Positions 1-56,760 of a DNA stretch of 56,760 nucleotides are shown one piece after another. The stretch comes from a virus. A program made the position numbers and the translations under genes. The DNA is taken from positions 1 through 56,760 of the IMG/VR virus record IMGVR_UViG_3300044691_000555; one strand, written 5' to 3'. Numbering within the stretch: position 1 is the stretch's first letter; every line of letters begins with the position of its first letter. Under the pieces are notes generated by a model. That model saw nothing but the letters and a program-made list of their open reading frames with translations. It made no database searches and was not told where the DNA came from.

Positions 1-159
1 CCCATTTATGGCCGCGGCGAAAAGCGGCCGGGAAGGACCCGTTCGAAGGGCCATCGGTTCCCCGAACCGCCCACCGTTCAGGCGCCGAGCACGCGGTAGA
101 GTTCGTGTGCGATGCGCCCGGGCAGGTCGCGGTCGACCGTGCCGAAGAACGCGGCCTCC
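1..159. repeat. Terminal direct repeat, left copy
   Basis: Bases 1-159 recur at 56602-56760. I count 7 mismatches, all within the first 60 bases (positions 18, 24, 27, 53, 54, 57 and 60); the remaining 99 bases are identical. This is the pattern of a circular or terminally redundant sequence whose ends overlap. Mismatches limited to the outer edge could be assembly or read-end errors, or could mean the two copies are genuinely different loci. It includes the 3' end of the tail-protein gene that stops at 78. Confidence 0.9.
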
Positions 160-638
160 GATTGACCCGTGACCATCTCTTCCGGGATGAACAGGCCGGA
201 CTTGATCGTGGTCAGCGGCTTGCGGCTCGACCCGACGCGCTTCAGCACGGCGCCGCCGAGGTTGAGCGCCTTGCGATTGGGGAAGCGACCGCCCTTCATA
301 AAAGTCCCGGCATATATCCGGCGGCTGTTCCACGGCGCGGCGGACACACCCTTGCGGGTCTCACGCGCCGCAAAGAACTTCAGGCGGATGTTGCCGCCCT
401 TGCTGCGGATGGTGTAGGCGCCGGCCCCGAAGGCCTTGGTCGCCTTCACCGCACGAACGATGGTCTTGCGCTTCAGCCCGGTCTGCCCGACCAGCACGCG
501 GCGCATCTGGGTTAGCGCCTTGTCGCCGGTGTGGTTGATCGCGCGATTGAGGATCAGCGGTACTTGCGAGCCTGCGGCATGCAGCGCGTTCGATATCCGC
601 AGCAGTGGCGTCAGATCATATTTGATCGAGATCGTCAT
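78..638 (-). CDS. Minor tail protein Z-like (tail completion) protein
   Basis: 186-residue basic protein starting MTISIKYDLTPLL, with many Arg/Lys residues and a central 'LTQMRRVLVGQTGLKRKTI' stretch, resembling the prophage minor tail protein Z (GPZ) family, which completes the tail top or head-tail interface. The ATG at 636-638 is preferred over upstream in-frame codons because the upstream small gene ends there with an ATGA overlap. In the circular map it lies directly before the small terminase gene, so it belongs to the late block. The family call is from memory of sequence style; function is inferred. Confidence 0.65.
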   Translation of the reverse strand: MTISIKYDLTPLLRISNALHAAGSQVPLILNRAINHTGDKALTQMRRVLVGQTGLKRKTIVRAVKATKAFGAGAYTIRSKGGNIRLKFFAARETRKGVSAAPWNSRRIYAGTFMKGGRFPNRKALNLGGAVLKRVGSSRKPLTTIKSGLFIPEEMVTGQSEAAFFGTVDRDLPGRIAHELYRVLGA

Positions 639-829
639 CGCCGCGTCAAACGCATCCGCGCTGCGGACGCCCGTAACCGCAACAGCGCAGCAGCATCCTG
701 TGCCGCCGATTTGATGACGAAGCGGGCTTGATCGGCCGCAATCTTGACGTCGCCTCGCGCGACGGCAACCGCCGCCGTGGCGATCGCCGTTCTCCGTTCG
801 TTGCAGCCACAGCCCATCATCGTCTTCAT
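635..829 (-). CDS. Small cysteine-containing phage protein, hypothetical
   Basis: 64 residues from the ATG at 827-829, beginning MKTMMGCGCNERR and then an Ala-rich helix. Short phage proteins starting with a CGC-x-RR motif are common beside tail completion genes. The stop overlaps the next ATG (ATGA), which supports translation. No clear Shine-Dalgarno lies before 829. The internal Met at residue 4 or 5 or a TTG at 889 are alternatives. It is the first gene after the terminator at 934-968. Function unknown. Confidence 0.5.
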   Translation of the reverse strand: MKTMMGCGCNERRTAIATAAVAVARGDVKIAADQARFVIKSAAQDAAALLRLRASAARMRLTRR

Positions 830-933
830 AAAAGGAAAGAGGGCCGCTTGAGTGAACAAGCAGCCCAAGTCCAGGGAGGAAACGCCCAAGGAGGGCAGCG
901 ATAGCGCGAGGCGCTACCGCACACCCTATGCAA

Positions 934-968
934 CGAAAAACGCCGCCAGCATCGGGGCTGACGGCGTT
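934..968 (-). terminator. Rho-independent terminator after the NusG-like gene
   Basis: Read leftward: a 12-bp stem (AACGCCGTCAGC with GCTGGCGGCGTT, one T.G wobble), a 6-nt loop, then a run of five T. It lies about 70 bases after the stop of the antiterminator gene and separates the early leftward operon from the late genes that continue across the circle junction. Confidence 0.85.
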
Positions 969-1040
969 CGGAAATTCCGTTTCCATTGCAGCGGCAGACC
1001 CCGTGGTTTTGGGGTGGCTGAGGGGTGGCTACCCCTATGG

Positions 1041-1724
1041 CTATATCTTTTCGATCTGATCCAGCGACAACTCAACCGGGGTCTGACGACCGAAGATGTC
1101 GACAAGTAGGTGTACGCGGTCTGATTCGTCAATGTCTTCGATCGAAACAATCCCCGCTTTCGTCCCATCCATCCATTTCGGCACTTCAATGACCGTCCCG
1201 CCGAAGGAAGCGAACGGCCCGTCCGACACCCTGACCTGCTCACCAACGAGATATGCAAATTGCGTGATCTTGGTGACCCCCGGCACGGCGCCGTCGACCT
1301 CAAGGCCCTGAATTTCAGCGATCATTTTCCACGGCACCTCGACCGGCAGATTGTTGGCGCAGACCAGCCCACGAATGTGCGCCATCTTGAAAATCTCCCG
1401 CCATCGGTCGCCTGCATCGAGATAGTCGATGAACGCATAACCAGGGAAAAACGGCTCGACCTTTTCGCGCATCGGTTTGAACGCCGATCGGCGCTGCGAG
1501 TGCGATAGCTTGCTGCGCGGCACTGGCGTGAAGATGCGCATCAGCGGACGATAGAGTTTGATGCTCTGGCGATCGAGAAAATCGACCGTTAGGCTGTCGA
1601 TCCGGTCGCTAATCTGCACCAAATTCCAGATGTGCTCCGCAGGCTTTGACGCATCGACCTTCAGTGTCGGTTCGACGTAGCCGACAACATCGTTTTTCTG
1701 AGCATTCACATAGGATTTTTTCAT
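1041..1724 (-). CDS. NusG/RfaH-like transcription antitermination protein
   Basis: 227 residues. An NGN-like domain spans roughly residues 30-140 and includes the family signature FFPGYAFI (92-99). A KOW domain spans about 158-227 with VRVSDGPFASFGG and the C-terminal IFGRQTPVEL typical of NusG/RfaH. Such proteins bind the RNA polymerase clamp and promote processive transcription. The start at 1724 is firm: GGAGGGACGGA sits immediately upstream and the ATG overlaps the stop of the replication gene (ATGA). It is the last gene of the early operon and sits before a strong terminator, so a switch to late transcription is a reasonable inference. Confidence 0.9.
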   Translation of the reverse strand: MKKSYVNAQKNDVVGYVEPTLKVDASKPAEHIWNLVQISDRIDSLTVDFLDRQSIKLYRPLMRIFTPVPRSKLSHSQRRSAFKPMREKVEPFFPGYAFIDYLDAGDRWREIFKMAHIRGLVCANNLPVEVPWKMIAEIQGLEVDGAVPGVTKITQFAYLVGEQVRVSDGPFASFGGTVIEVPKWMDGTKAGIVSIEDIDESDRVHLLVDIFGRQTPVELSLDQIEKI

Positions 1725-3076
1725 TCCGTCCCTCCAGTCGTCGGCGATATCGTTCCATCCTTCCGTGGCGGCCATGGAATCGGCACTGGCAAGCCCTGCT
1801 CTGAGCGCCGCATCCGGAAATCCGCATGCGATGGCGACAATCCGTGCACGGCCGGATCGAACGGCTCCAGCCAGCGCTTGCGTGGTTCGGCCCATAGCCC
1901 GGTCCATGCGTGCAATCTTGCGCGCCAGGCGTTGAACGCGTTGCTATCCGTTGGCGCCGTCGGCCAATTGCCGATGTCATCAGTGGCAAAGCGCGCCATC
2001 GCCGCAAGATCAGCATCGATCGGAATCGCGCGCCACAGACCACGCCCTCGCTGCGGATCGTCGATCAGCCTCGGTGGCGGCAGATCGAGAATGCGATAGA
2101 CCACCGTCAGCGCCGCGGTTTCCGCTTCGGTAATCCAGACCGGCTCGCGTGCCTTTTCCGGCAGCCTGGCCTGCGGGAAATTGTCGAAGATGCGGTCTTT
2201 CAGGAAGCGCTCCGGCCGAACCGGTGCCGGTTTTGGTTTCGTGGCGGCCAGCTTTTTGGCGTATTCCGGCGACGCCGCCGCGGCCAGCGCTTGTTCCCGC
2301 GGCGGCATCGCAGCGAAAACCGGCAACACCTTGAGCCATGCCCACCGCTCGCGGTCCGGATAGTTCGATTTGAAATAGGCGAAGTGCTCCGGTTCCTGCT
2401 GGCCTTCCGTTTCCTGATCATCGTGATGATCCAAACGCTCCCCGGAGGGGAGTTGAGGGGAGAATTCAGGTTCAGGTTCAGAGATTAGACCCTTCCCGCA
2501 GTGGGAGGGCTGCGGTACCGCTGCGGTAGGGCTGGCCGAATTCAGCCCTTGCTGGTGGCCAGGGCTAATCGGCTGGCTGGCGGGATTTAGCCCTATCTGG
2601 CTGGCAGGGCTAAACGAGGTTTCCGCATCGTCGGCGCCGGCGCGGTCCGGATTTAGCCCTTGCTGGTGGCCAGGGCTATCGTCGTCGGCCGCGACACTCC
2701 GACCGAGCGTGCGCGCCTCGATATCGTCTTCGTCCGCCTCGATCTGCAGCTTGATCAGGTCGCTGGTGCGTTTGCCCTTGCCGTCGCCGTTGCGGCGGCC
2801 CTTCTCGTCGATCCATTGCGGGAACCGGACGATGACGCCGACCTCCTCGAGCCAGACCAGCCGCCGCCGCACGGTTTGCTCCGACAGTTCGGTGTCCTGC
2901 GCCAGCTGCGGAATGCCGACGAAGCAATAGCCGTCGCCGTCGACATAGAGCGTCAGCATGCTCAGAATCAATTTGGCCTGTGCGTTGTGAAGCCGCAGAT
3001 TGCGCGCCCAGGCATGCGCTTCGTCGGCGGCGACCCGCCGTTTCCGGCGCCGGTCGCTTGCAGCGGTGGTCGTCAT
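1721..3076 (-). CDS. Phage replication initiator-like protein (winged helix, gpO/DnaD type)
   Basis: 451 residues from MTTTAASDRRRKRR. Residues about 10-110 look like a helix-turn-helix (LAQDTELSEQTVRRRLVWLEEVGVI), as in phage replication proteins that open the origin and load host helicase. The middle is low-complexity and contains repeated PGHQQGLN peptides encoded by hairpin repeats (2541-2678). The C-terminal part is rich in Pro/Trp/Arg. The start codon ATG 3074-3076 lies after TTGGAA. The stop overlaps the NusG-like start. The initiator role is inferred from family style and the internal repeats, as in lambda O where the origin lies inside the gene. Confidence 0.7.
   Translation of the reverse strand: MTTTAASDRRRKRRVAADEAHAWARNLRLHNAQAKLILSMLTLYVDGDGYCFVGIPQLAQDTELSEQTVRRRLVWLEEVGVIVRFPQWIDEKGRRNGDGKGKRTSDLIKLQIEADEDDIEARTLGRSVAADDDSPGHQQGLNPDRAGADDAETSFSPASQIGLNPASQPISPGHQQGLNSASPTAAVPQPSHCGKGLISEPEPEFSPQLPSGERLDHHDDQETEGQQEPEHFAYFKSNYPDRERWAWLKVLPVFAAMPPREQALAAAASPEYAKKLAATKPKPAPVRPERFLKDRIFDNFPQARLPEKAREPVWITEAETAALTVVYRILDLPPPRLIDDPQRGRGLWRAIPIDADLAAMARFATDDIGNWPTAPTDSNAFNAWRARLHAWTGLWAEPRKRWLEPFDPAVHGLSPSHADFRMRRSEQGLPVPIPWPPRKDGTISPTTGGTE
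2541..2678. repeat. Three hairpin iterons inside the replication gene, candidate origin
   Basis: Three copies of an inverted-repeat unit with arms AGCCCT/AGGGCT: 2544-2566, 2586-2614 (arms extended to TTTAGCCCT/AGGGCTAAA) and 2652-2678. Spacers of about 11 nt are similar (TGCTGGTGGCC in copies 1 and 3). Copies are 45 and 66 bases apart, multiples of three because they are coding. Iterons within an initiator gene are known for lambdoid origins; origin function here is inference. Confidence 0.5.
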
Positions 3077-3138
3077 TTCCAATGGTCTCGTGATGCTCGG
3101 GGAAAACTGGACGCGGAACGCAACGGGCACAAAAGGTT

Positions 3139-3492
3139 CTATTCGGCGGCCTCGCTCGCCTTTGGCAGCGCCCGACAGCGGGCGATCTGTTCGAGTTTGT
3201 GCCGGCCACGCGTCACGCGCTCGGCGTCGCCGCTGCCGATATCGAGCTTGGCCATGTGCTCGACAGGGCCGTATTTGTCGGTCAGCACCGCGCCGTATTT
3301 GCGCGCCAGATGCTTCTTGCCGAGGCCGATATCGAAATGCACCCACGACGCCTTGGGCGGCTGCTGCAGCCATTTCTGCTGCAGCCCGATGCGCCGGGCC
3401 ATCGCCAGCAGTTCGTCGAGCGTATCGGCCCACATGTGGCGCATCGTCATGTGACGGAACTTGTGCCTGACGTCGTCGACATAGACCGTCAT
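3139..3492 (-). CDS. DUF4031 family protein
   Basis: 117 residues starting MTVYVDDVRHKFRHM, followed by HMWADTLDELLAMARRIGL and WVHFDIGLGKKHLA. These are the conserved blocks of the small DUF4031 family common in phages and bacteria. Its biochemical role is not established. Its start overlaps the stop of the adenine methyltransferase (3489). It lies between the DNA modification genes and the replication gene. Confidence 0.8.
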   Translation of the reverse strand: MTVYVDDVRHKFRHMTMRHMWADTLDELLAMARRIGLQQKWLQQPPKASWVHFDIGLGKKHLARKYGAVLTDKYGPVEHMAKLDIGSGDAERVTRGRHKLEQIARCRALPKASEAAE

Positions 3493-4367
3493 TCAGCGGC
3501 CCCTTCCATCAGCGTGTGGAAGTTGCGCTTGTCGCGATCGAGAGCTGCTGCAGCCGCCGGATTGATCCACAGCACTTCGGTGCGCGGCCGCGCGCCATCG
3601 GCCAGCGCCGCGAATTCGATGCGCCGCCAGTCGTGCAAGGCGTCGTCGTAGAGCGGGTGGGCGTAGCCGGACAGCACCACCATGCCGATCAGACCCCGGA
3701 GCGTCTCCAACAGCCTGACGTGCCCCCCCCCGTCGAGTTCGTGCTTATAGGCGGACTTGCCGCCCTTGAACATCGAACGGGTGTCGTGGACGTAGGGCGG
3801 GTCGACATAATGCAGCGACGTCGGCGCATCGTGGCGGGTCAGCACGATCAGCGCGTCGCGATGCTCGATCACGACGCCGCGCATGCGCTCGATGATCGCG
3901 CCATAGGCGTCCGGCAGATTCTGCCAGTCCTGCGCCGGCGTGGTGCCGCTGCGGTTCGAGTTCGAGCGGAAGCCCGTCGATTGATGCCCGCGTTGCGTCG
4001 CCGAATGGGCGTTGCTGCCAAACCCCATGAACGAGCGGATCACCAGCCGCCGCGCGCGCTCGACCGGATCGTCGGCGGGCTCATAGGCGATCTCGAATTC
4101 GCGCCTGGCGAACGGCGTCAGCCGCAGCAGTTCGATCAATCGGCAGGCCTGCGCCGGATCCTGCATCACCCGGAACAGCCCGACGATGTCGTCGTCAAGA
4201 TCGTTGTAGATCTCGGCATGGCTGCGCGGCTTGTGCAGCAGCACGCCGGCGCCACCGCCGAACGCCTCGGTGTAGAGCCGATGTGCCGGCAGGTATGGAA
4301 TGATCTGGCGCGACATCAGGAATTTGCCGCCGTGCCAGCGGACTGGTGGGCGTGTGATCGCGTTCAT
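3489..4367 (-). CDS. D12-class DNA adenine N6-methyltransferase (Dam-like)
   Basis: 292 residues. The N-terminal VRWHGGK and FGGGAG (about 36-41) form the AdoMet-binding motif, and the catalytic DPPY is at about 189-192, the order of the D12 (Dam/DpnM) class. It would methylate adenine N6 in a short site, which cannot be read from sequence. The start ATG overlaps the RT stop (4364). Its position directly after the DGR reverse transcriptase makes it co-transcribed with it. With no restriction endonuclease nearby, self-protection from host restriction is likely. Confidence 0.93.
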   Translation of the reverse strand: MNAITRPPVRWHGGKFLMSRQIIPYLPAHRLYTEAFGGGAGVLLHKPRSHAEIYNDLDDDIVGLFRVMQDPAQACRLIELLRLTPFARREFEIAYEPADDPVERARRLVIRSFMGFGSNAHSATQRGHQSTGFRSNSNRSGTTPAQDWQNLPDAYGAIIERMRGVVIEHRDALIVLTRHDAPTSLHYVDPPYVHDTRSMFKGGKSAYKHELDGGGHVRLLETLRGLIGMVVLSGYAHPLYDDALHDWRRIEFAALADGARPRTEVLWINPAAAAALDRDKRNFHTLMEGAAE

Positions 4368-5368
4368 GCCGAAGTCCCTTTCTTCGGCACGCTGATTCCG
4401 AGGCTCCGGATCAGGTTGGTGCTATCGGCCCAGCGCGCGTGACCGAGCCATGCTGCCAGGAATTTTCGCAACCGCTCGTAATCGCCGGCGGCCCGGTACG
4501 CCGCGATTTTGCGCCGCGCCCGCGTCACGCTGTCCTTGCGCAGCAGCTTGTGGCTGGCCCAGATCCGGTAGCCGAGGAAATTGACGCCGCGCGAGACCGG
4601 CGCGATCTGCCATTTCGAGACCCGCAGCCCGAGTTGCTGGCGCGAGAATGCCTCGATCGCTTCCTTGACCCGCCGCAGATGCTCGGAACTGCGGCCGAGC
4701 ACCACGATGTCGTCCATGTAGCGGTACCAGACCCGCTCGCCGAGGGTCTGTTGCAGATAGCGGTCGAGCGTGGCGCCAGCATAGAGATTGGCGAAAATCT
4801 GCGACGTCAGGCTGCCGATCGGCAGGCCGATGCCGGCGCGCGGCACCATCGCTTCGATCAGTTTTAGCGTGGCGCGGCAGGAAATCTTGGCCTCGATCAG
4901 CCGCCACAGCACCTTGCGCTCGATCGAGGCGAAATAGGCCGAGAAATCCGTCTTGAGGAAGTAGAGCGGGCCATCGCGGGACTCGCGCCGCAACTCGCTC
5001 TGCAGCAGCACCACGCCGGCATGCGTCCCCTTGCCCGGACGGCAGGCGAATGCCCGCGGCAGCAGCGCGCGGTCGAAGATCGGCGCGATCACCAGGCACA
5101 GCGCCTGCTGCGCGATGCGGTCGCGGAACGGCAGCGCCGAGATCAGCCGCAGCTTTGGATCGAACACGTGGAACTGGTGCGGCGGACCGGCAACGTAGCG
5201 GCCGTCTGCGACGTCCCGGGCGAGATCGGCAAGGTTGAGCGCCGAAAATTCCTTGAATTCGAGATAGCCCGGCGTCAGCCGCTTGCCGGCGGCGGTCAGG
5301 CGCAGTGCCGCTTCCATGTTGCGCGGCGAGGTGATGTTGCCGATCAGATTGCGGTAGCGCTTTGTCAT
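4364..5368 (-). CDS. DGR-type reverse transcriptase
   Basis: 334 residues. RT palm motifs are visible in order: RPGKGTHAG (about 110-117), FLKTDFSAYFASI (137-149), IGSLTSQ (184-190), the catalytic YMDD (217-220) and a following FLGYRIW. The [ILV]GSxxSQ form of motif 4 is characteristic of DGR reverse transcriptases. It would copy the TR-containing RNA with adenine infidelity to make cDNA that rewrites the VRs. It lies 184 bases after the TR. Its ATG overlaps the TR-containing frame by 4 nt (ATGA), preceded by a GGGGGCG purine stretch. The next gene overlaps its stop. Confidence 0.97.
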   Translation of the reverse strand: MTKRYRNLIGNITSPRNMEAALRLTAAGKRLTPGYLEFKEFSALNLADLARDVADGRYVAGPPHQFHVFDPKLRLISALPFRDRIAQQALCLVIAPIFDRALLPRAFACRPGKGTHAGVVLLQSELRRESRDGPLYFLKTDFSAYFASIERKVLWRLIEAKISCRATLKLIEAMVPRAGIGLPIGSLTSQIFANLYAGATLDRYLQQTLGERVWYRYMDDIVVLGRSSEHLRRVKEAIEAFSRQQLGLRVSKWQIAPVSRGVNFLGYRIWASHKLLRKDSVTRARRKIAAYRAAGDYERLRKFLAAWLGHARWADSTNLIRSLGISVPKKGTSA

Positions 5369-5691
5369 GACGCCCCCGCTGAAAAACCGGCCGCGGGTCT
5401 CGACAGCCGCAAATTGATGCGACCGCTACGCCCCGCTCTGCCGGACCGTGAAGTGTGTTCGCCGAAGCAGGACAGTCGGGCTGACCACCAGCCTTGGCTG
5501 AGTGTGATCCGCCGGCGCGACCGTGATCGTTGCCGAGCAGCAATCAGCATAAGGTCGTCACTGCGGCCGCGGGCGCCGAAGTTCTCGTTCGAATTGCCGG
5601 GGAAGTTGTACGCGACGTTCGCCTGGCGCGAGCCCGCGTCGTCGTCGTTCCACCAGTTCCCGCCGAACAAGGAAGCGCGCGGCTGCATCAT
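5365..5691 (-). CDS. Open frame containing the DGR template repeat, possibly translated
   Basis: 108 codons beginning ATGATG inside the end of avd and stopping TGA inside the RT start, with 4-nt overlap at both ends. The first third reads the TR in the same frame as the target proteins (PRASLFGGNWWNDDDAG, then Asn-rich). The rest is unlike the targets and rich in Arg/Ser. GGGGAA lies upstream of the ATG. It may be translated only to couple avd and RT translation, or be a remnant of a duplicated target 3' end, or be coincidental. No function is claimed. Confidence 0.4.
   Translation of the reverse strand: MMQPRASLFGGNWWNDDDAGSRQANVAYNFPGNSNENFGARGRSDDLMLIAARQRSRSRRRITLSQGWWSARLSCFGEHTSRSGRAGRSGRINLRLSRPAAGFSAGAS
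5552..5683 (-). repeat. DGR template repeat (TR)
   Basis: 132 bp homologous to VR1 (offset 588) and VR2 (offset 12166). In the coding orientation it holds 23 adenines, clustered as AAC/GAC-type codons. All differences to the VRs occur at these adenines except one at 5556, in the 3' edge where IMH* and IMH are expected to differ. A G/C-only 16-mer (5563-5578) forms the 3' part, as in the initiation-of-mutagenic-homing element of BPP-1. No downstream hairpin like that of the VRs is present. Confidence 0.97.
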
Positions 5692-6098
5692 TTCCCCGCC
5701 TGCCCCATCGGACGCGCGGACGCGTCAGATGCTTTCAGCTTCCTTTGCCATGCGCCGAGCATTTTTCCGGGCTCCGCCAGTAGCGCCAAGGCGGCGACAT
5801 GCTGTTTCGGGCCGAGGATTTTGATGTCGCCGCGACTGAGGAAGCGCAGGAATGACCGCAAGGTCGCGAACTCGGCATCGACGGCGTAGAGCCGCGACAC
5901 CTGCCTCGATTTTGCGGCATGGTAGAGGCCGCCGATCGGCCCGAACAGCGCCGCCAGCACGGCATCCCGGAGGACACCATGCCGGCGCGGCGCGTTCTGC
6001 AGGATCGGATAGAGATAGTTCACAAAGGCCTCGTATCGTTCCACGATCGCCAGGGCGTCGGTTGCTGAGTTTTCGTCCCTGACGATCTGAGTTTGCAT
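5688..6098 (-). CDS. avd: Avd-like accessory variability determinant
   Basis: 136 residues, predicted all-helical and basic: IVERYEAFVNYLYPILQNAPRRHG, then helices through LRSFLRFLSRG and HVAALALLAEPGKMLGAW. Size, four-helix pattern and position between target 1 and the TR match Avd, the pentameric helical-bundle protein that binds the RT and template RNA in DGRs. Individual Avd sequences diverge, so the call rests mainly on size, helix content and synteny. The stop lies 5 bases before the TR, and an ATGA overlap joins it to the TR frame. An alternative is an unrelated helical protein, which I consider unlikely. Confidence 0.88.
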   Translation of the reverse strand: MQTQIVRDENSATDALAIVERYEAFVNYLYPILQNAPRRHGVLRDAVLAALFGPIGGLYHAAKSRQVSRLYAVDAEFATLRSFLRFLSRGDIKILGPKQHVAALALLAEPGKMLGAWQRKLKASDASARPMGQAGK

Positions 6099-6107
6099 TG
6101 GCTAACC

Positions 6108-6127
6108 GCCGTCGCTGTCGCGCCGGC
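6108..6127 (-). other. DGR target-1 hairpin downstream of VR1
   Basis: Coding orientation GCCGGCGC-GACA-GCGACGGC: an 8-bp stem with one G.A mismatch and a GACA tetraloop, 12 nt beyond the end of VR1. DNA hairpins just after the VR are known to boost target recognition in BPP-1. The stop codon of target 1 (6127-6129) abuts the stem. A matching structure follows VR2 and not the TR. Confidence 0.85.
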
Positions 6128-7032
6128 TAGACAGGTTGCAGGTGGTCACTGCGGCCGCGGGCGCCGAAGTTCTCGTTCGAATTGCCGGGGAAGTTGTACG
6201 CGACGTCCGCCCGGCGCGAGCCCGCGTCGTCGCCGCCCCACCAGTACCCGCCGAACAAGGAAGCGCGCGGCGTGTCGGGGTCGCCGTCATGGCCCCACAC
6301 CCACAGATTGCCGGTTGCCTGCATCAGGCCGAACTTGCTGGTGCGCGGCGCGTCGAGCCCGGTCCTGACCGGATCATCGCCGATCGCCGTTTTTTCGGTG
6401 ACGCCGAACGCCGCGGCGAAAAACTCCTCGACGCTCAGCAGCCCCTTGCCATGCGCGGCCATCACGGCGGCCGCGGTGGCATAATCGAACCGCTTGTAGG
6501 TCTTGCCGGCGGGATCAAGCGGGCGGTCGTTGCCGTCGGCGATGGTGACGCCGAACTTGCTGGTGCCGTCCTCGGCGCAATTCGACCCGGTCAGATAGAT
6601 GTCGGCCCAGAATTTCCGGCCCAGCATCTCGACCAGCGCCATGCCGCGCGGATCCGGACACGCCGGGCGGAAATTCAGGTCCCACAGCGAGAACGGATTG
6701 ATTGCGGGAATCTCGTCGCCGCCGGCCCGCGCGGCCGCATTGCCGCCGGGCGCAAAGTGGAAGCCGCCGATATAGTCGGTTTCTTCCGGCGAACGCGTCG
6801 ACCGGAATGCGACGGGCGCGCCGCCGAGCGCCACGACATAGTCGGCGCCGGGCACCAGGCCCTGCTGCGGCAGCATCACCGGGGTATCTTCCGTCAGCGA
6901 CCGCTCGCCGAATGACGTTCCGGCCTTGACCAGCAGCGTATCGCGACCAGTCAGCTTCAGGACCGGCGAATGCACATCCATCTTGGTCAGGATCGATATC
7001 GGCCGATCTTCAAGTCTTGCTTGCTTGTTCAT
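6127..7032 (-). CDS. DGR target protein 1 (C-type lectin/FGE-fold, variable C-terminus)
   Basis: 301 residues. An N-terminal region of about 75 residues precedes a formylglycine-generating-enzyme/C-type-lectin style domain (IGGFHF, NPFSLWDLNFRPACPDPRGM, SKFGLMQATGNLWVWGHDG), the fold in which DGR variable residues are displayed on the surface. The C-terminal 40 or so residues are VR1 (GGYWWGGDDAGSRRADVAYNFPGNSNENFGARGRSDHL). No signal peptide is seen. GGAGA lies upstream of the ATG. It likely acts as a binding or tropism protein, but it is not in the structural gene block. It is paralogous to the protein at 17660-18610. Confidence 0.95.
   Translation of the reverse strand: MNKQARLEDRPISILTKMDVHSPVLKLTGRDTLLVKAGTSFGERSLTEDTPVMLPQQGLVPGADYVVALGGAPVAFRSTRSPEETDYIGGFHFAPGGNAAARAGGDEIPAINPFSLWDLNFRPACPDPRGMALVEMLGRKFWADIYLTGSNCAEDGTSKFGVTIADGNDRPLDPAGKTYKRFDYATAAAVMAAHGKGLLSVEEFFAAAFGVTEKTAIGDDPVRTGLDAPRTSKFGLMQATGNLWVWGHDGDPDTPRASLFGGYWWGGDDAGSRRADVAYNFPGNSNENFGARGRSDHLQPV
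6140..6271 (-). repeat. DGR variable repeat 1 (VR1)
   Basis: 132 bp aligned base for base to the TR at 5552-5683. Six substitutions lie in the variable part, all where the coding-strand TR has A: four A-to-G and one A-to-G/one A-to-T pair by codon (on the + strand five T-to-C and one T-to-A). The 3' edge differs by one base from the TR (6144 G versus 5556 C on the + strand). The G/C-only 16-mer at 6151-6166 is unchanged. Confidence 0.97.
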
Positions 7033-7083
7033 GTCTCAGGCTCTCCAGGTTGCGCCGGCAGACCCTGCCGGCAGGGATTTGCT

Positions 7084-7827
7084 TCAGGCAGGCACCCACT
7101 GATCTCGGCCGACGCTGACGCCGGCGCCGAGCTGCAGCACCTGGCGTACCTTGGCGCGGGCGTTTTCCTTGCCGCGCGCCTTCGGGTGATCCTTGATCAG
7201 CTGCCAGATGTCGGCGACGCGGACCGGGCCCTCCATCGCGCGGATGGTTTCGCCGACCAGTTGCGCCCACGTCACATCGGCCAGGGCTTCGACCAGCACG
7301 AACCGCGGAAAAATCAGCGGCACGAACTGGCCGTTGAGCCCGCATGCGGCCAGCACGTCGGCATCGCCGTCGCCATAGGCGCACAGCACGGTCGGCGCGC
7401 CGCTATTGGCTGCGGCGCGATCGCCGCTCGGATAATGGAAATTTAGCCGGCCGCGCAGAAACAGCAGCGCATGCGCCCGTTCCCAGACGTGCCGGAAGAA
7501 CGCGTCGGTCTCGGTTCGCGCAAAGATGATGGTGGTGCCGCAACCATGCGACGCCAGCTTTTCCAGCCAGCGGCCGATGATGCCGTTGGTGTAGGGCGGA
7601 TTCAGCCAGACGCGCCCGAACCACGGCAACGCCAGCCCGTCATCGGCCTTGGTGTAGCGCGCCTTTGCCGTCGGCCAGGGCTGCACGTCCGGCGTCGCCG
7701 GGTCGAGATCGAAACTGGCGGCGCCGCCGAGTGCCGCCAGCACAGCCGGCGGCGTCAGCCATTCGACCGTCTGCGGCCGGTTGGAATGGTGACCGCCGAT
7801 GCCGGCGAAGCGTTGGGCCCGGTTCAT
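7084..7827 (-). CDS. Phage DNA N-6-adenine methyltransferase
   Basis: 247 residues with VEWLTPPAVLAALG, FDLDPAT and the catalytic NPPY (in VWLNPPYTN), the hallmarks of the phage-encoded 'DNA N-6-adenine-methyltransferase' family. The C-terminal third, after about residue 170, contains a separate helical region ending KVRQVLQLGAGVSVGRDQWVPA. It modifies adenine in phage DNA, probably against restriction. It lies directly upstream of DGR target 1 (about 50 bp) and overlaps the small gene at 7824. Recognition site unknown. Confidence 0.9.
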   Translation of the reverse strand: MNRAQRFAGIGGHHSNRPQTVEWLTPPAVLAALGGAASFDLDPATPDVQPWPTAKARYTKADDGLALPWFGRVWLNPPYTNGIIGRWLEKLASHGCGTTIIFARTETDAFFRHVWERAHALLFLRGRLNFHYPSGDRAAANSGAPTVLCAYGDGDADVLAACGLNGQFVPLIFPRFVLVEALADVTWAQLVGETIRAMEGPVRVADIWQLIKDHPKARGKENARAKVRQVLQLGAGVSVGRDQWVPA

Positions 7828-8030
7828 GCGTCCACTCCCACCCGCTCACAGACCGGCGTACCCTCGCAATGAACCTGCTCGATGCCGCGCCAGTATTCGG
7901 TCCAGTGCCGGTCGCGACCGCCTTCGGTTTCATGGCGCGTGACCTTGACCAGGCCGCAATTGACACAATCGCGCTCGCTCTTGTGCGGAAACACGACCTT
8001 GTCGCCCCAACGATGGCGGGTTCCCGTCAT
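7824..8030 (-). CDS. Small CxxC protein, hypothetical
   Basis: 68 residues from MTGTRHRWGDKVVF. A CVNCGLVKV knuckle (Cys-x2-Cys) and a later Cys suggest a small zinc ribbon. GGAGG lies upstream of the ATG at 8028-8030, which decides the start. It overlaps the membrane protein gene upstream and the methyltransferase downstream. Function unknown. Confidence 0.7.
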   Translation of the reverse strand: MTGTRHRWGDKVVFPHKSERDCVNCGLVKVTRHETEGGRDRHWTEYWRGIEQVHCEGTPVCERVGVDA

Positions 8031-8281
8031 CGGCCGAACCTCCGGAAGGTGTTCGAGACCAGAGCCACCGCGTCGAAACCGAGCAGGATCACGACAGCGA
8101 TGACGGCGCCGCCGAAAGCACCGATCACGGTGACGACGCGCACGGCGGCGAGGTTGAGCGCTTTTCCCGGCCCCATTCCGCCGCGACGATCGCACCAGCG
8201 CTGGCCGGTCATGATCGCCAGCACGGCGCCGATGATGCCGGCTGCGACGAACAGTGCGGCGATATCTGCCTTGGTCATCAT
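8027..8281 (-). CDS. Small two-helix membrane protein, hypothetical
   Basis: 84 residues with two hydrophobic stretches: ADIAALFVAAGIIGAVLAIM near the N-terminus and VIGAFGGAVIAVVILLGF in the second half, separated by a charged loop. It starts with ATGATGA at the end of the cytosine methyltransferase gene; either Met is possible. Function unknown. Confidence 0.65.
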   Translation of the reverse strand: MMTKADIAALFVAAGIIGAVLAIMTGQRWCDRRGGMGPGKALNLAAVRVVTVIGAFGGAVIAVVILLGFDAVALVSNTFRRFGR

Positions 8282-10461
8282 TCGGCAGCCTCCAGCGTGA
8301 ATTCGAGATCGTCGGGGAGCTCGATCTCGCGCGGCGCGAAATTGGCGCGCACCAGCGCTTCCGCCAACGGCGGCGGCACGCTGTTGCCGCACTTCGAGAC
8401 CTGCTGGGTTTTGGTGATGGCGACGCGGTCGCCTTTCTTCCAGCCCATATCTTCGTCGTCGGCGATCGCGATGCCTTCGGCGATGATGTAGCTTTCAGGA
8501 AAGCCTTGGGCGCGGAACAATTCGCGCGGGATCAGCATCCGCATCCCGATATCGTTGATGACGTAGGGCTCGCCCTCGATCATCACGGTGACGATGGCCG
8601 CGCGATCTTTCGTGGTGACCGTATGCAGCGGATCGTCCGGCGTTTGACCGTCGCCAGTGCCGTAATATTTCTGCAGGAACGCCGCCGACAATTGCGTCTT
8701 GCCCTGCCCGTCCGCCATCACGGTCCGCGCCGGCTCGTCCAGCGACGACCCGACCCCGGTCCCGAACTGCCGCAGCAAATTCGCCGCGACCAGGCCCTGA
8801 TGCGAGCCCGTATGCAGGATGGTCGAGACCGGCGCATCGACCGGACGGCCGGGGTTGATCCCATCGCCGCGCGAGATGTTGTGCTGCGCCAGGAACGCCG
8901 CAACCAGGTGCATATGCGCGCCGCCGGCCGTGACCGTATGCGCCGGCTGATCGGCGCCCTGGAACGGCTTGCCTGCGTTGCGCATCGTCATCAGGTGCGG
9001 CGCGACGATGCCGATCGGCGCCGCCCCGCCCGGGCGCTTGAGGTAGGAATTCGAGGTCACCGTCGGTGCCGGGTGTTCGAGCGACGCGCCGACCTGGCCG
9101 CCGTGAAACTTGGTCAGATGCGGCGCGATCAGCGCATGCCGGTTTTCAGTCGTCTGCGTCCGCAACGGGTCTTCGACGCTGGCGCCGCGGCCGCTTTCGC
9201 CTTCACCTTCGCCGTAATAGGCGGACAGCACGGGCGCGATCAGCGCATGCTTGACCCCGCCGGCGACGGTCGTGCCGAGCGGCTTGTCGAGGCCGGGCAC
9301 ACGCGGTTCCTGCCCCTCGCGCTCGCCGTATCCGGTCTGGATCAGCGTCGGCACGATGATCTGGTTCTGATCCTTCGCCGATGCGGTAATGGTATGCATC
9401 GGACCGGCGGCCGCCCGGATGCTGCCACCTTGCTGCGCGGCGCTGACGAACGGCGTGACGACGACGCTATCGGCCTTCGCGGTCAACGTTTGCGCCGGCA
9501 GATCGATGCCGCGCGGTTCGGTCTGGCCCATTCGCCCGCCGACACCGGCCACGAACGGCACGGCCAGCGCCTTCTCGCCGCGATGTGCGCCGGTAATGGT
9601 CGCGATCGGATCGTCGATCGACTCGGTTCGATCGCCGCCCTGATGCGTCAGATTGACGATGAACGGCTTGGCCGCATCCAGCACGTAGCGCTTCACGCCC
9701 TTGGCGATCCGCGCCATCGTCGCCGGCTGCAGCGGCCGGACCGCCCGCAGTCCGAATCTTTCCATGATCTCCGCGGCAGTGTCGAAGATCGAGGGGCACG
9801 GCAGCGACCAGTCGATGATTTCGGCGGCCGTGCGCCATGGCAGTTTATTGCCGGCGGCAACGTCGGGATCCTTCGGGCCGCCATGCGTCGGTTTCGGCCA
9901 CACGATCGGCAGGCCATCTCTCCTCGCAATCAGGAACAGCCGCTTGCGGATGGTCGGCGCGCCATAGTCGCAGGCGCGCAATTCGCGATGCTCGACCCTG
10001 TAGCCGAGCCGCTTCAGTTCATTGACCCAGCGCTTGAAGGTCGCGCCCTTGCGCTCCGGGCACGGGCGGCCATCTATGGCCAGCGGTCCCCACGTCTGGA
10101 ATTCCTCGACGTTCTCCAGGATGATGACGCGCGGTTTGACCTGGCGCGCCCAGCGCACCACCACCCAGGCGAGGTCGCGAATGCTCTTCTCGACCGGCTT
10201 GCCGCCCTTGGCCTTGGAAAAGTGCTTGCAGTCCGGCGAGGCCCACAGCAGCCCGACCGGACGGCCATCACAGACCTGCAGCGGATCCACCTTCCAGATT
10301 GAATGCGGCAGATGCAGCGTGTCCGGATGGTTGGCCGCATGCATCGCCAGCGCAACCGCATCATGGTTGATCGCGATGTCGGGCGAGATGCCGAGCGCCC
10401 GTTCGATGCCCGTCGAGGCGCCGCCGCCGCCCGCAAAGCTGTCGACGATCAATTCCCTCAT
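8278..10461 (-). CDS. DNA (cytosine-5) methyltransferase with central repeats
   Basis: 727 residues. Motif I SFAGGGGASTGIE (8-20), catalytic-cysteine motif SPDCKHFSK (C78), ENVEEF (116-121) and a QxRxR-like APTIRKRLFLIARR (about 168-181) define the Dcm class. Between about residues 270 and 640 are some ten imperfect repeats of a '(L/V)(D/E)xPxxTVTAxxxHxLVAPxL' pattern in place of an ordinary target recognition domain. Motif IX/X-like MRMLIPRELFRAQGFP is near the C-terminus. It is likely a protective modification enzyme with unusual or multiple specificity; no partner endonuclease is seen. Its stop overlaps the membrane protein gene. Confidence 0.93.
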   Translation of the reverse strand: MRELIVDSFAGGGGASTGIERALGISPDIAINHDAVALAMHAANHPDTLHLPHSIWKVDPLQVCDGRPVGLLWASPDCKHFSKAKGGKPVEKSIRDLAWVVVRWARQVKPRVIILENVEEFQTWGPLAIDGRPCPERKGATFKRWVNELKRLGYRVEHRELRACDYGAPTIRKRLFLIARRDGLPIVWPKPTHGGPKDPDVAAGNKLPWRTAAEIIDWSLPCPSIFDTAAEIMERFGLRAVRPLQPATMARIAKGVKRYVLDAAKPFIVNLTHQGGDRTESIDDPIATITGAHRGEKALAVPFVAGVGGRMGQTEPRGIDLPAQTLTAKADSVVVTPFVSAAQQGGSIRAAAGPMHTITASAKDQNQIIVPTLIQTGYGEREGQEPRVPGLDKPLGTTVAGGVKHALIAPVLSAYYGEGEGESGRGASVEDPLRTQTTENRHALIAPHLTKFHGGQVGASLEHPAPTVTSNSYLKRPGGAAPIGIVAPHLMTMRNAGKPFQGADQPAHTVTAGGAHMHLVAAFLAQHNISRGDGINPGRPVDAPVSTILHTGSHQGLVAANLLRQFGTGVGSSLDEPARTVMADGQGKTQLSAAFLQKYYGTGDGQTPDDPLHTVTTKDRAAIVTVMIEGEPYVINDIGMRMLIPRELFRAQGFPESYIIAEGIAIADDEDMGWKKGDRVAITKTQQVSKCGNSVPPPLAEALVRANFAPREIELPDDLEFTLEAAE

Positions 10462-10757
10462 CGCTGCGCCCCTTCATCGGCATTCGGTTCCGGCGTGGTC
10501 AGGATCGTCTCGACGATCTGCTGCACCGATTTCCGCTTGAACGCGCCGGCATCGGCGGCGCGTGCCAGCCGCCGCGCCCATGCTGCCGGGAAGCGCTTGA
10601 CGCTGCGCGGCCCGCCGTCGATCCCGATCACGGTGACCCGTTCCAGTTCGTGCGGGCTTTCGCGCTGTGTCGTCTCGTGCACCAGCAGCACGACGGCGTC
10701 AGCGACGCGGGCGGCGGTCGCGCCAGGCTGGCCGAGGATGGTGAGGAGGTCCGTCAT
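10458..10757 (-). CDS. Hypothetical protein
   Basis: 99 residues, starting MTDLLTILGQPGATAARVADAVVLLVHE. Mixed alpha composition with a basic middle (RSVKRFPAAWARRLARAADAG). It overlaps the ASCH gene upstream and the cytosine methyltransferase downstream by 4 nt each, so it is translated with them. I recognise no family. Confidence 0.6.
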   Translation of the reverse strand: MTDLLTILGQPGATAARVADAVVLLVHETTQRESPHELERVTVIGIDGGPRSVKRFPAAWARRLARAADAGAFKRKSVQQIVETILTTPEPNADEGAQR

Positions 10758-11233
10758 GCCGGCACCCGCTGCATCATCTCGCCAGCCACATCGATCGGAA
10801 TCGAGAAGAACCCCTGCGCGCCCTTGAACGGAATCGGACGGTCCAGCTTGATGACCCGGCGCCTGCGCCAGGCAAAACGTTCATCGGACCAATTCCCGCA
10901 GACGCGATCCTCATCATGGGCCGGCGACGTTCGATCCATGCGATCGCAGCTGACCAGCTCAACCGCGCCGAGGATCGCGCCCGTCGGCAGGTCCATCGCC
11001 CAATGGCCGCCGAACTCGTTCTCTAAAATCTCGCGCAGCGGATGGCCGACAGGGAAATCGCGCTCGAAACGTTTTGCGGCGTGAACGGCCAGCCAGCCGC
11101 GGTAGCCGGTTTTCCAGTGCCGCGTCTCCGTCGGCTTGCTCTCGGTCAGCCATAGTGATGCCCACGGCTGCCAGAGCGAAAACCCCTTCATGGTTGGCGC
11201 CGGATCTTCGATTTTGAAGAGATCGCCGGTCAT
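10754..11233 (-). CDS. ASCH-domain protein
   Basis: 159 residues. KGFSLWQPWASLWLTESKPTETRHWKTGYRGWLAVHAAKR is the characteristic beta-barrel start of the ASCH superfamily (MKxxSLxQPWAxLxxxGxKxxETR, GxxxIHAaK). These proteins bind RNA or modified nucleobases. The Met at 11233 overlaps the upstream stop; a second Met at 11191 sits right before the domain and is an alternative start. It may act in base-modification biology alongside the methyltransferases (inference). Confidence 0.85.
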   Translation of the reverse strand: MTGDLFKIEDPAPTMKGFSLWQPWASLWLTESKPTETRHWKTGYRGWLAVHAAKRFERDFPVGHPLREILENEFGGHWAMDLPTGAILGAVELVSCDRMDRTSPAHDEDRVCGNWSDERFAWRRRRVIKLDRPIPFKGAQGFFSIPIDVAGEMMQRVPA

Positions 11234-11601
11234 GCCACTGCCTCGCAGGTCTGCCGGTTCAACAGTTCAAGCAGTGGATCGCCGTGGCAGGCCGCGTCGG
11301 CGGCGCACCAGCAGGCGACGTTGCGATGACGCAGCGCCTTCAAATTCTCGGCGATGTGGCTGATCACCAGCCGCTGGCTTTCGAGGCTGGCCTTGCGCGA
11401 GACCGCCAGCCGGCCGCCCAGCATCATCCGGAACAGGTGCACGCATTCCGTCCGGTCACCGTCCTCGCCGACCACGAAGGGATTGCCGAGCGGACCCGGC
11501 CTGGCGATGTTGACCGCCGGCAAGCCGTTGAGCGCCAATGAGGCCGCCTGCAGGTTAAAGCCCTTGGCGCGGGAAAGCCGGAGGCGGACGGGCTTGATCA
11601 T
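11230..11601 (-). CDS. DUF4326 family protein
   Basis: 123 residues with RPGPLGNPFVVGEDGDR near the centre and a C-terminal LACWC-type block (RHRNVACWCAADAACHGDPLLELL), the Cys/His signature of DUF4326. Function is unknown in the family. It overlaps both neighbours by 4 nt. Confidence 0.85.
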   Translation of the reverse strand: MIKPVRLRLSRAKGFNLQAASLALNGLPAVNIARPGPLGNPFVVGEDGDRTECVHLFRMMLGGRLAVSRKASLESQRLVISHIAENLKALRHRNVACWCAADAACHGDPLLELLNRQTCEAVA

Positions 11602-11795
11602 GCGCAGCCCTCCGCCGGCATCGCGGCCGCCGCTTCGGCAGGGACCTTCCGGCTGGCGTTGTTGGCGTCGGCCTCGATCGCGAGATTCCGCAGATCAGGT
11701 GCCAACCATTCGAGCCCGGTTTCCCTGCCCTCCAGCCCGGCCTCGATCGCCCATGTCAGCTTGGTCGAATGAATTCGCTTGATTGGTCTCGTCAT
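11598..11795 (-). CDS. Hypothetical small protein
   Basis: 65 residues starting MTRPIKRIHSTKLTWAIEAGLEGRETGLEWL, acidic and Ala-rich at the end. No recognised family. ATGA overlaps with both neighbours support translation. Confidence 0.55.
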   Translation of the reverse strand: MTRPIKRIHSTKLTWAIEAGLEGRETGLEWLAPDLRNLAIEADANNASRKVPAEAAAAMPAEGCA

Positions 11796-12019
11796 GTCAG
11801 ACCCACTTCCTTCTCCGCGCGCATCTGCACCAGGTCGACCGCATTGAAGCCGGGGCAGCGCTCATCGAACGCCGCCTCGCATTTGTCGCCGTAGCTTGCG
11901 AACGTCGCGCCGCATCGCGGGCAGATGATGCCGGTCCCGATCCGCGCGCGAACCAGCTCCTGCACGCGCTGGCGCAGTTCGCGGATACGGTTCGGGACCT
12001 TGCGATGCGACGCGTCCAT
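11792..12019 (-). CDS. Small zinc-finger-like protein, hypothetical
   Basis: 75 residues from MDASHRKVPNRIRELRQRV. A basic N-terminal helix is followed by CPRCGATFASYGDKCEAAFDERC, a four-cysteine block likely to bind zinc. The upstream extension to 12076 is rejected because it runs into the DUF2303 gene. Possibly a nucleic-acid-binding accessory protein. Confidence 0.6.
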   Translation of the reverse strand: MDASHRKVPNRIRELRQRVQELVRARIGTGIICPRCGATFASYGDKCEAAFDERCPGFNAVDLVQMRAEKEVGLT

Positions 12020-12026
12020 GTTGCGC

Positions 12027-12854
12027 TCAGCCGATCTTGCCGTAGATCGCCAGCAGCGAGGTCTTCTCCATCGCATCGGTGACGATCAGCTTGAACGCGG
12101 CCTGGCGGATGTGTTCGGCGCGGTGCAGCTTGATGCCGAGCAGCAATTTTCCTTCCTCAAGCTTCCAGCGCAGGAACGCCTGCACCTCGACATCGGGATC
12201 GCCAAAATAGACGGGGATGCCGAGCACGAACTTGGTCGGCAGTTCGATGTCGCCCTTGCTGCGGGCCTCGGTATTGTCGTTGAACTCGAAACTCTCGTTG
12301 TCGCTGTTGGTGCGGACCGCGGCGATGAAGTTGACGCTGCGGCGGGCCTGCAGATCGCGCACCGCTTCGAGTAGCGATCCGGCATCGGGCGCCTTGATGT
12401 CGGGCGCGTTCTCCTCGATGAAGCGCGCGAATTCGAGCTGCGGCTTCAATTGCCCGCTAATGCCGGTCCAGGTCTTCCACTCCTCGGACGGCGGCAGATC
12501 GAGCGTGGCCTTGTGCGAGACATGCGCGGGCTTGGCGGCGCCGTGATAATCGATCGCGCCGACGATCCGGCTAGAGACGACGTCGGCAAACATCATCGAC
12601 GTTTCGGCCTTGAACCGGTTCAGGTACTCGATCAGCGCGTCGGCGTTCTGCAGCGTGACGTCCTGCCGGATGATCTTCGGCATCAGCACTTCGAGCGCAT
12701 TGGGCGGCGTCACCTCCTTTTCGGTGAAGCCATGCGGGACGACCAGAAATTCCTTGCCGCTGTCGGATTTGACGATCGAGGCTACCCCGGCCGCTTTGAC
12801 GGCGAGCGCGGCGATGGTACCGGCTTCATTGGTGGTATCGTGCTTGTCAGCCAT
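12027..12854 (-). CDS. DUF2303 family protein
   Basis: 275 residues. The features include FLVVPHGFTEKEV, VTLQNADALIEYLNRF, IVGAIDYHG and HKATLDLPPSEEWKTWTGISGQL, the hallmarks of DUF2303 (YfdQ-like), a family widespread in early operons of temperate phages of proteobacteria. Role unknown. GAGGAG lies about 9 nt before the ATG. It follows the gene at 12911 with a short gap, typical of a recombination/early module. Confidence 0.88.
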   Translation of the reverse strand: MADKHDTTNEAGTIAALAVKAAGVASIVKSDSGKEFLVVPHGFTEKEVTPPNALEVLMPKIIRQDVTLQNADALIEYLNRFKAETSMMFADVVSSRIVGAIDYHGAAKPAHVSHKATLDLPPSEEWKTWTGISGQLKPQLEFARFIEENAPDIKAPDAGSLLEAVRDLQARRSVNFIAAVRTNSDNESFEFNDNTEARSKGDIELPTKFVLGIPVYFGDPDVEVQAFLRWKLEEGKLLLGIKLHRAEHIRQAAFKLIVTDAMEKTSLLAIYGKIG

Positions 12855-12910
12855 GTCTAAAACTCCTCAAATGTTGGATGAAACGAGGGGGAATGCGATG
12901 CAGATCGATT

Positions 12911-13243
12911 TCAGGCGGTGCCGGCCGGACGCGCGCCGCCTTCGCTGCCGGCTTCCTTGAACATCTCGCGCTGCGCCGGGTCGGTGCGGTGCAAATCGCC
13001 GGCCTGGTCGGCGAAGAACACGGCCGACGGGAGTTCCGGCCGCGGGATTTTCGAGGTGATCGAGATCTGCAGGTCGCGCTCGGCGCCGCCGCCTTTGGCA
13101 ACCGCGACCTTGATCTTGATGGTGATCTCGCCCTTGAGGCCGGTCTCGTTGACGGCCTCGTTGAGCAGTGAGAATTCGCGGCTGGCGAGGTCGACGGCGC
13201 GGCCGTTGCGGTATTCACGAAGCACGTCAGTAATGGGACGCAT
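12911..13243 (-). CDS. Hypothetical phage early protein
   Basis: 110 residues: MRPITDVLREYRNGRAVDLASREFSLLNEAV, then a beta-rich GEITIKIKVAVAKGGGAERDLQISITSKIP. Short proteins of this type commonly precede DUF2303 genes in alphaproteobacterial prophages (memory, not searched). AAGGAG at a good distance before the ATG makes the start firm. Overlaps the end of the Myb-like gene by 17 nt. Confidence 0.7.
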   Translation of the reverse strand: MRPITDVLREYRNGRAVDLASREFSLLNEAVNETGLKGEITIKIKVAVAKGGGAERDLQISITSKIPRPELPSAVFFADQAGDLHRTDPAQREMFKEAGSEGGARPAGTA

Positions 13244-13631
13244 GCTGGTCTCCTTTGCTGGAGGTGGAAGGGGAATGCAGGGAACGCCGATCGAGCGCCG
13301 AGCGGCCCGGCAGGGGATCGCCGAAGAAGGCCGCGGTCAGCGTCCTGTGTTCGGGCAGCGGCGGGGGCAGCGGCAAACGGTCGGCGGGCATGATGCGCAT
13401 TGCACGATTGCGCTTGCGCGGCCGGTCCAGTCGAACACGCTTCACGCCCTTGGCTATGTTGCGCAGCGTCAGCCAGCGCTGCCGGCACGACACATAGCTG
13501 CGGCCCGGGAATTCCTCGCCGAGCACCATCCAGGCATCGTCGCCGCGGATGGTCTTGCCCTCGCAAAGGTCGCGCAGCCGCGCGTCTTCGGCCGGCGTCC
13601 ACAGCACATACGCGCCCGCGGAGTCTCGCAT
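13227..13631 (-). CDS. SANT/Myb-like DNA-binding protein
   Basis: 134 residues. The N-terminal 60 residues (LWTPAEDARLRDLCEG ... AWMVLGEEFPGRSYVSCRQRW) have the spaced Trp and three-helix pattern of Myb/SANT-like domains. The C-terminal half is basic and Pro-rich. Possibly a regulator or nucleoid-binding phage protein. Its start overlaps the stop of the gene at 13631. Confidence 0.65.
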   Translation of the reverse strand: MRDSAGAYVLWTPAEDARLRDLCEGKTIRGDDAWMVLGEEFPGRSYVSCRQRWLTLRNIAKGVKRVRLDRPRKRNRAMRIMPADRLPLPPPLPEHRTLTAAFFGDPLPGRSALDRRSLHSPSTSSKGDQHASHY

Positions 13632-14176
13632 CAGGCGACCCTCCGTGCGGACTTGCGGTTACGATCGAACCGCTCGCCTTCGGCGATCAGCAGCGCGACC
13701 GCCTTGACCAGGTTACGGCGATAATCAGCGGGCTTCCACCAATCGTGGTCCCACCCCCATATCAGGCGCCCGGTGACCTCGACGGTTTTGCTGTCCTGCC
13801 ATCGCTCGCAATAAATGACCCGCTCGCCCAAGGCGTAAGCCGCCGCAGCGCGCGCCAATTCACCTTGGGCATGGGCGTCATCGTGTGACTCGTCCCAGCC
13901 TTCGACATCTTTCTGCCGAACCCGCTCCGCGAGCCCGGCGTAGGCAAACGGCGACAGCTTCATCCGCATGCCGAAGAATTCGAACACACGCTCCAGCAGA
14001 TAGCCGCGCGCGATCGAAATCACGGTCATGATGATCGCAAAGCTGATGTTCTGGTGCAGCGAGATCGTTACGCCGAGCAGCGGCAGAATGGCCCACTGCG
14101 CAAACAACGAGATGCCGAACCCGGCGCCGGTCGAGATCACGCTTTTAAGAAAGGAAGTCGAGCGCGATTGCTTCAT
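13631..14176 (-). CDS. Membrane-anchored fusion protein (DUF7220-like N-terminus)
   Basis: 181 residues. Residues 1-70 are KSVISTGAGFGISLFAQWAILPLLG and a second hydrophobic stretch SFAIIMTVISIARGYLL, as in small phage membrane proteins (DUF7220-like). The remainder is soluble: ARAAAAYALGERVIYCERW and WGWDHDWWKPADYRRNLVKAVALLIAEGERFDR, a domain often seen alone in phage early genes. So two separate families appear joined here. Topology and role unknown. Confidence 0.65.
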   Translation of the reverse strand: MKQSRSTSFLKSVISTGAGFGISLFAQWAILPLLGVTISLHQNISFAIIMTVISIARGYLLERVFEFFGMRMKLSPFAYAGLAERVRQKDVEGWDESHDDAHAQGELARAAAAYALGERVIYCERWQDSKTVEVTGRLIWGWDHDWWKPADYRRNLVKAVALLIAEGERFDRNRKSARRVA

Positions 14177-14601
14177 GCGACCTTGTCCTTCGCCGTGAAG
14201 CGGTCACACCATCCGAGCGGGTGAACCGGCTTGCCGTTGAATTCGGAATCCGGGTTGCCGCAGACGGTCGCGACCACGCCAGGCGTCAGGCCATGCGCGC
14301 AGCTGCTGCAGGACTCTTTCGGCTGGATCGAGAAATCGGTCTGGCGCTCGTCGAGATAGGCCTGACCGCTGGCCGCCATCGCGTCCTGCACCACCTTCAT
14401 CGCCGCGTCGTGATCGGCGGCGCCGTACATCATCAGCTTCAGCGGAATCCCGACCGAGGTGAGATCGAAGTGATGCGTCTTGCCGTCCTTCATGTAGACC
14501 CACGCCGCACGCGGTACGCCGACCAGCAGCAGCGGCACGCCATCGCCTTGGCCTTCCGGCGAGATCGCGAACACGATCTTCTGTTCGATGTTCTGCACCA
14601 T
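14173..14601 (-). CDS. Hypothetical protein with cysteine cluster
   Basis: 142 residues from MVQNIEQKIVFAIS. An N-terminal beta-rich domain (VPLLLVGVPRAAWVYMKDGKTHHFDLTSVG) precedes a helical stretch and a Cys-rich tail (CSSCAHGL ... CGNPDSEFNGKPVHPLGWCDRF) that could bind metal. The start overlaps the upstream stop (TGATG); the stop overlaps the next ATG. No family name is recalled with certainty. Confidence 0.6.
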   Translation of the reverse strand: MVQNIEQKIVFAISPEGQGDGVPLLLVGVPRAAWVYMKDGKTHHFDLTSVGIPLKLMMYGAADHDAAMKVVQDAMAASGQAYLDERQTDFSIQPKESCSSCAHGLTPGVVATVCGNPDSEFNGKPVHPLGWCDRFTAKDKVA

Positions 14602-14978
14602 CAGGTCCCCACTTTCGTGCCGTCGTCCCAGATGAACTCGCCATCCGCGCCGACCGGGAAATGCGAACCGCAGCCGCAGCAGAACGTGCCGGAATAGAAT
14701 TTCGGGTCGCGGGCATAGGTTTCGGCGAGCGATTGCCCCATCGTGGTCGCGACGCCGCATTTTTGGTGGACGTAGGTCCGCTGCACCGGCCGCACGAAAC
14801 CACGCGCCCTCTCGGCATCGCTGAGCACGACATAACCCTTCTGCTGGCCATCGGGCCGCAGCTCGTCATGGCCAGGCGTCACCGGCGAGCCGTCGGTCAG
14901 CGTGCGCTGGGTCCGATCGACCGCAGGGGTGGCGCCGACCGCGCGGGCGATGCCGTCGATGATGGTTTTGACGGTCAT
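14601..14978 (-). CDS. Conserved phage zinc-binding hypothetical protein
   Basis: 125 residues: GYVVLSDAERARGFVRPVQRTYVH then CGVATTMGQSLAETYARDPKFYSGTFCCGCGSHFPV and a C-terminal FIWDDGTKVGT. This pattern, with Cys pairs around a conserved TMGxxLAETYARxPxFY block, is widespread in phages; function unknown. Overlaps both neighbours. Confidence 0.7.
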   Translation of the reverse strand: MTVKTIIDGIARAVGATPAVDRTQRTLTDGSPVTPGHDELRPDGQQKGYVVLSDAERARGFVRPVQRTYVHQKCGVATTMGQSLAETYARDPKFYSGTFCCGCGSHFPVGADGEFIWDDGTKVGT

Positions 14979-16663
14979 GCCGGCACCTGTGCGTCAGACG
15001 CCGGACGTTCCGTGCGCCTCAAGAACTCTGGAATATCGAGCGGGTGCGGAGGCGCGGCAGCGTCAGCGACGCCGTTCGCTGACGGCCGACGCTTCGCGTC
15101 GCCCTGCTCGGGCATGGTTCCTACGTGCCGACCGTCGTCAGCCGTTCCGCAACCGGTGCTGGGGGCCTCGCGAGCCGTACCAGACGCCTCCCTGGGTATT
15201 TCGAAATGATCGCAGCAGACGCATTCGATCGCCGCGATGAAAAGAGGTGCCGGCGCAGGGAGCAAACCAACTGCGCCGGCGTCCGATGTCCGGCCATCGG
15301 CAACCCTACCGGCAGGCGGTTCTATACCTGGCGGCTCCTTTGGAACCGCACGCGCGCCTGCTTTCGCTTGGGAATGGTCTTTTCTTTGAACGGGATGCTG
15401 GGTGAACCGCTCGACGTCGTCTGCCTTCGTCAGCGCATCGCGGCAGCCTGGCGGAATCCAGCACGGCGCCTGCGGTTCGAGGTACTTGTCCCATACCAGC
15501 CAGACATAGGCGGTCGCGGTGTCACCTTGCGGATTCCAGCGACCCTTGCACAGCGGCACGCGCTCGACGAAAAACGCGATCTTGGTCGGCGGCCTGTCGC
15601 GGTAGATGTTTTCGTAGCGGCCGAGGGTTTCCAGGCAGCGCATTTGCACGAACATCGCGACGCCATATTGGGCGCGCGCCAAGGCCTTGATCATAAAGCT
15701 TTCGATTTTTTCGCCGAACGGCGGGTTGGTGATGATCCAGTCGGCATAGATGTCGCCGCTGTCCGGCCTGAGAAAATCGACCGGTTCGCGGCGGCTATAG
15801 CCATAGTCGTGGATATCGGTCGCGATCACCTTGCCGAAATATTCCGCCAGCACCTCGGCAATGTGGCCCTCGCCGCAGGCCGGTTCCCACACCGAATATT
15901 TTTCGATGTCGTTTTCCATCAGGTGCGGCAGCAGCACATGCTCGACCAGCGCCCGCGTCGCCCATGGCGGCGTCGGAAAGAAGTCGAGACTGTCGTCAGG
16001 CTCCAGCCTTGACGCCATGGTGGCGCGGTTACCGGACGGCAGCGCCTTTTCCAGTGCCGCCGGCTGCTCGGCTTCCGGCAGCCTGGCGATCTTTTCCGCG
16101 GCAGAGAGCGATAGGTCGCGTCGTTCGACTGCAGCGTTCAGCGGCTCGATACCTGCCTGTGCCACCAATTTGCCGGACGCCGCGGTGCGCTCACTGACAC
16201 TCAATGCTTGTGCGGCTTCCGCAGTCGAAACCTTCTGCAAATTTGCAGAAGGTTCGAGATCAGTCCGCTCCCCTTGACGCATATTGGCAAGTCGACCTGC
16301 GACCAATCCCCGCTGGCTGGTGGTCAGGTGCCGCCGCTTTAGGTTCTTCGACAACACCCACGCGAGCGGCTCGCCATCCATCGCCGGATTGAACGCGCAG
16401 AACCAGAGCTGCGGCGGATCGAGCAGTTCAGGTGAAAGAGCGTCGCCGGCCCGATGGCCCCAACCCGGGCCCAAGACTTCGCCTGACTCGGCAAGGTGTT
16501 GAAGTGCCTTGTACCGGTTGCGACCATCGAGGATCTGTCGGTCGATGAGAACGATTCGATCGCGAATGCCATTTTCGCGGATGTCATCGACAAATGCCGT
16601 AAAATCCTCGCCGTCCAGCAACGGAAACAGTTCGGCGTAAGGGTGGGCCGGAAGGTGCGTCAC
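14975..16663 (-). CDS. ParB-like nuclease domain / DNA methyltransferase fusion
   Basis: 562 residues from a GTG that overlaps the upstream stop (GTGA), preceded by GGGGAGGG. A ParB/sulfiredoxin-like N-terminal domain covers about residues 10-60 (AFVDDIRENGIRDRIVLIDRQILDGRNRYKAL). A ParB-type helix-turn-helix region (TSQRGLVAGRLAN ... AQALSVSERTAASGKLV) follows. An AdoMet methyltransferase fold comes next, with EPACGEGH (260-267) and the catalytic NPPF (313-316). The C-terminal 130 residues are low-complexity. Such fusions are known in phages; whether the protein segregates, cuts or methylates DNA is open, but NPPF favours adenine N6 methylation. Confidence 0.85.
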   Translation of the reverse strand: MTHLPAHPYAELFPLLDGEDFTAFVDDIRENGIRDRIVLIDRQILDGRNRYKALQHLAESGEVLGPGWGHRAGDALSPELLDPPQLWFCAFNPAMDGEPLAWVLSKNLKRRHLTTSQRGLVAGRLANMRQGERTDLEPSANLQKVSTAEAAQALSVSERTAASGKLVAQAGIEPLNAAVERRDLSLSAAEKIARLPEAEQPAALEKALPSGNRATMASRLEPDDSLDFFPTPPWATRALVEHVLLPHLMENDIEKYSVWEPACGEGHIAEVLAEYFGKVIATDIHDYGYSRREPVDFLRPDSGDIYADWIITNPPFGEKIESFMIKALARAQYGVAMFVQMRCLETLGRYENIYRDRPPTKIAFFVERVPLCKGRWNPQGDTATAYVWLVWDKYLEPQAPCWIPPGCRDALTKADDVERFTQHPVQRKDHSQAKAGARAVPKEPPGIEPPAGRVADGRTSDAGAVGLLPAPAPLFIAAIECVCCDHFEIPREASGTAREAPSTGCGTADDGRHVGTMPEQGDAKRRPSANGVADAAAPPHPLDIPEFLRRTERPASDAQVPA

Positions 16664-17091
16664 GCCACGCCCTCCCCGGCCAGCTGCGCAATTTCGCCGC
16701 GGCAGGCCTCGATCCCGACGATGATGCGGTCGAACCGCTTGCCGCGCACAAGCGCCGCGAACGGCGTCGGATCCTGTGACACGCCGCAGGGATCGAACAC
16801 GCGCGCCGAAGGTGACGCGGCATAGAGATGGCGCCAGGTGCTGCGGTTGCCGTCGACCACCACAAAGAACCGGCTCTTCGGCATATCGAGTGCGAGCATC
16901 ACGGCGTCGAGCGTGACGTCGGCGGGCCAGCACAGCAGGCCCAGCGGCGGCGCCGAGGTCGCGGTATTGGCCACGGCGTTGCGCAGGGCGGCGATCTGGC
17001 CGTCGTGATCACGGGCCGGACGCCTCAGGTTCTGCATCAGCGCGGAGCGGCCGCGACCGACCTGGCGATGCTGATGGTTCCAATTGTCCAT
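16660..17091 (-). CDS. Hypothetical protein
   Basis: 143 residues from MDNWNHQHRQVGRGRSALMQNLRRP, with a hydrophobic Rossmann-like central strand pattern (SRFFVVVDGNRSTWRHLY, ACRGEIAQLAGEG). No catalytic motif is recognised. The TGATG overlap with the gene upstream and the GTGA overlap with the ParB/methyltransferase gene place it firmly in the operon. Confidence 0.6.
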   Translation of the reverse strand: MDNWNHQHRQVGRGRSALMQNLRRPARDHDGQIAALRNAVANTATSAPPLGLLCWPADVTLDAVMLALDMPKSRFFVVVDGNRSTWRHLYAASPSARVFDPCGVSQDPTPFAALVRGKRFDRIIVGIEACRGEIAQLAGEGVA

Positions 17092-17339
17092 CAGACGAAC
17101 CCCCGGTCGATCGCCAGCCATTCCGGAATCGTCAGGTTGGCGAGCGGCAGCGTGACGCGGCCGCCCTGCCGGTCGGTGCCCTGCGTGGTCTTGCCGGTCA
17201 GGTGCTTTGAGCCGATCAGCGATTTTGCGATCCAGACCGCGCGCGTGTTGTCGCCGTCGATCGAGACCAGCACCGCGCGGCCCTTCGGCGGGTCGTAATG
17301 CATCGCCACCAGCACTTCGGTCGGGTCCTGCTTGCTCAT
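17091..17339 (-). CDS. Hypothetical protein
   Basis: 82 residues: MSKQDPTEVLVAMHYDPPKGRAVLVSIDGDNTRAVWIAKSLIG. Small beta-rich protein with no recognised family. The start overlaps the upstream stop and the stop overlaps the downstream start. Confidence 0.6.
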   Translation of the reverse strand: MSKQDPTEVLVAMHYDPPKGRAVLVSIDGDNTRAVWIAKSLIGSKHLTGKTTQGTDRQGGRVTLPLANLTIPEWLAIDRGFV

Positions 17340-17659
17340 GACTGCGGCCCGTCGCCGGTCAGCAACCGCAGGTCAGCGGCCGCGGCCTCGCCTGCGGTCT
17401 CCGCCACCATCTCCGCGCGCAGCGACGGCTTGATCGCGAGGCCAGCGCGGATGAAGGCGGCGCCGATCCGCAGCGCCCGCTCCGGCGAAAACCCGACGCG
17501 CACGGCATTGCCGGCCTTGTCCGAGCCGAAGATGCGCACGATCGCCATATCGGGATCGGCGGTCAGCAGCATCTCGCGGGTCAGCAGTTCGCAGGCTTCG
17601 CGGCCGAATTCGGTTTCGGCTGCACCTGGCGTGGCAGATGGGGTGGCGAGGTCGTCCAT
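17336..17659 (-). CDS. Hypothetical protein
   Basis: 107 residues, acidic at the start (MDDLATPSATPGAAETEFGREACELLTREML) then a small alpha/beta part (DMAIVRIFGSDKAGNAVRVGFSPERALRIGAAFIRAGLAI). It follows DGR target 2 immediately (stop of target 2 at 17660, start here at 17659). Function unknown; co-expression with target 2 is expected. Confidence 0.6.
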   Translation of the reverse strand: MDDLATPSATPGAAETEFGREACELLTREMLLTADPDMAIVRIFGSDKAGNAVRVGFSPERALRIGAAFIRAGLAIKPSLRAEMVAETAGEAAAADLRLLTGDGPQS

Positions 17660-18610
17660 CTACAGCGCCCGCGCCCGGACGAGACCGCCGTCGCTGCCGC
17701 GCCGGCGACCAGGTTGCAGGTGGTCACTGCGGCCGCGGGCGCCGAAGTCCTCGTGCGAATCGCCGGGGAAGACGCACGCGACGTACGCCCGGCGCGAGCC
17801 CGCGTCGTCGCCGTACCACCAGTACCCGCCGAACAAGGAAGCGCGCGGCGTGTCGGGGTCGCCGTCATGGCCCCACACCCACAGATTGCCGGTCGCCTGC
17901 ATCAGGCCGAATTTGCTGGTGCGCGGCGCGTCGAGCCCGGTCAGCTTGGGATCGCGTTTGGCAGAACTCTTTTCCGTGACGCCGAAAGCGGCGGCCGGAA
18001 ACTCGTCGAGGCCGAGCAGCCCCTTGCCATGCTGCGCCATCACCGCGGCCGCGGTCGCATAGTCGAACCGCGCGTAAGGCTGACCGGTCGAAGGGTCGAG
18101 CGGACGGTCGTTGCCGTCGGCTATGGTCACGCCGAATTTGCTGGTGCCGTCGAGATGGCAGGTCGCGCCGGTCAGATAGACATCGCACCAGAACTGTCCG
18201 CCGGGCTTTTGCACCAGCGCCATGCCGCGCGGATCGGGGCACGCGGGGCGAAAATTCAGATCCCACAGCGAACACGGATTGATCGCCGGAATGTCATCGC
18301 CGCCGGCGCGCGCGGTGGCGTTGCCGCCAGATGCGAAGTGAAAGCCGCCAATGACGTCGTCGCTCGACGGAACAGCAAAAGCGCGCAACGCCCGCGCCAC
18401 GCCGCCGGATACGACGACGCCATAATCCGCGCCGACAACCAGCGGACTGGCGAACTCGACCGGTGTCTGCTTTGCGAAACGCTGTCCAGCAAAAACGATC
18501 CCGGCCCGGATCGCGATGGTTTCCGCGCCGGTCGCGATCAGCGCCGGCAGATCGGGGTCTTTCTTGATCAAGATCGCGATCGACCCATCCATCTTGGCAT
18601 GCGCGTTCAT
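17660..18610 (-). CDS. DGR target protein 2 (C-type lectin/FGE-fold, variable C-terminus)
   Basis: 316 residues, paralogue of target 1: shared IGGFHF, NPCSLWDLNFRPACPDPRGM, TSKFGVTIADGNDRPLDP and SKFGLMQATGNLWVWGHDG. The C-terminal variable part reads GGYWWYGDDAGSRRAYVACVFPGDSHEDFG, more diverged from the TR than target 1. It lacks target 1's stop and continues through the downstream hairpin with a basic GRRRGSDGGLVRARAL tail. The N-terminal 75 residues differ more between the paralogues. GGAGG lies before the ATG. It is about 11 kb from the DGR core, so it is diversified in trans. Confidence 0.94.
   Translation of the reverse strand: MNAHAKMDGSIAILIKKDPDLPALIATGAETIAIRAGIVFAGQRFAKQTPVEFASPLVVGADYGVVVSGGVARALRAFAVPSSDDVIGGFHFASGGNATARAGGDDIPAINPCSLWDLNFRPACPDPRGMALVQKPGGQFWCDVYLTGATCHLDGTSKFGVTIADGNDRPLDPSTGQPYARFDYATAAAVMAQHGKGLLGLDEFPAAAFGVTEKSSAKRDPKLTGLDAPRTSKFGLMQATGNLWVWGHDGDPDTPRASLFGGYWWYGDDAGSRRAYVACVFPGDSHEDFGARGRSDHLQPGRRRGSDGGLVRARAL
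17687..17706 (-). other. DGR target-2 hairpin downstream of VR2
   Basis: Coding orientation stem GCCGGCGC/GCGACGGC with a GGCA loop, 11 nt beyond VR2; identical stem to the VR1 hairpin. Here it lies inside the target-2 coding frame. Confidence 0.82.
17718..17849 (-). repeat. DGR variable repeat 2 (VR2)
   Basis: 132 bp aligned to the TR without gaps. Eleven substitutions fall within the variable part, every one at a TR adenine (coding strand), including A-to-G, A-to-C and A-to-T changes. The single non-adenine difference is at the 3' IMH edge (17722), shared with VR1. The G/C-only 16-mer at 17729-17744 is unchanged. Confidence 0.96.
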
Positions 18611-18630
18611 AGGTCAGTCCTCCAGGTTGC

Positions 18631-19026
18631 TCATCGGATGTTGCCCTCGAGCGCTTCCAGCCGCCGCGAGGTGTCGGCCTGCTGCTGACGCAGTTTTGCG
18701 ATCTCGCGAACGGCACGGATGTTGTCGGCCCATGGCGATTTGACGGATGCGATCAGCGCTTCATGGACGAGGTCGCCGATATCGCTGCGCAGCAGGGTCG
18801 CCAGCGCCTTGCCGTCGGGCGCGCCCTTGCCGGACAGCCATCGCTCCACCACGCTGACCGAACGGCCCGACCTGTGGGCAACTTCAGCGGCGCAATTTTG
18901 GGAAAAAATCTGCTTCAATTGCAGCGCGGTAGAAGAAAACCACCCGCATGGATGCGGGAATCGACCCTCATCGCTGCGGGTCGCGGTTTTTGACGGGTTC
19001 CGCTGGTGACGTAGGTTCCCGCTCAT
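18631..19026 (-). CDS. Putative helix-turn-helix regulator with coiled-coil C-terminus
   Basis: 131 residues. A central LKQIFSQNCAAEVAHRSGRSVSVVERWLSGKGAPDGKAL block resembles a Cro/C1-type helix-turn-helix. It is followed by a helical coiled-coil tail (ADNIRAVREIAKLRQQQADTSRRLEALEGNIR). It overlaps the Cro-like gene upstream by 4 nt and sits 20 bp before target 2. Could be a CII-like activator or early regulator; inference. Confidence 0.6.
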   Translation of the reverse strand: MSGNLRHQRNPSKTATRSDEGRFPHPCGWFSSTALQLKQIFSQNCAAEVAHRSGRSVSVVERWLSGKGAPDGKALATLLRSDIGDLVHEALIASVKSPWADNIRAVREIAKLRQQQADTSRRLEALEGNIR

Positions 19027-19280
19027 GTGGGCACCTGTTCCGTTTTGCGTTCTTCCATCGCCTTGTCGGCAGCCAACCTCGCGATCAGATCGGCGGTCAC
19101 GCCGCGAATGCCGCGCTTCGTCGCACCCGCGACCGCGTCCGCGACGTATTCCAGCCCGATCCGGTCACGCCTCCGCATCGCCTTCGCCGCGCCGTAGGTT
19201 GCGCCAACGTCGTCAGCGAATTCCTGCAGCCCAGGCCATGCGTCGATGATGTCGCGATGAGAGGAGAAACTGTCGGTCAT
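19023..19280 (-). CDS. Cro-like regulator
   Basis: 85 residues: IIDAWPGLQEFADDVGATYGAAKAMRRRDRIGLEYVADAVAGATKRG, the compact helix-turn-helix layout of phage Cro-type proteins that pair with S24 repressors. First gene of the leftward early operon, divergent from the repressor gene. No Shine-Dalgarno exists because a 13-bp-arm palindrome lies directly against the ATG, so the mRNA may be leaderless. Likely competes with the CI-like repressor for the same operators. Confidence 0.75.
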   Translation of the reverse strand: MTDSFSSHRDIIDAWPGLQEFADDVGATYGAAKAMRRRDRIGLEYVADAVAGATKRGIRGVTADLIARLAADKAMEERKTEQVPT

Positions 19281-19311
19281 GAATCATCGGTACTTTTTGT
19301 ACCGATGATTC
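19281..19311. promoter_or_regulatory. Long palindrome, operator and leftward promoter
   Basis: Perfect inverted repeat with 13-bp arms GAATCATCGGTAC / GTACCGATGATTC around TTTTT. The inner GGTAC-N5-GTACC recurs at 20042 and 20068. Leftward, a TTGACG -35 box (complement of 19311-19316) overlaps its outer edge. The symmetry suits a dimeric CI or Cro. Confidence 0.8.
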
Positions 19312-19330
19312 GTCAAGCGAAAGGTCCAAC

Positions 19331-19353
19331 TTGTACCCGGGATATAGGTACAA
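19331..19353. promoter_or_regulatory. Inverted repeat TTGTACC/GGTACAA upstream of the repressor gene
   Basis: Arms TTGTACC (19331-19337) and GGTACAA (19347-19353) with a 9-nt spacer containing GATATA, just before the repressor ATG at 19362. The arms share the GTACC/GGTAC half-sites with the other operators but in opposite arrangement. Probable second operator or repressor promoter element. Confidence 0.6.
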
Positions 19354-19361
19354 AACGGACC

Positions 19362-19997
19362 ATGAGCGAGGTTTCGGAGCGAATCGCCTTTCTTGGCAAG
19401 CGGATGGGTTGGACAACCCTCTCGCAGGCGGCGGAGGCCTATGGCATCAAATACGAGTCTTTCAAGAAGATCGCGTCCCACAATGCCAGCGATCCGCGCG
19501 GACTGACGGTCGACAACGCCCTAAAGATCGCCCGCTTTCACAAGATTTCGCCCGGCTGGCTGATGTTCAATGAGGGAAGGCCGGGAGGCATCAAGGGGAT
19601 TCCGCTGGAGGGCAAAATCGGCGCCGGCCAGGAGATGATGATCTTCGAAAATCCCGGCAACGAAGAGCCGATCCCCTTTGAAATAGTGGGTGTCGAGGCG
19701 ACGGCGCTGGAGGTCGACGGCGATTCGATGCTTCCGCTCGCCCGCGACGGAGATATCGTGTTCGTCGGACCGTCTCGCAAGGATATCCGGACTTTGGTTG
19801 GCCAGGAATGCGCGGTTCTTTTGGAGGACGGTCGCCGTTTCTTCAAGGTGATCGAAAACGGCTCGGAGAAGGGTCGTTTCGATCTGCGGTCCTACAATGC
19901 AGCACGGATCGAAAACGTTGAGATCCATTCCGCAGGCCCTCTGCTGGCGATCAGGCGAATGTATAAGGACCGAATCGCGAAGCGAAAACGAGGGTAA
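19362..19997 (+). CDS. CI-like repressor with S24 (LexA-type) autocleavage domain
   Basis: 211 residues from MSEVSERIAFLGKRMGW. An N-terminal helix-turn-helix (SQAAEAYGIKYESFKKIAS) is followed by a C-terminal S24 peptidase-like fold. It has a GAG cleavage motif (A88-G89), nucleophile in VDGDSMLP (S122) and general base in FFKVIE (K162), as in CI and LexA. It would keep the prophage silent and be inactivated by RecA after DNA damage. A much longer upstream reading frame is rejected because this start fits the domain edge. It is divergent from the Cro-like gene with operators between and downstream. Confidence 0.92.
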   Translation: MSEVSERIAFLGKRMGWTTLSQAAEAYGIKYESFKKIASHNASDPRGLTVDNALKIARFHKISPGWLMFNEGRPGGIKGIPLEGKIGAGQEMMIFENPGNEEPIPFEIVGVEATALEVDGDSMLPLARDGDIVFVGPSRKDIRTLVGQECAVLLEDGRRFFKVIENGSEKGRFDLRSYNAARIENVEIHSAGPLLAIRRMYKDRIAKRKRG

Positions 19998-20041
19998 GTT
20001 GAGGCCTCCCGGTACATAAAAAACCGCCGGATTTCCACAAG

Positions 20042-20082
20042 GGTACAAATTGTACTTGAGTTGTTAAGGTACTCATTGTACC
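20042..20082. promoter_or_regulatory. Two GGTAC-N5-GTAC operator-like sites
   Basis: GGTAC-AAATT-GTACT (20042-20056) and GGTAC-TCATT-GTACC (20068-20082), the same motif as the centre of the palindrome at 19281-19311. They lie downstream of the repressor gene, between it and the convergent gene at 20123, and about 450 bp before the rightward operon. Confidence 0.65.
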
Positions 20083-20098
20083 TGTTTCCCGTGAAACA
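20083..20098. promoter_or_regulatory. parS-like 16-mer
   Basis: TGTTTCCCGTGAAACA matches the widely conserved chromosomal parS form TGTTTCACGTGAAACA at 15 of 16 positions; the mismatch is in the central CACGTG. It could bind host or phage ParB-family protein. Alternatively it is a simple 6-bp-arm inverted repeat. Confidence 0.4.
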
Positions 20099-20122
20099 AT
20101 TCCGGGAGACTCGCTCGTGGTT

Positions 20123-20467
20123 CTATTCGATCGTTTGCAACCAAATCCGATCTCGGGATGTCGTCATCCATTCCAGGCTAAAGCGCACCGCGCGTTTTCC
20201 GCCGTTCGTGAACAGCATTGCCGTGCAAACACGACGCTCTTCGCTGGAGTCGGAGGCGGATGCAACATCAGCAACATCGAACACCTTGATCGCAGTGCGC
20301 TGTGCGCTGGGAGATTCTTCTATGGCCTGACGAAGTTGAGCGGCGACAGACTTGGCGGTGCAGTCAGGCATTTTTCCCGCCTGTTGTATCCCGCTCTGCT
20401 CCACCCCGGCCCACGCCCAGAGCGACGCGATAAACACCACCGGAATCAGCGCCCAATATCTGCTCAC
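20123..20467 (-). CDS. Putative secreted or membrane-anchored lysogenic-conversion protein
   Basis: 114 residues from a GTG with GGGGAG upstream. Residues 1-20 (SRYWALIPVVFIASLWAWAG) are a signal peptide or membrane anchor. The rest is a small domain with two Cys and a beta-rich end (CTAMLFTNGGKRAVRFSLEWMTTSRDRIWLQ). It sits alone between the repressor and the rightward operon, facing both, the usual place for a moron expressed in the prophage. Function unknown. Confidence 0.6.
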   Translation of the reverse strand: MSRYWALIPVVFIASLWAWAGVEQSGIQQAGKMPDCTAKSVAAQLRQAIEESPSAQRTAIKVFDVADVASASDSSEERRVCTAMLFTNGGKRAVRFSLEWMTTSRDRIWLQTIE

Positions 20468-20538
20468 GTGAGGTCTCCCCTCCTGTTAGTCGGGCCGCAT
20501 CTTATCAGCGTCGCAACCGCAACGGGAGGTCTGATTTG

Positions 20539-21015
20539 ATGCCCCGCGCCTCTGATCTCAGCCCGAAACAATTCCGCGACGCCGTGATCGACAACGGTTT
20601 TGCCTATCTCGGCCGGTCGATCGATGCCTACATCGACATCCGACATCCAAAGCGCGGCACCATCAAGCCGGTCACGGCCGGCAAGCAGACGCTGCGGCGG
20701 GAAACTTTTGCGGCGCTGCTCGCCGCCCGCACCACAGCCGAGATCGAAAAGACGCTGGCGGCGGCCGAACGCGCCCGGACCGAGGCCGTTGCCGCCGCCA
20801 TCGCGCCATCGGCATTGCCGCCGTGCCGTGCCGACCTCACCGAGGCTGCTGCGATCGCGCAGCTGGCAGATGATTATCTGACGCGCATGGCGAGCGCTGG
20901 CTGTGTCGGGTTCGGAGACCTTCTGCAGATGGGCTGGAACGCCGACCAATTGAAGCAGCTTGGCGACGCCGCACGCGCCGTTGCTGACCGCAAGCAGATC
21001 GCGGTGCTGGCATGA
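20539..21015 (+). CDS. Hypothetical protein, first gene of the rightward operon
   Basis: 158 residues: MPRASDLSPKQFRDAVIDNGFAYLGRSIDAYIDIRHPKRG, then Ala-rich helices. The ATG at 20539 is preferred over a TTG at 20536 because GGGAGG sits about 9 nt before. No family recognised. Reverse-strand frames here are shadows. Confidence 0.65.
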   Translation: MPRASDLSPKQFRDAVIDNGFAYLGRSIDAYIDIRHPKRGTIKPVTAGKQTLRRETFAALLAARTTAEIEKTLAAAERARTEAVAAAIAPSALPPCRADLTEAAAIAQLADDYLTRMASAGCVGFGDLLQMGWNADQLKQLGDAARAVADRKQIAVLA

Positions 21016-21248
21016 TGACAGCCCAACCGGAACTGTTCGACACGCTCGGCGCCGCCGAAGATGTCCTGAAAGCCAGGGGCTTCAGACTCGTTCCGGGCAG
21101 CTGCGACTGGATCGACGATCGCGGTGTCGATGCCGGCATCTACACGGTAGATGGCGCTTACGGCGTTTCAAAGTACCGGATCGAGATTGAGCCGCCACAT
21201 CCCCTGATCGACGGCCCGCTCGCGCCGCTTGCGAGGCGCGTCAGATGA
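21012..21248 (+). CDS. Hypothetical protein
   Basis: 78 residues: FDTLGAAEDVLKARGFRLVPGSCDWIDDRGVDAGIYTVDGAYGVSKYRIEIEPP, alpha then beta hairpins. Translationally coupled by ATGA to the genes on both sides. Function unknown. Confidence 0.6.
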   Translation: MMTAQPELFDTLGAAEDVLKARGFRLVPGSCDWIDDRGVDAGIYTVDGAYGVSKYRIEIEPPHPLIDGPLAPLARRVR

Positions 21249-21445
21249 CGGCGCACGGATCCGACCGCGCGCATCTGATCGACGACATGGCGGGATTTTT
21301 GCTCCGACGCGGCATCGTCGGCAGCGAGGCGGACGCCGTTCGCGCCCTGTCGTTCGGCCCCTACCGCTTGGGTGACGTCGCCGCCCTCGCCGAGGATGCG
21401 CTGCTGGCGGCGCAACAATCTCCGGCCGTGTCGCGGGGGCGATAA
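21245..21445 (+). CDS. Hypothetical protein
   Basis: 66 residues, helical: AHLIDDMAGFLLRRGIVGSEADAVRALSFGPYRLGDVAALAEDAL. Overlaps neighbours by 4 and 1 nt. Function unknown. Confidence 0.6.
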   Translation: MTAHGSDRAHLIDDMAGFLLRRGIVGSEADAVRALSFGPYRLGDVAALAEDALLAAQQSPAVSRGR

Positions 21446-21657
21446 TGGCAGCCTACCACCCCGCCACGATCGACATGGTGGCCGCGGCGCTGACCCACGT
21501 CCTGCTGACGCCGCGCGAGATCGAGCCACTGCTGCCGATCGACCTGCACCGCACCACGATCCGCAGCGTGCTGCATCTTCTGGTGCGCGACGGCCGCGCC
21601 CTGGCCGAGGGCGATATCTATCAGAGGCGTTACCGCATGGCGGGAGCCGCGATATGA
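21445..21657 (+). CDS. Small winged-helix-like protein, hypothetical
   Basis: 70 residues: VAAALTHVLLTPREIEPLLPIDLHRTTIRSVLHLLVRDGRALAEGDIYQRRYRMA, the layout of a winged helix-turn-helix. Its stop overlaps the radical-SAM gene start (ATGA). Confidence 0.6.
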   Translation: MAAYHPATIDMVAAALTHVLLTPREIEPLLPIDLHRTTIRSVLHLLVRDGRALAEGDIYQRRYRMAGAAI

Positions 21658-22478
21658 GTGAGCATTTTCCGGATCAGCCGATCGTGAAGGGCGCCGACGT
21701 CATCTACCGGCCGGCCGGCAACGCCGGCGAATATGCGCCGCTCGCCACCAATCCGTGGCGCGGCTGTGGCCACGGCTGCAAATATTGCTACGTCCCCAAC
21801 GCGACGCACATCGACCGCGCGCTGTTCAACGAAGCCGCCGTCCTGCGCGAGGGTTACATCGAACGGCTCCGCAAGGACGTCGTCCGCCACCGCGAACTGT
21901 CCGGCGGTCCGAACGAGCAGATCTTCATTACCTTCTCCAGCGACCCGTTCCATCGCGGCGATCTTTGCCCGACCGGCCAGGTGATCGACATTTTGCAGGC
22001 GGGCGGTTTGGCGTTCTGCACCTTATCGAAGGGTGGCGAGCGCGCGCTGCCGTTCCTGCCGATATACCGGCCCGATCGCGATGCCTACGCCTGCACGCTG
22101 ACGACACTCGATGACGATTTCTCGCGAAAGTGGGAGCCAAATGCGGCCCTGCCGCGCGACCGAATCGCCACCCTGAGCCGATTCCACGCGGCCGGGATCT
22201 TCACCTGGGTGTCGCTGGAACCGACGCTCGACGTGCAAGCATCGCTCGACATCGTCGCCGAGACCCGCCCTTTCGTCGATCTCTACAAGATCGGCCGCGC
22301 CAATTACCTGAAAGAGATCACGCGGACGACCGACTGGCGCGACTACACGCTGCGGATGATCGACCTCTGCATGGCGCTCGGTATCCGCCACTACATCAAA
22401 AAAGACCTGCAGGAATGGTTGCCGGCCGGCTATCCGAATCCGCTTCGTGTTCCGCAGCACCATGGAGTGCGCCCATGA
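21654..22478 (+). CDS. Radical-SAM protein, spore-photoproduct-lyase-like
   Basis: 274 residues starting at ATG 21654 (GGGAG upstream, overlap with the previous stop). NPWRGCGHGCKYCYVPN carries the Cx3Cx2C iron-sulfur motif (C38, C42, C45). Later blocks IFITFSSDPFHRGDLCPTG, ATLSRFHAAGIFTWVSLEP and DLYKIGRANYLKEIT match the SPL-like branch of radical SAM enzymes found in bacteria and phages, which act on DNA or cofactors. Substrate not known. It is unusual in a phage and could repair or alter DNA. Confidence 0.85.
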   Translation: MSEHFPDQPIVKGADVIYRPAGNAGEYAPLATNPWRGCGHGCKYCYVPNATHIDRALFNEAAVLREGYIERLRKDVVRHRELSGGPNEQIFITFSSDPFHRGDLCPTGQVIDILQAGGLAFCTLSKGGERALPFLPIYRPDRDAYACTLTTLDDDFSRKWEPNAALPRDRIATLSRFHAAGIFTWVSLEPTLDVQASLDIVAETRPFVDLYKIGRANYLKEITRTTDWRDYTLRMIDLCMALGIRHYIKKDLQEWLPAGYPNPLRVPQHHGVRP

Positions 22479-22684
22479 TCCGCCACCATTGCCTGAGCTG
22501 CCGCAGCGTCACCCGGCATCGTCACCTGCACGATTGCGCCCACGGCATCCCGGAAACCCACATGGCCGGCAGCGAGCGCTTCGAATGCGCCGCCTGCGGC
22601 CGCACCACCTTCGCCCACAGCCCCGACGCCGACACCTTTGCCTTTGTGCTGGACGGTCAGGCCGCCCGGAGGATCGTCGCATGA
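22475..22684 (+). CDS. Small zinc-ribbon-like protein, hypothetical
   Basis: 69 residues: RHHCLSCRSVTRHRHLHDCAHG ... FECAACGRTTFAHS. Two CxxC pairs suggest a zinc ribbon. Overlaps the radical-SAM stop by 4 nt and the next small gene. Function unknown. Confidence 0.7.
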   Translation: MIRHHCLSCRSVTRHRHLHDCAHGIPETHMAGSERFECAACGRTTFAHSPDADTFAFVLDGQAARRIVA

Positions 22685-22797
22685 GCCTCTGGTGGATCGT
22701 GCTGTTGGCCGCGCTGATCGCGGCGATCGGCGGCGGCTGGCTGATCATGCGCGCCGTGGCGGCGCCCGATCACACCGATCGCGAGCACGACGCATGA
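22681..22797 (+). CDS. 38-residue single-span membrane peptide
   Basis: MSLWWIVLLAALIAAIGGGWLIMRAVAAPD: one transmembrane helix and a charged tail. ATGA overlaps with the previous gene and with the next gene support translation despite its small size. Confidence 0.6.
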   Translation: MSLWWIVLLAALIAAIGGGWLIMRAVAAPDHTDREHDA

Positions 22798-22976
22798 CAG
22801 TAGCGGCCGTTCATCCCCAGCAAACGGCAAAACCGCCCGGCGAGGACGTCCTCGCCGTGGCCCGCGCCCTTGCCAAGCTGCACGCCAGGCTGGATCATGA
22901 GGCCGAATTGGCGCGCAGCAAGGACCCGATATGGCCGACTCAGAAAAGCTCCCCGACCCGCGCTATGCCGCTGTGA
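22794..22976 (+). CDS. Hypothetical protein
   Basis: 60 residues: MTVAAVHPQQTAKPPGEDVLAVARALAKLHARLDHEAELARSK. Helical. The start overlaps the previous stop. Its 3' end overlaps the next gene by 46 nt, so only one of the two overlapping ends may matter. Function unknown. Confidence 0.5.
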   Translation: MTVAAVHPQQTAKPPGEDVLAVARALAKLHARLDHEAELARSKDPIWPTQKSSPTRAMPL

Positions 22977-23158
22977 CCGAAGCGTTGCTTCGTAAGGCGT
23001 CGGAACAGTTAGACGTGCCCTATGAGCAGCTGACCGCCGAATTACCGCTTTCCGACCCGGAGATCACGGCCCGACATCGCAATCTGATGTTCCCGGCCCG
23101 CCGGCTTTTTGGTTTGGATCGACCCTGGATCAATCCCGTCAAGGATCCGTCCGAGTGA
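22931..23158 (+). CDS. Hypothetical protein
   Basis: 75 residues: MADSEKLPDPRYAAVTEALLRKASEQLDVPYEQLTAELPLSDPEITARHRNLMFPARRLFGLDRPWI. Acidic-helical then basic. The stop overlaps the GTG start of the recombinase (GTGA), implying co-expression. Confidence 0.6.
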   Translation: MADSEKLPDPRYAAVTEALLRKASEQLDVPYEQLTAELPLSDPEITARHRNLMFPARRLFGLDRPWINPVKDPSE

Positions 23159-24816
23159 TCCGCGTCGCCCTCTACACCCGGTTTTCCTCCGACCTGCAGA
23201 ACGACAAGTCGATCGACGACCAGATCGCGTTCTGCCGCGAGATCTGCGCGCGCGAACAATTCGCGGTGACGATGATGTTCGAGGACCGCGAACTGTCCGG
23301 ATCCTCGGCGATCAACCGGCCTGGCTTCCAGGCGATGATGCAGGCCGCCAACGCAAGATTGTTCGAAGTCATCGTCGCCGAGGACATGGACCGCATCTTT
23401 CGCGACCAGGCCGATTACCACGCCGCGCGCAAAGTGCTCGATTTCATCGGCATCGGCATTCATACCGCGACCGGCAGGGTCGGCCGCTTCGATGGCGCGA
23501 TGCGCGCCTTCTTCGGTGAGTACCAGCTGGAGAATCTGGCGCTGCATGTCCGTCGCAGCCTGGAAGGCGTGATCCGCGACGGCCGCCACGCCGGCGGCCG
23601 CGCCTATGGCTACGCCGCGATACCGGGCAAGCCGGGTGAACTGATCATCGCCGAGAACGAAGCCGCGGTCGTGCGGCGGATCTTCGCCGACTTCATCGCC
23701 GGCCGCACCCCGCGCGCGATTGCCGCCGTGCTGAACGCCGATCGGATCCAGGCGCCGCGCGGGGCGCGCTGGAATGCGTCGACCATCAACGGCAACAACG
23801 CCCGCGGCCACGGCATGCTGCTCAACGAACTCTATGCCGGCCGCATCGTCTGGAACAAGGTGCGGATGGTGAAGGATCCCGCCACCGGCAAACGGGTGTC
23901 GCGGCCGAACGATGCGGCGCTGTATCGCCATGCCGACGCGCCGCAGCTGCGCATCGTCGATGACGCGACCTGGTCGGCCGCGCAAGCGGTCAAGGCGCGG
24001 CGCAGCCATATCGGTGCCGCCAAATCGCGCCAGCCGAAGCGGCCGCTGTCAGGCCTGCTGCGCTGCGGATCCTGTGGCGGCGGCATGACGTCGATCGGCA
24101 ACACCCGCGGCACGCCGCGGCTGCAATGCTCGACCTTCAAGGAGAGTGGCGCCTGCAGCAACAGCCGCAAGGTCAGCCGCGACGCGATCGAGCGAAGCGT
24201 GTTCGCCGGCCTGCGCGAGGAGCTAAAGCAGCCGGCCGCGATCGCCGAATACGTCAAGACCTATAACGCCGAGCGCCGCCGGCTGGCGAAGGGCAGCGGC
24301 GAACGAATGGCAAAACTCGGCCGTCGCGATGCCGAGATCGGCCGCGAGCTGGAGCGCCTGGTCGACGCCATCGCCAAAGGCCGCGGCGAGGTCGACGCCC
24401 TGCTGGCGCGGATCGACGGACTCGAGAAGGAACGCCGCGAGATCAAGGCGCAGCTGGCGCTGGCGACCGCCGAGGCCGAGGTGATCACGCTGCACCCGGC
24501 CTCGATCGAACGCTACGCCGCCGATGTCGCCAAACTGGCCGATCTCGCTGCGGCGCCCGGCGGCCTGGTCGAATCGGCCGAACTGCTGGCGGTGCTGCGT
24601 GCCTTGGTCGCGCAGGTGATCGTGCACGCCGAGCCGAATGCGCGCGGATTTGCCGTCGAAGTGAAAGGACGCTTGTCCGAACTGACCGGAACGGCCCTGT
24701 TCCCCTCGCGTTCCAAAGGGGGGGTGATTGATGGTAGCGAGAGAGGGACTCACGCGCTGCCCCCCTCCCGGCCGGAACTACTGTTCAGCTTCCGCTGGAC
24801 GGCCAGGGCAGCCTAG
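23155..24816 (+). CDS. Large serine recombinase (phage integrase)
   Basis: 553 residues from GTG. The N-terminal resolvase domain has the catalytic YTRFS (S11), EDRELSGSS and AEDMDRIFRD blocks. The recombinase domain (about 150-290) follows, then a zinc ribbon with LRCGSCGGGMTSIG and LQCSTFKESGACSN (about 303-336), and a coiled coil (about 365-440). This is the domain order of the phiC31/TP901-type integrases that join attP and attB without a duplication of long homology. The attP site should be close by; I could not identify it. The C-terminus is Pro-rich and short. Confidence 0.95.
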   Translation: MIRVALYTRFSSDLQNDKSIDDQIAFCREICAREQFAVTMMFEDRELSGSSAINRPGFQAMMQAANARLFEVIVAEDMDRIFRDQADYHAARKVLDFIGIGIHTATGRVGRFDGAMRAFFGEYQLENLALHVRRSLEGVIRDGRHAGGRAYGYAAIPGKPGELIIAENEAAVVRRIFADFIAGRTPRAIAAVLNADRIQAPRGARWNASTINGNNARGHGMLLNELYAGRIVWNKVRMVKDPATGKRVSRPNDAALYRHADAPQLRIVDDATWSAAQAVKARRSHIGAAKSRQPKRPLSGLLRCGSCGGGMTSIGNTRGTPRLQCSTFKESGACSNSRKVSRDAIERSVFAGLREELKQPAAIAEYVKTYNAERRRLAKGSGERMAKLGRRDAEIGRELERLVDAIAKGRGEVDALLARIDGLEKERREIKAQLALATAEAEVITLHPASIERYAADVAKLADLAAAPGGLVESAELLAVLRALVAQVIVHAEPNARGFAVEVKGRLSELTGTALFPSRSKGGVIDGSERGTHALPPSRPELLFSFRWTARAA

Positions 24817-24893
24817 CCATAGCGTCAAACCCGCGCTCCGTCCCAATCCATAGCGTTATTTGCGCAGGCCCCGGCGGCCTCTAGAATGAGGCC

Positions 24894-25169
24894 ATGCCAC
24901 GGGAGCAAAAGATCACCCTCGGCGAAATGCGCGCCAGCGGCCTGCGCCGGCTGCTGGTCTTTTGCGCGGACTACCGCTGCGCCCATTCGGTCACGATCGA
25001 CGCCGATCGATGGACGGACGACGTCAGGCTGTCGGATCTGGAGCCGCGCTTCGTCTGCCAGGCTTGCGGCCACCGCGGCGGCGACGTCCGGCCGAACTTT
25101 GCCGACGCGCCGCCGCCGGGCCGGGCGGAACACGAAAAAGCCCGCGGCGCTCTCGCACCGCGGGCTTGA
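24894..25169 (+). CDS. Conserved alphaproteobacterial-type zinc-binding hypothetical protein
   Basis: 91 residues: MPREQKITLGEMRASGLRRLLVFCADYRCAHSVTIDADRWTDDVRLSDLEPRFVCQACGHRGGDVRPNF. Paired Cys near FCADYRCAHS and FVCQACGHRG suggest a zinc ribbon. Similar small proteins are widespread in Rhizobiales chromosomes. The 3' end overlaps the terminator of the convergent late operon. Confidence 0.7.
   Translation: MPREQKITLGEMRASGLRRLLVFCADYRCAHSVTIDADRWTDDVRLSDLEPRFVCQACGHRGGDVRPNFADAPPPGRAEHEKARGALAPRA
25133..25167 (-). terminator. Rho-independent terminator of the leftward late operon
   Basis: Read leftward: a 10-bp perfect stem AAGCCCGCGG/CCGCGGGCTT with a 10-nt loop, then TTTTTC. It closes the late operon after the ParA-like gene. 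It could also act as a weaker terminator for the rightward operon, whose last gene it overlaps. Confidence 0.87.
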
Positions 25170-25275
25170 TGCCGCGACCGGGGGACATCCGGCCGCGGCG
25201 CACCGTCTGGCAACCTGGAGGGAAATCAGACGGCGAACACGCCGGCCCCTTTGGAGGCACCGGGCGTGGGACGGT

Positions 25276-25971
25276 TCAACCCTTGGTCTGGTCGATCAGG
25301 TCCTGCAGTCCGACGGCCGTGAAGGCGCCGAACGCCTCGCGCAGCCAGGCGCGGACATAGCCGACCAGGATCCGCGAATCGGACTGCTCGATGAAGGCGC
25401 CGAAGGCTTTGGCATGCCGCTGCACCTCGGTGCAGGCACGCGCTTCGAGATGCGGAATGGTGACGACGCGGCTCTGGCTGTTGAGAAAACCGGCAAAGCG
25501 CGGGTCGGATTCCCATTCCTTGTAGCCGCTTTCATTGATGTAGTTTTTCACCAGCAGATGGTGAGCGCCGGCGCCGAGTTTTTGCGAAATCGCCGCCACC
25601 TCGGACAGGCTCGCAGCGCTCGGGCCCAGCACGTGCAGCAGCGCCAGATTGAAGCGGCCGGCGCGCACGTCATCGAGCAGGCCGGTCTTGCCCAGCGACT
25701 CCAGTACGTCCGTGAACAGGCCGGCCTTGATGTCGATCAGCGTGACGCCTGCCAGGCGGTCGAACACCCGCATCTGGTCGTCGACCGACTGCATGTCGAC
25801 GATCTCGCTGGTGTCGGTGAACTGCCGGAGATCGCCGGCCGGCCACTCACCGTCAAAAATCTTGCAGCCGACCTGCCGGTAGCGCATGTAGTCGTCGAGC
25901 GCGCGGCTCACCGTCGTCTTGCCGACGCCGCCCTTGTCGGCGCCGACCATGATCACCAGTGGTTTTGCCAT
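25276..25971 (-). CDS. ParA/MinD-like P-loop ATPase
   Basis: 231 residues. A deviant Walker A motif, GADKGGVGKTTVSRALDDYM (K at the start), places it in the ParA/SIMIBI class; a Walker B-like VTLIDIKAGLFTD follows. ParA proteins use ATP-dependent DNA binding to move DNA or cargo. AAGGGACG precedes the ATG at 25969-25971. It is the last gene of the late block. No ParB-like partner is adjacent. A phage-plasmid partition role is possible, but similar ATPases occur in integrated prophages. Confidence 0.85.
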   Translation of the reverse strand: MAKPLVIMVGADKGGVGKTTVSRALDDYMRYRQVGCKIFDGEWPAGDLRQFTDTSEIVDMQSVDDQMRVFDRLAGVTLIDIKAGLFTDVLESLGKTGLLDDVRAGRFNLALLHVLGPSAASLSEVAAISQKLGAGAHHLLVKNYINESGYKEWESDPRFAGFLNSQSRVVTIPHLEARACTEVQRHAKAFGAFIEQSDSRILVGYVRAWLREAFGAFTAVGLQDLIDQTKG

Positions 25972-26000
25972 TTTGGTTCGTCCCTTGTTTTGCTGTGGCT

Positions 26001-26198
26001 TCAGGCGTCGCCGCGCTGCAGGCGATCCTGCACCTCGCCGAGCGTCATGGTTTCATCGAGCGGCCCGACACAATCGCCGCACGGCGTTTGCTGACGCCGG
26101 TATTTGTTGCGCGCGCAGCCCTTGCCCTCGCCGCGGCAGGCCCACAGGCAGAACTTGCCATCGGCATCCTTGGCCAGAATGGTGTTGAGGGCCGCCAT
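26001..26198 (-). CDS. Small cysteine-rich protein, hypothetical
   Basis: 65 residues: MAALNTILAKDADGKFCLWACRGEGKGCARNKYRRQQTPCGDCVGPLDET. Six Cys suggest metal binding. Start at 26198 overlaps the stop of the gene upstream. Function unknown. Confidence 0.6.
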   Translation of the reverse strand: MAALNTILAKDADGKFCLWACRGEGKGCARNKYRRQQTPCGDCVGPLDETMTLGEVQDRLQRGDA

Positions 26199-26443
26199 CA
26201 GTGCGCGCCAAATATAAAAATGATCGCCGCAACGGCCATCATGACCAGGCCGGGACCGAAACAGATCGAGCAGACGATGACGATCGGCGACCACGGCCAG
26301 TGCCAGCCGCGGTTGCTGCCGTAGTCGTCGACCAGCGCGCCGGCGTCACGCCGGCCGGCCGCGACGTCGAGCCTGGTGCAGCGGCTCTCCGCGTAGAACA
26401 GCAGCCAAAGGCCGGGCACCGAGACGATGAGATAGAGGACCAT
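26198..26443 (-). CDS. Small two-helix membrane protein
   Basis: 81 residues with hydrophobic segments VLYLIVSVPGLWLLFYA and SPIVIVCSICFGPGLVMMAVAAIIFIF flanking a charged loop. It sits in the lysis-proximal group. Could be a holin-like or accessory protein, but this is not shown by sequence. Confidence 0.55.
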   Translation of the reverse strand: MVLYLIVSVPGLWLLFYAESRCTRLDVAAGRRDAGALVDDYGSNRGWHWPWSPIVIVCSICFGPGLVMMAVAAIIFIFGAH

Positions 26444-26571
26444 CAGCGGGCCAGGTGTACGATTATTTCAAAGATCACCCAGACGATGCCGGCACCGAGA
26501 GACAAGCAGCCGGCAAAACACGCAAGGCCGGTGAGCCAAAAGCGCGCGACTTCGAATCCGACGGATCGCAT
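26443..26571 (-). CDS. Small membrane protein
   Basis: 42 residues: MRSVGFEVARFWLTGLACFAGCLSLGAGIVWVIFEIIVHLAR; one or two hydrophobic spans. The ATG at 26569-26571 is preferred over a GTG at 26577 because GGAG is 7 nt upstream of it. Function unknown. Confidence 0.55.
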   Translation of the reverse strand: MRSVGFEVARFWLTGLACFAGCLSLGAGIVWVIFEIIVHLAR

Positions 26572-26573
26572 GA

Positions 26574-26996
26574 TCACACTCCGCCCGGTTGCACGTAACA
26601 GAACACGTATTGATTGCGGCTCAGGAACACGACGCCATGGCCGGTCGGGTTGCTGCGGTCCCATTTCAGCTTGTGGTTCGGGATTTCGATCTCGGTGCCG
26701 ACATCGACATGCGGCCGGTTGCGCGGTTCGTCCGGCCTGTCGTCGGTGACGGTCGCATAGGTCTTGCCGTCGCGGACGTGGATCTCGTCCGCCCAATAGG
26801 CATCGGCCTCGCCGCAGCACGATGCCGTCGGTACGTCCGGCTGCATCAGGCCCTGGTACCAGTCGCGAATGGCGCGATCGCCGTTTTCCCATTGCCCGGA
26901 ATCATGGGCATGGGCGAAGTGAATCGTCAGGAGCCCGACCAGCGCGATCAGGCCCAAGCCGATGGCCCACAGGCCGGCCTGCGCGCCCTTGCTCAT
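26574..26996 (-). CDS. Putative exported protein, hypothetical
   Basis: 140 residues. Residues 1-30 form a hydrophobic signal or anchor ([24 protein letters not shown]). The rest includes [32 protein letters not shown] and [22 protein letters not shown], a beta-rich secreted domain seen in prophages and genomes of rhizobia. Overlaps the RlpA-like gene by 4 nt. Role unknown. Confidence 0.65.
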
Positions 26997-27391
26997 TCGA
27001 CCCGCACCCGCGCCGTGCCGCCCATCCCGATCGCGTCCGCCGCGGCCCGCGACAGATCGATGCAGCGCCCTCTGACGAACGGTCCCCTGTCGTTGATGCG
27101 GACGCTCACGGCGCGGCCGTTGGCAAGGTTGGTCACCACCACGCGCGATCCAAACCGCCGCGTGCGGTGCGCCGCCGTCAGCGCGAAAGTATTGAATTGT
27201 TCGCCGGAGGCGGTTCGGCGGCCGTGATAGCCGTCGCCGACACCGTATTGCGAGGCGACGCAGGTTTCATCTTTCGTCATCGTCACGTCGATCGAGACGA
27301 TGCCGGCCAGAAAATTATTCGGCGAGCCGGCGAACGCGGGGGCAATGGCGCTGGCGAAGATCAGCGCCGCCAAAAGCAGGCGGTGGGTCAT
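26993..27391 (-). CDS. RlpA-like double-psi beta-barrel protein, possible lytic transglycosylase
   Basis: 132 residues. Signal peptide [21 protein letters not shown], then a DPBB domain with [49 protein letters not shown] and [13 protein letters not shown], the family motifs of RlpA (murein hydrolase acting on naked glycan). Located in the lysis region after the spanins, it may help peptidoglycan breakdown. It lacks the SPOR domain of full RlpA. Confidence 0.85.
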
Positions 27392-27436
27392 TGGATACTT
27401 TCTAAAGAGAGTGAGACTTGCTGCGGCCCTGGAATG

Positions 27437-27814
27437 TCAGTGCAGCGGCGGCTTCGGCGTAATGGTGATCCAGTTGGCGATCATCCATCCGATGCCGCCG
27501 CCGGCCACGGTCAATGCCGCCCAGATCCATTTGCCGAGCTTCTGGGCCCCGATCGCCTGGGCCTTGGCACTCTCGAAGGCCTCGACCGATGGCCTGATCT
27601 CGGTAATGTCCTTGATCGCGGTATCGACCTTGGCCGCCATCGCGCCGACCTTTTCAGCCAGGGCCTCGAATTTCTGATGCAGGTCGCGGCGGCCTTGCGA
27701 TGCGGTGGCCTCCTGGGATTGCCACGTCGACACCAGCGTCTTGACGGTGGACTCGAGCCCGCCGATCGACCGGCTCATCTCGCGCAACGCCGCTTCGGTC
27801 GCCGGATCGCTCAT
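27437..27814 (-). CDS. DUF1515-like coiled-coil/membrane protein, possible holin
   Basis: 125 residues. A long coiled coil (MSRSIGGLESTVKTLVSTWQSQ ... KFEALAEKVGAMAAKVDTAIKDITEIRPSV) is followed by a C-terminal transmembrane segment (WIWAALTVAGGGIGWMIANWI). It lies between the spanin and RlpA genes, so a holin-like or antiholin role is possible; not shown by sequence. Confidence 0.6.
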   Translation of the reverse strand: MSDPATEAALREMSRSIGGLESTVKTLVSTWQSQEATASQGRRDLHQKFEALAEKVGAMAAKVDTAIKDITEIRPSVEAFESAKAQAIGAQKLGKWIWAALTVAGGGIGWMIANWITITPKPPLH

Positions 27815-28197
27815 GTCGAGCTCGCGGGCTTCTTGCGCAACAAGCTGCGCACCGCGCCGGTTTTCGCGGCAACGGGCCTTTCACAGGTGGCGCCCTCGGT
27901 CTTGCCGATGCCCTGCCGCACGTCCTGCGACTGGCAAATCAGGCGATGCAGGCAGGAATTGACCTTGGCCAATGCCGCGCGATCGGTCTTCCACAGCCGC
28001 TCGACCTCGCCGGCGTCCAGTTCGCGGTCCGGCGGGGTGACCGGACGCTTGACGCAGGCCAGCACGTCCGCCGGCACCGCCGGCAGGATCGGCGCTTCCG
28101 GCGGCGGCGCCAGCGGCGGCTGGTGGTTAGCGAACGTCCCGCATCCGGCGAGACATATCGCGAGTAAAGCACTTGGCAGCATTCGAAGGTGTCGCAT
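27811..28197 (-). CDS. Outer-membrane spanin-like lipoprotein (Rz1 analogue)
   Basis: 128 residues with a lipobox LAGCG near residue 18 and Pro-rich PPLAPPPEAPILPAVP, typical of Rz1-type o-spanins. It overlaps the 3' end of the inner-membrane spanin-like gene by about 70 nt in another frame, the classic Rz/Rz1 layout. Would link the outer membrane to the partner and fuse membranes at lysis. Confidence 0.75.
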   Translation of the reverse strand: MRHLRMLPSALLAICLAGCGTFANHQPPLAPPPEAPILPAVPADVLACVKRPVTPPDRELDAGEVERLWKTDRAALAKVNSCLHRLICQSQDVRQGIGKTEGATCERPVAAKTGAVRSLLRKKPASST

Positions 28198-28516
28198 CGA
28201 TCGCCTCTTGGTTTTTGCGGAGTTGTCCTTCGGCCTTGTCGGCCCGCTCGGCGTCGCGCGCCTGCATGCCGTTGATCAGCGCCAGCTGGCGCTGGTTCTC
28301 GGCGAGCCGGCTCAGCAGCTGGGCGTTGCGGTCGCTCAGCTGTTGCGCCTCGCATTTGCCCTCGGCCCAGTCGTAGCCGCGGTGAACCAGGTAGCCGGAA
28401 TAGCCGGCGAAGGCCGCCGCCAGCAGCGCGGCCACGATCGCGCCGCCCAGGAACGGCGACAGCGAGACGCCGAACAGCCCGAGCAGGCGAATGACGATGC
28501 CGACCGCGATGCTCAT
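28127..28516 (-). CDS. Inner-membrane spanin-like protein (Rz analogue)
   Basis: 129 residues. N-terminal hydrophobic anchor (AVGIVIRLLGLFGVSLSPFLGGAIVAALLAAAFAGYSGYL), then a long periplasmic helix (CEAQQLSDRNAQLLSRLAENQRQLALINGMQARDAERADKAEGQLRKN). This is the i-spanin architecture. Its start overlaps the endolysin stop and its 3' end holds the start of the o-spanin gene. Confidence 0.75.
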   Translation of the reverse strand: MSIAVGIVIRLLGLFGVSLSPFLGGAIVAALLAAAFAGYSGYLVHRGYDWAEGKCEAQQLSDRNAQLLSRLAENQRQLALINGMQARDAERADKAEGQLRKNQEAIDATPSNAAKCFTRDMSRRMRDVR

Positions 28517-29730
28517 GGGTTTTTCCCGGTGCGGTAGTCGGCGACGCGCTTCTTCTCGATGCTGTCGGCAACGTGCCAGACCAGCAGGCCGAGACCCGCG
28601 CAGATCGCCAGCACCAGCACGATCGCGATGATGATCACGATCGACTGGGTTGTGAGGCCGAGCCCGCCGACCGCTTCCCTGGCGCTTGAAACCGCGGTCG
28701 CATGGTCGGTGATGACAGCGAGCGCGCCGGCACCGGCCGTGCCTGACGCGCCGCCGAATATCTTGCCGCCCCATCCCTTGACCTTGTCGGTAAACGACAC
28801 GGTCTCCGACCCCTGGTCACGCAGATCGTCCGCGGTTGCGTTGGCGCGCTCTTCCGCCACTTCCGGCGGCTGCGCTTTCGCCAGCGCGGTTAGAAATTCG
28901 TCGTCGATCACGGGCGTCAGCGGCAGGCCGTTCTTGTTGCGGAAGGCGAGGATGGCATCCTCGGTCTTGCCCTTCGGCGTCAGGCTGCCGTCGATCGCGC
29001 CGACCTGGTAATAGCCGACATCGCGCAGCTGCTGCTGCACGCGCGCCACCATCTCGGGATCCGGCACCGGTGCCACGTCGGCGAGGGCCGCGAAGTGCTC
29101 GGGATGATGCTGCGCCAGGCCCTGCTCGAACAGCGCGGCCTCATGGTCGCGGCGGTTGCGCAGGCCCGACGTATTCGGCCACAGCCGTTTCATCGAACGG
29201 ATCAGCGCCGGGATCCGGGCGAGATCGCCGGATTTCACGCAGGCCTTGATGTCGCGCATTTCGGCATAGCGCGGCCCGGCATTGCCATAGGACGCGCCGC
29301 GGTTGAAGGTGATCGACAGCAGCACGCCCAGGCAATGCGGCGACAACTGGTCGACGCCGGGCACCGCATGGCGCAGCATCGCCAAATAGCGCGGGACGTC
29401 ATGGTTCGAGAACACGTCGAGCGCCGTTTCCCAGGGGATATCGACCACGGCCCGCAGCTGCTGCGCCGGTGCGCGCGCCGCCACGCCCGTGACGCCGCAG
29501 GTTTTCGCCAGCGCGCTGACCATAGCGTCCGGGATCTTGCCCTTCCAGTCGGCAACGAACTGCGCGCGGCTGTTCTGTCCGACGTCGTAGCCGATCGCGA
29601 TGGTGACGCCGGAACTCTCGCCCGGCCACTCCGGATGCCGGTAGCGCTTGTTGTACGCCGCCTGGCCGGAGACCTCTTCGTTGACGATAAGGTCGAACGA
29701 TTCCTTGGAAATACCGTGAAGCTCGATCAT
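28513..29730 (-). CDS. Modular endolysin with peptidoglycan-binding region and C-terminal membrane anchor
   Basis: 405 residues. An N-terminal lysozyme-like region has a candidate catalytic Glu in NEEVSG (about residue 18-20) and GVTIAIGYDVG, and then CLGVLLSITFNRG. A peptidoglycan-binding block (ARVQQQLRDVGYYQVGAIDGSLTPKGKTEDAILAFRNKNGL) spans about 240-285. A C-terminal transmembrane span (IVIIIAIVLVLAICAGLGLLVWHVA) ends it. GAGGA is upstream of the ATG. A C-terminal membrane anchor is uncommon for endolysins and suggests membrane-tethered activity. It is followed by the spanins. Confidence 0.82.
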   Translation of the reverse strand: MIELHGISKESFDLIVNEEVSGQAAYNKRYRHPEWPGESSGVTIAIGYDVGQNSRAQFVADWKGKIPDAMVSALAKTCGVTGVAARAPAQQLRAVVDIPWETALDVFSNHDVPRYLAMLRHAVPGVDQLSPHCLGVLLSITFNRGASYGNAGPRYAEMRDIKACVKSGDLARIPALIRSMKRLWPNTSGLRNRRDHEAALFEQGLAQHHPEHFAALADVAPVPDPEMVARVQQQLRDVGYYQVGAIDGSLTPKGKTEDAILAFRNKNGLPLTPVIDDEFLTALAKAQPPEVAEERANATADDLRDQGSETVSFTDKVKGWGGKIFGGASGTAGAGALAVITDHATAVSSAREAVGGLGLTTQSIVIIIAIVLVLAICAGLGLLVWHVADSIEKKRVADYRTGKNP

Positions 29731-29818
29731 CGCGAAATCCTCGGCGAACGATGTGAGGCGTGACAAAAGGCCCGCCCGGTATGGGCGAGCCTCGAAACCG
29801 TTAAACGCTTCGGAGAAA

Positions 29819-30349
29819 TCAGATCGCCGCGAAGGCGGCGTCGATCTGGGCAATCGTGGTGATGACGCCGGCGTCGATCTGCGACTTCACGCCGGCATAG
29901 ACTGAGAAGCAGCCATTGACATGCGCCAGCACCGCGTCGCTGATCCCGATCATGTCGGCCGCCGTCAGGGCGTGCACCGACCCGTCGGCGGCGACCCAGT
30001 CGGCGGTGAATCCGGCCGTGGCTTCCGCGGCGATGCGCGCGCCCAGGACCATGATCTTGGCGCGGTCGTCGGTGGCCACGGCGATGCCGGCGACACTCAC
30101 GCCGCCGACTTCCGTCGCGTGTCGCTTCTCGGCGGCATAGGTCCACAGCGAGCCGGCCGGATAGCGTTCGGCGAAGATCGCCAGCAGGCTTTCCTGGGTG
30201 TCGATATTGGTCGGGGCGTTGCCGCCTTCGATGAAGTCGAGGTACGCGCTTTCGTTGGTCGGGATGAACCCGGCCATCGCGCTCGACCAGACAATACTGG
30301 TGTCCTCGCCGACCTTCCAGAACCAGTCCGTGATATCGAATGGCCGCAT
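29819..30349 (-). CDS. Tail fibre assembly protein-like (DUF4376)
   Basis: 176 residues. The C-terminal part (ATEVGGVSVAGIAVATDDRAKIMVLGARIAAEATAGFTADWVAADGSVHALTAADM) matches the DUF4376 domain found after tail fibre genes. It overlaps the upstream tail fibre gene by one base (TGATG). Likely fibre chaperone or accessory tip protein. Confidence 0.7.
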   Translation of the reverse strand: MRPFDITDWFWKVGEDTSIVWSSAMAGFIPTNESAYLDFIEGGNAPTNIDTQESLLAIFAERYPAGSLWTYAAEKRHATEVGGVSVAGIAVATDDRAKIMVLGARIAAEATAGFTADWVAADGSVHALTAADMIGISDAVLAHVNGCFSVYAGVKSQIDAGVITTIAQIDAAFAAI

Positions 30350-31704
30350 CAGAGATATTGACCTCCGCTTGCCGCCGAACCGGCGGAGCTCCCCGGAAAA
30401 TAGTTCGCGCCACCGCCGCTGGTATCGATGACGCCGTTCTGGATCACCGTGTACCGCGATCCGGTCGCGCTGCCGGAAATCGATGAGTACATCGAACCGG
30501 AACCGGAGCTGATCGATGAATTACGGCCGCAATTCGCAAACGCGGTGCTGAAGTTTGGCGTGCCGGAGAAGGTCAGGACCTGTGGATATAAATCGATGAT
30601 GCCGCCACTGAGCGCCAGCAAATGCGACGGGCAATTGCCGCTGATGGTGTAGCCGGGCGACGCGACGCCATGCGCGGCACCCTTGAACAACACCACCGCG
30701 CCGCGCTGCGCCACGACATGGGCGGGGCCGGCGCAGGCGTTGAAGTCCATGTTCGACAGGTAGATCAGGGTGCCGCCGAGATCGGCGGAGATCGCATCGC
30801 CGACGCTGGCAACCCGGAAGCCCGAGATGTCGTAGGTGCCGGAGACGCCGGCGGCGACGAAGCCGCTGCCGCTGTTCACAAAGCAGCTCGACGGCGAGCC
30901 GATGTTGCCGATGATGAACACCGTGCCGGAGCCGGTCAGGCGCGGCAGCGAGACGCCCGCATAGTTGCCGTTGGCGACGTGGATCAGGACATTGAACCCG
31001 TTGTTGTCGAAATTCGACATGACGTCGACGGCGTGCTGGATTGTCGCGAAGGCGCGGCCGGCGCCTGCCGCGAGGCCGTCGTTCGCGTCGTTGCCGAGCG
31101 CGGAATTGACGTAATAATCGCGCGCTGCATAGAGCCGCGGACGGCCGATGTTGTAGAGGCTGAGGGTTTGAAAGTTGGTACCGTCGAAGCCGAGCTCGGC
31201 CAGCATCCCCACCGTGAAGTCGTTCTTCAGGATGGCGCTGCCGTCGAGGTGGACGATGTTCTTGACGCCAAGACCGCTGACATTGATGGTGCTGCCGCCG
31301 GTCGATGCGGCGTTGATCTTGACCAGCAGCTTGAGCCCGGCCTTGTATTCCGCGACCGCCGGCGAGGGTGCTACCACCAGCGCGTTCGCCGCCCCGCTGT
31401 CGACGCAATAGAGCGGCTGACCGCGCTGGATCATCTGCTTGATCGAGTTCAGCAGCATGTCGTCCGAATTGTCCTCGGCGACGACGACCGCAGAGGCAAC
31501 CGTCAGTCCGTTGCCGCGGATCGCGTTGCGAAACTGGCCGACGACGGCATTGAGCCAGCCGGCCTGGATCTTGGTGCCGTCGTTGTTGATCGCCGAGGTG
31601 CAATCCTTGAAGAAGGTGTCGTTGACGCCGAACGTCCGGGTGTCGGCGGGGCGCGCGGTAACGCTGTTCGTCGCATTAGCCGGGCCGACGATATCAACTG
31701 CCAT
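30349..31704 (-). CDS. Tail fibre protein
   Basis: 451 residues. The N-terminal 110 residues (FGVNDTFFKDCTSAINNDGTKIQAGWLNAVVGQFRNAIRGNG) are of the type that attaches to phage baseplates. The middle and C-terminus are rich in Gly/Ser/Asn repeats with TIQHAVDVMSNFDNNGFNVLIHVANGNYAGVSLPRLTGSGTVFIIGN, suggesting a right-handed parallel beta-helix. The likely host-recognition fibre. Start at 31704 is just before the baseplate gene stop at 31710. Confidence 0.8.
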   Translation of the reverse strand: MAVDIVGPANATNSVTARPADTRTFGVNDTFFKDCTSAINNDGTKIQAGWLNAVVGQFRNAIRGNGLTVASAVVVAEDNSDDMLLNSIKQMIQRGQPLYCVDSGAANALVVAPSPAVAEYKAGLKLLVKINAASTGGSTINVSGLGVKNIVHLDGSAILKNDFTVGMLAELGFDGTNFQTLSLYNIGRPRLYAARDYYVNSALGNDANDGLAAGAGRAFATIQHAVDVMSNFDNNGFNVLIHVANGNYAGVSLPRLTGSGTVFIIGNIGSPSSCFVNSGSGFVAAGVSGTYDISGFRVASVGDAISADLGGTLIYLSNMDFNACAGPAHVVAQRGAVVLFKGAAHGVASPGYTISGNCPSHLLALSGGIIDLYPQVLTFSGTPNFSTAFANCGRNSSISSGSGSMYSSISGSATGSRYTVIQNGVIDTSGGGANYFPGSSAGSAASGGQYL

Positions 31705-31709
31705 GGCGC

Positions 31710-32417
31710 TTAAGCTCCTGTGGTGACGTACTGGATGACGATGTGGGCGTGGACGACGCGGTCGAGCAGGCACTGCAGCGCGTTGATGTCGGGCTCGCAG
31801 CCGAGCGAAAACCCGCTCTCGAAATTGCCGGCATAGGGCAGATCACCGACCGCGACGACATGGGCCGGGCTTTGATTGAGGTCGACGACGATGCGCAGGA
31901 TGGCGCTGCCGGAAAGCCCGCCGGCGATATCGCAGCCGGCCTGCGCACAGCCGGCATTGGCGCCGCAGTCATTGGCGATGGCGTCGCAATAGATCGACCA
32001 GCCGGCGCGCGCCGCCACCTCGGCATAGTATTCGCAGCGGGTGCCGCCGATCGCCGCCACCTTGGTGCAGAGATCGGGGAACGGATCGCAATTATCCGGC
32101 AATCCGTATTCGATCATCCATTGATCGTGGGTCTCCGAATGGGTCGCGCACCAGAACTCCAGCCGCAGCGCGCAGAGCCGCTGCTCGAGGTAATTGCGGA
32201 CCGAGGCGAAGGCGGCATAGTAGCCCGCCTGCACATAGCCAACCGGCCACTGGTCCGCCGCAGGTACCCCGACCAGCGAAACGAGCCAGGCGAGAAACCC
32301 GGACACCACCGACGGATCGTTGGCGGGCCAGGCGCGGCCGCGCGGCAGCACGTCGAGGGTGGCGGCATAACTTTCCGGAAACGTCGGGCAGTGAAACGGC
32401 GGAGGTTCGCGCACCAT
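31710..32417 (-). CDS. Tail/baseplate protein, Mu gp48-like (DUF2313)
   Basis: 235 residues: LDVLPRGRAWPANDPS, WLVSLVG, RLCALRLEFWCATHSETHDQWMIEYGLPDNCDPFPDLCTKVAAIGGTR, the blocks of the DUF2313/gp48 family that attaches fibres to the Mu-like baseplate. Several Cys are clustered near residues 130-170. It lies between baseplate J and the fibre gene, as in Mu. Confidence 0.85.
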   Translation of the reverse strand: MVREPPPFHCPTFPESYAATLDVLPRGRAWPANDPSVVSGFLAWLVSLVGVPAADQWPVGYVQAGYYAAFASVRNYLEQRLCALRLEFWCATHSETHDQWMIEYGLPDNCDPFPDLCTKVAAIGGTRCEYYAEVAARAGWSIYCDAIANDCGANAGCAQAGCDIAGGLSGSAILRIVVDLNQSPAHVVAVGDLPYAGNFESGFSLGCEPDINALQCLLDRVVHAHIVIQYVTTGA

Positions 32418-32430
32418 CGCAAATCTCCCT

Positions 32431-33549
32431 TCAGATGAAAGTGATGTCGCCGAGCGTCGCCATCTGGCCTGGCGTGATCACCACGTCGGCGTTCGGCGAG
32501 ATCAGGATGTGGCTGTCCTCGCCGGTGGCGTTGGCGATGGTCTGCCAGATCCACGACCGCGAGAACGTCGCCGGCACCGCCAGGAACGGCATGCCGCCGT
32601 GCTGGGTATCGTTGCCCGAGGCACGGCCGAGGCGCCGGAAGGCGGCGCGCAGCTCGTTGCGCACCTCTTCCTGCACCGCCGTCGTGTTCGGCGTCAGATT
32701 CTGGATCACGACGTCGATCGGATGGGGGACCGCCGCCGCCGTGGTGAGAATGACGCCGGCGGGGCAGACGCCGAGGATATGCTGATGAACCCGGTCGATC
32801 GCCGCCGCATCGGGGATGCCGCTGGCGAACAGATCGTCCATGATCGGGAACACGCGGACGGTGCCGGCCCCGTTCCACAATCGCTCGACAAAGACCCGGG
32901 TGACGCCGGAAACCTGCGAGGCCCAGATCACATAGTCGGCCGCCGATCCGCCATGCGGCGGGTTGCGTTTCCGGAACAGGATCCGGGCCCGATAGGTCTC
33001 GATGTCCTCGACGTCGTCGCCGGCGGTCATGTCGCCGCCGCCGATCGCCGCCGTGGTGAGGCTGGTCGAGCCGACCGACAGGCCGGACGTGATGATCAGC
33101 TGGGTGCCCTCGATCGCGTTGGACGCCTTGCCGTCGAGCAGCGCGGTCGCGGGCACCTGCAGCGTGCCGGGTGCCGTGATCGCGCCGCCGACCTGCACGA
33201 TGTACTGGATGCCGTCGGCGCGGGTCAGGATCGCGCCGGTGTCGACGGTGAGCGCGGTAGCCGTGGTGGTGAAGGTGATATTGCCGAAGGCCGGCGACGC
33301 CGGGCGCTGCGGGATGCCGTATTCGTTGCCGTGCAGCCGCAGCGTCTCGATGTCGGGCGCGGTCGACGCAAAGATCATCCGCGAGATGTAGGAGGCGAAT
33401 CCGAACACCTCGAACGTCTGGCCTGCGACCACCTTGGCCGAGGCATAGACGTTGTTCGGCCAGATCCACGCGTCCGATCCCGGCAGATAGGTCCGGAACG
33501 CCTGGCGCGCTCGCTCGGCCAGGTCTTTCAGCGACGGAATCGCGTACAT
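32431..33549 (-). CDS. Baseplate J-like (Mu gp47) protein
   Basis: 372 residues from MYAIPSLKDLAERARQAFRTYLPGSDAW. Motifs DIETLRLHGNEYGI, DGIQYIVQVG and VTRVFVERLWNGAGTVRVFPIMDD belong to the baseplate J/gp47 family of contractile tails. It forms the baseplate wedge ring that connects fibres to the tube. An upstream extension into the REP-like region is rejected. Confidence 0.9.
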   Translation of the reverse strand: MYAIPSLKDLAERARQAFRTYLPGSDAWIWPNNVYASAKVVAGQTFEVFGFASYISRMIFASTAPDIETLRLHGNEYGIPQRPASPAFGNITFTTTATALTVDTGAILTRADGIQYIVQVGGAITAPGTLQVPATALLDGKASNAIEGTQLIITSGLSVGSTSLTTAAIGGGDMTAGDDVEDIETYRARILFRKRNPPHGGSAADYVIWASQVSGVTRVFVERLWNGAGTVRVFPIMDDLFASGIPDAAAIDRVHQHILGVCPAGVILTTAAAVPHPIDVVIQNLTPNTTAVQEEVRNELRAAFRRLGRASGNDTQHGGMPFLAVPATFSRSWIWQTIANATGEDSHILISPNADVVITPGQMATLGDITFI

Positions 33550-33552
33550 CAA

Positions 33553-33772
33553 AAAATTCCTGTGGCGAGAGCGTGAATCGTTTGGGTCACCTCGCCCCGC
33601 TTGCGGGGAGAGCATAGGCCGCCTTAGGCGGCCGTCCTTGAAGAACGCCGAAGCGAAGCTTCGGCTATCGCGCAGCGCCGGGTGAGGGGGACTCTCCGCG
33701 AGTCCGGTGGTTGAAAGAGCCCCTCACCCCGACCCTCTCCCCGTGAAGCACGGGGAGAGGGAGAAGAACGTC
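33553..33772. repeat. REP-like clustered hairpins in a 220-bp intergenic gap
   Basis: No gene is seen. At least four palindromes lie in tandem: CCCCGC/GCGGGG (33595-33608), GGCCGCC/GGCGGCC (33618-33634), GCCGAAG/CTTCGGC (33647-33665) and CTCTCCCCGTG/CACGGGGAGAG (33735-33757). The style matches intergenic palindromic elements of Rhizobiales genomes (memory). It interrupts the otherwise overlapping tail operon. Confidence 0.7.
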
Positions 33773-34357
33773 TTAAGGTTCGAGTTGCGGAAACGGCAGC
33801 GGCTTCGGCGACGTCGCCGTCTGCCGCCAGATGTCGTCAAAGCGGATATCGTAGGATTTCGAGCCGTCGCGGCCGTAGACCTGGATCGACAAATCGAGCC
33901 GGTCCATCGCGAATTCGGCTGTGGCCTGCGCCTCGATCCGCACCGCGGCGCCCTGCGTGATCAACGGCGCCAGCGCGTCCAGCGCGATGGCCTCGACCCA
34001 GCGGCGGATCGCCTCGGTCAGCGGCGCGCGCTCGAAGACCCACAATAGCGATCCCATCTCGGTCTCGGCCAATTCAGTGCGGACGTCGACGCCGTCGCCC
34101 CACCAGCCGCGCGGGTCGCCGCCCTCGACCAGATAGCGCAGCGGGTGATCCGCAGGGATCCGCCTGTCGGTGAACAGCGCCAGCACGATTGCGGTGTGCA
34201 GCGCCGCCTTCGCCCGAAGGCCGCCGCGGTTCTGCGGTTCGTCAGCGACCGCCAGCGCGAAGTCGGCGACGCCGTAGGGCGGATGCCACTGGCTGTCCCA
34301 CAGCAGATTGGCCTGCGGGGTTTCGCCCTCGCTGATGCGGACCCGGAGCATGGTCAT
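33773..34357 (-). CDS. Phage GP46 family baseplate protein
   Basis: 194 residues: MTMLRVRISEGE, NRGGLRAKAALHTAIVLALFTDRR, DPRGWWGDGVDV, LLWVFERAPLTEAIRRWVEAIALDALAPL. These are the gp46 family blocks (GWWGD core). It forms part of the Mu-like baseplate between spike (gp45) and wedge (gp47). Confidence 0.9.
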   Translation of the reverse strand: MTMLRVRISEGETPQANLLWDSQWHPPYGVADFALAVADEPQNRGGLRAKAALHTAIVLALFTDRRIPADHPLRYLVEGGDPRGWWGDGVDVRTELAETEMGSLLWVFERAPLTEAIRRWVEAIALDALAPLITQGAAVRIEAQATAEFAMDRLDLSIQVYGRDGSKSYDIRFDDIWRQTATSPKPLPFPQLEP

Positions 34358-35082
34358 ACCGCGAAAACTTTTGTGGCGCAGCTGTCGTCGCAGCGCTTCA
34401 CCAGCACGCCGCCCTCGCCGCCGAGATCGACATGATCGCTCTTGATGATGACGTGCGGCGAGGTGTGCGTCAGCTTGCCGCTCTCCAGTCTGACCGACGT
34501 ATCGTCGAACTCTGCGGTCAGGCTGTCCTCGGCCCAGGTGACCTTGGCTTTTTGGTAGGTCACCACGATGGTATCGCCGTCCATGACGATCGAGATGGTT
34601 TTTTCGTCCTTGTCCTTTTCGTCGTCCTCGCCCTGCTCGCCCTGCGCCTCGGCGCCGCCGGCGGCGGCCGCGGTGCCCTCGCCGTCATCGCCGCCGCCGG
34701 TCTTGTAGCCGTGGCCGATCCTGACGTTGATCTTTTTCGCATGGACGTGGTCCATATGATCCTTGAACACGCGAATGATATCGCCGCTGTGGTTGAACAG
34801 CACCGAGCCGCCTTCCGGCGTGTTCTTCGGCCGGTAATCCTTGTGGCCGGCGTCGCGGTACAGCGTGCGGTCGGAGCGCGACCCCATCTGCTGGATGATG
34901 CCGTCTGAGTCCTTCGGCGGGTTCGAGGAGAAACCAAAATCCTGCGGCCGCCAGATCTTCTTCGGCTTCTCCTTCGCCAGGCCGGAGATGTCGACGCGCT
35001 GCTGGCTCTTGCTGTCGTCCACCTTGATGATCTGGGCGCGGCGCGTCGTGGGGCGCATGCCGTCGTCGTGTTCGTACTGCAT
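34354..35082 (-). CDS. Baseplate spike, Mu gp45-like (gpV type)
   Basis: 242 residues. FNHSGDIIRVFKDHMDHVHAKKINVRIGHG and a C-terminal beta-strand repeat (LTAEFDDTSVRLESGKLTHTSPHVIIKSDHVDLGGEGGVLVKRCDDSC) match the gp45/gpV spike that pierces the membrane. The middle has a Gly/Ala/Glu low-complexity linker. Start ATG 35080-35082 overlaps the previous stop (TAATG). Confidence 0.85.
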   Translation of the reverse strand: MQYEHDDGMRPTTRRAQIIKVDDSKSQQRVDISGLAKEKPKKIWRPQDFGFSSNPPKDSDGIIQQMGSRSDRTLYRDAGHKDYRPKNTPEGGSVLFNHSGDIIRVFKDHMDHVHAKKINVRIGHGYKTGGGDDGEGTAAAAGGAEAQGEQGEDDEKDKDEKTISIVMDGDTIVVTYQKAKVTWAEDSLTAEFDDTSVRLESGKLTHTSPHVIIKSDHVDLGGEGGVLVKRCDDSCATKVFAV

Positions 35083-36128
35083 TATTCCCACGTGCTCCCT
35101 GAGCCGTTGCCCTTGCCGCCGCCGCCGCCTTCGCCGTCGTAGGCGGCGGGATCGACCAGCGACAGCGTCGCGATCGAGCCTGACTCGCTCTGGCGGTAAT
35201 TGACGCTCTCGATCAGCATGTCCTGCGAGATATCGAGGAACGGGCTCTCGGTCCAAACCAGCGCGCCTGGCTTCCAGAGCTGGCCGCCATCGTCGCGAAA
35301 GCCTTGCGTCGAGATCGTCGCCTTCAGCGCGTTGCCCTTGGCCCGGTTCTTGCGGTTCTTGGCGCGCTTCTTCGCGCGCTTCTTGTCGGTGTCTTCGTCC
35401 TGGATCAGGATGATGGTGCGATGGCGCTTGACGCTGCCGTCCTCTTCCTGTTCCTCGATTTCGAGATTGTCCTTGCCGTGACCGAACGGCCGCTGGCCGC
35501 GCACAATAATCTTGGAGTGGCGGTTCGAACCATTGTGATGCGCGGTGCCGGAAAGAATGTTTTGGCCTTCAATCAGGCCGCCGCTCATGCGCTCGGAGCC
35601 CGCCTTGGTGATCTTGGCGTTGCCTTCCGGCGTGCCCGTGATGGTCATGCCCTGCTGCCGCGCCAGCTTTTCGACGCAGCGGTAGCAGCTCTCGCCGGGC
35701 TGCAGCTGGTACTGGTCGATCTTCTCCAGCTGCTGGTCGCTCTCCCACTTCGCTTCATATTCGCTGGAGATTTCCTGCCCGATCTCCAGCGGGTCCTTCT
35801 TTTCGAACTGGCCGGTTTCGTGCTCGCCGCTGCCGTCGACCAGGTCGCCGGACTTCGAGCGGCCACAGACCACGATCTCCGCCTTTTTCGCCGAGAAAGA
35901 AGGTTCGCGGCTGTCGACATAGCCGGTCAGCAGCAGGTCGCCGTTGGCGCTGATGCTCACCTCGGTGCCGACGGTAAAAATCGCGTTGGTGGCCGAGGCG
36001 CCGAGCTCGGCCGCCACCGTGAACTCGAACGAACGGGCCGCCTCGTTGAAGGCGGCCTTGACATTGACGTCCTCGAACGCCGAGTAGCTGCCGCCGCCGG
36101 CTGAGATGGTGATGACCTCGATGCCCAT
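35082..36128 (-). CDS. Baseplate hub, Mu gp44/P2 gpD-like
   Basis: 348 residues. The N-terminal block (ARSFEFTVAAELG, LTGYVDSREPSFSAKKAEIVVCGRSKSGDLVD) and C-terminal SVNYRQSESGSIATLSLVDPAAYDG resemble gp44/gpD tail hub proteins. The middle carries a highly basic KRHRTIILIQDEDTDKKRAKKRAKNRKNR insert. The start is set by MGIEVITISAGGGSYSAFEDV. Confidence 0.85.
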   Translation of the reverse strand: MGIEVITISAGGGSYSAFEDVNVKAAFNEAARSFEFTVAAELGASATNAIFTVGTEVSISANGDLLLTGYVDSREPSFSAKKAEIVVCGRSKSGDLVDGSGEHETGQFEKKDPLEIGQEISSEYEAKWESDQQLEKIDQYQLQPGESCYRCVEKLARQQGMTITGTPEGNAKITKAGSERMSGGLIEGQNILSGTAHHNGSNRHSKIIVRGQRPFGHGKDNLEIEEQEEDGSVKRHRTIILIQDEDTDKKRAKKRAKNRKNRAKGNALKATISTQGFRDDGGQLWKPGALVWTESPFLDISQDMLIESVNYRQSESGSIATLSLVDPAAYDGEGGGGGKGNGSGSTWE

Positions 36129-36133
36129 AGGCG

Positions 36134-37399
36134 CTACTTCGCCAGCGCTTCGAATTCGAGCGGAAAGAACGACGGATGCTGCAGGCGGTTGCGCGCCACC
36201 AGCCCCGTCGCGCGCGCCGGGTCGGCATAGAGCCGCCATGCCCAATAGAGCGAGGTCTTGACGATGTTGGCGCTGACCTGGATCACCGGCGCCAGATCCA
36301 GCACGGCGCGCGACAGATATTCGATCACCGCATTGCGAAGCGCGATCAGCTGGTGCGCCAGGTCGATGTCGGAGGCCGACAGCCGCTCCAGTTCGCTCTC
36401 GAAATGCTCGGCGACGTTGGCGCGCAAGGTCAGCGCCGCCGGGCGGTCCGGCAGGTCGATCCGCGCCACCGCCTCGGCATAGGCGGTGAACGCGGCCATC
36501 CGCAGCAGCCGGCTGGTGGCCTCCTGGTTCTGAACCTCCGCCAGATTGTTGCGGGTCGGAAACACCGGCGGCGGAATCACCACGTCCTGCGCGGTCAGCA
36601 CCGCGTCGAATTGCTGCACGGCGGCTGCCGCCGGCATCGCATCGCCGAGCGCACGGGCGACCGCGACCAGACGCAACGCCAGATCCTGCGCCGGCGCCAC
36701 CGGCTGGAGCACCGGCGCCGTGACGCCGTCGAAGATGGTCAGCGGCGGCGCGTCGATAATCGTTGGCGCGGCGTCGAAGATGGCCTGGATTTCCTGCCGC
36801 TGGGTGGCGCTCGCCGCCAGGTCGACCGGCGCCGAGATGCGGATGGTTTCCAGCACCGCGGCGTTGTCCTCCAGGCCGGTGACGGCGGCGGCCGACACGA
36901 AGTCGGGCTGGCTCGAGGCCTTCGCCAGCGACTGCAGGAACGTGGTTGCGGCTGTGATCGCCATGTTGTCGGCCGCCACGAACACCAGATTGGCGAGCCC
37001 TGCGACGCTTGCCAGTGCGCCGCTAAAACCCTCGCGGGAGAATTTCAGGCTGTGGCCGATATAGCCGTGCCGGTCCTTGGACCGGTCGCGCTCGAACTCC
37101 AGGCAGCGCACCAGAATCGGCCCGTGGGTCGGCAGCACCAGGATGCCGGGCCCGCGGGTGGCGCAGATCGCCATCACCGCCGAGGCTTCGCCATCGGCGC
37201 TATCGGACGCCACATAGGCGGTGACGGTGTAATGGCGGACGCCCTCGCCGAGATCCTCCAGGTAAGGATCGTCGCGCATCGGGAATTCATGCTCGACGAT
37301 GCGGCGGCTGCCGTTCTCGTCGTCCTTCTCGACCAGGAATGGCACGCCCTTGTAGGACGCGTTCCACAGCGTGTGCAGCCAGTCGCGTGCGGTGGTCAT
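36134..37399 (-). CDS. DNA circularization protein / Mu gp43-like (gpN) tail protein
   Basis: 421 residues. The N-terminus DWLHTLWNASYKGVPFLVEKDDENGSRRIVEHEFPMRDDPYLEDLGEG matches the 'DNA circularization' N-terminal domain of gp43-type tail proteins, which join tube and hub. The rest is helical. Start lies 1 base after the tape-measure stop; an upstream extension is rejected. Confidence 0.87.
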   Translation of the reverse strand: MTTARDWLHTLWNASYKGVPFLVEKDDENGSRRIVEHEFPMRDDPYLEDLGEGVRHYTVTAYVASDSADGEASAVMAICATRGPGILVLPTHGPILVRCLEFERDRSKDRHGYIGHSLKFSREGFSGALASVAGLANLVFVAADNMAITAATTFLQSLAKASSQPDFVSAAAVTGLEDNAAVLETIRISAPVDLAASATQRQEIQAIFDAAPTIIDAPPLTIFDGVTAPVLQPVAPAQDLALRLVAVARALGDAMPAAAAVQQFDAVLTAQDVVIPPPVFPTRNNLAEVQNQEATSRLLRMAAFTAYAEAVARIDLPDRPAALTLRANVAEHFESELERLSASDIDLAHQLIALRNAVIEYLSRAVLDLAPVIQVSANIVKTSLYWAWRLYADPARATGLVARNRLQHPSFFPLEFEALAK

Positions 37400-37400
37400 G

Positions 37401-39941
37401 TCACCAGGCTCCCGTCGAGCCGCCGGTATTGCCGCGCGGCGACGGCGCCGCGGCGTCCGGCGACGATTTGCCGGTCGAGCCCGGGCCGTTCGACTGAATG
37501 CTGCCGGCCAGCGCGATCGCCGCCTCGGCACGTTTGACGACGTCGATCAGCGACGATCCGGCGTTGATATCGATCGCCAGCTTGCCCTCGCCCGTCATCT
37601 GCCCGGAAACGCTGACGCTGGTGGTTTTGTCGCCACCGGTGCCGGTGCCGTAAGTCATGGTCGGCGTCACTTCCGGACCGCCGCCGATCGGATAGCCCCA
37701 ATTCTTGGCGTACATCTCGCGCATCGAGCCGCCGCGCTGCTTTTTCATCCGCTCGCCGCTGGTCATGCCGCTGTAACCGGCATCTTCAACCGACTTGTGC
37801 ATGGCGTAGAGGCCGCCGGCGATGCCGGCCCCGCCGGCGAGCCAGGGCAGTGCCGCAGCGCCGGCAGCCCACAGCCCGCTGCCGCCCGCACCGGCCGCCG
37901 CGCTCGCGGCCGCGCTGGTCGCAGCACCGACAGCCTTGCTGCCACCCAGGGTCGCCGCGGCCGCGGTGAGCGCGGCCGCGGAGGCATCGAGCGCCACCGC
38001 GGAACCGGTCAGCGCGCCGCCGGCCGTGATCAGCTGCATGAACTTGTAGGCGCCGTAGGCTGTGGCACCGATGCCGGCAGCGCCCGCACCGATCGCCCCG
38101 GCGCCCACGGTACGACCGTCGCGCTCCGCCAACCATTGCGTAACGCGGGCACCCAAATCCGTTGCAGACGTAAGCGGCCCACCCTTACCGTCAGTGTCGA
38201 AAGAGCGACCGACCGCAGTTTCGAGGTTCTTGATCGCGCCCTCGAACCGGCTCACCGCGCCGTCGAACCCTGCCATGCGCTCGGTGGCGATCTTGCCGGC
38301 AAAACCTTCGGAACTGCCTTCGATTTCGCCGATGATCTTCTTCAGCGTATCGCTGTCGCCGAGCGCGGTCGCGATCCGGCCGCCCTGCTTGGCGCCGAAC
38401 AGCTTGTTGGCCAGCGGCAGATTATTGGCGAGTTTTGGCAGCAGGTCCTTGATCATGGCATTGGCATCGACCGAATTGACCGAGCTGTCGCGGTAGCGGC
38501 CGGCAGCGCCGGCGATGCTCTTCAGGCTCTTGGCATCGCTGCCGCCGAGCGTCTCGCGCAGCATCGCGGTCACCGCCGGGTTGAATTTAGCCGGATCGGA
38601 AATCATCGCCTTGTCGCCGAAGATCTTGCCGAGCCCGCCGCGGCTCTTCTTGTCGAGATTGACGCCGTAGCGGGCGGCGACGTCGGCGGCGAACGGATCG
38701 ACGTCGAGACTGTCGCGGGTGGTCTGGTAGTTCTTGTAATTGAGTCCGTTGGCGAGCATCGCGGTCTTGCCGCCGGCGGTCGGCGACTGGATCGTCGACA
38801 TCAGCGCACGGAACGCGACGCCGGCTTCGTCGCCGCCGATATTGGCCTTCTTCAGCACGCCGCCGAATCCCAATAGCGACGCCTCGCTGACGCCGCCCAT
38901 CCGCGCCGGGGTGGCGCCGAACTTGTATAGCTGGGTGATGTCTTCCGGGGTCATGCCCGACAATTTGGCGGCCTTGACCTGGTAGTCGGCGGTCTGCTTG
39001 GCCGACGCCATCGACGACGCCAGATCGGAGATGTTCTTCTTGAAGCCGAACATCGCGCCTTCCATCTGCTTGACCGCATCCGGAAGCTTCAGGTCCATCG
39101 CCATGCCGAGATCGCCGGCCGGCTTCATCATGCCGATGATCTGATCTTTCTTCAGTCCACGGGCGGCGAGCTCGCGCTGCGCCTCCAGCACCTGGATGTC
39201 GTTGAATTTGGTGGTCGCCCCCATATGAATCGCCTGATCCACCAGCGGCCGCTGCTCTTCGTCGGACAGGCCCATCACCGCCTTGCCGAAACGCCGCTCC
39301 TTGTCGAATTCGCGGTAGGTGCGCAACGTCGCTCTGGCGGCGTGTGCAACTGCATGGCCGGCAAAACCGCCTACCGCCACCGCTGCGGTGCCCAAGGCAA
39401 TCCGTCGGTTCTCCCGCCGCACTTGCGAGCGTTCGTGGATCTGCTGCGCCTTCTCATGTTTGTCCAGCGCCGTGCTGGTCTGCTCGATCGCTGAGCGCAG
39501 CCGGGTCTGGTGCGCGGCCGCCTGCTTGACGTTGACGCCCATGCCCTCGATCGCGCGCTTGTTCGAGAGCGCGGCATCCTTCTGCATCTCATAGGCGCGC
39601 GCGGTGCGGCGGACGGCGTCCTGCGCCCGCTTCATGTCCTGTTCCATCTGCCGGGTCGGGGCCGACGTCGCCGCCATCGCCCGCGCCATGCCCTGGACGG
39701 CGGTTTGGGCCTCGCGAAAGCGCTGCCGCGACTTCGCCAGTTCGCCGCGCGACATGTCGAACTTGTCGATCGCCGCCATCTGGGTGCGGGCGCGATCAAG
39801 CGACTTTGCCAGGGCGTCGACCGCCTTCGACGTCTTCGCCGACTTCGCCAGGCCGTCGATCTTCTTGGCGATCTTGTCGAAGACGCCGCCGGTGCGGTCT
39901 TCGGCACTGATGACCGCTTTGGCTTCGATGATTTTGGCCAT
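37401..39941 (-). CDS. Tail tape measure protein
   Basis: 846 residues. N-terminal coiled coils (SLDRARTQMAAIDKFDMSRGELAKSRQRFREAQTAVQ), then the tape-measure core (IHMGATTKFNDIQVLEAQRELAARGLKKDQIIGMM, KLSGMTPEDITQLYKFGATPARMGGVSEASLLGFGGVLKKA), and two Ala/Gly-rich hydrophobic stretches near residues 640-720. The length sets tail length. It is directly after the frameshifted chaperone (stop 39945), the universal order in contractile and siphovirus tails. Confidence 0.93.
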   Translation of the reverse strand: MAKIIEAKAVISAEDRTGGVFDKIAKKIDGLAKSAKTSKAVDALAKSLDRARTQMAAIDKFDMSRGELAKSRQRFREAQTAVQGMARAMAATSAPTRQMEQDMKRAQDAVRRTARAYEMQKDAALSNKRAIEGMGVNVKQAAAHQTRLRSAIEQTSTALDKHEKAQQIHERSQVRRENRRIALGTAAVAVGGFAGHAVAHAARATLRTYREFDKERRFGKAVMGLSDEEQRPLVDQAIHMGATTKFNDIQVLEAQRELAARGLKKDQIIGMMKPAGDLGMAMDLKLPDAVKQMEGAMFGFKKNISDLASSMASAKQTADYQVKAAKLSGMTPEDITQLYKFGATPARMGGVSEASLLGFGGVLKKANIGGDEAGVAFRALMSTIQSPTAGGKTAMLANGLNYKNYQTTRDSLDVDPFAADVAARYGVNLDKKSRGGLGKIFGDKAMISDPAKFNPAVTAMLRETLGGSDAKSLKSIAGAAGRYRDSSVNSVDANAMIKDLLPKLANNLPLANKLFGAKQGGRIATALGDSDTLKKIIGEIEGSSEGFAGKIATERMAGFDGAVSRFEGAIKNLETAVGRSFDTDGKGGPLTSATDLGARVTQWLAERDGRTVGAGAIGAGAAGIGATAYGAYKFMQLITAGGALTGSAVALDASAAALTAAAATLGGSKAVGAATSAAASAAAGAGGSGLWAAGAAALPWLAGGAGIAGGLYAMHKSVEDAGYSGMTSGERMKKQRGGSMREMYAKNWGYPIGGGPEVTPTMTYGTGTGGDKTTSVSVSGQMTGEGKLAIDINAGSSLIDVVKRAEAAIALAGSIQSNGPGSTGKSSPDAAAPSPRGNTGGSTGAW

Positions 39942-39944
39942 CGG

Positions 39945-40387
39945 CTATTTTTTCCACATCTTCATGCGCCAGTGCCAGTACAACACCTCGGACAGTGTCA
40001 GCTTGCCGATGTCGTGGAAGCTGTTGGAGCCGTATCCGCCGAAGGCGAGGTCGTCTCCGAGATCGCGGAGAGTTTCTTGTCTTCTTCCTCTTCGGCGGAC
40101 TGGAAAAAACCCAGCATCCGGTTCTTGACCTCCCGCGCCACCGCAGCACCCGCCTGCAGCAGCGTCGCCGGATCCTTCGGCTCGACCAGGCACAGGTTGA
40201 TGTAGCGCTTGATGACCTCGGCGTTTTCGACGCTGAACAGCGCGCCGCCCTCGGTGCTGGCGATGGTGTAGGGATCGCCGTGGTCGAGGTATTCGGTATA
40301 GGTCGGCTCGCGCAGCACGATCTGGAACACCTTGCCGTGCGGCGATTCCAGCGGCTTCTTCAGCTTGATGGTTTCGATTTCCGGCAT
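39945..40387 (-). CDS. Tail assembly chaperone, -1 frameshift product (147 residues predicted)
   Basis: The chaperone gene at 39998-40387 continues in the -1 frame after the slippery run at 40102-40112. The shifted tail reads PVRRRGRRQETLRDLGDDLAFGG ... LTLSEVLYWHWRMKMWKK and ends 3 bases before the tape-measure start. This is the lambda G/GT and Mu gp41/gp42 arrangement. The sequence predicts but cannot prove frameshifting. The full product would be 95 + 52 residues. Confidence 0.8.
39998..40387 (-). CDS. Tail assembly chaperone, zero-frame product
   Basis: 129 residues: MPEIETIKLKKPLESPHGKVFQIVLREPTYTEYLDHG and YINLCLVEPKDPATLLQAGAAVAREVKNRMLGFFQ. Positions and style match gpE/gp41-type tail chaperones that coat the tape measure. 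The C-terminal 25 residues (Ser/Thr/Ala) are replaced in the frameshifted form. It follows the tube gene and precedes the tape measure. Confidence 0.85.
   Translation of the reverse strand: MPEIETIKLKKPLESPHGKVFQIVLREPTYTEYLDHGDPYTIASTEGGALFSVENAEVIKRYINLCLVEPKDPATLLQAGAAVAREVKNRMLGFFQSAEEEEDKKLSAISETTSPSADTAPTASTTSAS
40102..40112 (-). other. Programmed -1 frameshift slippery sequence
   Basis: In coding orientation GGGTTTTTTCC, read G GGT TTT TTC in zero frame. Both G GGT TTT and T TTT TTC fit the X XXY YYZ rule for -1 slippage. It lies about 34 codons before the zero-frame stop. Confidence 0.8.
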
Positions 40388-40390
40388 GGT

Positions 40391-40777
40391 TTACCCCGTG
40401 ATGGTCTTGTAGCTGTCGGCGGCGAGGCCAAGCCCGGAGATCTCGCCGGTGGACGTGTCCATCTGCGGCTTGCCGGTGAAAAAGCCGCCGGACATGATGT
40501 GGGTCAGGTTGGTGTCCTGCTCGATGAAGGTGATGCCGAGATTGACCTGCAGCATGATGTTCTCCGCCCATTTCAGCGGCTCGCCGTTGTTGTCGACGAA
40601 GCGGTCGAAGGTGATTTCGGCCGTGCGTGCCTTGGGCGCGACGGTGCGGTACAGGCTGGCGTCCTGGTTGACGCCGGCATTGACCTCGATGTTGGACGGA
40701 TCGAGCGTGATGATGCCGCGGGCGGAATAGGCCACGCCGCCGATGACCGTCGAAACACGGCCGCCTGAAGTGTGCAT
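40391..40777 (-). CDS. Tail tube protein
   Basis: 128 residues: VIGGVAYSARGIITLDPSNIEVNAGVNQDASLYRTVAPKARTAEITFDRFVDNNGEPLKWAENIMLQVNLGITFIEQDTN. This matches the phage tail tube family of Mu-like contractile tails (gpM). It polymerises inside the sheath. It lies between the sheath and chaperone genes as in Mu. Confidence 0.9.
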   Translation of the reverse strand: MHTSGGRVSTVIGGVAYSARGIITLDPSNIEVNAGVNQDASLYRTVAPKARTAEITFDRFVDNNGEPLKWAENIMLQVNLGITFIEQDTNLTHIMSGGFFTGKPQMDTSTGEISGLGLAADSYKTITG

Positions 40778-40897
40778 GGGAAAGACCTTTCGGTTAAGTC
40801 AGGGAAGGAAACGGGGACCGGTGCTTGCGGCCGCACGCGCTGGCGACGACGAAGGCGTCGCGCCAGTCGCGCTGGCCATAAAGCTTCGCTTTAGGCC
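40778..40897. repeat. Intergenic stem-loops after the tail sheath gene
   Basis: Contains CTGGCGACG paired with CGTCGCGCCAG (40840-40866, one 2-nt bulge) and GGCC-A-TAAAGC paired with GCTTTA-GGCC around a TTC loop (40874-40897). The second overlaps the sheath stop (40891-40893). The words GCCAGTCGCGCT recur at 48584. Candidate mRNA processing or host REP-like element; no gene seen. Confidence 0.6.
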
Positions 40898-42399
40898 GGG
40901 AACTGCAGGAACGTGGTGGCGTTGGCGGCGAAGACGCGGAACTGGTTGACGACGTCGACCGGCAGATAGGCGTTGACCCGGTTCGGATCGCTGGAGCGTT
41001 CGACCACCAGCGAGCGCGCGAACAGGTCGGAGTTTTCCACCAGCCCGCCGGTTTCCAGTTCGGTGTAGATGTGGATGCACTCGGCTTTGAGGATTTTCGC
41101 GGTGACGATCGCCGGCTGGCCGGTCGGATTGTCGTCGGCGAGCGCGCAGCGGCCGTACTTCTGGGTGATGCGCTGGCGGTTGTAGCGCACGAAATAGACC
41201 ATCTGCAGCCGGGTTTCGATGTCGAGCCATGTGATGTCCGGCTGCGAATACGAGTTGAGCTGGTAGGTGGTGACGACGCGGTCCAGCATCACGGTGCCGT
41301 CGGTCTGCACCTTGAAGCCGGCGATGCCGTCCTGGTACAGCGTGTTGCGCTGCGTGATGTTGAACCAGTTCACCCGGGACTGCGGCGGCTTGATGCCGAC
41401 CAGATCGAGCGTCTGCACCGGAACGCTGATGCGATAGGCCTGGTCGACCTCGCCGCCGAGGTTCTTGTCGCCGGCGATCCGCGCGCCGTAGGACGCGGCC
41501 CAGCGCCACGGCGACGACGGACTGTCGACCACGCCGAGGATCGAGACGTTGGGATCGTTGCGGCCGGTGCCGAACGCGGCGAGGTTGGCGAAACTGTCGA
41601 ACATCACGGTCAGGTAATGACCATAGATCTGCTGGATCGGCGACCAGCGTCCCGAGGTGCCCCCCAAAAAGTCCTTGATGACGTCGAGCGAGGTGGTGTC
41701 GGCATAGGGCGAGCAGATGTAGTCGAACTCCTGGTCGCCGAGCGCCGCAAGTCCCGCGCCGAGCGTCGGGGCGCCGGTGCCGGCGGTGCCGGCCGCGATG
41801 GTGAGGTAGGTCTGCAGCGGGCCTTCGTCGCCGACCAGGTCCTTGAGGATCGACTGCTTGGCGGCCAGCGCGCCGGCATTGCGCGCGGTCAGCGTCACGA
41901 CGTTGGTCGCGACCGAGGCGATCACCGGGAAGGACAGCGTGCGGCCGAACTTGACATAGCCGAGGTTGATCGCGGCCGACAGGTTGGTGGCGACGTTGGC
42001 ATTGGTGTCGGCCGGCGCGACGCCGATCGAGACTTTCTCGCCGCCGATATAGGCCGACAGCGTGCCGTTCGAGCCGAGAATGCCGGAGGCGATGGTCAAA
42101 GTGTGGGTCTGGATGGCGCCGCCGCCATCGGCCAGCGGCAACATCCAGATCTCGCCGAACGGATTGTTTTGTCTTGCCCAGATCGCCATTTCCGACAGCA
42201 TCGAGCCCGACCCCATCTGCGGCTGCGGATCGCCGGAGAGGATCACCGGCACGTTGGCGGCGGCGCTGCCGGCGGCGGTCTTCTGACCGATCAGCAGCGT
42301 CCGCGACGGGCCGGAGAACGGCGACTGGCCGGCATTGACTTCGGCATAGAACAAGGGAACGCGAAGGTTGGCAGGAATATTCTGGAAGGCCACGGGCAT
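40891..42399 (-). CDS. Contractile tail sheath protein
   Basis: 502 residues: MPVAFQNIPANLRVPLFYAEVNAGQSPF, PSRTLLIGQKTAAG, FDYICSPYADTTSLDVIKDFLGG, YGHYLTVMFDSFANLAAFGTGRNDPNVSI, and C-terminal ETRLQMVYFVRYNRQRITQKYGRCALADDN. These are the blocks of the Mu gpL sheath family. Contraction drives the tube into the host. A longer overlapping frame is a shadow. Confidence 0.93.
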   Translation of the reverse strand: MPVAFQNIPANLRVPLFYAEVNAGQSPFSGPSRTLLIGQKTAAGSAAANVPVILSGDPQPQMGSGSMLSEMAIWARQNNPFGEIWMLPLADGGGAIQTHTLTIASGILGSNGTLSAYIGGEKVSIGVAPADTNANVATNLSAAINLGYVKFGRTLSFPVIASVATNVVTLTARNAGALAAKQSILKDLVGDEGPLQTYLTIAAGTAGTGAPTLGAGLAALGDQEFDYICSPYADTTSLDVIKDFLGGTSGRWSPIQQIYGHYLTVMFDSFANLAAFGTGRNDPNVSILGVVDSPSSPWRWAASYGARIAGDKNLGGEVDQAYRISVPVQTLDLVGIKPPQSRVNWFNITQRNTLYQDGIAGFKVQTDGTVMLDRVVTTYQLNSYSQPDITWLDIETRLQMVYFVRYNRQRITQKYGRCALADDNPTGQPAIVTAKILKAECIHIYTELETGGLVENSDLFARSLVVERSSDPNRVNAYLPVDVVNQFRVFAANATTFLQFPA

Positions 42400-42402
42400 C
42401 GG

Positions 42403-42693
42403 TTATTTCTCCTTCGGGGATCGCGGCGACTTGTCCGCAGCGGGCGTTTCGGGCGAGACGGGTGAGACTTCGACGGCGGAATCTTCGGCAGCGGATTGCG
42501 CGCGGGCTTGCCCCGCCGAAGCCTCTTCGGCGGAGGCGGGCGGCTCGCATTCGATGACGTCGCCGCCAATCAAAAGCCGCTCGTAATAGTCGATGCGAGG
42601 CACCCAGGCGCCGGCGGCGTCCATCGGAATGAAATTGCGCTCGGGCATGCGGACCCGGCCGCCAGGCGACGGCTTGACGTAAATGTGCGGCAT
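42403..42693 (-). CDS. DUF2635 family protein with extended tail
   Basis: 96 residues. The first 50 (MPHIYVKPSPGGRVRMPERNFIPMDAAGAWVPRIDYYERLLIGGDV) match DUF2635, a small protein encoded just upstream of Mu-like sheath genes (Mu gp38). The last 45 are acidic, Ser/Ala/Glu-rich and probably disordered, which is longer than usual for the family. Confidence 0.85.
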   Translation of the reverse strand: MPHIYVKPSPGGRVRMPERNFIPMDAAGAWVPRIDYYERLLIGGDVIECEPPASAEEASAGQARAQSAAEDSAVEVSPVSPETPAADKSPRSPKEK

Positions 42694-42703
42694 GGATTTT
42701 CCT

Positions 42704-44059
42704 TCAGATGAACAAGGCGCCGGGCTCAACGCGTGGCGGCGGCGCGACCGTTTGGAAACTGGCACTCGCGACAAGCGAGCCGAGAACAACATTTGCGACT
42801 GCAGCGACCGAAACCGTCGCCGTGGCAGCTGCGGTCAGCGATCCCAGAAGCGAATTTCCGGAACCGGCGATCTGGTTTTGCGCCTGCGATGCAGACGTCA
42901 GGCCTCCCAGTATCGCTGACAGCGACGCCTGAACCTTGACAGTCGTTGTCGATAGCGACGTCAGCGCGCCAAGCGTGGCCGTCAGGGACACCTGAACCTT
43001 TACGGCAGCCGTCGCCGTCGACGTCAGCGCGCCCAGCGTCCCGGCGCCGGTTGCCTGTACTCCAACCGCTGCCGCGGCGTTGCTTGTGAGGGCGCCCAGC
43101 GTCGCAGCAAGCGACGCCTGCACCGTCACGGCGCCCGCGGCCGACGAAGTGAGCGCCCCCAGCGTGACCGCGCTGGCGGCCGCGACAGGGTCGCTGACGG
43201 CCGCGCTCGCGGTCAGGGCGCCAAGGGTTGCCGATACGACCGCCGCGACCTTCACCGAGGCGGCCGCGGTCGCCGTGAGCGCGCCCAGCGTAATCGATGC
43301 CGTCGCGCTGATCGGCAGCAACAACGGCGTATAGGTGATGACGATCAGGCCGTCGGCGCCAAACGCGCCGACCTTGCCAAGTCGCGGCCCGCCGACACCA
43401 CCGCCGTACTTACCGGCTGCGGGTGTCCCCGCGGCATTTCCGGCCCCGCCACCGCCGCCCCATCCGTGCGTAGCGTCGTATTCGGTCCCGTTGCCGCCAG
43501 CCACGGCGAGGGCGCCGCCCGCGCCCCCGAAACCTGCATCACCAGAACCGCCAGTGGTGCCGGCGGCGTTGTTACCGTTGCCGTGGGCTCCCGCCGCGCC
43601 GCCGCCGGCGCCGGCCGAAGCGCCAGAAGTATTGCTGCCGTTGCCGCCCGAGAATTTTACGGTGCCGATGCCGGCCGCCGCGGCACCGCCGGCCTTGCCA
43701 GCTGTAATAGCCGTGACGCCGTCATTGCCAAGGCCGCCCTTGGCGGCGACGGTCGAAGCGCCGAACGTGGCCGCGCCGAACCACGTATCGCCGCCATCAA
43801 ACGGGGCCGCGGCATGTCCGCCGCCGACGCCGACCACGAAAGAAACCGAAGCGCCCGGCGTCAGCGTGACGTTGCTGACGGATGAGTAAGCGCACCCGCC
43901 CGCTCCACCAAGCGGGCCGACAAAGGCGACAGTGTCGTCCGCCGTGCCGCCGCCGGCGCTACCGACTTCGATCGTATTCGCGCTGCTGTCCCAATCCGCC
44001 GGGACCGTCCAAGGCGACGACGAATTCTTGTCGAGAAAAATTACAACGGGCGTCGGCAT
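42704..44059 (-). CDS. Glycine-rich, 21-residue-repeat structural protein
   Basis: 451 residues. Residues 40-230 are a Gly/Ala-rich domain as in tail fibre head-binding regions (GGGGAGNAAGTPAAGKYGGGVGGPRLGKVGAFGADGLIVITYTP). Residues about 255-437 contain nine copies of a 21-residue unit built on TLGALTS...VKVQASL (coordinates 42749-43297). The last two copies degenerate to NSLLGSL and NVVLGSL. Located among head-tail genes, it may be a decoration or fibre protein. Function not known. Confidence 0.75.
   Translation of the reverse strand: MPTPVVIFLDKNSSSPWTVPADWDSSANTIEVGSAGGGTADDTVAFVGPLGGAGGCAYSSVSNVTLTPGASVSFVVGVGGGHAAAPFDGGDTWFGAATFGASTVAAKGGLGNDGVTAITAGKAGGAAAAGIGTVKFSGGNGSNTSGASAGAGGGAAGAHGNGNNAAGTTGGSGDAGFGGAGGALAVAGGNGTEYDATHGWGGGGGAGNAAGTPAAGKYGGGVGGPRLGKVGAFGADGLIVITYTPLLLPISATASITLGALTATAAASVKVAAVVSATLGALTASAAVSDPVAAASAVTLGALTSSAAGAVTVQASLAATLGALTSNAAAAVGVQATGAGTLGALTSTATAAVKVQVSLTATLGALTSLSTTTVKVQASLSAILGGLTSASQAQNQIAGSGNSLLGSLTAAATATVSVAAVANVVLGSLVASASFQTVAPPPRVEPGALFI
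42749..43297 (-). repeat. Tandem 63-bp coding repeats, about 8.8 copies
   Basis: Each unit encodes 21 residues with the word (A/S)(A/T)TLGALT(S/A) and a VKVQASL-like second half. Repeat 7 onward diverges (SAILGGLTS, NSLLGSLTA, NVVLGSLVA). The array suits copy-number change by slippage. Confidence 0.85.
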
Positions 44060-44099
44060 GGATGGTCAGCCTTTCGCGCGCCCGTTGCCGGCGGCGTCG

Positions 44100-44669
44100 T
44101 TAAGCGTTGGCGGCGGTCAGGGTGAAGCTCGACACCGTGACGGTTTGTCCGACAGCGATCGACGGATTGTCGACCGTCATGTCGCCAATCGCCGACACAT
44201 AATTCCACACCGCCGTGCCGTCGGTGATGCCGCTGCCGGTACCGGTCGGGCCGCCCGACGACGCCGTCGTGCCGGCGGTCGTCGCGATGTAGACGTTGCC
44301 GCCGTTCAGGGCGCGCTGCCCGAGAACAACCGCTGTGCTCGCCACCCATGCCGCGGCGGAATAGCTGATCGTTCCCTGCTTGTGGCAGGTCGTTCCGGCG
44401 TTATCGACGATCCTGAAATGTCCGGCCGTTCCTCCGGCGAGGCCTGTCCCGGTGATCGGCGTGTTGTTGAAGGACTTTGATCCGCCGGAAGCGTTCGCAG
44501 CCCAGTCGCTCGCCAGCGTGTCCTCGACCAGCTTGGTGCCGGTCGCAGCGGCGGCACACGACGCGGGAGGCGCGCCGGACCACATCTGAAGCTTGGGCGA
44601 CACCCCGATCGCGGTTTCGATGGCGTCAAGCTCCGCATTGCGAACAGTGACCGAAAGTTGAACAGCCAT
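44100..44669 (-). CDS. Hypothetical structural protein
   Basis: 189 residues: MAVQLSVTVRNAELDAIETAIGVSPKLQMWSGAPPASCAAAATGTKLVEDTLASDWAANASGGSKSFNNTP, followed by a Gly/Thr-rich beta region. Similar short proteins encoded beside phage tail genes are annotated as unknown. A late-block location suggests a virion component. The start at 44669 follows a GGAGA-containing leader. Confidence 0.65.
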   Translation of the reverse strand: MAVQLSVTVRNAELDAIETAIGVSPKLQMWSGAPPASCAAAATGTKLVEDTLASDWAANASGGSKSFNNTPITGTGLAGGTAGHFRIVDNAGTTCHKQGTISYSAAAWVASTAVVLGQRALNGGNVYIATTAGTTASSGGPTGTGSGITDGTAVWNYVSAIGDMTVDNPSIAVGQTVTVSSFTLTAANA

Positions 44670-44688
44670 AGTGAAGGTCTCCTTGAAA

Positions 44689-45780
44689 TTAAGCTGGTGG
44701 CTTGTAGTTCTGACCGGCGATATTGCCGAAGATTTCCGCACCGGCACTGCCGGAGACGAGAACGAGAAGATCGATGCTGCCTGCACCGACCGTGATCGTC
44801 GGCGCAGACCCGCCGACCCACTCGGTGCCGGCGGGCCATGCGGCGGCCGCGATGAAGTAGCTTCCGGTATTCGTCACCTTGAGGATCACGCGTCCGGTCT
44901 TTGAGTTTCGCGGCCAGTTGATGATCGACAGCGCCGTGACGTTCGCGGCCAGGATCAGGTTCTGGAACGTGCCCTTGGCATAGTCGATGACGACAGAACC
45001 GCCGCCGGCGACAATCTGCGGCGTATCCATCGCGCTTCGAATTTCGGTGCTGACGTCAAACATGTCGTTCGGATCCTCGGTGATGCTTGCGATCGTGAAA
45101 TCGATGCCCTCCAGCGGCGGCAGCTCCAGGGTGACGATCGCGCCGGCCAGCGCGGTGCAGATGTCCAGCTCCGACGATCCCGCCGGCATCGCCTTCGCCA
45201 CCCGCTTCAGCGGCTCCGGGAACAGATCGAAGCCGGATGGGGCATCATTCGCGGTGTTGTAGACGATCACCTGGTCGTCATTGACTTCGCAGGTCAGGGT
45301 CAGGATCCGGCAGGCGATCTTGACCCCGGTATCGTCGAGCACCTGGCGGTGGCAATCATGCTTGCGGATCCGCACAAAGGTCCGGAACAGCACCGGCAGC
45401 GGATCGGGATCGTAGGACAGCCGCCGAATCACCTGGAATTCGAGCAGATCGAGCGACGCCTCCAGCCGCTTGTCGGTGTCGGGATAGCCGACCACGTAGT
45501 CGTCGCCGTCCTGGATCGCCGCCACCATGCCGAGTTCGATCACGAGCTCGATCAGCCGGTGAAACGGCGCCCCGCCATTCTGCTGCGACAGCGCCTCGCC
45601 TTCATCGCCATCGGTCAGGATGATGCCGGTCGCCTTGGCGTCGTCGCCATAGGTTTCCGGCGCGAGGTCGGCAATCCGTGAGTCATAAAAACGGCCCTGC
45701 GCGATCGTCGGCCGCGCCTCCGCCGAGCCTTTCAGGGCGGCCGAGACACAAAGGCGCAGCGCGGTGCGAGCAAGGGTCAT
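44689..45780 (-). CDS. Hypothetical tail/virion protein
   Basis: 363 residues. The N-terminal region (ALRLCVSAALKGSAEARPTIAQGRFYDSRIADLAPETYGDD) resembles phage tail-terminator style proteins. The C-terminal region (ANVTALSIINWPRNSKTGRVILKVTNTGSYFIAAAAWPAGTEWVGGSAPTITVGAGS) is beta-rich. Perhaps a tail terminator fused to a fibre-like module; uncertain. It lies between the SGNH protein and the Gly-rich proteins. Confidence 0.6.
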   Translation of the reverse strand: MTLARTALRLCVSAALKGSAEARPTIAQGRFYDSRIADLAPETYGDDAKATGIILTDGDEGEALSQQNGGAPFHRLIELVIELGMVAAIQDGDDYVVGYPDTDKRLEASLDLLEFQVIRRLSYDPDPLPVLFRTFVRIRKHDCHRQVLDDTGVKIACRILTLTCEVNDDQVIVYNTANDAPSGFDLFPEPLKRVAKAMPAGSSELDICTALAGAIVTLELPPLEGIDFTIASITEDPNDMFDVSTEIRSAMDTPQIVAGGGSVVIDYAKGTFQNLILAANVTALSIINWPRNSKTGRVILKVTNTGSYFIAAAAWPAGTEWVGGSAPTITVGAGSIDLLVLVSGSAGAEIFGNIAGQNYKPPA

Positions 45781-45864
45781 CGGTTTGGGTCAAGGCCTTT
45801 GGAGTACCCTCTCCTGCTTACGGAGAGACGGTGGTGGGGGAAGTGAACGATCACCCAGCGAAGG
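45781..45864. repeat. 84-bp intergenic gap with hairpin
   Basis: CTCTCC/GGAGAG with a 7-nt spacer, similar in sequence to arms of the REP-like cluster at 33553-33772. No gene seen. Confidence 0.5.
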
Positions 45865-47853
45865 TCAGAGCCCCTGCGCCACGCTGTTGAAACAATTCAT
45901 GTCGTATTTGAGATTGCCGATCTGCCCGGCCGACAGGCCGGCGCCGACCGTCATGTAGGAGAACGTCTTGTTGGTGAACGCGGCGCCGAGGCCGCCCAGT
46001 TCTTCGGTGGCGCTGACGACGGCGATTGAGGCGCTGGCGCTGGTTACCAGTGAAGTCCCGTTGCGGTAGATGTTCGTTGTCGTGGCGGCGGTGCGGGTGA
46101 ACGCCCAATCGCCGGTCGAGTCGGTGACGGTCGCGGCAGTCGCCTGGTTACCGGCGCAATTGGCGCGGCCCTGTGCCACGTTCGCGTTGTTGCGGCTGGT
46201 GAAGAACGTGCCGGCGGCGCTCCACAGCGCATAGTCCGCAGCGCCGTTGCTGATCGCCTCGTTGGTGGCGATGCCCAGCGCCGCATGCAGCGAATTTTGC
46301 GTCAGCAGACCGTCCGCGGCAGTCGTCGGATTGTAGGTCGAGGTGAGCTTGCCGGTGCCAAGCGTGCTAAATCCTGTCTTCGCCGCCCAGCCGACCGTGC
46401 CGCTTTCGCTCTGATGGTCGCCGTCGCGCTTGATGTTGCGCCTGGCGACGCCGCGGTCGTAGCCGTTGTAGAGGTGGATTTTGGACGCTTGCGACCACCA
46501 GCCGTTCTGCTTCGCCATGAAGATCAGGCTGTTGTAATCGTCCAGCCACGTCGCGATCGGTGCCGGATTGCCCGCCGCGGTCGATGCGCTGAAGAACGCG
46601 GTGGTTTCGGCCTCGGCGAGATAGACGCCGCCCAGCGCCGGTCGCGCCTGGTTGGCGATCCAATTATGGGCGTAGCTGTTCGGGTGGGTGCCGTCCGCCG
46701 TCATGACGTAGGGCGCGCGCCACTTGCAATTGTCGATTACCGGCACCGCGAAGGCGCCGTAGTCGACGACGAAGCCGCCATTGAGATACGCGGGGATCGC
46801 CCGCACCGCAGGATTGAACGTCGGCACCTGGGCGAGCTGCGTTGCGTTGGCGGTCTGGTTCCCCGCCGTCTTGAAGCCGTCCGAGGAGGTCGAGTTTCCT
46901 CCGACCGTCCCCTGGTATTTCGTCACGCCGGTATTCGAGAACATCCCCATGATGGTCCCGCAATCGGTCGAGCATTGCGCGGCGGTGCGGTTGTAGCGCG
47001 CATTGAAATCGTTGGTGCCGAGAAAGGCGCCGACATGGCTATATCCGAGGGCGCCGATCAGCGTCGTCAGCTTGCTGCCGCCGGCCGCGATATCCTTGGC
47101 GCTGATCGACTGGCGGCCGATCCGGGTATAGGCGCAGACCGGATCGAGCGCGCGCGCCATCCAGCCGTTGCCGCCGTTCGGGCCTGTCGAGAGCGTGTCG
47201 CCCTGGCCGATCGCCGTGATGCTGTCGCCGACAATGGCGTGAGCCCGCGCGCCGGCTTTCGCCACGGTGCCCATGATCGCCGCAGGCCCGAATCTGTCCG
47301 CGCCCGACGCGCTGACCGGGACCGTGCCGCTGTTGCCGAAGCTGCCGGCCTGCGATCCCTCGAAGAGGCCGAGGACGCTCGGCGCCGCGGGAATCGCGTG
47401 CAGGGGCACAACGCCGGCGCCGGTGACCGCGGTGATCACCGTGCGGACGCCGAACGCCGCGCCCTTCAAAATGGTGGGGCCGATCGACGCGGTGCTCTTG
47501 AGCTGGCCGCCGTCCGCGACGACCGCGCCGGACTGGACCTGCGTGAAGACGCCCGAGTTGATCGGGTACTCGACGAACCGGTCGAACGTGTAGGTCCCGC
47601 CGATGTTGGTGGGCACGATGATCGTGCCGTTGTCGAACCAGTACCAGCCGAGGTCGATGAACTGCAGGCTCGAAATGTCGCCTTCCGGCGAGGCGCAGTG
47701 CTGGCTGTAATACGTGAAAGGTACGGTGATCGCGGCCGAGACGCTGCCCGGCGTGACGGTGCGGTTGGCGGCAACGATGTTGTTGGTGATTTTCGGGCCA
47801 CTCGCTCCCCCAAGGGAAGCGCCGGCCTGAAGACCCAGCCCGAGACCGATCAT
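45865..47853 (-). CDS. SGNH/GDSL-hydrolase spike protein (possible head or tail spike esterase)
   Basis: 662 residues. GDSITAIGQG (S211), GTNDFN (about 279-284) and DGTHPN (D387, H390) give the SGNH/GDSL block order I, III, V; such domains deacetylate or de-esterify surface polysaccharide. An N-terminal beta-rich part precedes it and a C-terminal LamG/concanavalin-like part (DWAFTRTAATTTNIYRNGTSLVTSAS) follows. The start overlaps the stop of the spike-base-like gene upstream. Location among head genes favours a head- or tail-spike role. Confidence 0.87.
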   Translation of the reverse strand: MIGLGLGLQAGASLGGASGPKITNNIVAANRTVTPGSVSAAITVPFTYYSQHCASPEGDISSLQFIDLGWYWFDNGTIIVPTNIGGTYTFDRFVEYPINSGVFTQVQSGAVVADGGQLKSTASIGPTILKGAAFGVRTVITAVTGAGVVPLHAIPAAPSVLGLFEGSQAGSFGNSGTVPVSASGADRFGPAAIMGTVAKAGARAHAIVGDSITAIGQGDTLSTGPNGGNGWMARALDPVCAYTRIGRQSISAKDIAAGGSKLTTLIGALGYSHVGAFLGTNDFNARYNRTAAQCSTDCGTIMGMFSNTGVTKYQGTVGGNSTSSDGFKTAGNQTANATQLAQVPTFNPAVRAIPAYLNGGFVVDYGAFAVPVIDNCKWRAPYVMTADGTHPNSYAHNWIANQARPALGGVYLAEAETTAFFSASTAAGNPAPIATWLDDYNSLIFMAKQNGWWSQASKIHLYNGYDRGVARRNIKRDGDHQSESGTVGWAAKTGFSTLGTGKLTSTYNPTTAADGLLTQNSLHAALGIATNEAISNGAADYALWSAAGTFFTSRNNANVAQGRANCAGNQATAATVTDSTGDWAFTRTAATTTNIYRNGTSLVTSASASIAVVSATEELGGLGAAFTNKTFSYMTVGAGLSAGQIGNLKYDMNCFNSVAQGL

Positions 47854-48122
47854 CAGGTCAGCGCGCCCATGTTGGTCGCGGTGGTGCCGGTCCTGTAGAC
47901 CTTCTTCACCTGCAGCGAATGTTCGACGCCGGCGGCGAGACTCTTGTAGGTGAAGGTGGTGCCGTCGGCCATGTCGACCTTGACGTCGCCGGAAACCCCG
48001 ACATAGAAGCCGCGCGACGCGCTGACCAGCACGTGATCGGTCACGGAAATGTCGATCGTGATCACGCCCTGCGCCGACGACAGGGCCGCGATCGAGTTCT
48101 CTACACCGGCGCTCATGGGCAT
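47853..48122 (-). CDS. Spike base protein-like (GTA Rcc01079 type), small
   Basis: 89 residues: VTDHVLVSASRGFYVGVSGDVKVDMADGTTFTYKSLAAGVEHSLQVKKVYRTGTTATNMGAL. The pattern RxxYVGxxGxVxVxxADGxxxxxxxxxAGxxxxxxVxxVxxTGTTAT matches my memory of head-spike-base proteins of the Rhodobacter gene transfer agent. It directly precedes the SGNH gene with a 1-nt overlap. Two Met (residues 1 and 3) are possible starts. Confidence 0.7.
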   Translation of the reverse strand: MPMSAGVENSIAALSSAQGVITIDISVTDHVLVSASRGFYVGVSGDVKVDMADGTTFTYKSLAAGVEHSLQVKKVYRTGTTATNMGALT

Positions 48123-48136
48123 CGATCTCCGTTGGT

Positions 48137-48538
48137 TCAGGCGCGCTTGCGCGCGGTCAGATGCAGCACGGTCCGCCGCACCCCATCGGGCAGCGGCCTT
48201 GCGACTTCAAACAGCTCGCCGGTCTTCAGCCGCAGGACGCGATCACCGGTCGTGACCGGCCATCGCAACAGCGTGTTGTCGAACGACACCAGCGGCTGCG
48301 ACGCCACCAGCTTTTGCGCGTGATCGTCGGCGATCGCGCCGCGGGCATGCGGAAACACGGCCTGCGACGGCGCCACATAGGCGCCGATCGCGGTGAACGC
48401 CGGCCGCGCCGGATCCGGAATCCGCAAGGCATCGACGTCCAGATTGGGCTTCATCGCGATCAGCTGAAAGCTCTCGCCGTAGACCCGGTCCACGGCGGCC
48501 GACGTCAGGGAAGCTGCGGTTTCGAACGGCGTCGGCAT
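48137..48538 (-). CDS. Head-tail connector/head completion protein
   Basis: 133 residues: MPTPFETAASLTSAAVDRVYGESFQLIAM ... DHAQKLVASQPLVSFDNTLLRWPVTTGDRVLRLKTGELFEVARPLPDGVRRTVLHLTARK. Beta-rich small protein located between major capsid and spike genes, matching lambda gpFII/head-closure type position and size. Family by synteny. Confidence 0.65.
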   Translation of the reverse strand: MPTPFETAASLTSAAVDRVYGESFQLIAMKPNLDVDALRIPDPARPAFTAIGAYVAPSQAVFPHARGAIADDHAQKLVASQPLVSFDNTLLRWPVTTGDRVLRLKTGELFEVARPLPDGVRRTVLHLTARKRA

Positions 48539-48567
48539 GATCGAGGCTCGCCCCTTCCAGGTCCGCG

Positions 48568-48588
48568 CTGGCGCCAAATTGGCGCCAG
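48568..48588. repeat. Perfect 21-bp palindrome between capsid and connector genes
   Basis: CTGGCGCCAA/TTGGCGCCAG arms of 10 bp around one A. It is in the short gap upstream of the connector gene and downstream of the capsid stop. Could form a strong mRNA hairpin that regulates capsid dosage. Confidence 0.7.
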
Positions 48589-48622
48589 TCGCGCTGTCGA
48601 CATCGCCAAGGCGATGCGACGA

Positions 48623-49663
48623 TCAGTTCGAGGTGCGAACTTCGACCAGCGTTTCCGGCCTTTTGCACAGCGCAAGCGGATTCGACTGCGACTTCAGTTC
48701 AACGCCCTCGCCGTGATCGAGGATCTTCGGAGAAATCCAGAGTTCCTGTCCGGGCTGGTTGACGACGCGGATATCGTCCGCCGGCGCGAACCATGTCTCG
48801 AACGTGTTCATGGTGCCGGCCGGATAGGCGTAGCCATAGTCGACCGGCACGAAGGCGGTCGAAACCGGCGGCTTGCCGACCGGGGCGACGCCGTAATATT
48901 CCCGGAACAGGATCTGCTGGAATTCGAACACCCGGCCAAGCTGGCCGCCCATCGGATCGAATTTGGCGCGCGCCAATTCGCTCGCCGCCTGCCAGTTGAT
49001 CCAGAACTTCTCGACCTTGGGATGCTGCACGAACTTGTTGAACCACGAGGTCGAGACCAGAACCTCGGGGCGGGTCATCACTTCGCCCTTCAAATTCGTG
49101 GCGATCGATTGCCGCAGCTGGGTGCACTTGTCGATGATATCGGTGCCGGCCGTGCCGAGGAGGAAATCGATGGTGTTCTTGGTGATGCCGAAGAACGCGT
49201 AGAGATCGAGCAGGGTATCGCCGTTGCCGTCGGTGATCAGGCCCTTCAGCGCCCCCATGCGCACCCACTCCAGGGTGATGGCATGCTTGTTGCGGATCGA
49301 GAACAGCCGCTTGGCCAGTTCGTCTTCCATCGTGCGCGGCGTCTTCGACTGCGCGACGATGGTCAGCATGTTCTGCAGGTCCCGCGGCGTGATCAGGTCT
49401 TCCATCGGGAAATGCGGCACCTCGACCCAATAGGATTTGCGGGTGCCGCGATCGCCCGAGGTGCCAGGCGCGCCGCGCTCCTTGGCCGGTAGCACGCGGA
49501 TGGTGCCATCCTCGATCGTGATCTCGACGATGGTCGAGATCGAGCCCTGACCGGGAAACAGGCCGAGCGCGTTAAGCAGCCCGTAGTTGTTGGGAATCCG
49601 GTTGACAGCTGTCGAAAGCTGGATCGCGGTAAACGGAAAATTGACGACGTCGAGTTCGGACAT
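48623..49663 (-). CDS. Major capsid protein (lambda gpE-like)
   Basis: 346 residues: MSELDVVNFPFTAIQLSTAVNRIPNNYGLLNALGLFPGQGSISTIVEITIEDGTIRVLPAKERG, PHFPMEDLITPRDLQNML, NKHAITLEWVRMGALKGLI, STSWFNKFVQHPKVEKFW. This is the lambda E-family capsid fold. Late high-expression gene with decoration protein upstream. Confidence 0.92.
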   Translation of the reverse strand: MSELDVVNFPFTAIQLSTAVNRIPNNYGLLNALGLFPGQGSISTIVEITIEDGTIRVLPAKERGAPGTSGDRGTRKSYWVEVPHFPMEDLITPRDLQNMLTIVAQSKTPRTMEDELAKRLFSIRNKHAITLEWVRMGALKGLITDGNGDTLLDLYAFFGITKNTIDFLLGTAGTDIIDKCTQLRQSIATNLKGEVMTRPEVLVSTSWFNKFVQHPKVEKFWINWQAASELARAKFDPMGGQLGRVFEFQQILFREYYGVAPVGKPPVSTAFVPVDYGYAYPAGTMNTFETWFAPADDIRVVNQPGQELWISPKILDHGEGVELKSQSNPLALCKRPETLVEVRTSN

Positions 49664-49776
49664 GGCCGATGGTTCCTTGCGATGAAGGCCCGGCCGGCGA
49701 TGCCGGGAGCCTGTTGCGGGAGAGAGATGAAGATTTCTTGCCTCCCCCGTTTGTCCGGGGAAGGGTCAGTCGGGGA

Positions 49777-50463
49777 TCAGCTCGGACGCTGCACGATCAT
49801 GGTGGTCAGGGCCTGCGCCAGCGCGGCGGCCTTCTGAGGGTCGGTCGCGCCGGCCGGCCAGATCAGGTAATTCGGATCGATGCAGGCGAGCCGCCGCAAC
49901 GTCAGGATGGTCTGGTCGGCGCCGCCGTTGGTGGCGATCTTCTTGGCCAGGGCAATGGCGTAGAAATTCTGGCTGCCATCGGTCGCCGCAAAATTGATCG
50001 GGACAACTTTCGTGGTCGCGACCGCGGCCGCCGTCACCGTCACGTCAGCCGCATCGCCGACGGCGGCAGGGGTGCCGCCGGCCGTGATGGTGAACTTCAG
50101 CTGGTTGGTGAAGGCGACGCCCGTGGTGCCTTCGCCGAGTTCGATGCCATCGGGATCCTCGACCCGGAACCTGGTCGCCGCGATAAAGGTGATGGCATAG
50201 ACGCCGAGCTTCGAGCCCGGCGCCACCTTCGGGTTGGCGAAGGCATTGGTGAAGTTCCCAGTATTAGCGGCGCGCGCGGCATAAGCGGCATCGAGCGCAC
50301 CGACAGAGATCGCGCCGAGCACGGTGCCGACGTCGGCAACGTTGTCGGAGCCGGAGCCGGCGGCGAGGGTTTCCTGCGCCTTCGAAATGAAGTCATCGAC
50401 GGCGTATTTCAGCACGTCGCTTTCGATGCGCGGCTGGCTGAGAGAGAGGGTCTTGAGGGTCAT
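49777..50463 (-). CDS. Head decoration protein (lambda gpD-like)
   Basis: 228 residues. C-terminal half (KFTITAGGTPAAVGDAADVTVTAAA and YLIWPAGATDPQKAAALAQALTTMIVQRPS) and the LGVYAITFIAATRFRVEDPDG part match gpD-type trimers that stabilise the capsid. It is longer than lambda gpD because of an N-terminal domain. It is immediately before the capsid gene. Confidence 0.85.
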   Translation of the reverse strand: MTLKTLSLSQPRIESDVLKYAVDDFISKAQETLAAGSGSDNVADVGTVLGAISVGALDAAYAARAANTGNFTNAFANPKVAPGSKLGVYAITFIAATRFRVEDPDGIELGEGTTGVAFTNQLKFTITAGGTPAAVGDAADVTVTAAAVATTKVVPINFAATDGSQNFYAIALAKKIATNGGADQTILTLRRLACIDPNYLIWPAGATDPQKAAALAQALTTMIVQRPS

Positions 50464-50525
50464 GGTCGAGAATCCTGTTTCTGGAGTGAAGGGCTAAGGA
50501 TGGACTGGGCCCGCCGTTGGCGCGC

Positions 50526-50990
50526 TCAGACGATGCGCTTGGCCTGGGCGGCCACAAGACGGTCGACAGCGGCGGAGAGACCTTCGCCGGCTGCCGGCGG
50601 TTCGACCTCGCTGCCTACCTTCGGGTCCGGCACGTTGCCGTCGAGACGCGACGTCTTCGGCTCGGCACCCTTCGGCGCCTTGCCGAGCATCGCGACCGCA
50701 GCGTCCGCGCTCATCTCGGTTTCGAACGCGAGATGGCGCGCCAGGTCCTCGCGGCCTTTGGCGTCGGAATGATCGAGGATCGCCTTGGTGCGAGTGTTCG
50801 CAGTCTTGACCGCATCTGCAGTCAGCTTGGCGGCGTCGTTGCCGGCTTCGATCACGCCCAGTTTCTTACCTTCGTCCAGCGCCGCAGTGATGGCGCTGTT
50901 GAAAGCATCGCGAGGAACCGCATCCTTCGAATCGGCACTCAATCCAACAGCCGCGAGTACGGCTGCAATTCCGGACAATTTCCCGGTCAT
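50526..50990 (-). CDS. Capsid scaffold-like protein
   Basis: 154 residues: SAITAALDEGKKLGVIEAG and RTKAILDHSDAKGREDLARHLAFETEMSADAAVAMLGKAPK. This 'R-x-x-AIL-x2-x2-A-x-GRExLARHLAxxT' helix is the C-terminal scaffold part seen fused to S49 head proteases in other phages; here it is a separate gene, as lambda C and Nu3. Confidence 0.75.
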   Translation of the reverse strand: MTGKLSGIAAVLAAVGLSADSKDAVPRDAFNSAITAALDEGKKLGVIEAGNDAAKLTADAVKTANTRTKAILDHSDAKGREDLARHLAFETEMSADAAVAMLGKAPKGAEPKTSRLDGNVPDPKVGSEVEPPAAGEGLSAAVDRLVAAQAKRIV

Positions 50991-51050
50991 CGCATTCTCC
51001 TTTGGGATAATGGGCGGCGCATTGCGAAGCCCGGTTGGGTGGAAGGGTCG

Positions 51051-51974
51051 CTAGCGGATCAGTGAAACGAACTGTGCGAAGGCCTCCGTCGGCCGCGCGA
51101 CTTCATCGGCGAGACCGGCCCTGACCGCATCCTCGCCGGTAAAGGCATCGGCTTCGGTCGCCAGCGCCGCAGCCTTCGAGAACCGCGGACCGCGAAACTC
51201 GCCGACCGCGGCGGCAAAATGGTCGCGCATCTTGTCGATGCGCGCCTGCATCTTGGCGCGGACATCTTCCGGCAGCGGCCCGAAAGAATGCCCGTCGCCC
51301 TTGTGCTTGCCGCTGGAGACGATCGTCACCTTGGTACCGGCCTTCTCCAGCCGCGCCGAATGGTCGAGATGCATGGTGATGACGCCGATCGAGCCCGCCG
51401 CGCCCATGCTCGGAATGATGATCTGCCGCGCCGTCGACGCCAGTAAATAGGCCGCCGAGAACGCAAAATCGTTGAGGATCGCGATCGTCGGCTTTTCCTT
51501 CGACAATTCCGCCATCATCTGCGCGGTGTCGAATACGCCGGCGCCCTCGCCGCCAAACGAATCCGTCTCATAGACGACGCCACGCACCGTGTTGTCGCGC
51601 CGGATCGCCTGAATCTTGGTCTGCAGGCCCTGGTACGACATCTCGCCGGACGATTGCCCGAGGAACGCGCCCTTGTGGATCAACGTGCCCTCGATCGGCA
51701 CCAGCGCGACCGGACCGATCCGGTCGAAGATGCGCCCGCCTTCGCCAGCGCGCTCATAGGCGCGGCCGAGCCGATCGCCGAGCGTGCCCATGCTCTCGGA
51801 CGGACGGCCCCCGGCAAACGCCACATGATCGACCGGCATGGCGCCGTCAAAATGAATGCCACCCTCGACCACCCGGCCACCAAGGCCGGTCAGGATCGCG
51901 ACGGCCTTGCCGGCGTCGATCAACAGCGGCGTGTTGAACATGCGCGCGGCGATATGCGGCATCAGCAGCGTCAT
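51051..51974 (-). CDS. S49-family head maturation protease
   Basis: 307 residues. ClpP-like fold with GPVALVPIEGTLIH, ETDSFGGEGAGVFD, catalytic serine in LNDFAFSAAYLLAS (S173) and lysine in SSGKHKGDGHS (K225 or K223). The gene is followed by the scaffold. It processes capsid components during maturation, as lambda gpC. Its ATG overlaps the portal stop. Confidence 0.92.
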   Translation of the reverse strand: MTLLMPHIAARMFNTPLLIDAGKAVAILTGLGGRVVEGGIHFDGAMPVDHVAFAGGRPSESMGTLGDRLGRAYERAGEGGRIFDRIGPVALVPIEGTLIHKGAFLGQSSGEMSYQGLQTKIQAIRRDNTVRGVVYETDSFGGEGAGVFDTAQMMAELSKEKPTIAILNDFAFSAAYLLASTARQIIIPSMGAAGSIGVITMHLDHSARLEKAGTKVTIVSSGKHKGDGHSFGPLPEDVRAKMQARIDKMRDHFAAAVGEFRGPRFSKAAALATEADAFTGEDAVRAGLADEVARPTEAFAQFVSLIR

Positions 51975-53617
51975 TTGTTCGGCCTCGATTTGTCGTTCTG
52001 CGAAGGCGACTCCGGCGCGGCATCGTTGCCGGCGTCAGACGGATCCGGCAGCAGCCCGGAACCCGCCGACAGCACGCGGGTGATGCCCCGCTCTTTCAGC
52101 ATCTCTTCTTCGTCGGCGACCTGGTCGAGCGTATCGGTCAGGTCGCGGCCGAGATCCGCGTTCTCGTCTTCCAGTGTCGAAATCATTGAGCCCATTCGCA
52201 GGCTGGCTCCCTGCGCTTCCTTCACGGGATCGACATAGCCGCGGCCGGGACCGATCCAGCGCGCCCGCAAATAGGCGCCGGGACGATCCCAGAAGTCCGG
52301 CGCACCCGGCGGCGGCTTGATGTAACCGCGGTCGAAGGCCTCCTCGAGCTGCGCATAATGGATCGGCAGCACCACCTGGTCGACAAAGGCGGCGAGCAGC
52401 ATCTGGGTGTGACGCCAGACTTCGTTGAGCGCAGCGCGGGCCGACGAATAATTGACCTTCGACCAGTCCATCGAGAGCTGCTCGTAGGAGATGCCCAGTG
52501 CTGCCGCGATTGACTGCAGGAATGCGGCCTGAAAATCCGGAAACGCGGTGGTCTGCCGCGGCGAGGAATTGATCTGGATCTCGTCGCCGATCGGCATCAC
52601 CGGGATACGCACGCCGCCGAGATGCGGCGGAAACTTCTCCCAATGCCCGAGCCGCTTGTCTTCCAGCGTCAGGACGCTTTGCGGCGTGAACGCCGCGGTC
52701 GCCTCGCCGATCGGCAGCGACGACTTGACGAACGCCGCAAACAGCGCGTTGACGGTCGCCGAGGCCAGCTCGGTATCCGAGAACTTGCCTATCATCCTTA
52801 AGCGCTTGATCAGCGCCGCAAACGGCGTCATCGCCCGCGCCTGGTCTTCGCGATCGGGCTCGAACCCGTGAATGAAAACCGGCCGGCCGCTCGGCGTGCA
52901 GCGCGGAATCCGGGTCCAGGTCATCGGCTGCGGCACGATGTACCAGTCGGCCGGGTGGCCGTTGCGGACGTGATAGGCCATCGGCACGCCGTCGTCGTCG
53001 AACTCGACGCCGCCGCGCAGCTTCTGCGACACCGGCTGGCCGTACGGATTGGAGAGCCGGTCCGGATCAATGGCGCGCACGCAAGTGGAGTAGCGGCCAC
53101 CCGATTTCCATTTCAGGAAGGCGGTTGCCTCGTTCATGGTAACGAAAGTCCGCGCCAACAGCCGGAACATGCCGTTGCCAGTCAGGCGGCGTTGCGCATC
53201 GAAGCGCTTGCAGGGCTCGTTGGCGAACTCGTACCACTCGCCTTCGATGTCGGCCGCGAGTTCGCGGATGATCTCGCGGTGTTTCTTGTTCTTGCGATCG
53301 AGGCCGAGCGCGCGCGCATTGGGCTTCGATGACAGGATCAGTTTGGCACCGACCAGCATCTCGACCAGGCGTGACACGCCGCTTTGCGCAGTCGGATCGT
53401 TGCGAACAATGTCGCGGGTGCGCGCCACCGAGATGTCGCGGTTCGGCAGCACGGCGGAATCCGCCGACGTCGGCATCGGATTCCACGCCGCAAATTCCTG
53501 ATTGCGGAATCCGCCGGAGCGATACGCCGGCTCCGGCACGCCTTGACCGGAGCGGATCATGGCGATGCGCTCTGGCGACACGCGATCACCGCTATCGTCG
53601 TAAATGGCGAGTGACAT
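51971..53617 (-). CDS. Portal protein (lambda gpB-like)
   Basis: 548 residues: DISVARTRDIVRNDPTAQSGVSRLVEMLVGAKLILSS, IDPDRLSNPYGQPVSQKLRGGVEFDDDGVPMAYHVRNGHPADW, SSLPIGEATAAFTPQ, and SWSM-type LGISYEQLSMDWSKVNYSSARAALNEVWRH. These are lambda portal family blocks. It forms the dodecameric DNA entry ring. Confidence 0.95.
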   Translation of the reverse strand: MSLAIYDDSGDRVSPERIAMIRSGQGVPEPAYRSGGFRNQEFAAWNPMPTSADSAVLPNRDISVARTRDIVRNDPTAQSGVSRLVEMLVGAKLILSSKPNARALGLDRKNKKHREIIRELAADIEGEWYEFANEPCKRFDAQRRLTGNGMFRLLARTFVTMNEATAFLKWKSGGRYSTCVRAIDPDRLSNPYGQPVSQKLRGGVEFDDDGVPMAYHVRNGHPADWYIVPQPMTWTRIPRCTPSGRPVFIHGFEPDREDQARAMTPFAALIKRLRMIGKFSDTELASATVNALFAAFVKSSLPIGEATAAFTPQSVLTLEDKRLGHWEKFPPHLGGVRIPVMPIGDEIQINSSPRQTTAFPDFQAAFLQSIAAALGISYEQLSMDWSKVNYSSARAALNEVWRHTQMLLAAFVDQVVLPIHYAQLEEAFDRGYIKPPPGAPDFWDRPGAYLRARWIGPGRGYVDPVKEAQGASLRMGSMISTLEDENADLGRDLTDTLDQVADEEEMLKERGITRVLSAGSGLLPDPSDAGNDAAPESPSQNDKSRPNK

Positions 53618-53625
53618 TCAGATCC

Positions 53626-53829
53626 TCAAAACACAAAGCCGATCGCGCCGCGGCGCGGCAAGCCGGCGATCCTGGCCTCGAGCTCGGCGATATAGGCATC
53701 GAGCCGGTCGGCACTGGCGACCGTGAACTTGGTTCGCTGACCGCCGAAATCGCATTCGACGACGCCCTGCCCCATCATCAGCTCGTGACGGGCGAGGCGG
53801 GCGGCATCGAGCATTTCCTGATCGGTCAT
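53626..53829 (-). CDS. Head-tail joining protein gpW-like
   Basis: 67 residues: MTDQEMLDAARLARHELMMGQGVVECDFGGQRTKFTVASADRLDAYIAELEARIAGLPRRGAIGFVF. Short helix-beta-helix with the Arg-rich C-terminus, in the gpW position between terminase and portal. ATG overlaps the terminase stop. Confidence 0.88.
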   Translation of the reverse strand: MTDQEMLDAARLARHELMMGQGVVECDFGGQRTKFTVASADRLDAYIAELEARIAGLPRRGAIGFVF

Positions 53830-55847
53830 CAGATTCCCTTGTTCATTTCCGCGAGCCGCGCCCACGGATCGTTCGGCGGCGTTTCCGGCGCGATCTCGCC
53901 GGTCACCATGTCGGCGCCGCGCTGGAACGCGCGCGGCGTGAACAGATCGGCCTTGCGCAGATCTTCCGGAATGCCGCGCTCGGCGGCGAGCCGGGCCCAG
54001 TCGTCGGCGGTGAAGCTCGCGAAATACGCATCGAGCGAGGCCATGTTGTAGATCCGGCAATCGAGCCAGTGGTTGTCGGCGCCGGCGCGAACCGTCCACA
54101 CCTGGCGCTTCCGGCCGCGGTACTTTTCCTCGGCAAGAAACTCGGATGTGATCTGCTTGAAGTAGGCTTCGTCCTGGAACAGGCCGAAGTGGCAGTAGCC
54201 CATCGGGTAGACCAGGCTCGACCCCTCGGCTTTCGCGACCTGCCCGACATACTGGTAGAACGTGCTCTTCAACGGCCAAGTGCCGACGAAGCGGACGGTG
54301 GCGCCGCCCTTGATCACCTTGCCGCGGTAGTCGATGTCCTGCGGCGTCGCCGCCGAGAGCGGCGGCCGGCCCCATCCGTCGCGGCCGATGATCGCCTGCG
54401 TGCCTGGATGCATCCGGGTCCAGGTCTTGACCGCGCCGGTGTTGTAGTTGGCGTCGATCGAGAACGTGTCGGGGCGGCGCAGATTGTCGTAAGCGTCCGG
54501 CCAGGAGCGGTGGTAGAGCTTAGTCAACTCGACGAACGCGCCGCCGTCATGGTCGGTGGTGGCGCCGTCGATATAGCCGGCGTCGATCACCCAGCTTTCG
54601 CGGTTCGGCGCCACCGCCAGCGCCTCCCAGTAGATCCCGCGCTTCTGTACGTCGGCCGCGATCGCCACCAGCAGCGCGCCGGGCGGGACGTGGCCGCGGC
54701 GGTAATCCTCGCGGCGCTCGAACAGCCGCATATGGTCCGGCGCATCGCCGCGAAACCGGAACGCGAGACCCATTTTCAGGGTCGAGAAGTCCTTTTTCGC
54801 GGTCTCGCTCTTGCGCGAGCCCAACCAGTCTTCCGCGATCGCCTCATACGACATCATCAGCGAGATGAAGGCGTCGATGTGGAAGCCGGGTTGCCGGCTC
54901 AGTTCGTCGAGAACGCTCGCTATCCACTTTCCGGCGCGGACCGCATCGACACGCTCGGTTTCGGTGACGCCGTGACCGCAATCGCACCGATAGACCGACC
55001 GGTGCGGGTGTTTTTCGTCGATCAGGAAGTTGTCGAAGCGGTGGACGAAAAATTTTCGGCACTCGGGACAAAAACAATTCCAGAAACGCTGATCCGAACG
55101 CTCGAACTTCAGTGTGATCCGGCAATGGCCGTCGGTATCGCCGCTCGGATCGCCGGTGTCGACTTCCGGCGTCGAAATATTCAGAATCTTGAAGTTCTTG
55201 CGGCGCCGAAACGCCGTAAAGCGACCCTTGAACAGTGTATCGGGATCGCCGAACCCCGGGATGTTCTGCCACTTCGAGAATTCGTCGCGAATTCCCTTCT
55301 TGGCGGTCTTGCCGCTCATATCCATCACGGAATGAGCGTTCGCGAGCCACATCCGGCCGCCGGCAAACACCTTTTCGTTGGTGGTCGAGCCGGCCATGGT
55401 CCGCGCCTGCGGGTAGATGACTGGCGGTCTGTTGCCGCCGATGCCGTCGCGTCTGGTGTGCTTCTGCCAGGCATCGATCATCGGCTGCAGTTTGGCGTTG
55501 TTGATGTCCTTCAGGAACTCGATGCCAGGACATGCGTACAACGTATTCGCCGGCTCGCAGTCGGCGATGAACAATCCCCATGCCAAGGCGAGAATGGAAG
55601 CGCCCGACTGTTCCGATTTTCGGATTGTCACCTCGGTGCAGGGATGATCATCACCAAGGCACTCGGCAATTCCCGGCAGGTAGGGCGCGCCGGCGGCGTT
55701 CCAGAGCTGGCCGGCATTGTCGCCGTCGATCAGCCTGATGTTCTTCGGCAGCCAGTCGACGAAGCTGATCTCCTCCCGCGGCGATAGCGACGCGTCGAAG
55801 AGCTTCTCAACCCTGTCATACGCCGATTGTTCGAACTGGATCGTCAT
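53829..55847 (-). CDS. Terminase large subunit (lambda gpA type)
   Basis: 672 residues. ATPase KSEQSGASILALAWGLF (about 77-93) is the lambda-type K-S-x3-G-x-S Walker A. Further blocks are NTLYACPGIEFLKDINNAKLQPMI, and a Zn-type FCPECRKFFVHRFDNFLIDEKHPHRSVYRCDCGHG (about 270-305). The nuclease domain follows, with LLVAIAADVQKRGIYWEALAVAPNRESWVID. It cuts and packages DNA. The downstream gpW start overlaps its stop. Confidence 0.95.
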   Translation of the reverse strand: MTIQFEQSAYDRVEKLFDASLSPREEISFVDWLPKNIRLIDGDNAGQLWNAAGAPYLPGIAECLGDDHPCTEVTIRKSEQSGASILALAWGLFIADCEPANTLYACPGIEFLKDINNAKLQPMIDAWQKHTRRDGIGGNRPPVIYPQARTMAGSTTNEKVFAGGRMWLANAHSVMDMSGKTAKKGIRDEFSKWQNIPGFGDPDTLFKGRFTAFRRRKNFKILNISTPEVDTGDPSGDTDGHCRITLKFERSDQRFWNCFCPECRKFFVHRFDNFLIDEKHPHRSVYRCDCGHGVTETERVDAVRAGKWIASVLDELSRQPGFHIDAFISLMMSYEAIAEDWLGSRKSETAKKDFSTLKMGLAFRFRGDAPDHMRLFERREDYRRGHVPPGALLVAIAADVQKRGIYWEALAVAPNRESWVIDAGYIDGATTDHDGGAFVELTKLYHRSWPDAYDNLRRPDTFSIDANYNTGAVKTWTRMHPGTQAIIGRDGWGRPPLSAATPQDIDYRGKVIKGGATVRFVGTWPLKSTFYQYVGQVAKAEGSSLVYPMGYCHFGLFQDEAYFKQITSEFLAEEKYRGRKRQVWTVRAGADNHWLDCRIYNMASLDAYFASFTADDWARLAAERGIPEDLRKADLFTPRAFQRGADMVTGEIAPETPPNDPWARLAEMNKGI

Positions 55848-55883
55848 CTGACAGTCTTGCTGGAGGGCGAAAGCGCTCCGCGA

Positions 55884-56534
55884 TCACTCCGCAACGGGTT
55901 CGGCGAGCAGGTCTGCTTGCATCGGCACACCCGAGGCGGCAGAGGCGGCGCGGCCGCGAGCGGCGGCAGCCATATCTTTCATCGCGGCCACAATCGCGAT
56001 CCGCTGCGCCCTGGTGATACGCTTCAGGGCCGCGCGCATGCCGTTTTCGCCTTCCTTGATCGCGATAGCGGTCAATTCCGAATCGCGCGCCTGCAGGCCG
56101 TCGACGATATCGGCGATCCGGTTGGCGGCGTCTTCGGCCACCGCGTCGAAGTCGGCGACCGGAAGCAGATTGCCCCGCGCGCGTTCGAGCTCGATGAACT
56201 TCAGATCCGCCGAATAGGCCCGGTCGCGGGTCTGTTCGTCGCGGAGCCGGCCGTCCGCCGGCAACCTCGGCGCCGATGTCGCGGCGGCCGCGTCGGCGGC
56301 CCTGGTGGCGGCGCCCTGCTCTCTCGCCCCGTCGCCGACCTCGCCGATCGCGATGTCGTACTGGGCGACGTTGATCAGCTTCTGCTTGCCCTTGCCCGGC
56401 TTCGTCGTCAGCCGGCCATCCGCGACCAGGCGCGTGACCTTTTCCGAGATCGTCGACTTCCGAACACCCTTCCGCGTCGCCAAATCGGTGACCGAAAGCC
56501 AAAGCCCAACGTCAAGTTCGGTGTGTTCGGGCAT
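55884..56534 (-). CDS. Terminase small subunit (Nu1-like, wHTH)
   Basis: 216 residues: LSVTDLATRKGVRKSTISEKVTRLVADGRLTTKPGKGKQKLINVAQYD is a winged helix that would bind cos-like DNA. The rest is a coiled-coil (YSADLKFIELERARGNLLPVADFDAVAEDAANRIADIVDGLQARDSELTAIAIKEG) for oligomerisation and contact with the large subunit. It precedes the terL gene by 36 bp. The adjacent intergenic DNA to 56602 likely holds the packaging site. Confidence 0.85.
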   Translation of the reverse strand: MPEHTELDVGLWLSVTDLATRKGVRKSTISEKVTRLVADGRLTTKPGKGKQKLINVAQYDIAIGEVGDGAREQGAATRAADAAAATSAPRLPADGRLRDEQTRDRAYSADLKFIELERARGNLLPVADFDAVAEDAANRIADIVDGLQARDSELTAIAIKEGENGMRAALKRITRAQRIAIVAAMKDMAAAARGRAASAASGVPMQADLLAEPVAE

Positions 56535-56601
56535 GAGTGTTCGGAGTGTTCGGTGTTCGTTCGGTCAGTTTCAAAACCCGTCCAACTGGAAAACCCCCGG
56601 G
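56535..56601. other. Short gap before the terminal repeat, possible packaging-site region
   Basis: 67 bases between the small terminase start and the terminal repeat with two AGTGTTCGG-type words (AGTGTTCGGAGTGTTCGGTGTTCG around 56538-56560). Repeated short words next to terS are typical of cos/cosB-type sites, but no cut site can be read. Confidence 0.4.
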
Positions 56602-56760
56602 CCCATTTATGGCCGCGGGGAAAATCGCCCGGGAAGGACCCGTTCGAAGGGCCGACGATTGCCCGAACCGCCCACCGTTCAGGCGCCGAGCACGCGGTAG
56701 AGTTCGTGTGCGATGCGCCCGGGCAGGTCGCGGTCGACCGTGCCGAAGAACGCGGCCTCC
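56602..56760. repeat. Terminal direct repeat, right copy
   Basis: Second copy of bases 1-159, with 7 mismatches in the first 60 bases and identity thereafter. See left copy. Confidence 0.9.
56679..56760 (-). CDS. Partial duplicate of the tail protein Z-like gene (3' end)
   Basis: Reading leftward, the last 82 bases are identical to 78-159 and encode the C-terminal end (RDLPGRIAHELYRVLGA) and stop of the tail protein. It is a fragment because the window ends here. Confidence 0.85.
   Translation of the reverse strand, partial: EAAFFGTVDRDLPGRIAHELYRVLGA

Follow-up and report, generated by a model that had tools for sequence, protein, structure and literature searches.

The sequence studied here, which we refer to as the window, is a viral record of 56,760 bases. 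Its two ends carry a near-repeat of 159 nt (positions 1-159 and 56602-56760; 96% identity, with seven mismatches that all lie in the first 60 nt), and the window is therefore probably a closed genome; the seven mismatches probably reflect assembly from a mixed population. It encodes the structural genes of a phage (terminase, portal, capsid, tape measure and baseplate proteins), and the presence of a serine integrase and a CI-like repressor indicates that this phage is temperate. Among its named relatives, the closest are in Hyphomicrobiales, Notoacmeibacter and Paracoccus MAGs, so the host is probably alphaproteobacterial. The minus strand of the window carries a diversity-generating retroelement (DGR), the parts of which are listed below together with a second target and the two genes on which the temperate assignment rests.

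4364..5368, minus: DGR reverse transcriptase (RT, Brt-like), 334 aa, with YMDD and IGSLTSQ
5365..5691, minus: open frame embedding the template repeat and the spacer, 108 aa, with an ATGA overlap at both ends
5386..5538, minus: spacer RNA between template repeat and RT, Rfam Phage_DGR (RF03022)
5552..5683, minus: template repeat (TR), 132 nt, 23 adenines
5688..6098, minus: avd, accessory protein, 136 aa (NF033474, Pfam bAvd)
6108..6127, minus: hairpin after VR1, loop GACA, 7 of 8 bp with one G-A mismatch, overlapping the target stop codon
6127..7032, minus: target 1, Mtd-like receptor-binding protein, 301 aa
6140..6271, minus: variable repeat 1 (VR1), six adenine-specific differences and one G>C at the 3' boundary
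17660..18610, minus: target 2, paralogue of target 1, 316 aa
17686..17707, minus: hairpin after VR2, loop GGCA, 8 of 9 bp with one G-A mismatch
17718..17849, minus: variable repeat 2 (VR2), 11 adenine-specific differences and the same G>C
18948-19997: CI-like repressor
23155-24816: serine-recombinase-type integrase, with PHROG integrase and DNA invertase matches

A sequence-only reading of this DNA had described a complete DGR in a temperate phage, with target, VR1, hairpin, avd, TR and RT in the canonical order on one strand. This description is borne out, as every part was found, all of them on the minus strand and in that order. The RT contains both motifs that had been pointed out and has the signature of the DGR class, in which (I/V)GxxxSQ replaces QGxxxSP, plus YxDD. 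The proposed comparison with known RTs places the Brt protein of phage BPP-1 by far the closest (54.7% identity over 96%), with 375 bits to the solved Brt structure 8ub7_A and at most 51 bits to any other RT of known structure; the RT also matches PHROG 1423 (E 9e-111). Avd passes the NCBIfam model NF033474 (106 bits, cut-off 80) and matches BPP-1 Bbp7 (4dwl, E 2e-24), and target 1 matches the PHROG 11262 tail protein and, over residues 16-298, the PDB entry for Mtd (1yu2_A, E 2e-45). By this sequence homology to Mtd of known structure, and by a VR whose end adjoins the target stop, target 1 classes as a target with a predicted C-type lectin fold. RT, Avd and target are thus each full-length homologues of BPP-1 proteins (Brt, Bbp7/Avd and Mtd). 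An origin of the RT from a group II intron, a retron or a defence system, with repeats that have nothing to do with it, can be set aside, since a generic RVT_1 match and weak matches to other RT classes are outweighed by the difference in score between Brt and the other solved RTs, by an RT that, as the sequence-only reading expected, groups with neither of the first two families (92.5 of the 300 bits of the group II intron cut-off TIGR04416, 44.6 of the 235 bits of the retron St85 model), and by the avd gene and adenine-specific TR/VR differences that accompany it. As a DGR, the window system belongs to an already known kind: it has in common with the BPP-1 DGR (mtd-avd-TR-brt) the gene order, the RT, Avd and the Mtd-type target, as well as the IMH boundary, the GRNA hairpin and the Phage_DGR spacer RNA.

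The repeats carry the differences typical of this element. Over the 132 nt, VR1 differs from TR at seven positions, six of them TR adenines, and VR2 at 12 positions, 11 of them TR adenines; the binomial chance of such an adenine bias is 1.7e-4 for VR1 and 4.5e-8 for VR2. The sole mismatch outside adenines in either VR is an identical G>C near the 3' end, which is the IMH/IMH* difference. In target 1, TR adenines hit 16 codons, and nine of these align with adenine-hit codons of BPP-1 Mtd. Recognition of targets by the BPP-1 DGR follows a GRNA rule (PMC3240598), and when a hairpin was sought as a 4-nt GRNA loop on a stem of 7-10 bp, 4-34 bp after the VR, both VRs were found to have one, with 7 and 8 pairs and one mismatch each. 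Their folding energy alone is not significant in such GC-rich DNA (z -0.7 for VR1, -0.2 for VR2), and the persuasive evidence for the hairpins is the comparison across relatives only: when the window and its close relatives are taken together, GRNA loop and position recur after 30 of 33 VRs, several of the loops being GAAA or GGAA. Between TR and RT, the spacer scores 75.1 bits against Rfam RF03022 (gathering cut-off 50), a family that the BPP-1 spacer also matches, as do those of eight further relatives that were scanned, and compensatory changes among relatives are found in nine of the 24 consensus pairs of this RNA.

Variation between relatives indicates that these elements are at work. Adenine-specific variation among related phages and a TR/VR relation in other genomes had been named as checks, and both were found: of the 619 mismatches counted over 45 loci with a TR/VR pair, 560 are at TR adenines. 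For instance, the relatives L028 and L029 have identical TRs, RT genes 99.9% identical in DNA and target DNA 99.7% identical upstream of VR, and their VRs differ at 22 positions, 19 of them TR adenines; the pairs L043/L044 and L036/L046 point in the same direction. In L043 (8320-8466) and L044 (4937-5083), which are near-identical contigs, the TRs themselves differ at six positions, all A to G, which is odd because the template itself should not mutate; self-homing into TR or mis-assembly are possible explanations. No second isolate of the window phage was found, and for this reason the activity of its own DGR is something that we infer. Recent activity on VR1 could be modest, as it has just six adenine changes, three of them identical to changes in VR2. 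A decayed or inactive DGR with old VR differences would explain this small number and the shared changes, and also the one mismatch in each hairpin stem; it is nevertheless very unlikely, because RT, avd and target still have intact ORFs with every motif present, the two VRs differ from one another at nine positions that are all TR adenines, and apart from the boundary base no changes outside adenines have built up across the 132 nt.

The second, remote target that had been noted earlier is genuine, as VR2 shows the adenine-specific differences and has its own hairpin. The stop codon within this hairpin has been lost in target 2, which reads about 16 aa past the usual stop. The DNA of the two targets is near-identical for only about 70-90 nt upstream of VR and then about 80% identical or less, and this hints at past gene conversion between them. 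A second target 11.6 kb away sets the window phage apart from BPP-1; as a mark that distinguishes this phage among DGRs it does not hold up, since 12 of the 45 loci with a TR/VR pair have two VRs and a remote one is also present in L009. In this relative, whose RT is 83% identical, the second VR is on the opposite strand at a distance of about 11 kb, has 15 of 16 mismatches at adenines and is followed by a GACA hairpin; target location and strand are therefore free. A study of the reconstituted BPP-1 system reported that target location and orientation alter the rate only (PMC12875486). A remote target-like copy in the record of L024 (G012) had no TR match in the piece of the record examined. 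One TR serving several targets is also known from the early DiGReF survey, which puts DGRs with several VRs at about a seventh (PMC3521204), and from phages nd4 and nd12 (PMC10743442); in nd4 and nd12 the two targets are different kinds of protein inside the cassette, whereas in the window the second is remote and a paralogue. The window phage adds a well-supported case of a temperate phage in which a single template serves one target nearby and another that is remote.

The part of our results that goes beyond an ordinary DGR is the maintained frame through the template. The template embedded in an ORF, to which the sequence-only reading had drawn attention, is present in the window: the start ATG of the 108-aa frame overlaps the avd stop and its TGA stop overlaps the RT start. 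It had been taken as distinctive of this phage and proved to be common to nearly the whole clade. The overall comparison covered about a hundred relatives. From viral contigs, scanned twice, and genomes, scanned once, came 62 non-redundant loci with an RT identity of at least 65%, the window included. In 58 of these, TR and spacer read in the VR frame are open to the RT start, compared with just 23 and 6 when the frame is shifted by 1 or 2 nt at the TR end. One of the four exceptions, L016, has an insertion of about 350 nt (~2150-2556) between the conserved spacer and RT. The RT starts in phase 0, as one fused ORF, in 52 loci, in the ATGA phase of the window in eight and in the third phase in two. 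The TR-RT distance takes 32 different values among the 62 loci; by parsimony on the RT tree it changed about 47 times and the phase nine times, where 31 phase changes would be expected for free indels (P 3e-11, a rough value as parsimony changes are not fully independent). As a control on the same tree, the intergenic distance between target and avd changed 39 times, 23 times in phase, in keeping with a lack of constraint, and among independent sister pairs the length differences are multiples of three in 17 of 25 for TR-RT and in 6 of 19 for this control distance. In 44 of 60 relatives the avd stop and the TR-frame ATG share an ATGA overlap, and in the rest they are at most 14 nt apart. An anti-SD match of -6 kcal/mol or better precedes this ATG in 92% of relatives versus 39% for the RT start; this difference deserves little weight, because the G-run before the TR-frame ATG may be the stop signal for cDNA synthesis known to lie at the avd end (PMC12875486). 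A sigma-70 promoter scan found no promoter.

The spacer peptide itself appears free to change. Its pN/pS is about 0.85 in the TR frame, no better than in another frame, so that there is no peptide constraint; in TR, the middle segment has a pN/pS of 0.66 and the segments at either end 0.33-0.36, values that are expected because TR feeds VR. The 108-aa ORF as an ordinary protein gene was considered and rejected, as its only family match is that of the TR part to the target family and the spacer lacks pN/pS constraint. An antisense gene as the cause of the kept frame was likewise rejected, an antisense frame being open across the stretch in at most six of 62 loci. Frame openness and phase are kept and the amino acids are not, while the RNA helices covary. 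It is conceivable that the frame is not translated and stays open merely as a side effect of high GC content, of a gene overlapping it in antisense or of RNA conservation, a reading with which the conserved, structured spacer RNA and a spacer pN/pS that is no worse in another frame agree. We consider this unlikely, as the two offset frames so rarely reach RT, length changes preserve the phase between TR and RT and not in the control, the antisense frame hardly ever spans the stretch, and multiples of three are not explained by RNA structure alone. From the kept openness and phase, the simplest reading that we can infer is one in which ribosomes arrive at RT by way of the template.

The clade of BPP-1 itself, sampled as 56 non-redundant loci, shows the same tendency to keep a frame. 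Of the 38 loci spaced for the RT-phase frame, 30 keep it open between the avd stop and RT, all 13 loci with the alternative spacing keep the ATGA-type frame open, and five further loci fit neither; 27 length changes are accompanied by eight phase changes (18 expected, P 9e-5). BPP-1 has an RT-phase frame open through TR and spacer, but in another phase than the VR and without an ATG at the avd stop, whereas the TR frame of the window phage has its ATG at the avd stop and runs as far as the RT start. The reconstitution study noted that brt has no clear ribosome binding site and that adding one gave a 100-fold gain (PMC12875486). The early survey recorded, as one structural group, DGRs with a TR that overlaps the RT ORF as annotated (PMC3521204). 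In the part of that survey available to us, this class shares with the window the overlap of TR with an RT reading frame; the RT ORF is there fused with TR, whereas in the window the ORF ends at the RT start, and the same part holds no statement on conservation of the TR-overlapping frame. In the literature covered, to which most subscription papers did not belong, we found no paper on translational coupling in DGRs and no earlier description of a frame kept open through the template up to RT.

Building on the parts, homologies, adenine-specific differences, hairpins and spacer RNA observed directly, we propose a series of steps in which cDNA synthesis, homing and the change of attachment are modelled on BPP-1. 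The RT-Avd complex would bind a transcript across the avd end, TR and the structured spacer and would make a cDNA copy of it in which random bases stand opposite the adenines of the template. This copy would then replace VR1 in the adjacent target and VR2 in the second target, guided by the shared IMH end and by the GRNA-loop hairpin behind each VR, and the exposed binding residues of two Mtd-like proteins would be diversified. These proteins probably attach the phage to its host, their putative tail function being assigned by homology. Ribosomes would reach RT by translating through the template, a step that is less certain than the DGR reading and is suggested by the frame that stays open all the way between the avd stop and the start of RT. 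We put the probability that the cassette is a complete BPP-1-type DGR of a temperate phage, with cDNA homing as its proposed mode of action, at roughly 0.96. For BPP-1-type phage DGRs as a group, we give slightly better than even odds to the view that the template RNA is also a translated mRNA: ribosomes would start at or near the avd stop, pass through TR and spacer, and then either run on into RT, with the translated stretch as its N-terminal extension (52 of 62 loci), or hand over at ATGA (8 of 62, including the window phage). If this is true, RT synthesis and template use would be mutually exclusive, and a spacer-bound RT-Avd complex would shut off its own synthesis. The kept frame offers a concrete answer to two questions, namely by what route RT comes to be translated and what separates the roles of one RNA as template and as messenger, and the tendency seen in the clade of BPP-1 makes the idea testable in the model system.

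The setting of the cassette also differs from that of BPP-1, where it lies behind the tail genes; in the window it lies between repressor and replication genes. Leftward from the repressor follow target 2, methyltransferase genes and target 1 with the DGR; beyond the cassette lie a further methyltransferase, a replication initiator and an antiterminator-like gene. Together with its two targets, the DGR thus looks as if it sits in an early-type operon, apart from the tail genes, and in the relatives L009, L018 and L049 the cassette has homologues of these genes nearby. Four different DNA methyltransferase genes flank the DGR or separate the targets (3489-4367, 7084-7827, 8278-10461 and 14975-16933). 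The suhB/mmgR small RNA family is known from rhizobia; an Rfam match to it lies at 826-903 on the minus strand, between the antiterminator-like gene and a neck gene (62.9 bits, cut-off 41), and the relative L010 also has such an RNA (7403-7479), likewise downstream of RT. The replication-initiator-like ORF (1721-3433) contains three copies of a partly palindromic 42-nt repeat (2530-2682), possibly origin iterons. Six repeat copies at a spacing of 63 nt (42897-43291) lie inside an unassigned ORF of 451 aa near the tail genes.

Follow-up and report, generated by a model that had tools for sequence, protein, structure and literature searches.

A template repeat and its structured RNA lie within an open reading frame between avd and the reverse transcriptase in a clade of phage diversity-generating retroelements

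Introduction

The closest described relative of the system analyzed here is the diversity-generating retroelement (DGR) of BPP-1, with the gene order mtd-avd-TR-brt. The BPP-1 spacer recruits bRT-Avd, and cDNA is primed from an adenine in this spacer (PMC12875486). The brt gene has no clear RBS, and activity becomes 100-fold higher when an RBS is added (PMC12875486); therefore, translation of the reverse transcriptase (RT) can be limiting. The location of the template repeat (TR) "in most cases is intergenic", which is usual but not strictly defining (PMC8144416). The balance between making the enzyme and using the template in DGRs appears unsettled in the literature searched.

Fusion of the TR to the RT is itself not new, having been noted earlier in single phages. 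In the Pseudoalteromonas phages ACA1 and ACA2, the RT is described as carrying the translated TR as an N-terminal extension (PMC10612066). The RTs of these phages, of Vibrio phage VP58.5 and of plasmid p0908 are annotated from the avd stop, with the TR in frame as the RT N-terminus. DiGReF (2012; group 3) lists the 5' overlap of TRs with annotated RT ORFs as an architecture class (PMC3521204), without a frame rule, coupling or a translation argument. The PHROG 1423 profile already contains the N-terminal extension, and RefSeq and GenBank already annotate Vibrio-type RTs from the avd stop. Group II intron RTs of the LtrA type are encoded within the RNA that they bind, and binding near their own start represses translation. 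The likeness to these RTs is one of principle only: the element here is no group II intron, and the template and RNP-assembly RNA would be the translated leader.

Results

The window is a stretch of 56,760 nt, positions 1 to 56,760 of IMG/VR virus record IMGVR_UViG_3300044691_000555. This 56.8 kb phage record has genes for a contractile tail, integrase, portal and terminase. Judged by its sequence, the cassette is a genuine BPP-1-type DGR with two targets. On the minus strand, the gene order is target (7032..6127), avd (6098..5688), 108-codon ORF (5691..5365) and RT (5368..4364). The features are:

6127..7032 (-): target gene 1, a Mtd-like tail protein with VR1 at its 3' end (PHROG 11262, E 5.5e-81)
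6140..6271 (-): VR1, with 7 mismatches to the TR, 6 at TR adenines and 1 at the IMH end
5688..6098 (-): avd, accessory variability determinant (Pfam PF22296, bAvd, E 1.4e-26; PHROG 3206, E 1.6e-26)
5365..5691 (-): TR-spacer ORF of 108 codons, with ATGA overlaps with avd and RT; frame open in 59/62 loci
5552..5683 (-): TR, in the same frame as the targets
5386..5538 (-): structured DGR RNA (RNP-assembly and priming spacer) inside the ORF (Rfam RF03022, Phage_DGR)
4364..5368 (-): DGR reverse transcriptase (Pfam RVT_1, E 4.8e-19; PHROG 1423, E 9e-111)
17660..18610 (-): target gene 2, 70% identical to target 1, carrying VR2
17718..17849 (-): VR2, with 12 mismatches to the TR, 11 of them at TR adenines

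The window thus contains a DGR-type RT, adenine-biased TR/VR differences, Avd and a structured RNA downstream of the TR. The RT is 54.7% identical to BPP-1 Brt, and target gene 1 has a weak match, below the cut-off, to the second domain of Mtd. TR adenines account for 17 of the 19 mismatch sites over both VRs, and VR1 and VR2 share their one remaining mismatch, a G-to-C change close to the 3' (IMH) end. Hairpins of the GRNA type are present just 3' of VR1 (GACA loop) and 3' of VR2 (GGCA loop); a GRNA-loop hairpin after the VR matches the description of BPP-1 (PMC3240598). Target 2 and its own VR sit ~11 kb from the cassette and are more heavily mutated than target 1 (11 adenine positions). Two differently mutated VRs together with intact genes suggest recent activity of the DGR. 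The cassette resembles that of BPP-1 in gene order, Avd, RT, the adenine rule of the TR and VR, and the position of RF03022 between TR and RT. By contrast, BPP-1 has no connection between avd and the TR frame, which ends 31 nt short of brt, and it lacks the ATGA link. A DNA-level search of plasmids gave no matches.

The usual noncoding interval between avd and RT that holds the TR is absent from the window, and an open frame spans the distance from the avd stop to the RT start. An earlier note on this DNA had described this frame of 108 codons as starting in the avd stop and ending in the RT start through two ATGA junctions; its coordinates are exact, and its placement of the TR inside the ORF in the frame of the targets is borne out. 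The avd TGA at 5690-5688 sits within ATGATG, and the ATG of the ORF begins at 5691, giving a 4-nt ATGA overlap. The TGA of the ORF (5367-5365) overlaps the RT ATG (5368-5366) in a second 4-nt ATGA junction, and the RT stop overlaps the next gene, a methyltransferase, by ATGA as well. Overlaps of 4 nt occur in 9 of 56 same-strand neighbors in the window, the TR ORF not counted, and a stop-free spacer is expected by chance with p ~0.55 in this sequence of 65% GC. The single genome proves little because an open spacer is this probable and 4-nt overlaps are common in this phage; as we read the sequences, the evidence for the frame is the comparative data. ATGA-joined gene runs on the minus strand are observed at 3139-5691 (avd, TR ORF, RT, methyltransferase and a 117-aa ORF) and at 8278-11601 (727-, 99-, 159- and 123-aa ORFs). 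The 727-aa product (8278-10461, minus strand) is a DNA methyltransferase with a long repetitive insert, and covers a much shorter stretch of its PHROG profile.

RT searches yielded 114 distinct loci in which avd and RT are both present. Clustering at 95% leaves 62 loci in the window's clade (RT identity of at least 64%, SH-aLRT 96). The TR frame is open to the RT in 59 of these 62 non-redundant loci, where 28.4 are expected under a Markov null, so the relatives keep the open frame despite their divergence, which the earlier note had proposed to check. The commonest state is an in-frame fusion of TR-spacer and RT (48/62). In eight loci the TR frame ends exactly in the ATGA of the RT start, as it does in the window, and in three the first base of the stop codon lies 5 nt past that of the RT start, so that the frame ends within 8 nt of it. 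The proposed frame is therefore real and joins avd to RT, with strong support from the relatives, but a separate 108-codon ORF is not its usual state. Three loci break the frame: L077 has a genuine early stop (-153), L021 is interrupted by an inserted ORF, and L087 breaks only 13 nt before the RT. Stops or frameshifts in relatives had been named as evidence that would speak against the frame; stops are found in these 3 of 62 loci, and where the frame slips, the shift is mostly compensated or the frame runs out at the RT start. The apparent short ORF of L021 (1929-2556, ~107 codons) lies between the DGR RNA and the RT. Another locus, L065, has ~380 nt between avd and TR, yet retains the TR-RT fusion.

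The phase of the frame is preserved in several respects. Stops are scarce in the TR frame of the spacers of the 62 loci (5), compared with 63 and 88 in the remaining forward frames. In 51 of 62 clade loci versus 2 of 42 outgroup loci, the avd stop is overlapped by a start codon that lies in the TR frame. The RT begins with ATGA in 8/8 split loci versus 9/48 fused loci. The split ATGA state requires 7 changes on the tree; in this reconstruction the split form is one that arose several times, and the window is one example. The avd-RT spacing differs by a multiple of 3 in 18 of 27 independent sister pairs (p 4e-4), the outgroup count being 5 of 16, and shifts in TR-to-core phase are usually offset by the core-to-RT phase, giving fusion in 5 loci and ATGA in 4 (Fisher p 5e-4); both p values are approximate, with pairs or events treated as independent. 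The RNA core contains an invariant TAG, which is in the TR frame in none of the 62 loci; the TR-to-core phase changed ~10 times on the tree, never to the phase in which this TAG is a stop. Stops predominate in the outgroup, BPP-1 included, and no phase is favored there. A further pattern is seen in L054, L036, L037, L038, L043, L119 and L060 (BPP-1 and several relatives): the RT frame itself is open for 573-891 nt upstream, crossing the spacer, the TR and a large part of avd, and is distinct from the frames of avd and TR. This upstream opening may be due to chance at high GC.

The 3' part of the ORF (bases 5538-5386) matches the full-length RF03022 model with 75.1 bits (E 2.9e-13), above the gathering score of 50, and the same model matches relatives, BPP-1 included. 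An alignment of 40 loci contains 23 predicted pairs, 8 of which have compensatory changes on both sides. The length of the spacer is variable, as hairpins grow and shrink among loci. Read in this way, one stretch of sequence is template, RNP-assembly RNA and open reading frame together. Conservation of the core peptide GWWSARLSCFGEHTSRSGRAGRSG suggested a protein motif, a reading that we rejected: 11 loci read this DNA in a different frame, and it belongs to the Rfam RNA.

Does selection act on the peptide or on the passage of ribosomes? In 8 independent pairs, substitutions at the three codon positions number 51:53:46 in the spacer, 71:46:164 in avd, 70:35:244 in RT and 16:8:33 in the TR, the bias in the TR arising because it must match the coding VR. 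Codon-position GC in the spacer (63/73/66%) is unlike that of ordinary coding sequence, and the RNA core of the spacer is read in two different frames among relatives. In the AlphaFold2 prediction for a fused protein, pLDDT is ~25-30 over residues 1-100 and low up to residue 108, and the RT folds well from near its own start; the spacer peptide is predicted to be disordered. Because the spacer is without amino-acid selection and its peptide is predicted to be disordered, ribosome passage into the RT, and not the peptide, appears to be selected. A functional TR-spacer peptide in the window's clade is unsupported by codon-position counts or AlphaFold2.

SD-like pairing at the ORF start is strong in fused loci (-8.2 kcal/mol), versus -2.7 for random sequence and -3.6 for outgroup loci with stops. 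The internal RT start codon is kept in 48/48 fused loci, and the SD-like sequence belonging to it is of moderate strength (-5.8 kcal/mol). Its universal retention makes independent RT initiation probable too; the RT probably arises by two routes, through the fusion and from the internal start. A stop/start overlap or an in-frame fusion, the sequence part of translational coupling (dependence on upstream translation aside), is found in 59/62 loci.

The ACA1/ACA2, VP58.5 and p0908 type differs from the window's clade in its distant RT, fusion in every locus examined and frequent lack of an internal start. In the Vibrio/Alteromonas/Pseudoalteromonas-type clade (42-50% GC), RTs are ~33-38% identical to that of the window, and TR-RT fusion, starting from ATGA at the avd stop, is present in 16/16 loci examined. 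At least four of these loci have no other ATG, GTG or TTG as far as 15 codons inside the aligned RT domain; therefore, barring a non-standard start, the TR is translated if the RT is made. Substitutions by codon position show a mild bias in the spacer (32:42:56) and a clear one just before the RT (41:36:84). RF03022 was not detected in the Vibrio-type fused loci scanned, and the only hit was RT-14 RNA, in two more distant members. In L198, a Photobacterium damselae plasmid, an in-frame stop interrupts the RT ORF, and the TR and VR are still recognizable.

Discussion

The best explanation of the data as a whole, which we consider likely, is that the TR region is a translated link from avd to the RT in which ribosome passage is selected. 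Ribosomes finishing avd would re-initiate at the overlapping ATG (ATGA/GTGA) with the help of the strong SD-like stretch in the avd 3' end, and would unfold and read through the TR and then the structured DGR RNA. They would reach the RT either by staying in frame, as in the common fused state, or via the stop in the ATGA of the RT start followed by re-initiation, as in the window. Points against the link are the frame breaks in L077, L021 and L087, the retained internal RT start, and the BPP-1 outgroup, which works without it.

The open frame could also be an accident, the TR being open as a copy of the coding VR and the GC-rich structured spacer happening to be free of stops. The probability in the window alone, the missing codon-position bias of the spacer and the abundance of ATGA overlaps in this phage all agree with chance. 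The relatives do not: 59 open frames against 28 expected, 5 stops against 63 and 88 in the other frames, and a phase repeatedly re-set to fusion or ATGA, with nothing comparable in the outgroup. On these data we reject chance, which we regard as very improbable. The main rival is anti-polarity, in which translation of the 320-nt TR-spacer only keeps Rho from terminating before the RT and the downstream methyltransferase genes. It would account for a frame that is kept while its peptide is unconstrained, and it fits the high GC and the ATGA overlaps that join the downstream genes. But BPP-1-like relatives lack an open linked frame across a similar gap, and protection from Rho explains neither the exact end at, or fusion with, the RT start nor the strong SD at the avd stop; we consider it unlikely as the sole explanation.

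Less likely still is a function for the TR-spacer peptide as an N-terminal domain of the RT, for example one tethering the RT to its own template RNA. Fusion in 48/62 loci would be expected of such a domain, as would the Vibrio-type RTs, which can often be produced only as a fusion and whose codon-position bias rises from mild in the spacer to clear just before the RT. In the window's clade, the spacer lacks amino-acid selection, its RNA core is read in two frames, the peptide is detached from the RT in 11/62 loci, and disorder is predicted.

If the TR region is the translated link proposed here, translation and template use would compete, because the ORF and the DGR RNA RF03022 share nucleotides. 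We infer that the TR-spacer is translated at a useful level, and that each transcript at any moment either carries ribosomes through its DGR RNA or is assembled with RT-Avd to make cDNA; the two uses would be exclusive on one molecule because RT-Avd binds the same RNA. Such exclusivity would couple the supply of RT to free template RNA, and RT-Avd binding would shut off its own synthesis. Tentatively, this may amount to a translation-gated switch, possible although rather doubtful, in which avd ribosomes unfold the TR and DGR RNA to make RT, RT-Avd binding or cDNA priming blocks further RT, and the RT is self-limited. The earlier note had presented competition between translation and template use as a possible regulatory mechanism not known to be described. 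Translation of the TR as an RT extension (PMC10612066) and TR overlap with the RT 5' end (PMC3521204) were on record. In the DGR literature searched we found neither the frame rule nor the split ATGA form, and neither the phase compensation nor the coupling, though specialist papers on DGR RNA control may describe them.

For annotation, these loci carry a warning: many database RTs of this type start with ~105 residues of template and structured RNA, not enzyme. They are also relevant to DGR engineering, as RT translation limits activity (PMC12875486). The whole clade keeps its template and RNP-assembly RNA passable for ribosomes by two interchangeable solutions, fusion and ATGA. In the phage of the window, as in about sixty relatives, one RNA stretch probably has to double as message and template.

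Follow-up and report, generated by a model that had tools for sequence, protein, structure and literature searches.

Can a diversity-generating retroelement (DGR) with a single template repeat (TR) and a single reverse transcriptase (RT) serve a tail protein gene that lies many kilobases from both, and how did the sequence beside the variable repeat (VR) of that gene come to be almost identical to the sequence at the target next to the DGR core? Both questions are raised by the window, which is one 56,760-base IMG/VR virus record. The features involved are listed here.

4364..5368, minus strand: DGR reverse transcriptase, 334 aa (RVT_1, E=5e-19; phrog_1423, E=9e-111)
5550..5681, minus strand: TR, the sole template repeat found in the record
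5688..6098, minus strand: bAvd accessory protein (PF22296, E=1e-26; phrog_3206)
6108..6127, minus strand: post-VR1 hairpin, loop GACA
6127..7032, minus strand: T1, Mtd-type paralogue adjoining the DGR core, 301 aa (phrog_11262, E=5e-81)
6138..6269, minus strand: VR1, 6 of 23 TR adenines substituted
6270..6365, minus strand: VR1 5' flank, likely the donor-side copy of a conversion patch
17660..18610, minus strand: T2, Mtd-type tail protein, 316 aa, with a C-terminal C-type-lectin domain (phrog_11262, E=9e-79; PF21916 mtd_2nd)
17687..17706, minus strand: post-VR2 hairpin, 8-nt arms with one mismatch, loop GGCA (GRNA type)
17716..17847, minus strand: VR2, 132-nt variable repeat, 11 of 23 TR adenines substituted
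17724..17743, minus strand: VR2 IMH core GGCGCCCGCGGCCGCAGTGA, then CCACCTGCA (TR: CGACCTTAT)
17848..17942, minus strand: VR2 5' flank, probably converted from T1 (2 synonymous differences in ~93 nt)

The record contains a DGR-type RT, a TR adjoining it, VRs with A-only changes, an Avd protein, an IMH/IMH* pair, and GRNA-loop hairpins. The RT was recognized as DGR-type from its sequence by YMDD and IGSLTSQ (GxxxSQ) motifs, and a search of the record for a second RT found none. On the minus strand, the order T1-bAvd-TR-RT is that of BPP-1. T1 and T2 are identical at 70% of residues, and T2 is homologous to Mtd, matching the BPP-1 Mtd crystal structures over residues 13-298 (phmmer, E=4e-46), with its VR in the C-terminal lectin domain. 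A first-pass annotation of this DNA had described the reading frame at 17660-18610 as a remote target that carries VR2, the same G/C-rich IMH core, and the same hairpin. We find the frame to be real and its contents as described, and its remoteness stands as well; the distance of about 11 kb from the RT and TR does not, as 10.6 kb is the separation of T1 and T2, and VR2 lies ~12 kb from the TR and RT.

The alignment of the TR with VR1 (offset 588 bases) and VR2 (offset 12166 bases) is gapless. Over the 132-nt repeat, the only difference from the TR at a base other than A is a G>C change at 5556, which distinguishes IMH* from IMH and is common to VR1 and VR2; a T>G change at 5551 is at the repeat edge. 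The probability that all changes would fall on adenines by chance is 1.6e-5 for VR1 and 4e-10 for VR2. Each VR has private A-only changes relative to the TR, and the nine positions at which VR1 and VR2 differ from each other are all TR adenines. The IMH core GGCGCCCGCGGCCGCAGTGA occurs exactly three times in the record, in the TR, VR1, and VR2. Beyond the VRs, the hairpins are GCCGGCGC-GACA-GCGACGGC after VR1 and GCCGGCGC-GGCA-GCGACGGC after VR2, each with one G.A mismatch. Hairpins with at least 7 of 8 pairs follow 44 of 49 VRs in the family versus 0.7% of shuffled windows, and most stem positions show compensatory changes in the family comparison. Phage DGRs are known to carry a GRNA-loop hairpin 4-34 bp after the VR, and in BPP-1 this hairpin is required while the sequence upstream of the VR is dispensable (PMC3240598).

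T2 has no TR or RT of its own, and VR2 equals the distant TR at non-A sites outside the IMH base. Since the RT, bAvd, and TR adjoin only T1, VR2 must be rewritten in trans. The proposal of trans diversification is thus borne out at the sequence level by the single TR and RT, the private A-only changes, the intact IMH and hairpin, and the like arrangement in relatives. We consider it very probable that T2 is a true second target of the one DGR in this phage and that its ~93 bp 5' flank was separately copied from T1. The RT-bAvd complex would copy the TR transcript into A-mutagenised cDNA, and because VR1 and VR2 share repeat, IMH, and hairpin, this cDNA could home into T2 as well as T1. One template would then diversify two receptor-binding (Mtd-type) proteins, T1 in cis and T2 in trans. 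We infer that the targets are presently active, are expressed, and bind receptors, and both proteins are presumably on the virion. Ten residues are altered in VR2, and eight of them fall, in the alignment, at positions where the five BPP-1 Mtd variants of known structure are not all alike; the VR2 changes thus most likely alter a receptor-contact surface.

The first-pass annotation had also suggested looking for paired targets in related phages. Scans yielded 23 viral loci with T2 as the query and 47 with the RT, and 46 of 48 whole records searched gave matches. Two targets and one TR were found in 14 records, this one included, and in all 14 of these paired records with a comparable TR, the one TR explains both VRs with almost only A changes. 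The gap between paired targets ranges from 43 bases (head-to-tail) to 10.6 kb, and the two targets are on opposite strands in G017 and G009. An exact-pattern scan of viral contigs for near-identical phages gave no match; G010/G011 and G035/G047 are duplicate records with identical VRs. Bacterial relatives are mostly alphaproteobacterial MAGs, including Hyphomicrobiales and Paracoccus, and two of five have two targets. G007 (59.4 kb; L097:8295-9409) has two VR-bearing targets with IMH and a bAvd reduced to a 57-aa piece that is 88% identical; neither a TR nor an RT was found in a search of that record, which has apparently lost its DGR core and kept both targets. G004 has a similar short bAvd remnant. 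The remote second target of G009 (L101:1408-2544) lacks the VR 3' end and IMH, and its frame continues into unrelated sequence.

We then consider the 5' flank. Two synonymous differences had been reported in about 92 bp, and we recover both (AAG/AAA and GCA/GCG, in ~93 nt). T1 and T2 are 0.96 identical in the ~93 nt before the VR versus 0.67 in the gene body, and the highest flank identity between any two different records, duplicates aside, is 0.90. In gene-body trees, T2 groups with G024_t2 and G023_t2 with high bootstrap support (99/98 protein, 100/98 DNA); AU tests on the bodies leave a sisterhood of T1 and T2 unrejected (p 0.066 protein, 0.20 DNA). In the flank tree, T1 and T2 are joined (99/97), and placement of T2 with its own lineage is rejected (p-AU 0.003). 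By these trees, T1 and T2 are old paralogues that have descended separately, and the near-identical flank looks like a gene-conversion patch rather than a homing signal. The T2 flank is 0.96 identical to that of its own T1, 0.85-0.88 to T1-lineage flanks, and 0.76-0.78 to T2-lineage flanks, so T1 is most likely the donor. G024 has a similar patch (0.96) of independent origin. As a run-of-identity scan is partly confounded by overall similarity, we relied on 4-fold sites and trees instead. In separated pairs, 96 of 117 4-fold sites agree in the flank versus 328 of 609 in the body (p=5e-9), and in head-to-tail pairs the counts are 46 of 94 versus 201 of 385; this split was made after the values were seen, and the contrast may partly reflect phylogeny. 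The head-to-tail pairs without flank homogenisation are G022, G035, G037, G044, G018, G020, and G031, a pattern that may itself be phylogenetic.

The flank contains 17 adenines and differs only at two A/G sites, so the mutagenic RT did not make this copy. VR1 and VR2, as noted, differ at nine TR adenines, so at least one of them was rewritten after the flank was shared. We propose that, independently of retrohoming, T2 received the ~93 bp immediately 5' of its VR from T1, most likely through ordinary DNA recombination; the VRs, whose likeness is repeatedly restored from their common TR, would have seeded the exchange. Alternatively, the conversion may have been coupled to retrohoming, with a cDNA anchored at the T2 IMH pairing at its other end with the wrong paralogue, T1, being extended on it, and so bringing T1 flank into T2. 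In favor of such coupling, the patch adjoins the VR at its 5' side, and on the 3' side T2 has retained characters of its own lineage (an 11-nt spacer and a read-through tail). However, ordinary VR-seeded recombination explains the patch position and the T2-lineage 3' side equally, and we regard the coupled route as rather unlikely. If it did operate, the lectin-domain segment adjoining each VR would gradually become alike between the separated targets of a DGR, through one-sided, retroelement-driven conversion.

The nearly twofold difference in changes between VR2 and VR1, which had been read as a hint that VR2 was rewritten more, stands as a count (11 versus 6 of 23) but is not significant (Fisher p=0.22). 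More frequent rewriting of T2, or different selection on it, is an unlikely explanation of this difference. Every homing event restarts from the TR, so the number of changes is no gauge of how many times a VR has been rewritten. Furthermore, 11 of 23 is ordinary for the family, and the outlier is VR1. Among 43 VRs, about half of the adenines are changed in each VR half, while the 3' half of VR1 has 0 of 10 changed where ~5.5 are expected; this is unique in the set, the next-lowest 3' half having 3 of 13 changed, and it explains the gap. The simpler reading is that T1 recently received a homing event that was incomplete or introduced few mutations, and we infer either such an event or selection for the TR sequence there. 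Summed over all VRs, the A substitutions are 315 to G, 144 to T, and 96 to C. Two candidate signs of VR-to-VR copying were set aside. Shared substitutions were unexceptional (three of five doubly changed sites identical in G000; 40 of 87 in other pairs), and the Tyr that both VRs encode at the first variable codon was discounted, as bRT favors AAC to Tyr/Ser changes (PMC12875486).

T2 could instead be a former target, once diversified and now frozen. Leftover remote targets have been described in Treponema (PMC4891356), and orphan targets exist in this family too, as in G007 with its truncated bAvd. However, a long-frozen VR would also gain changes outside adenines, and VR2 shows none, matching the resident TR exactly at non-A sites save the IMH base. 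Its load of A changes is ordinary, and its reading frame, IMH, and hairpin are intact, so we think a frozen T2 very unlikely. It is more improbable still that selection on the DNA or RNA sequence, for instance on a homing element or structured RNA, accounts for the flank identity in place of recombination: the flank does encode a conserved part of the protein, with amino acids conserved across records, but its 4-fold sites agree at only 0.57 on average across records, and head-to-tail pairs do without such identity. The idea that recombination brought VR2 and its flank over from T1 together, and that VR2 was never a homing target, is barely credible. Flank and repeat do form a continuous block with 95% T1/T2 identity, but copying followed by normal mutation would not confine the nine differences to TR adenines or give each VR private A changes.

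The BPP-1 DGR (mtd-VR, avd, TR, brt) has one target, and we found one target match in its record. The present system resembles it in gene order (target-avd-TR-RT), Mtd-type target, bAvd, GC-rich IMH with an IMH* difference, GRNA-loop hairpin after the VR, and A-only changes. Unlike BPP-1, it has a second, diverged Mtd paralogue ~12 kb away near a phage repressor. The arrangement of one TR and two targets occurs repeatedly and has published precedents in other phages. Phage DGRs with two targets include those of the tentaclins (PMC10743442), and remote targets are known from Treponema (PMC4891356), cyanobacteria (PMC7517822), and Thiohalocapsa (PMC10907252), the last with trans diversification of remote targets observed in natural populations. 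All of these share one TR and several C-type-lectin targets, some in trans; however, the tentaclin-phage targets have different topologies, whereas both targets here are Mtd paralogues with a conversion patch, and the Treponema, cyanobacterial, and Thiohalocapsa targets are in bacterial genomes. A study of gut prophages describes phage DGRs with, as here, a second VR in a gene distal from the RT, with methyltransferase genes nearby; unlike the present virus, those are gut prophages, mostly of Bacteroidota, and in the part consulted we found no statement on inter-target conversion (PMC12629997). An incomplete literature search gave no report of gene conversion beside the VRs of paired phage targets.

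These results add a family of Mtd phages in which one DGR diversifies two distinct receptor-binding paralogues, which in some phages are encoded at a distance from each other or in opposite orientations. For reporters in E. coli, the rate of diversification is set by where the target lies and how it is oriented (PMC12875486), and such phages are natural tests of whether this holds here. The conversion patches suggest that recombination between paralogous targets is sustained by their common TR. Surveys limited to the RT neighborhood miss remote targets, according to Roux et al. (PMC8144416).

The surroundings of T2 are as follows. At 17091-19997, the TAG stop of T2 abuts the ATG of a 107-aa gene, and two small genes precede T2 and diverge from the ORF of an S24-peptidase repressor (18948-19997, plus strand). 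This is a likely early operon, and given its position just downstream of these small genes, T2 may be expressed early. Just downstream of this operon is a ParB-like and DNA methyltransferase protein (14975-16933, minus strand), and further methyltransferases are between and around both targets (7084-7827, 8278-10461, and 3489-4367). Three 37-nt repeats with TAGCCCT...AGGGCTA arms (2531-2678) are within the replication-initiator ORF at 1721-3433; they are possible origin iterons and, if so, would fix the direction of replication relative to T1 and T2. The window ends in a direct terminal repeat (1-159 and 56602-56760; 152 of 159 identical, every mismatch in the first 60 bases), which probably reflects overlapping ends of a complete genome, circular or permuted, plus assembly noise. 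Additionally, a 63-nt unit is present in six tandem copies at 42897-43291, in the structural-gene region.
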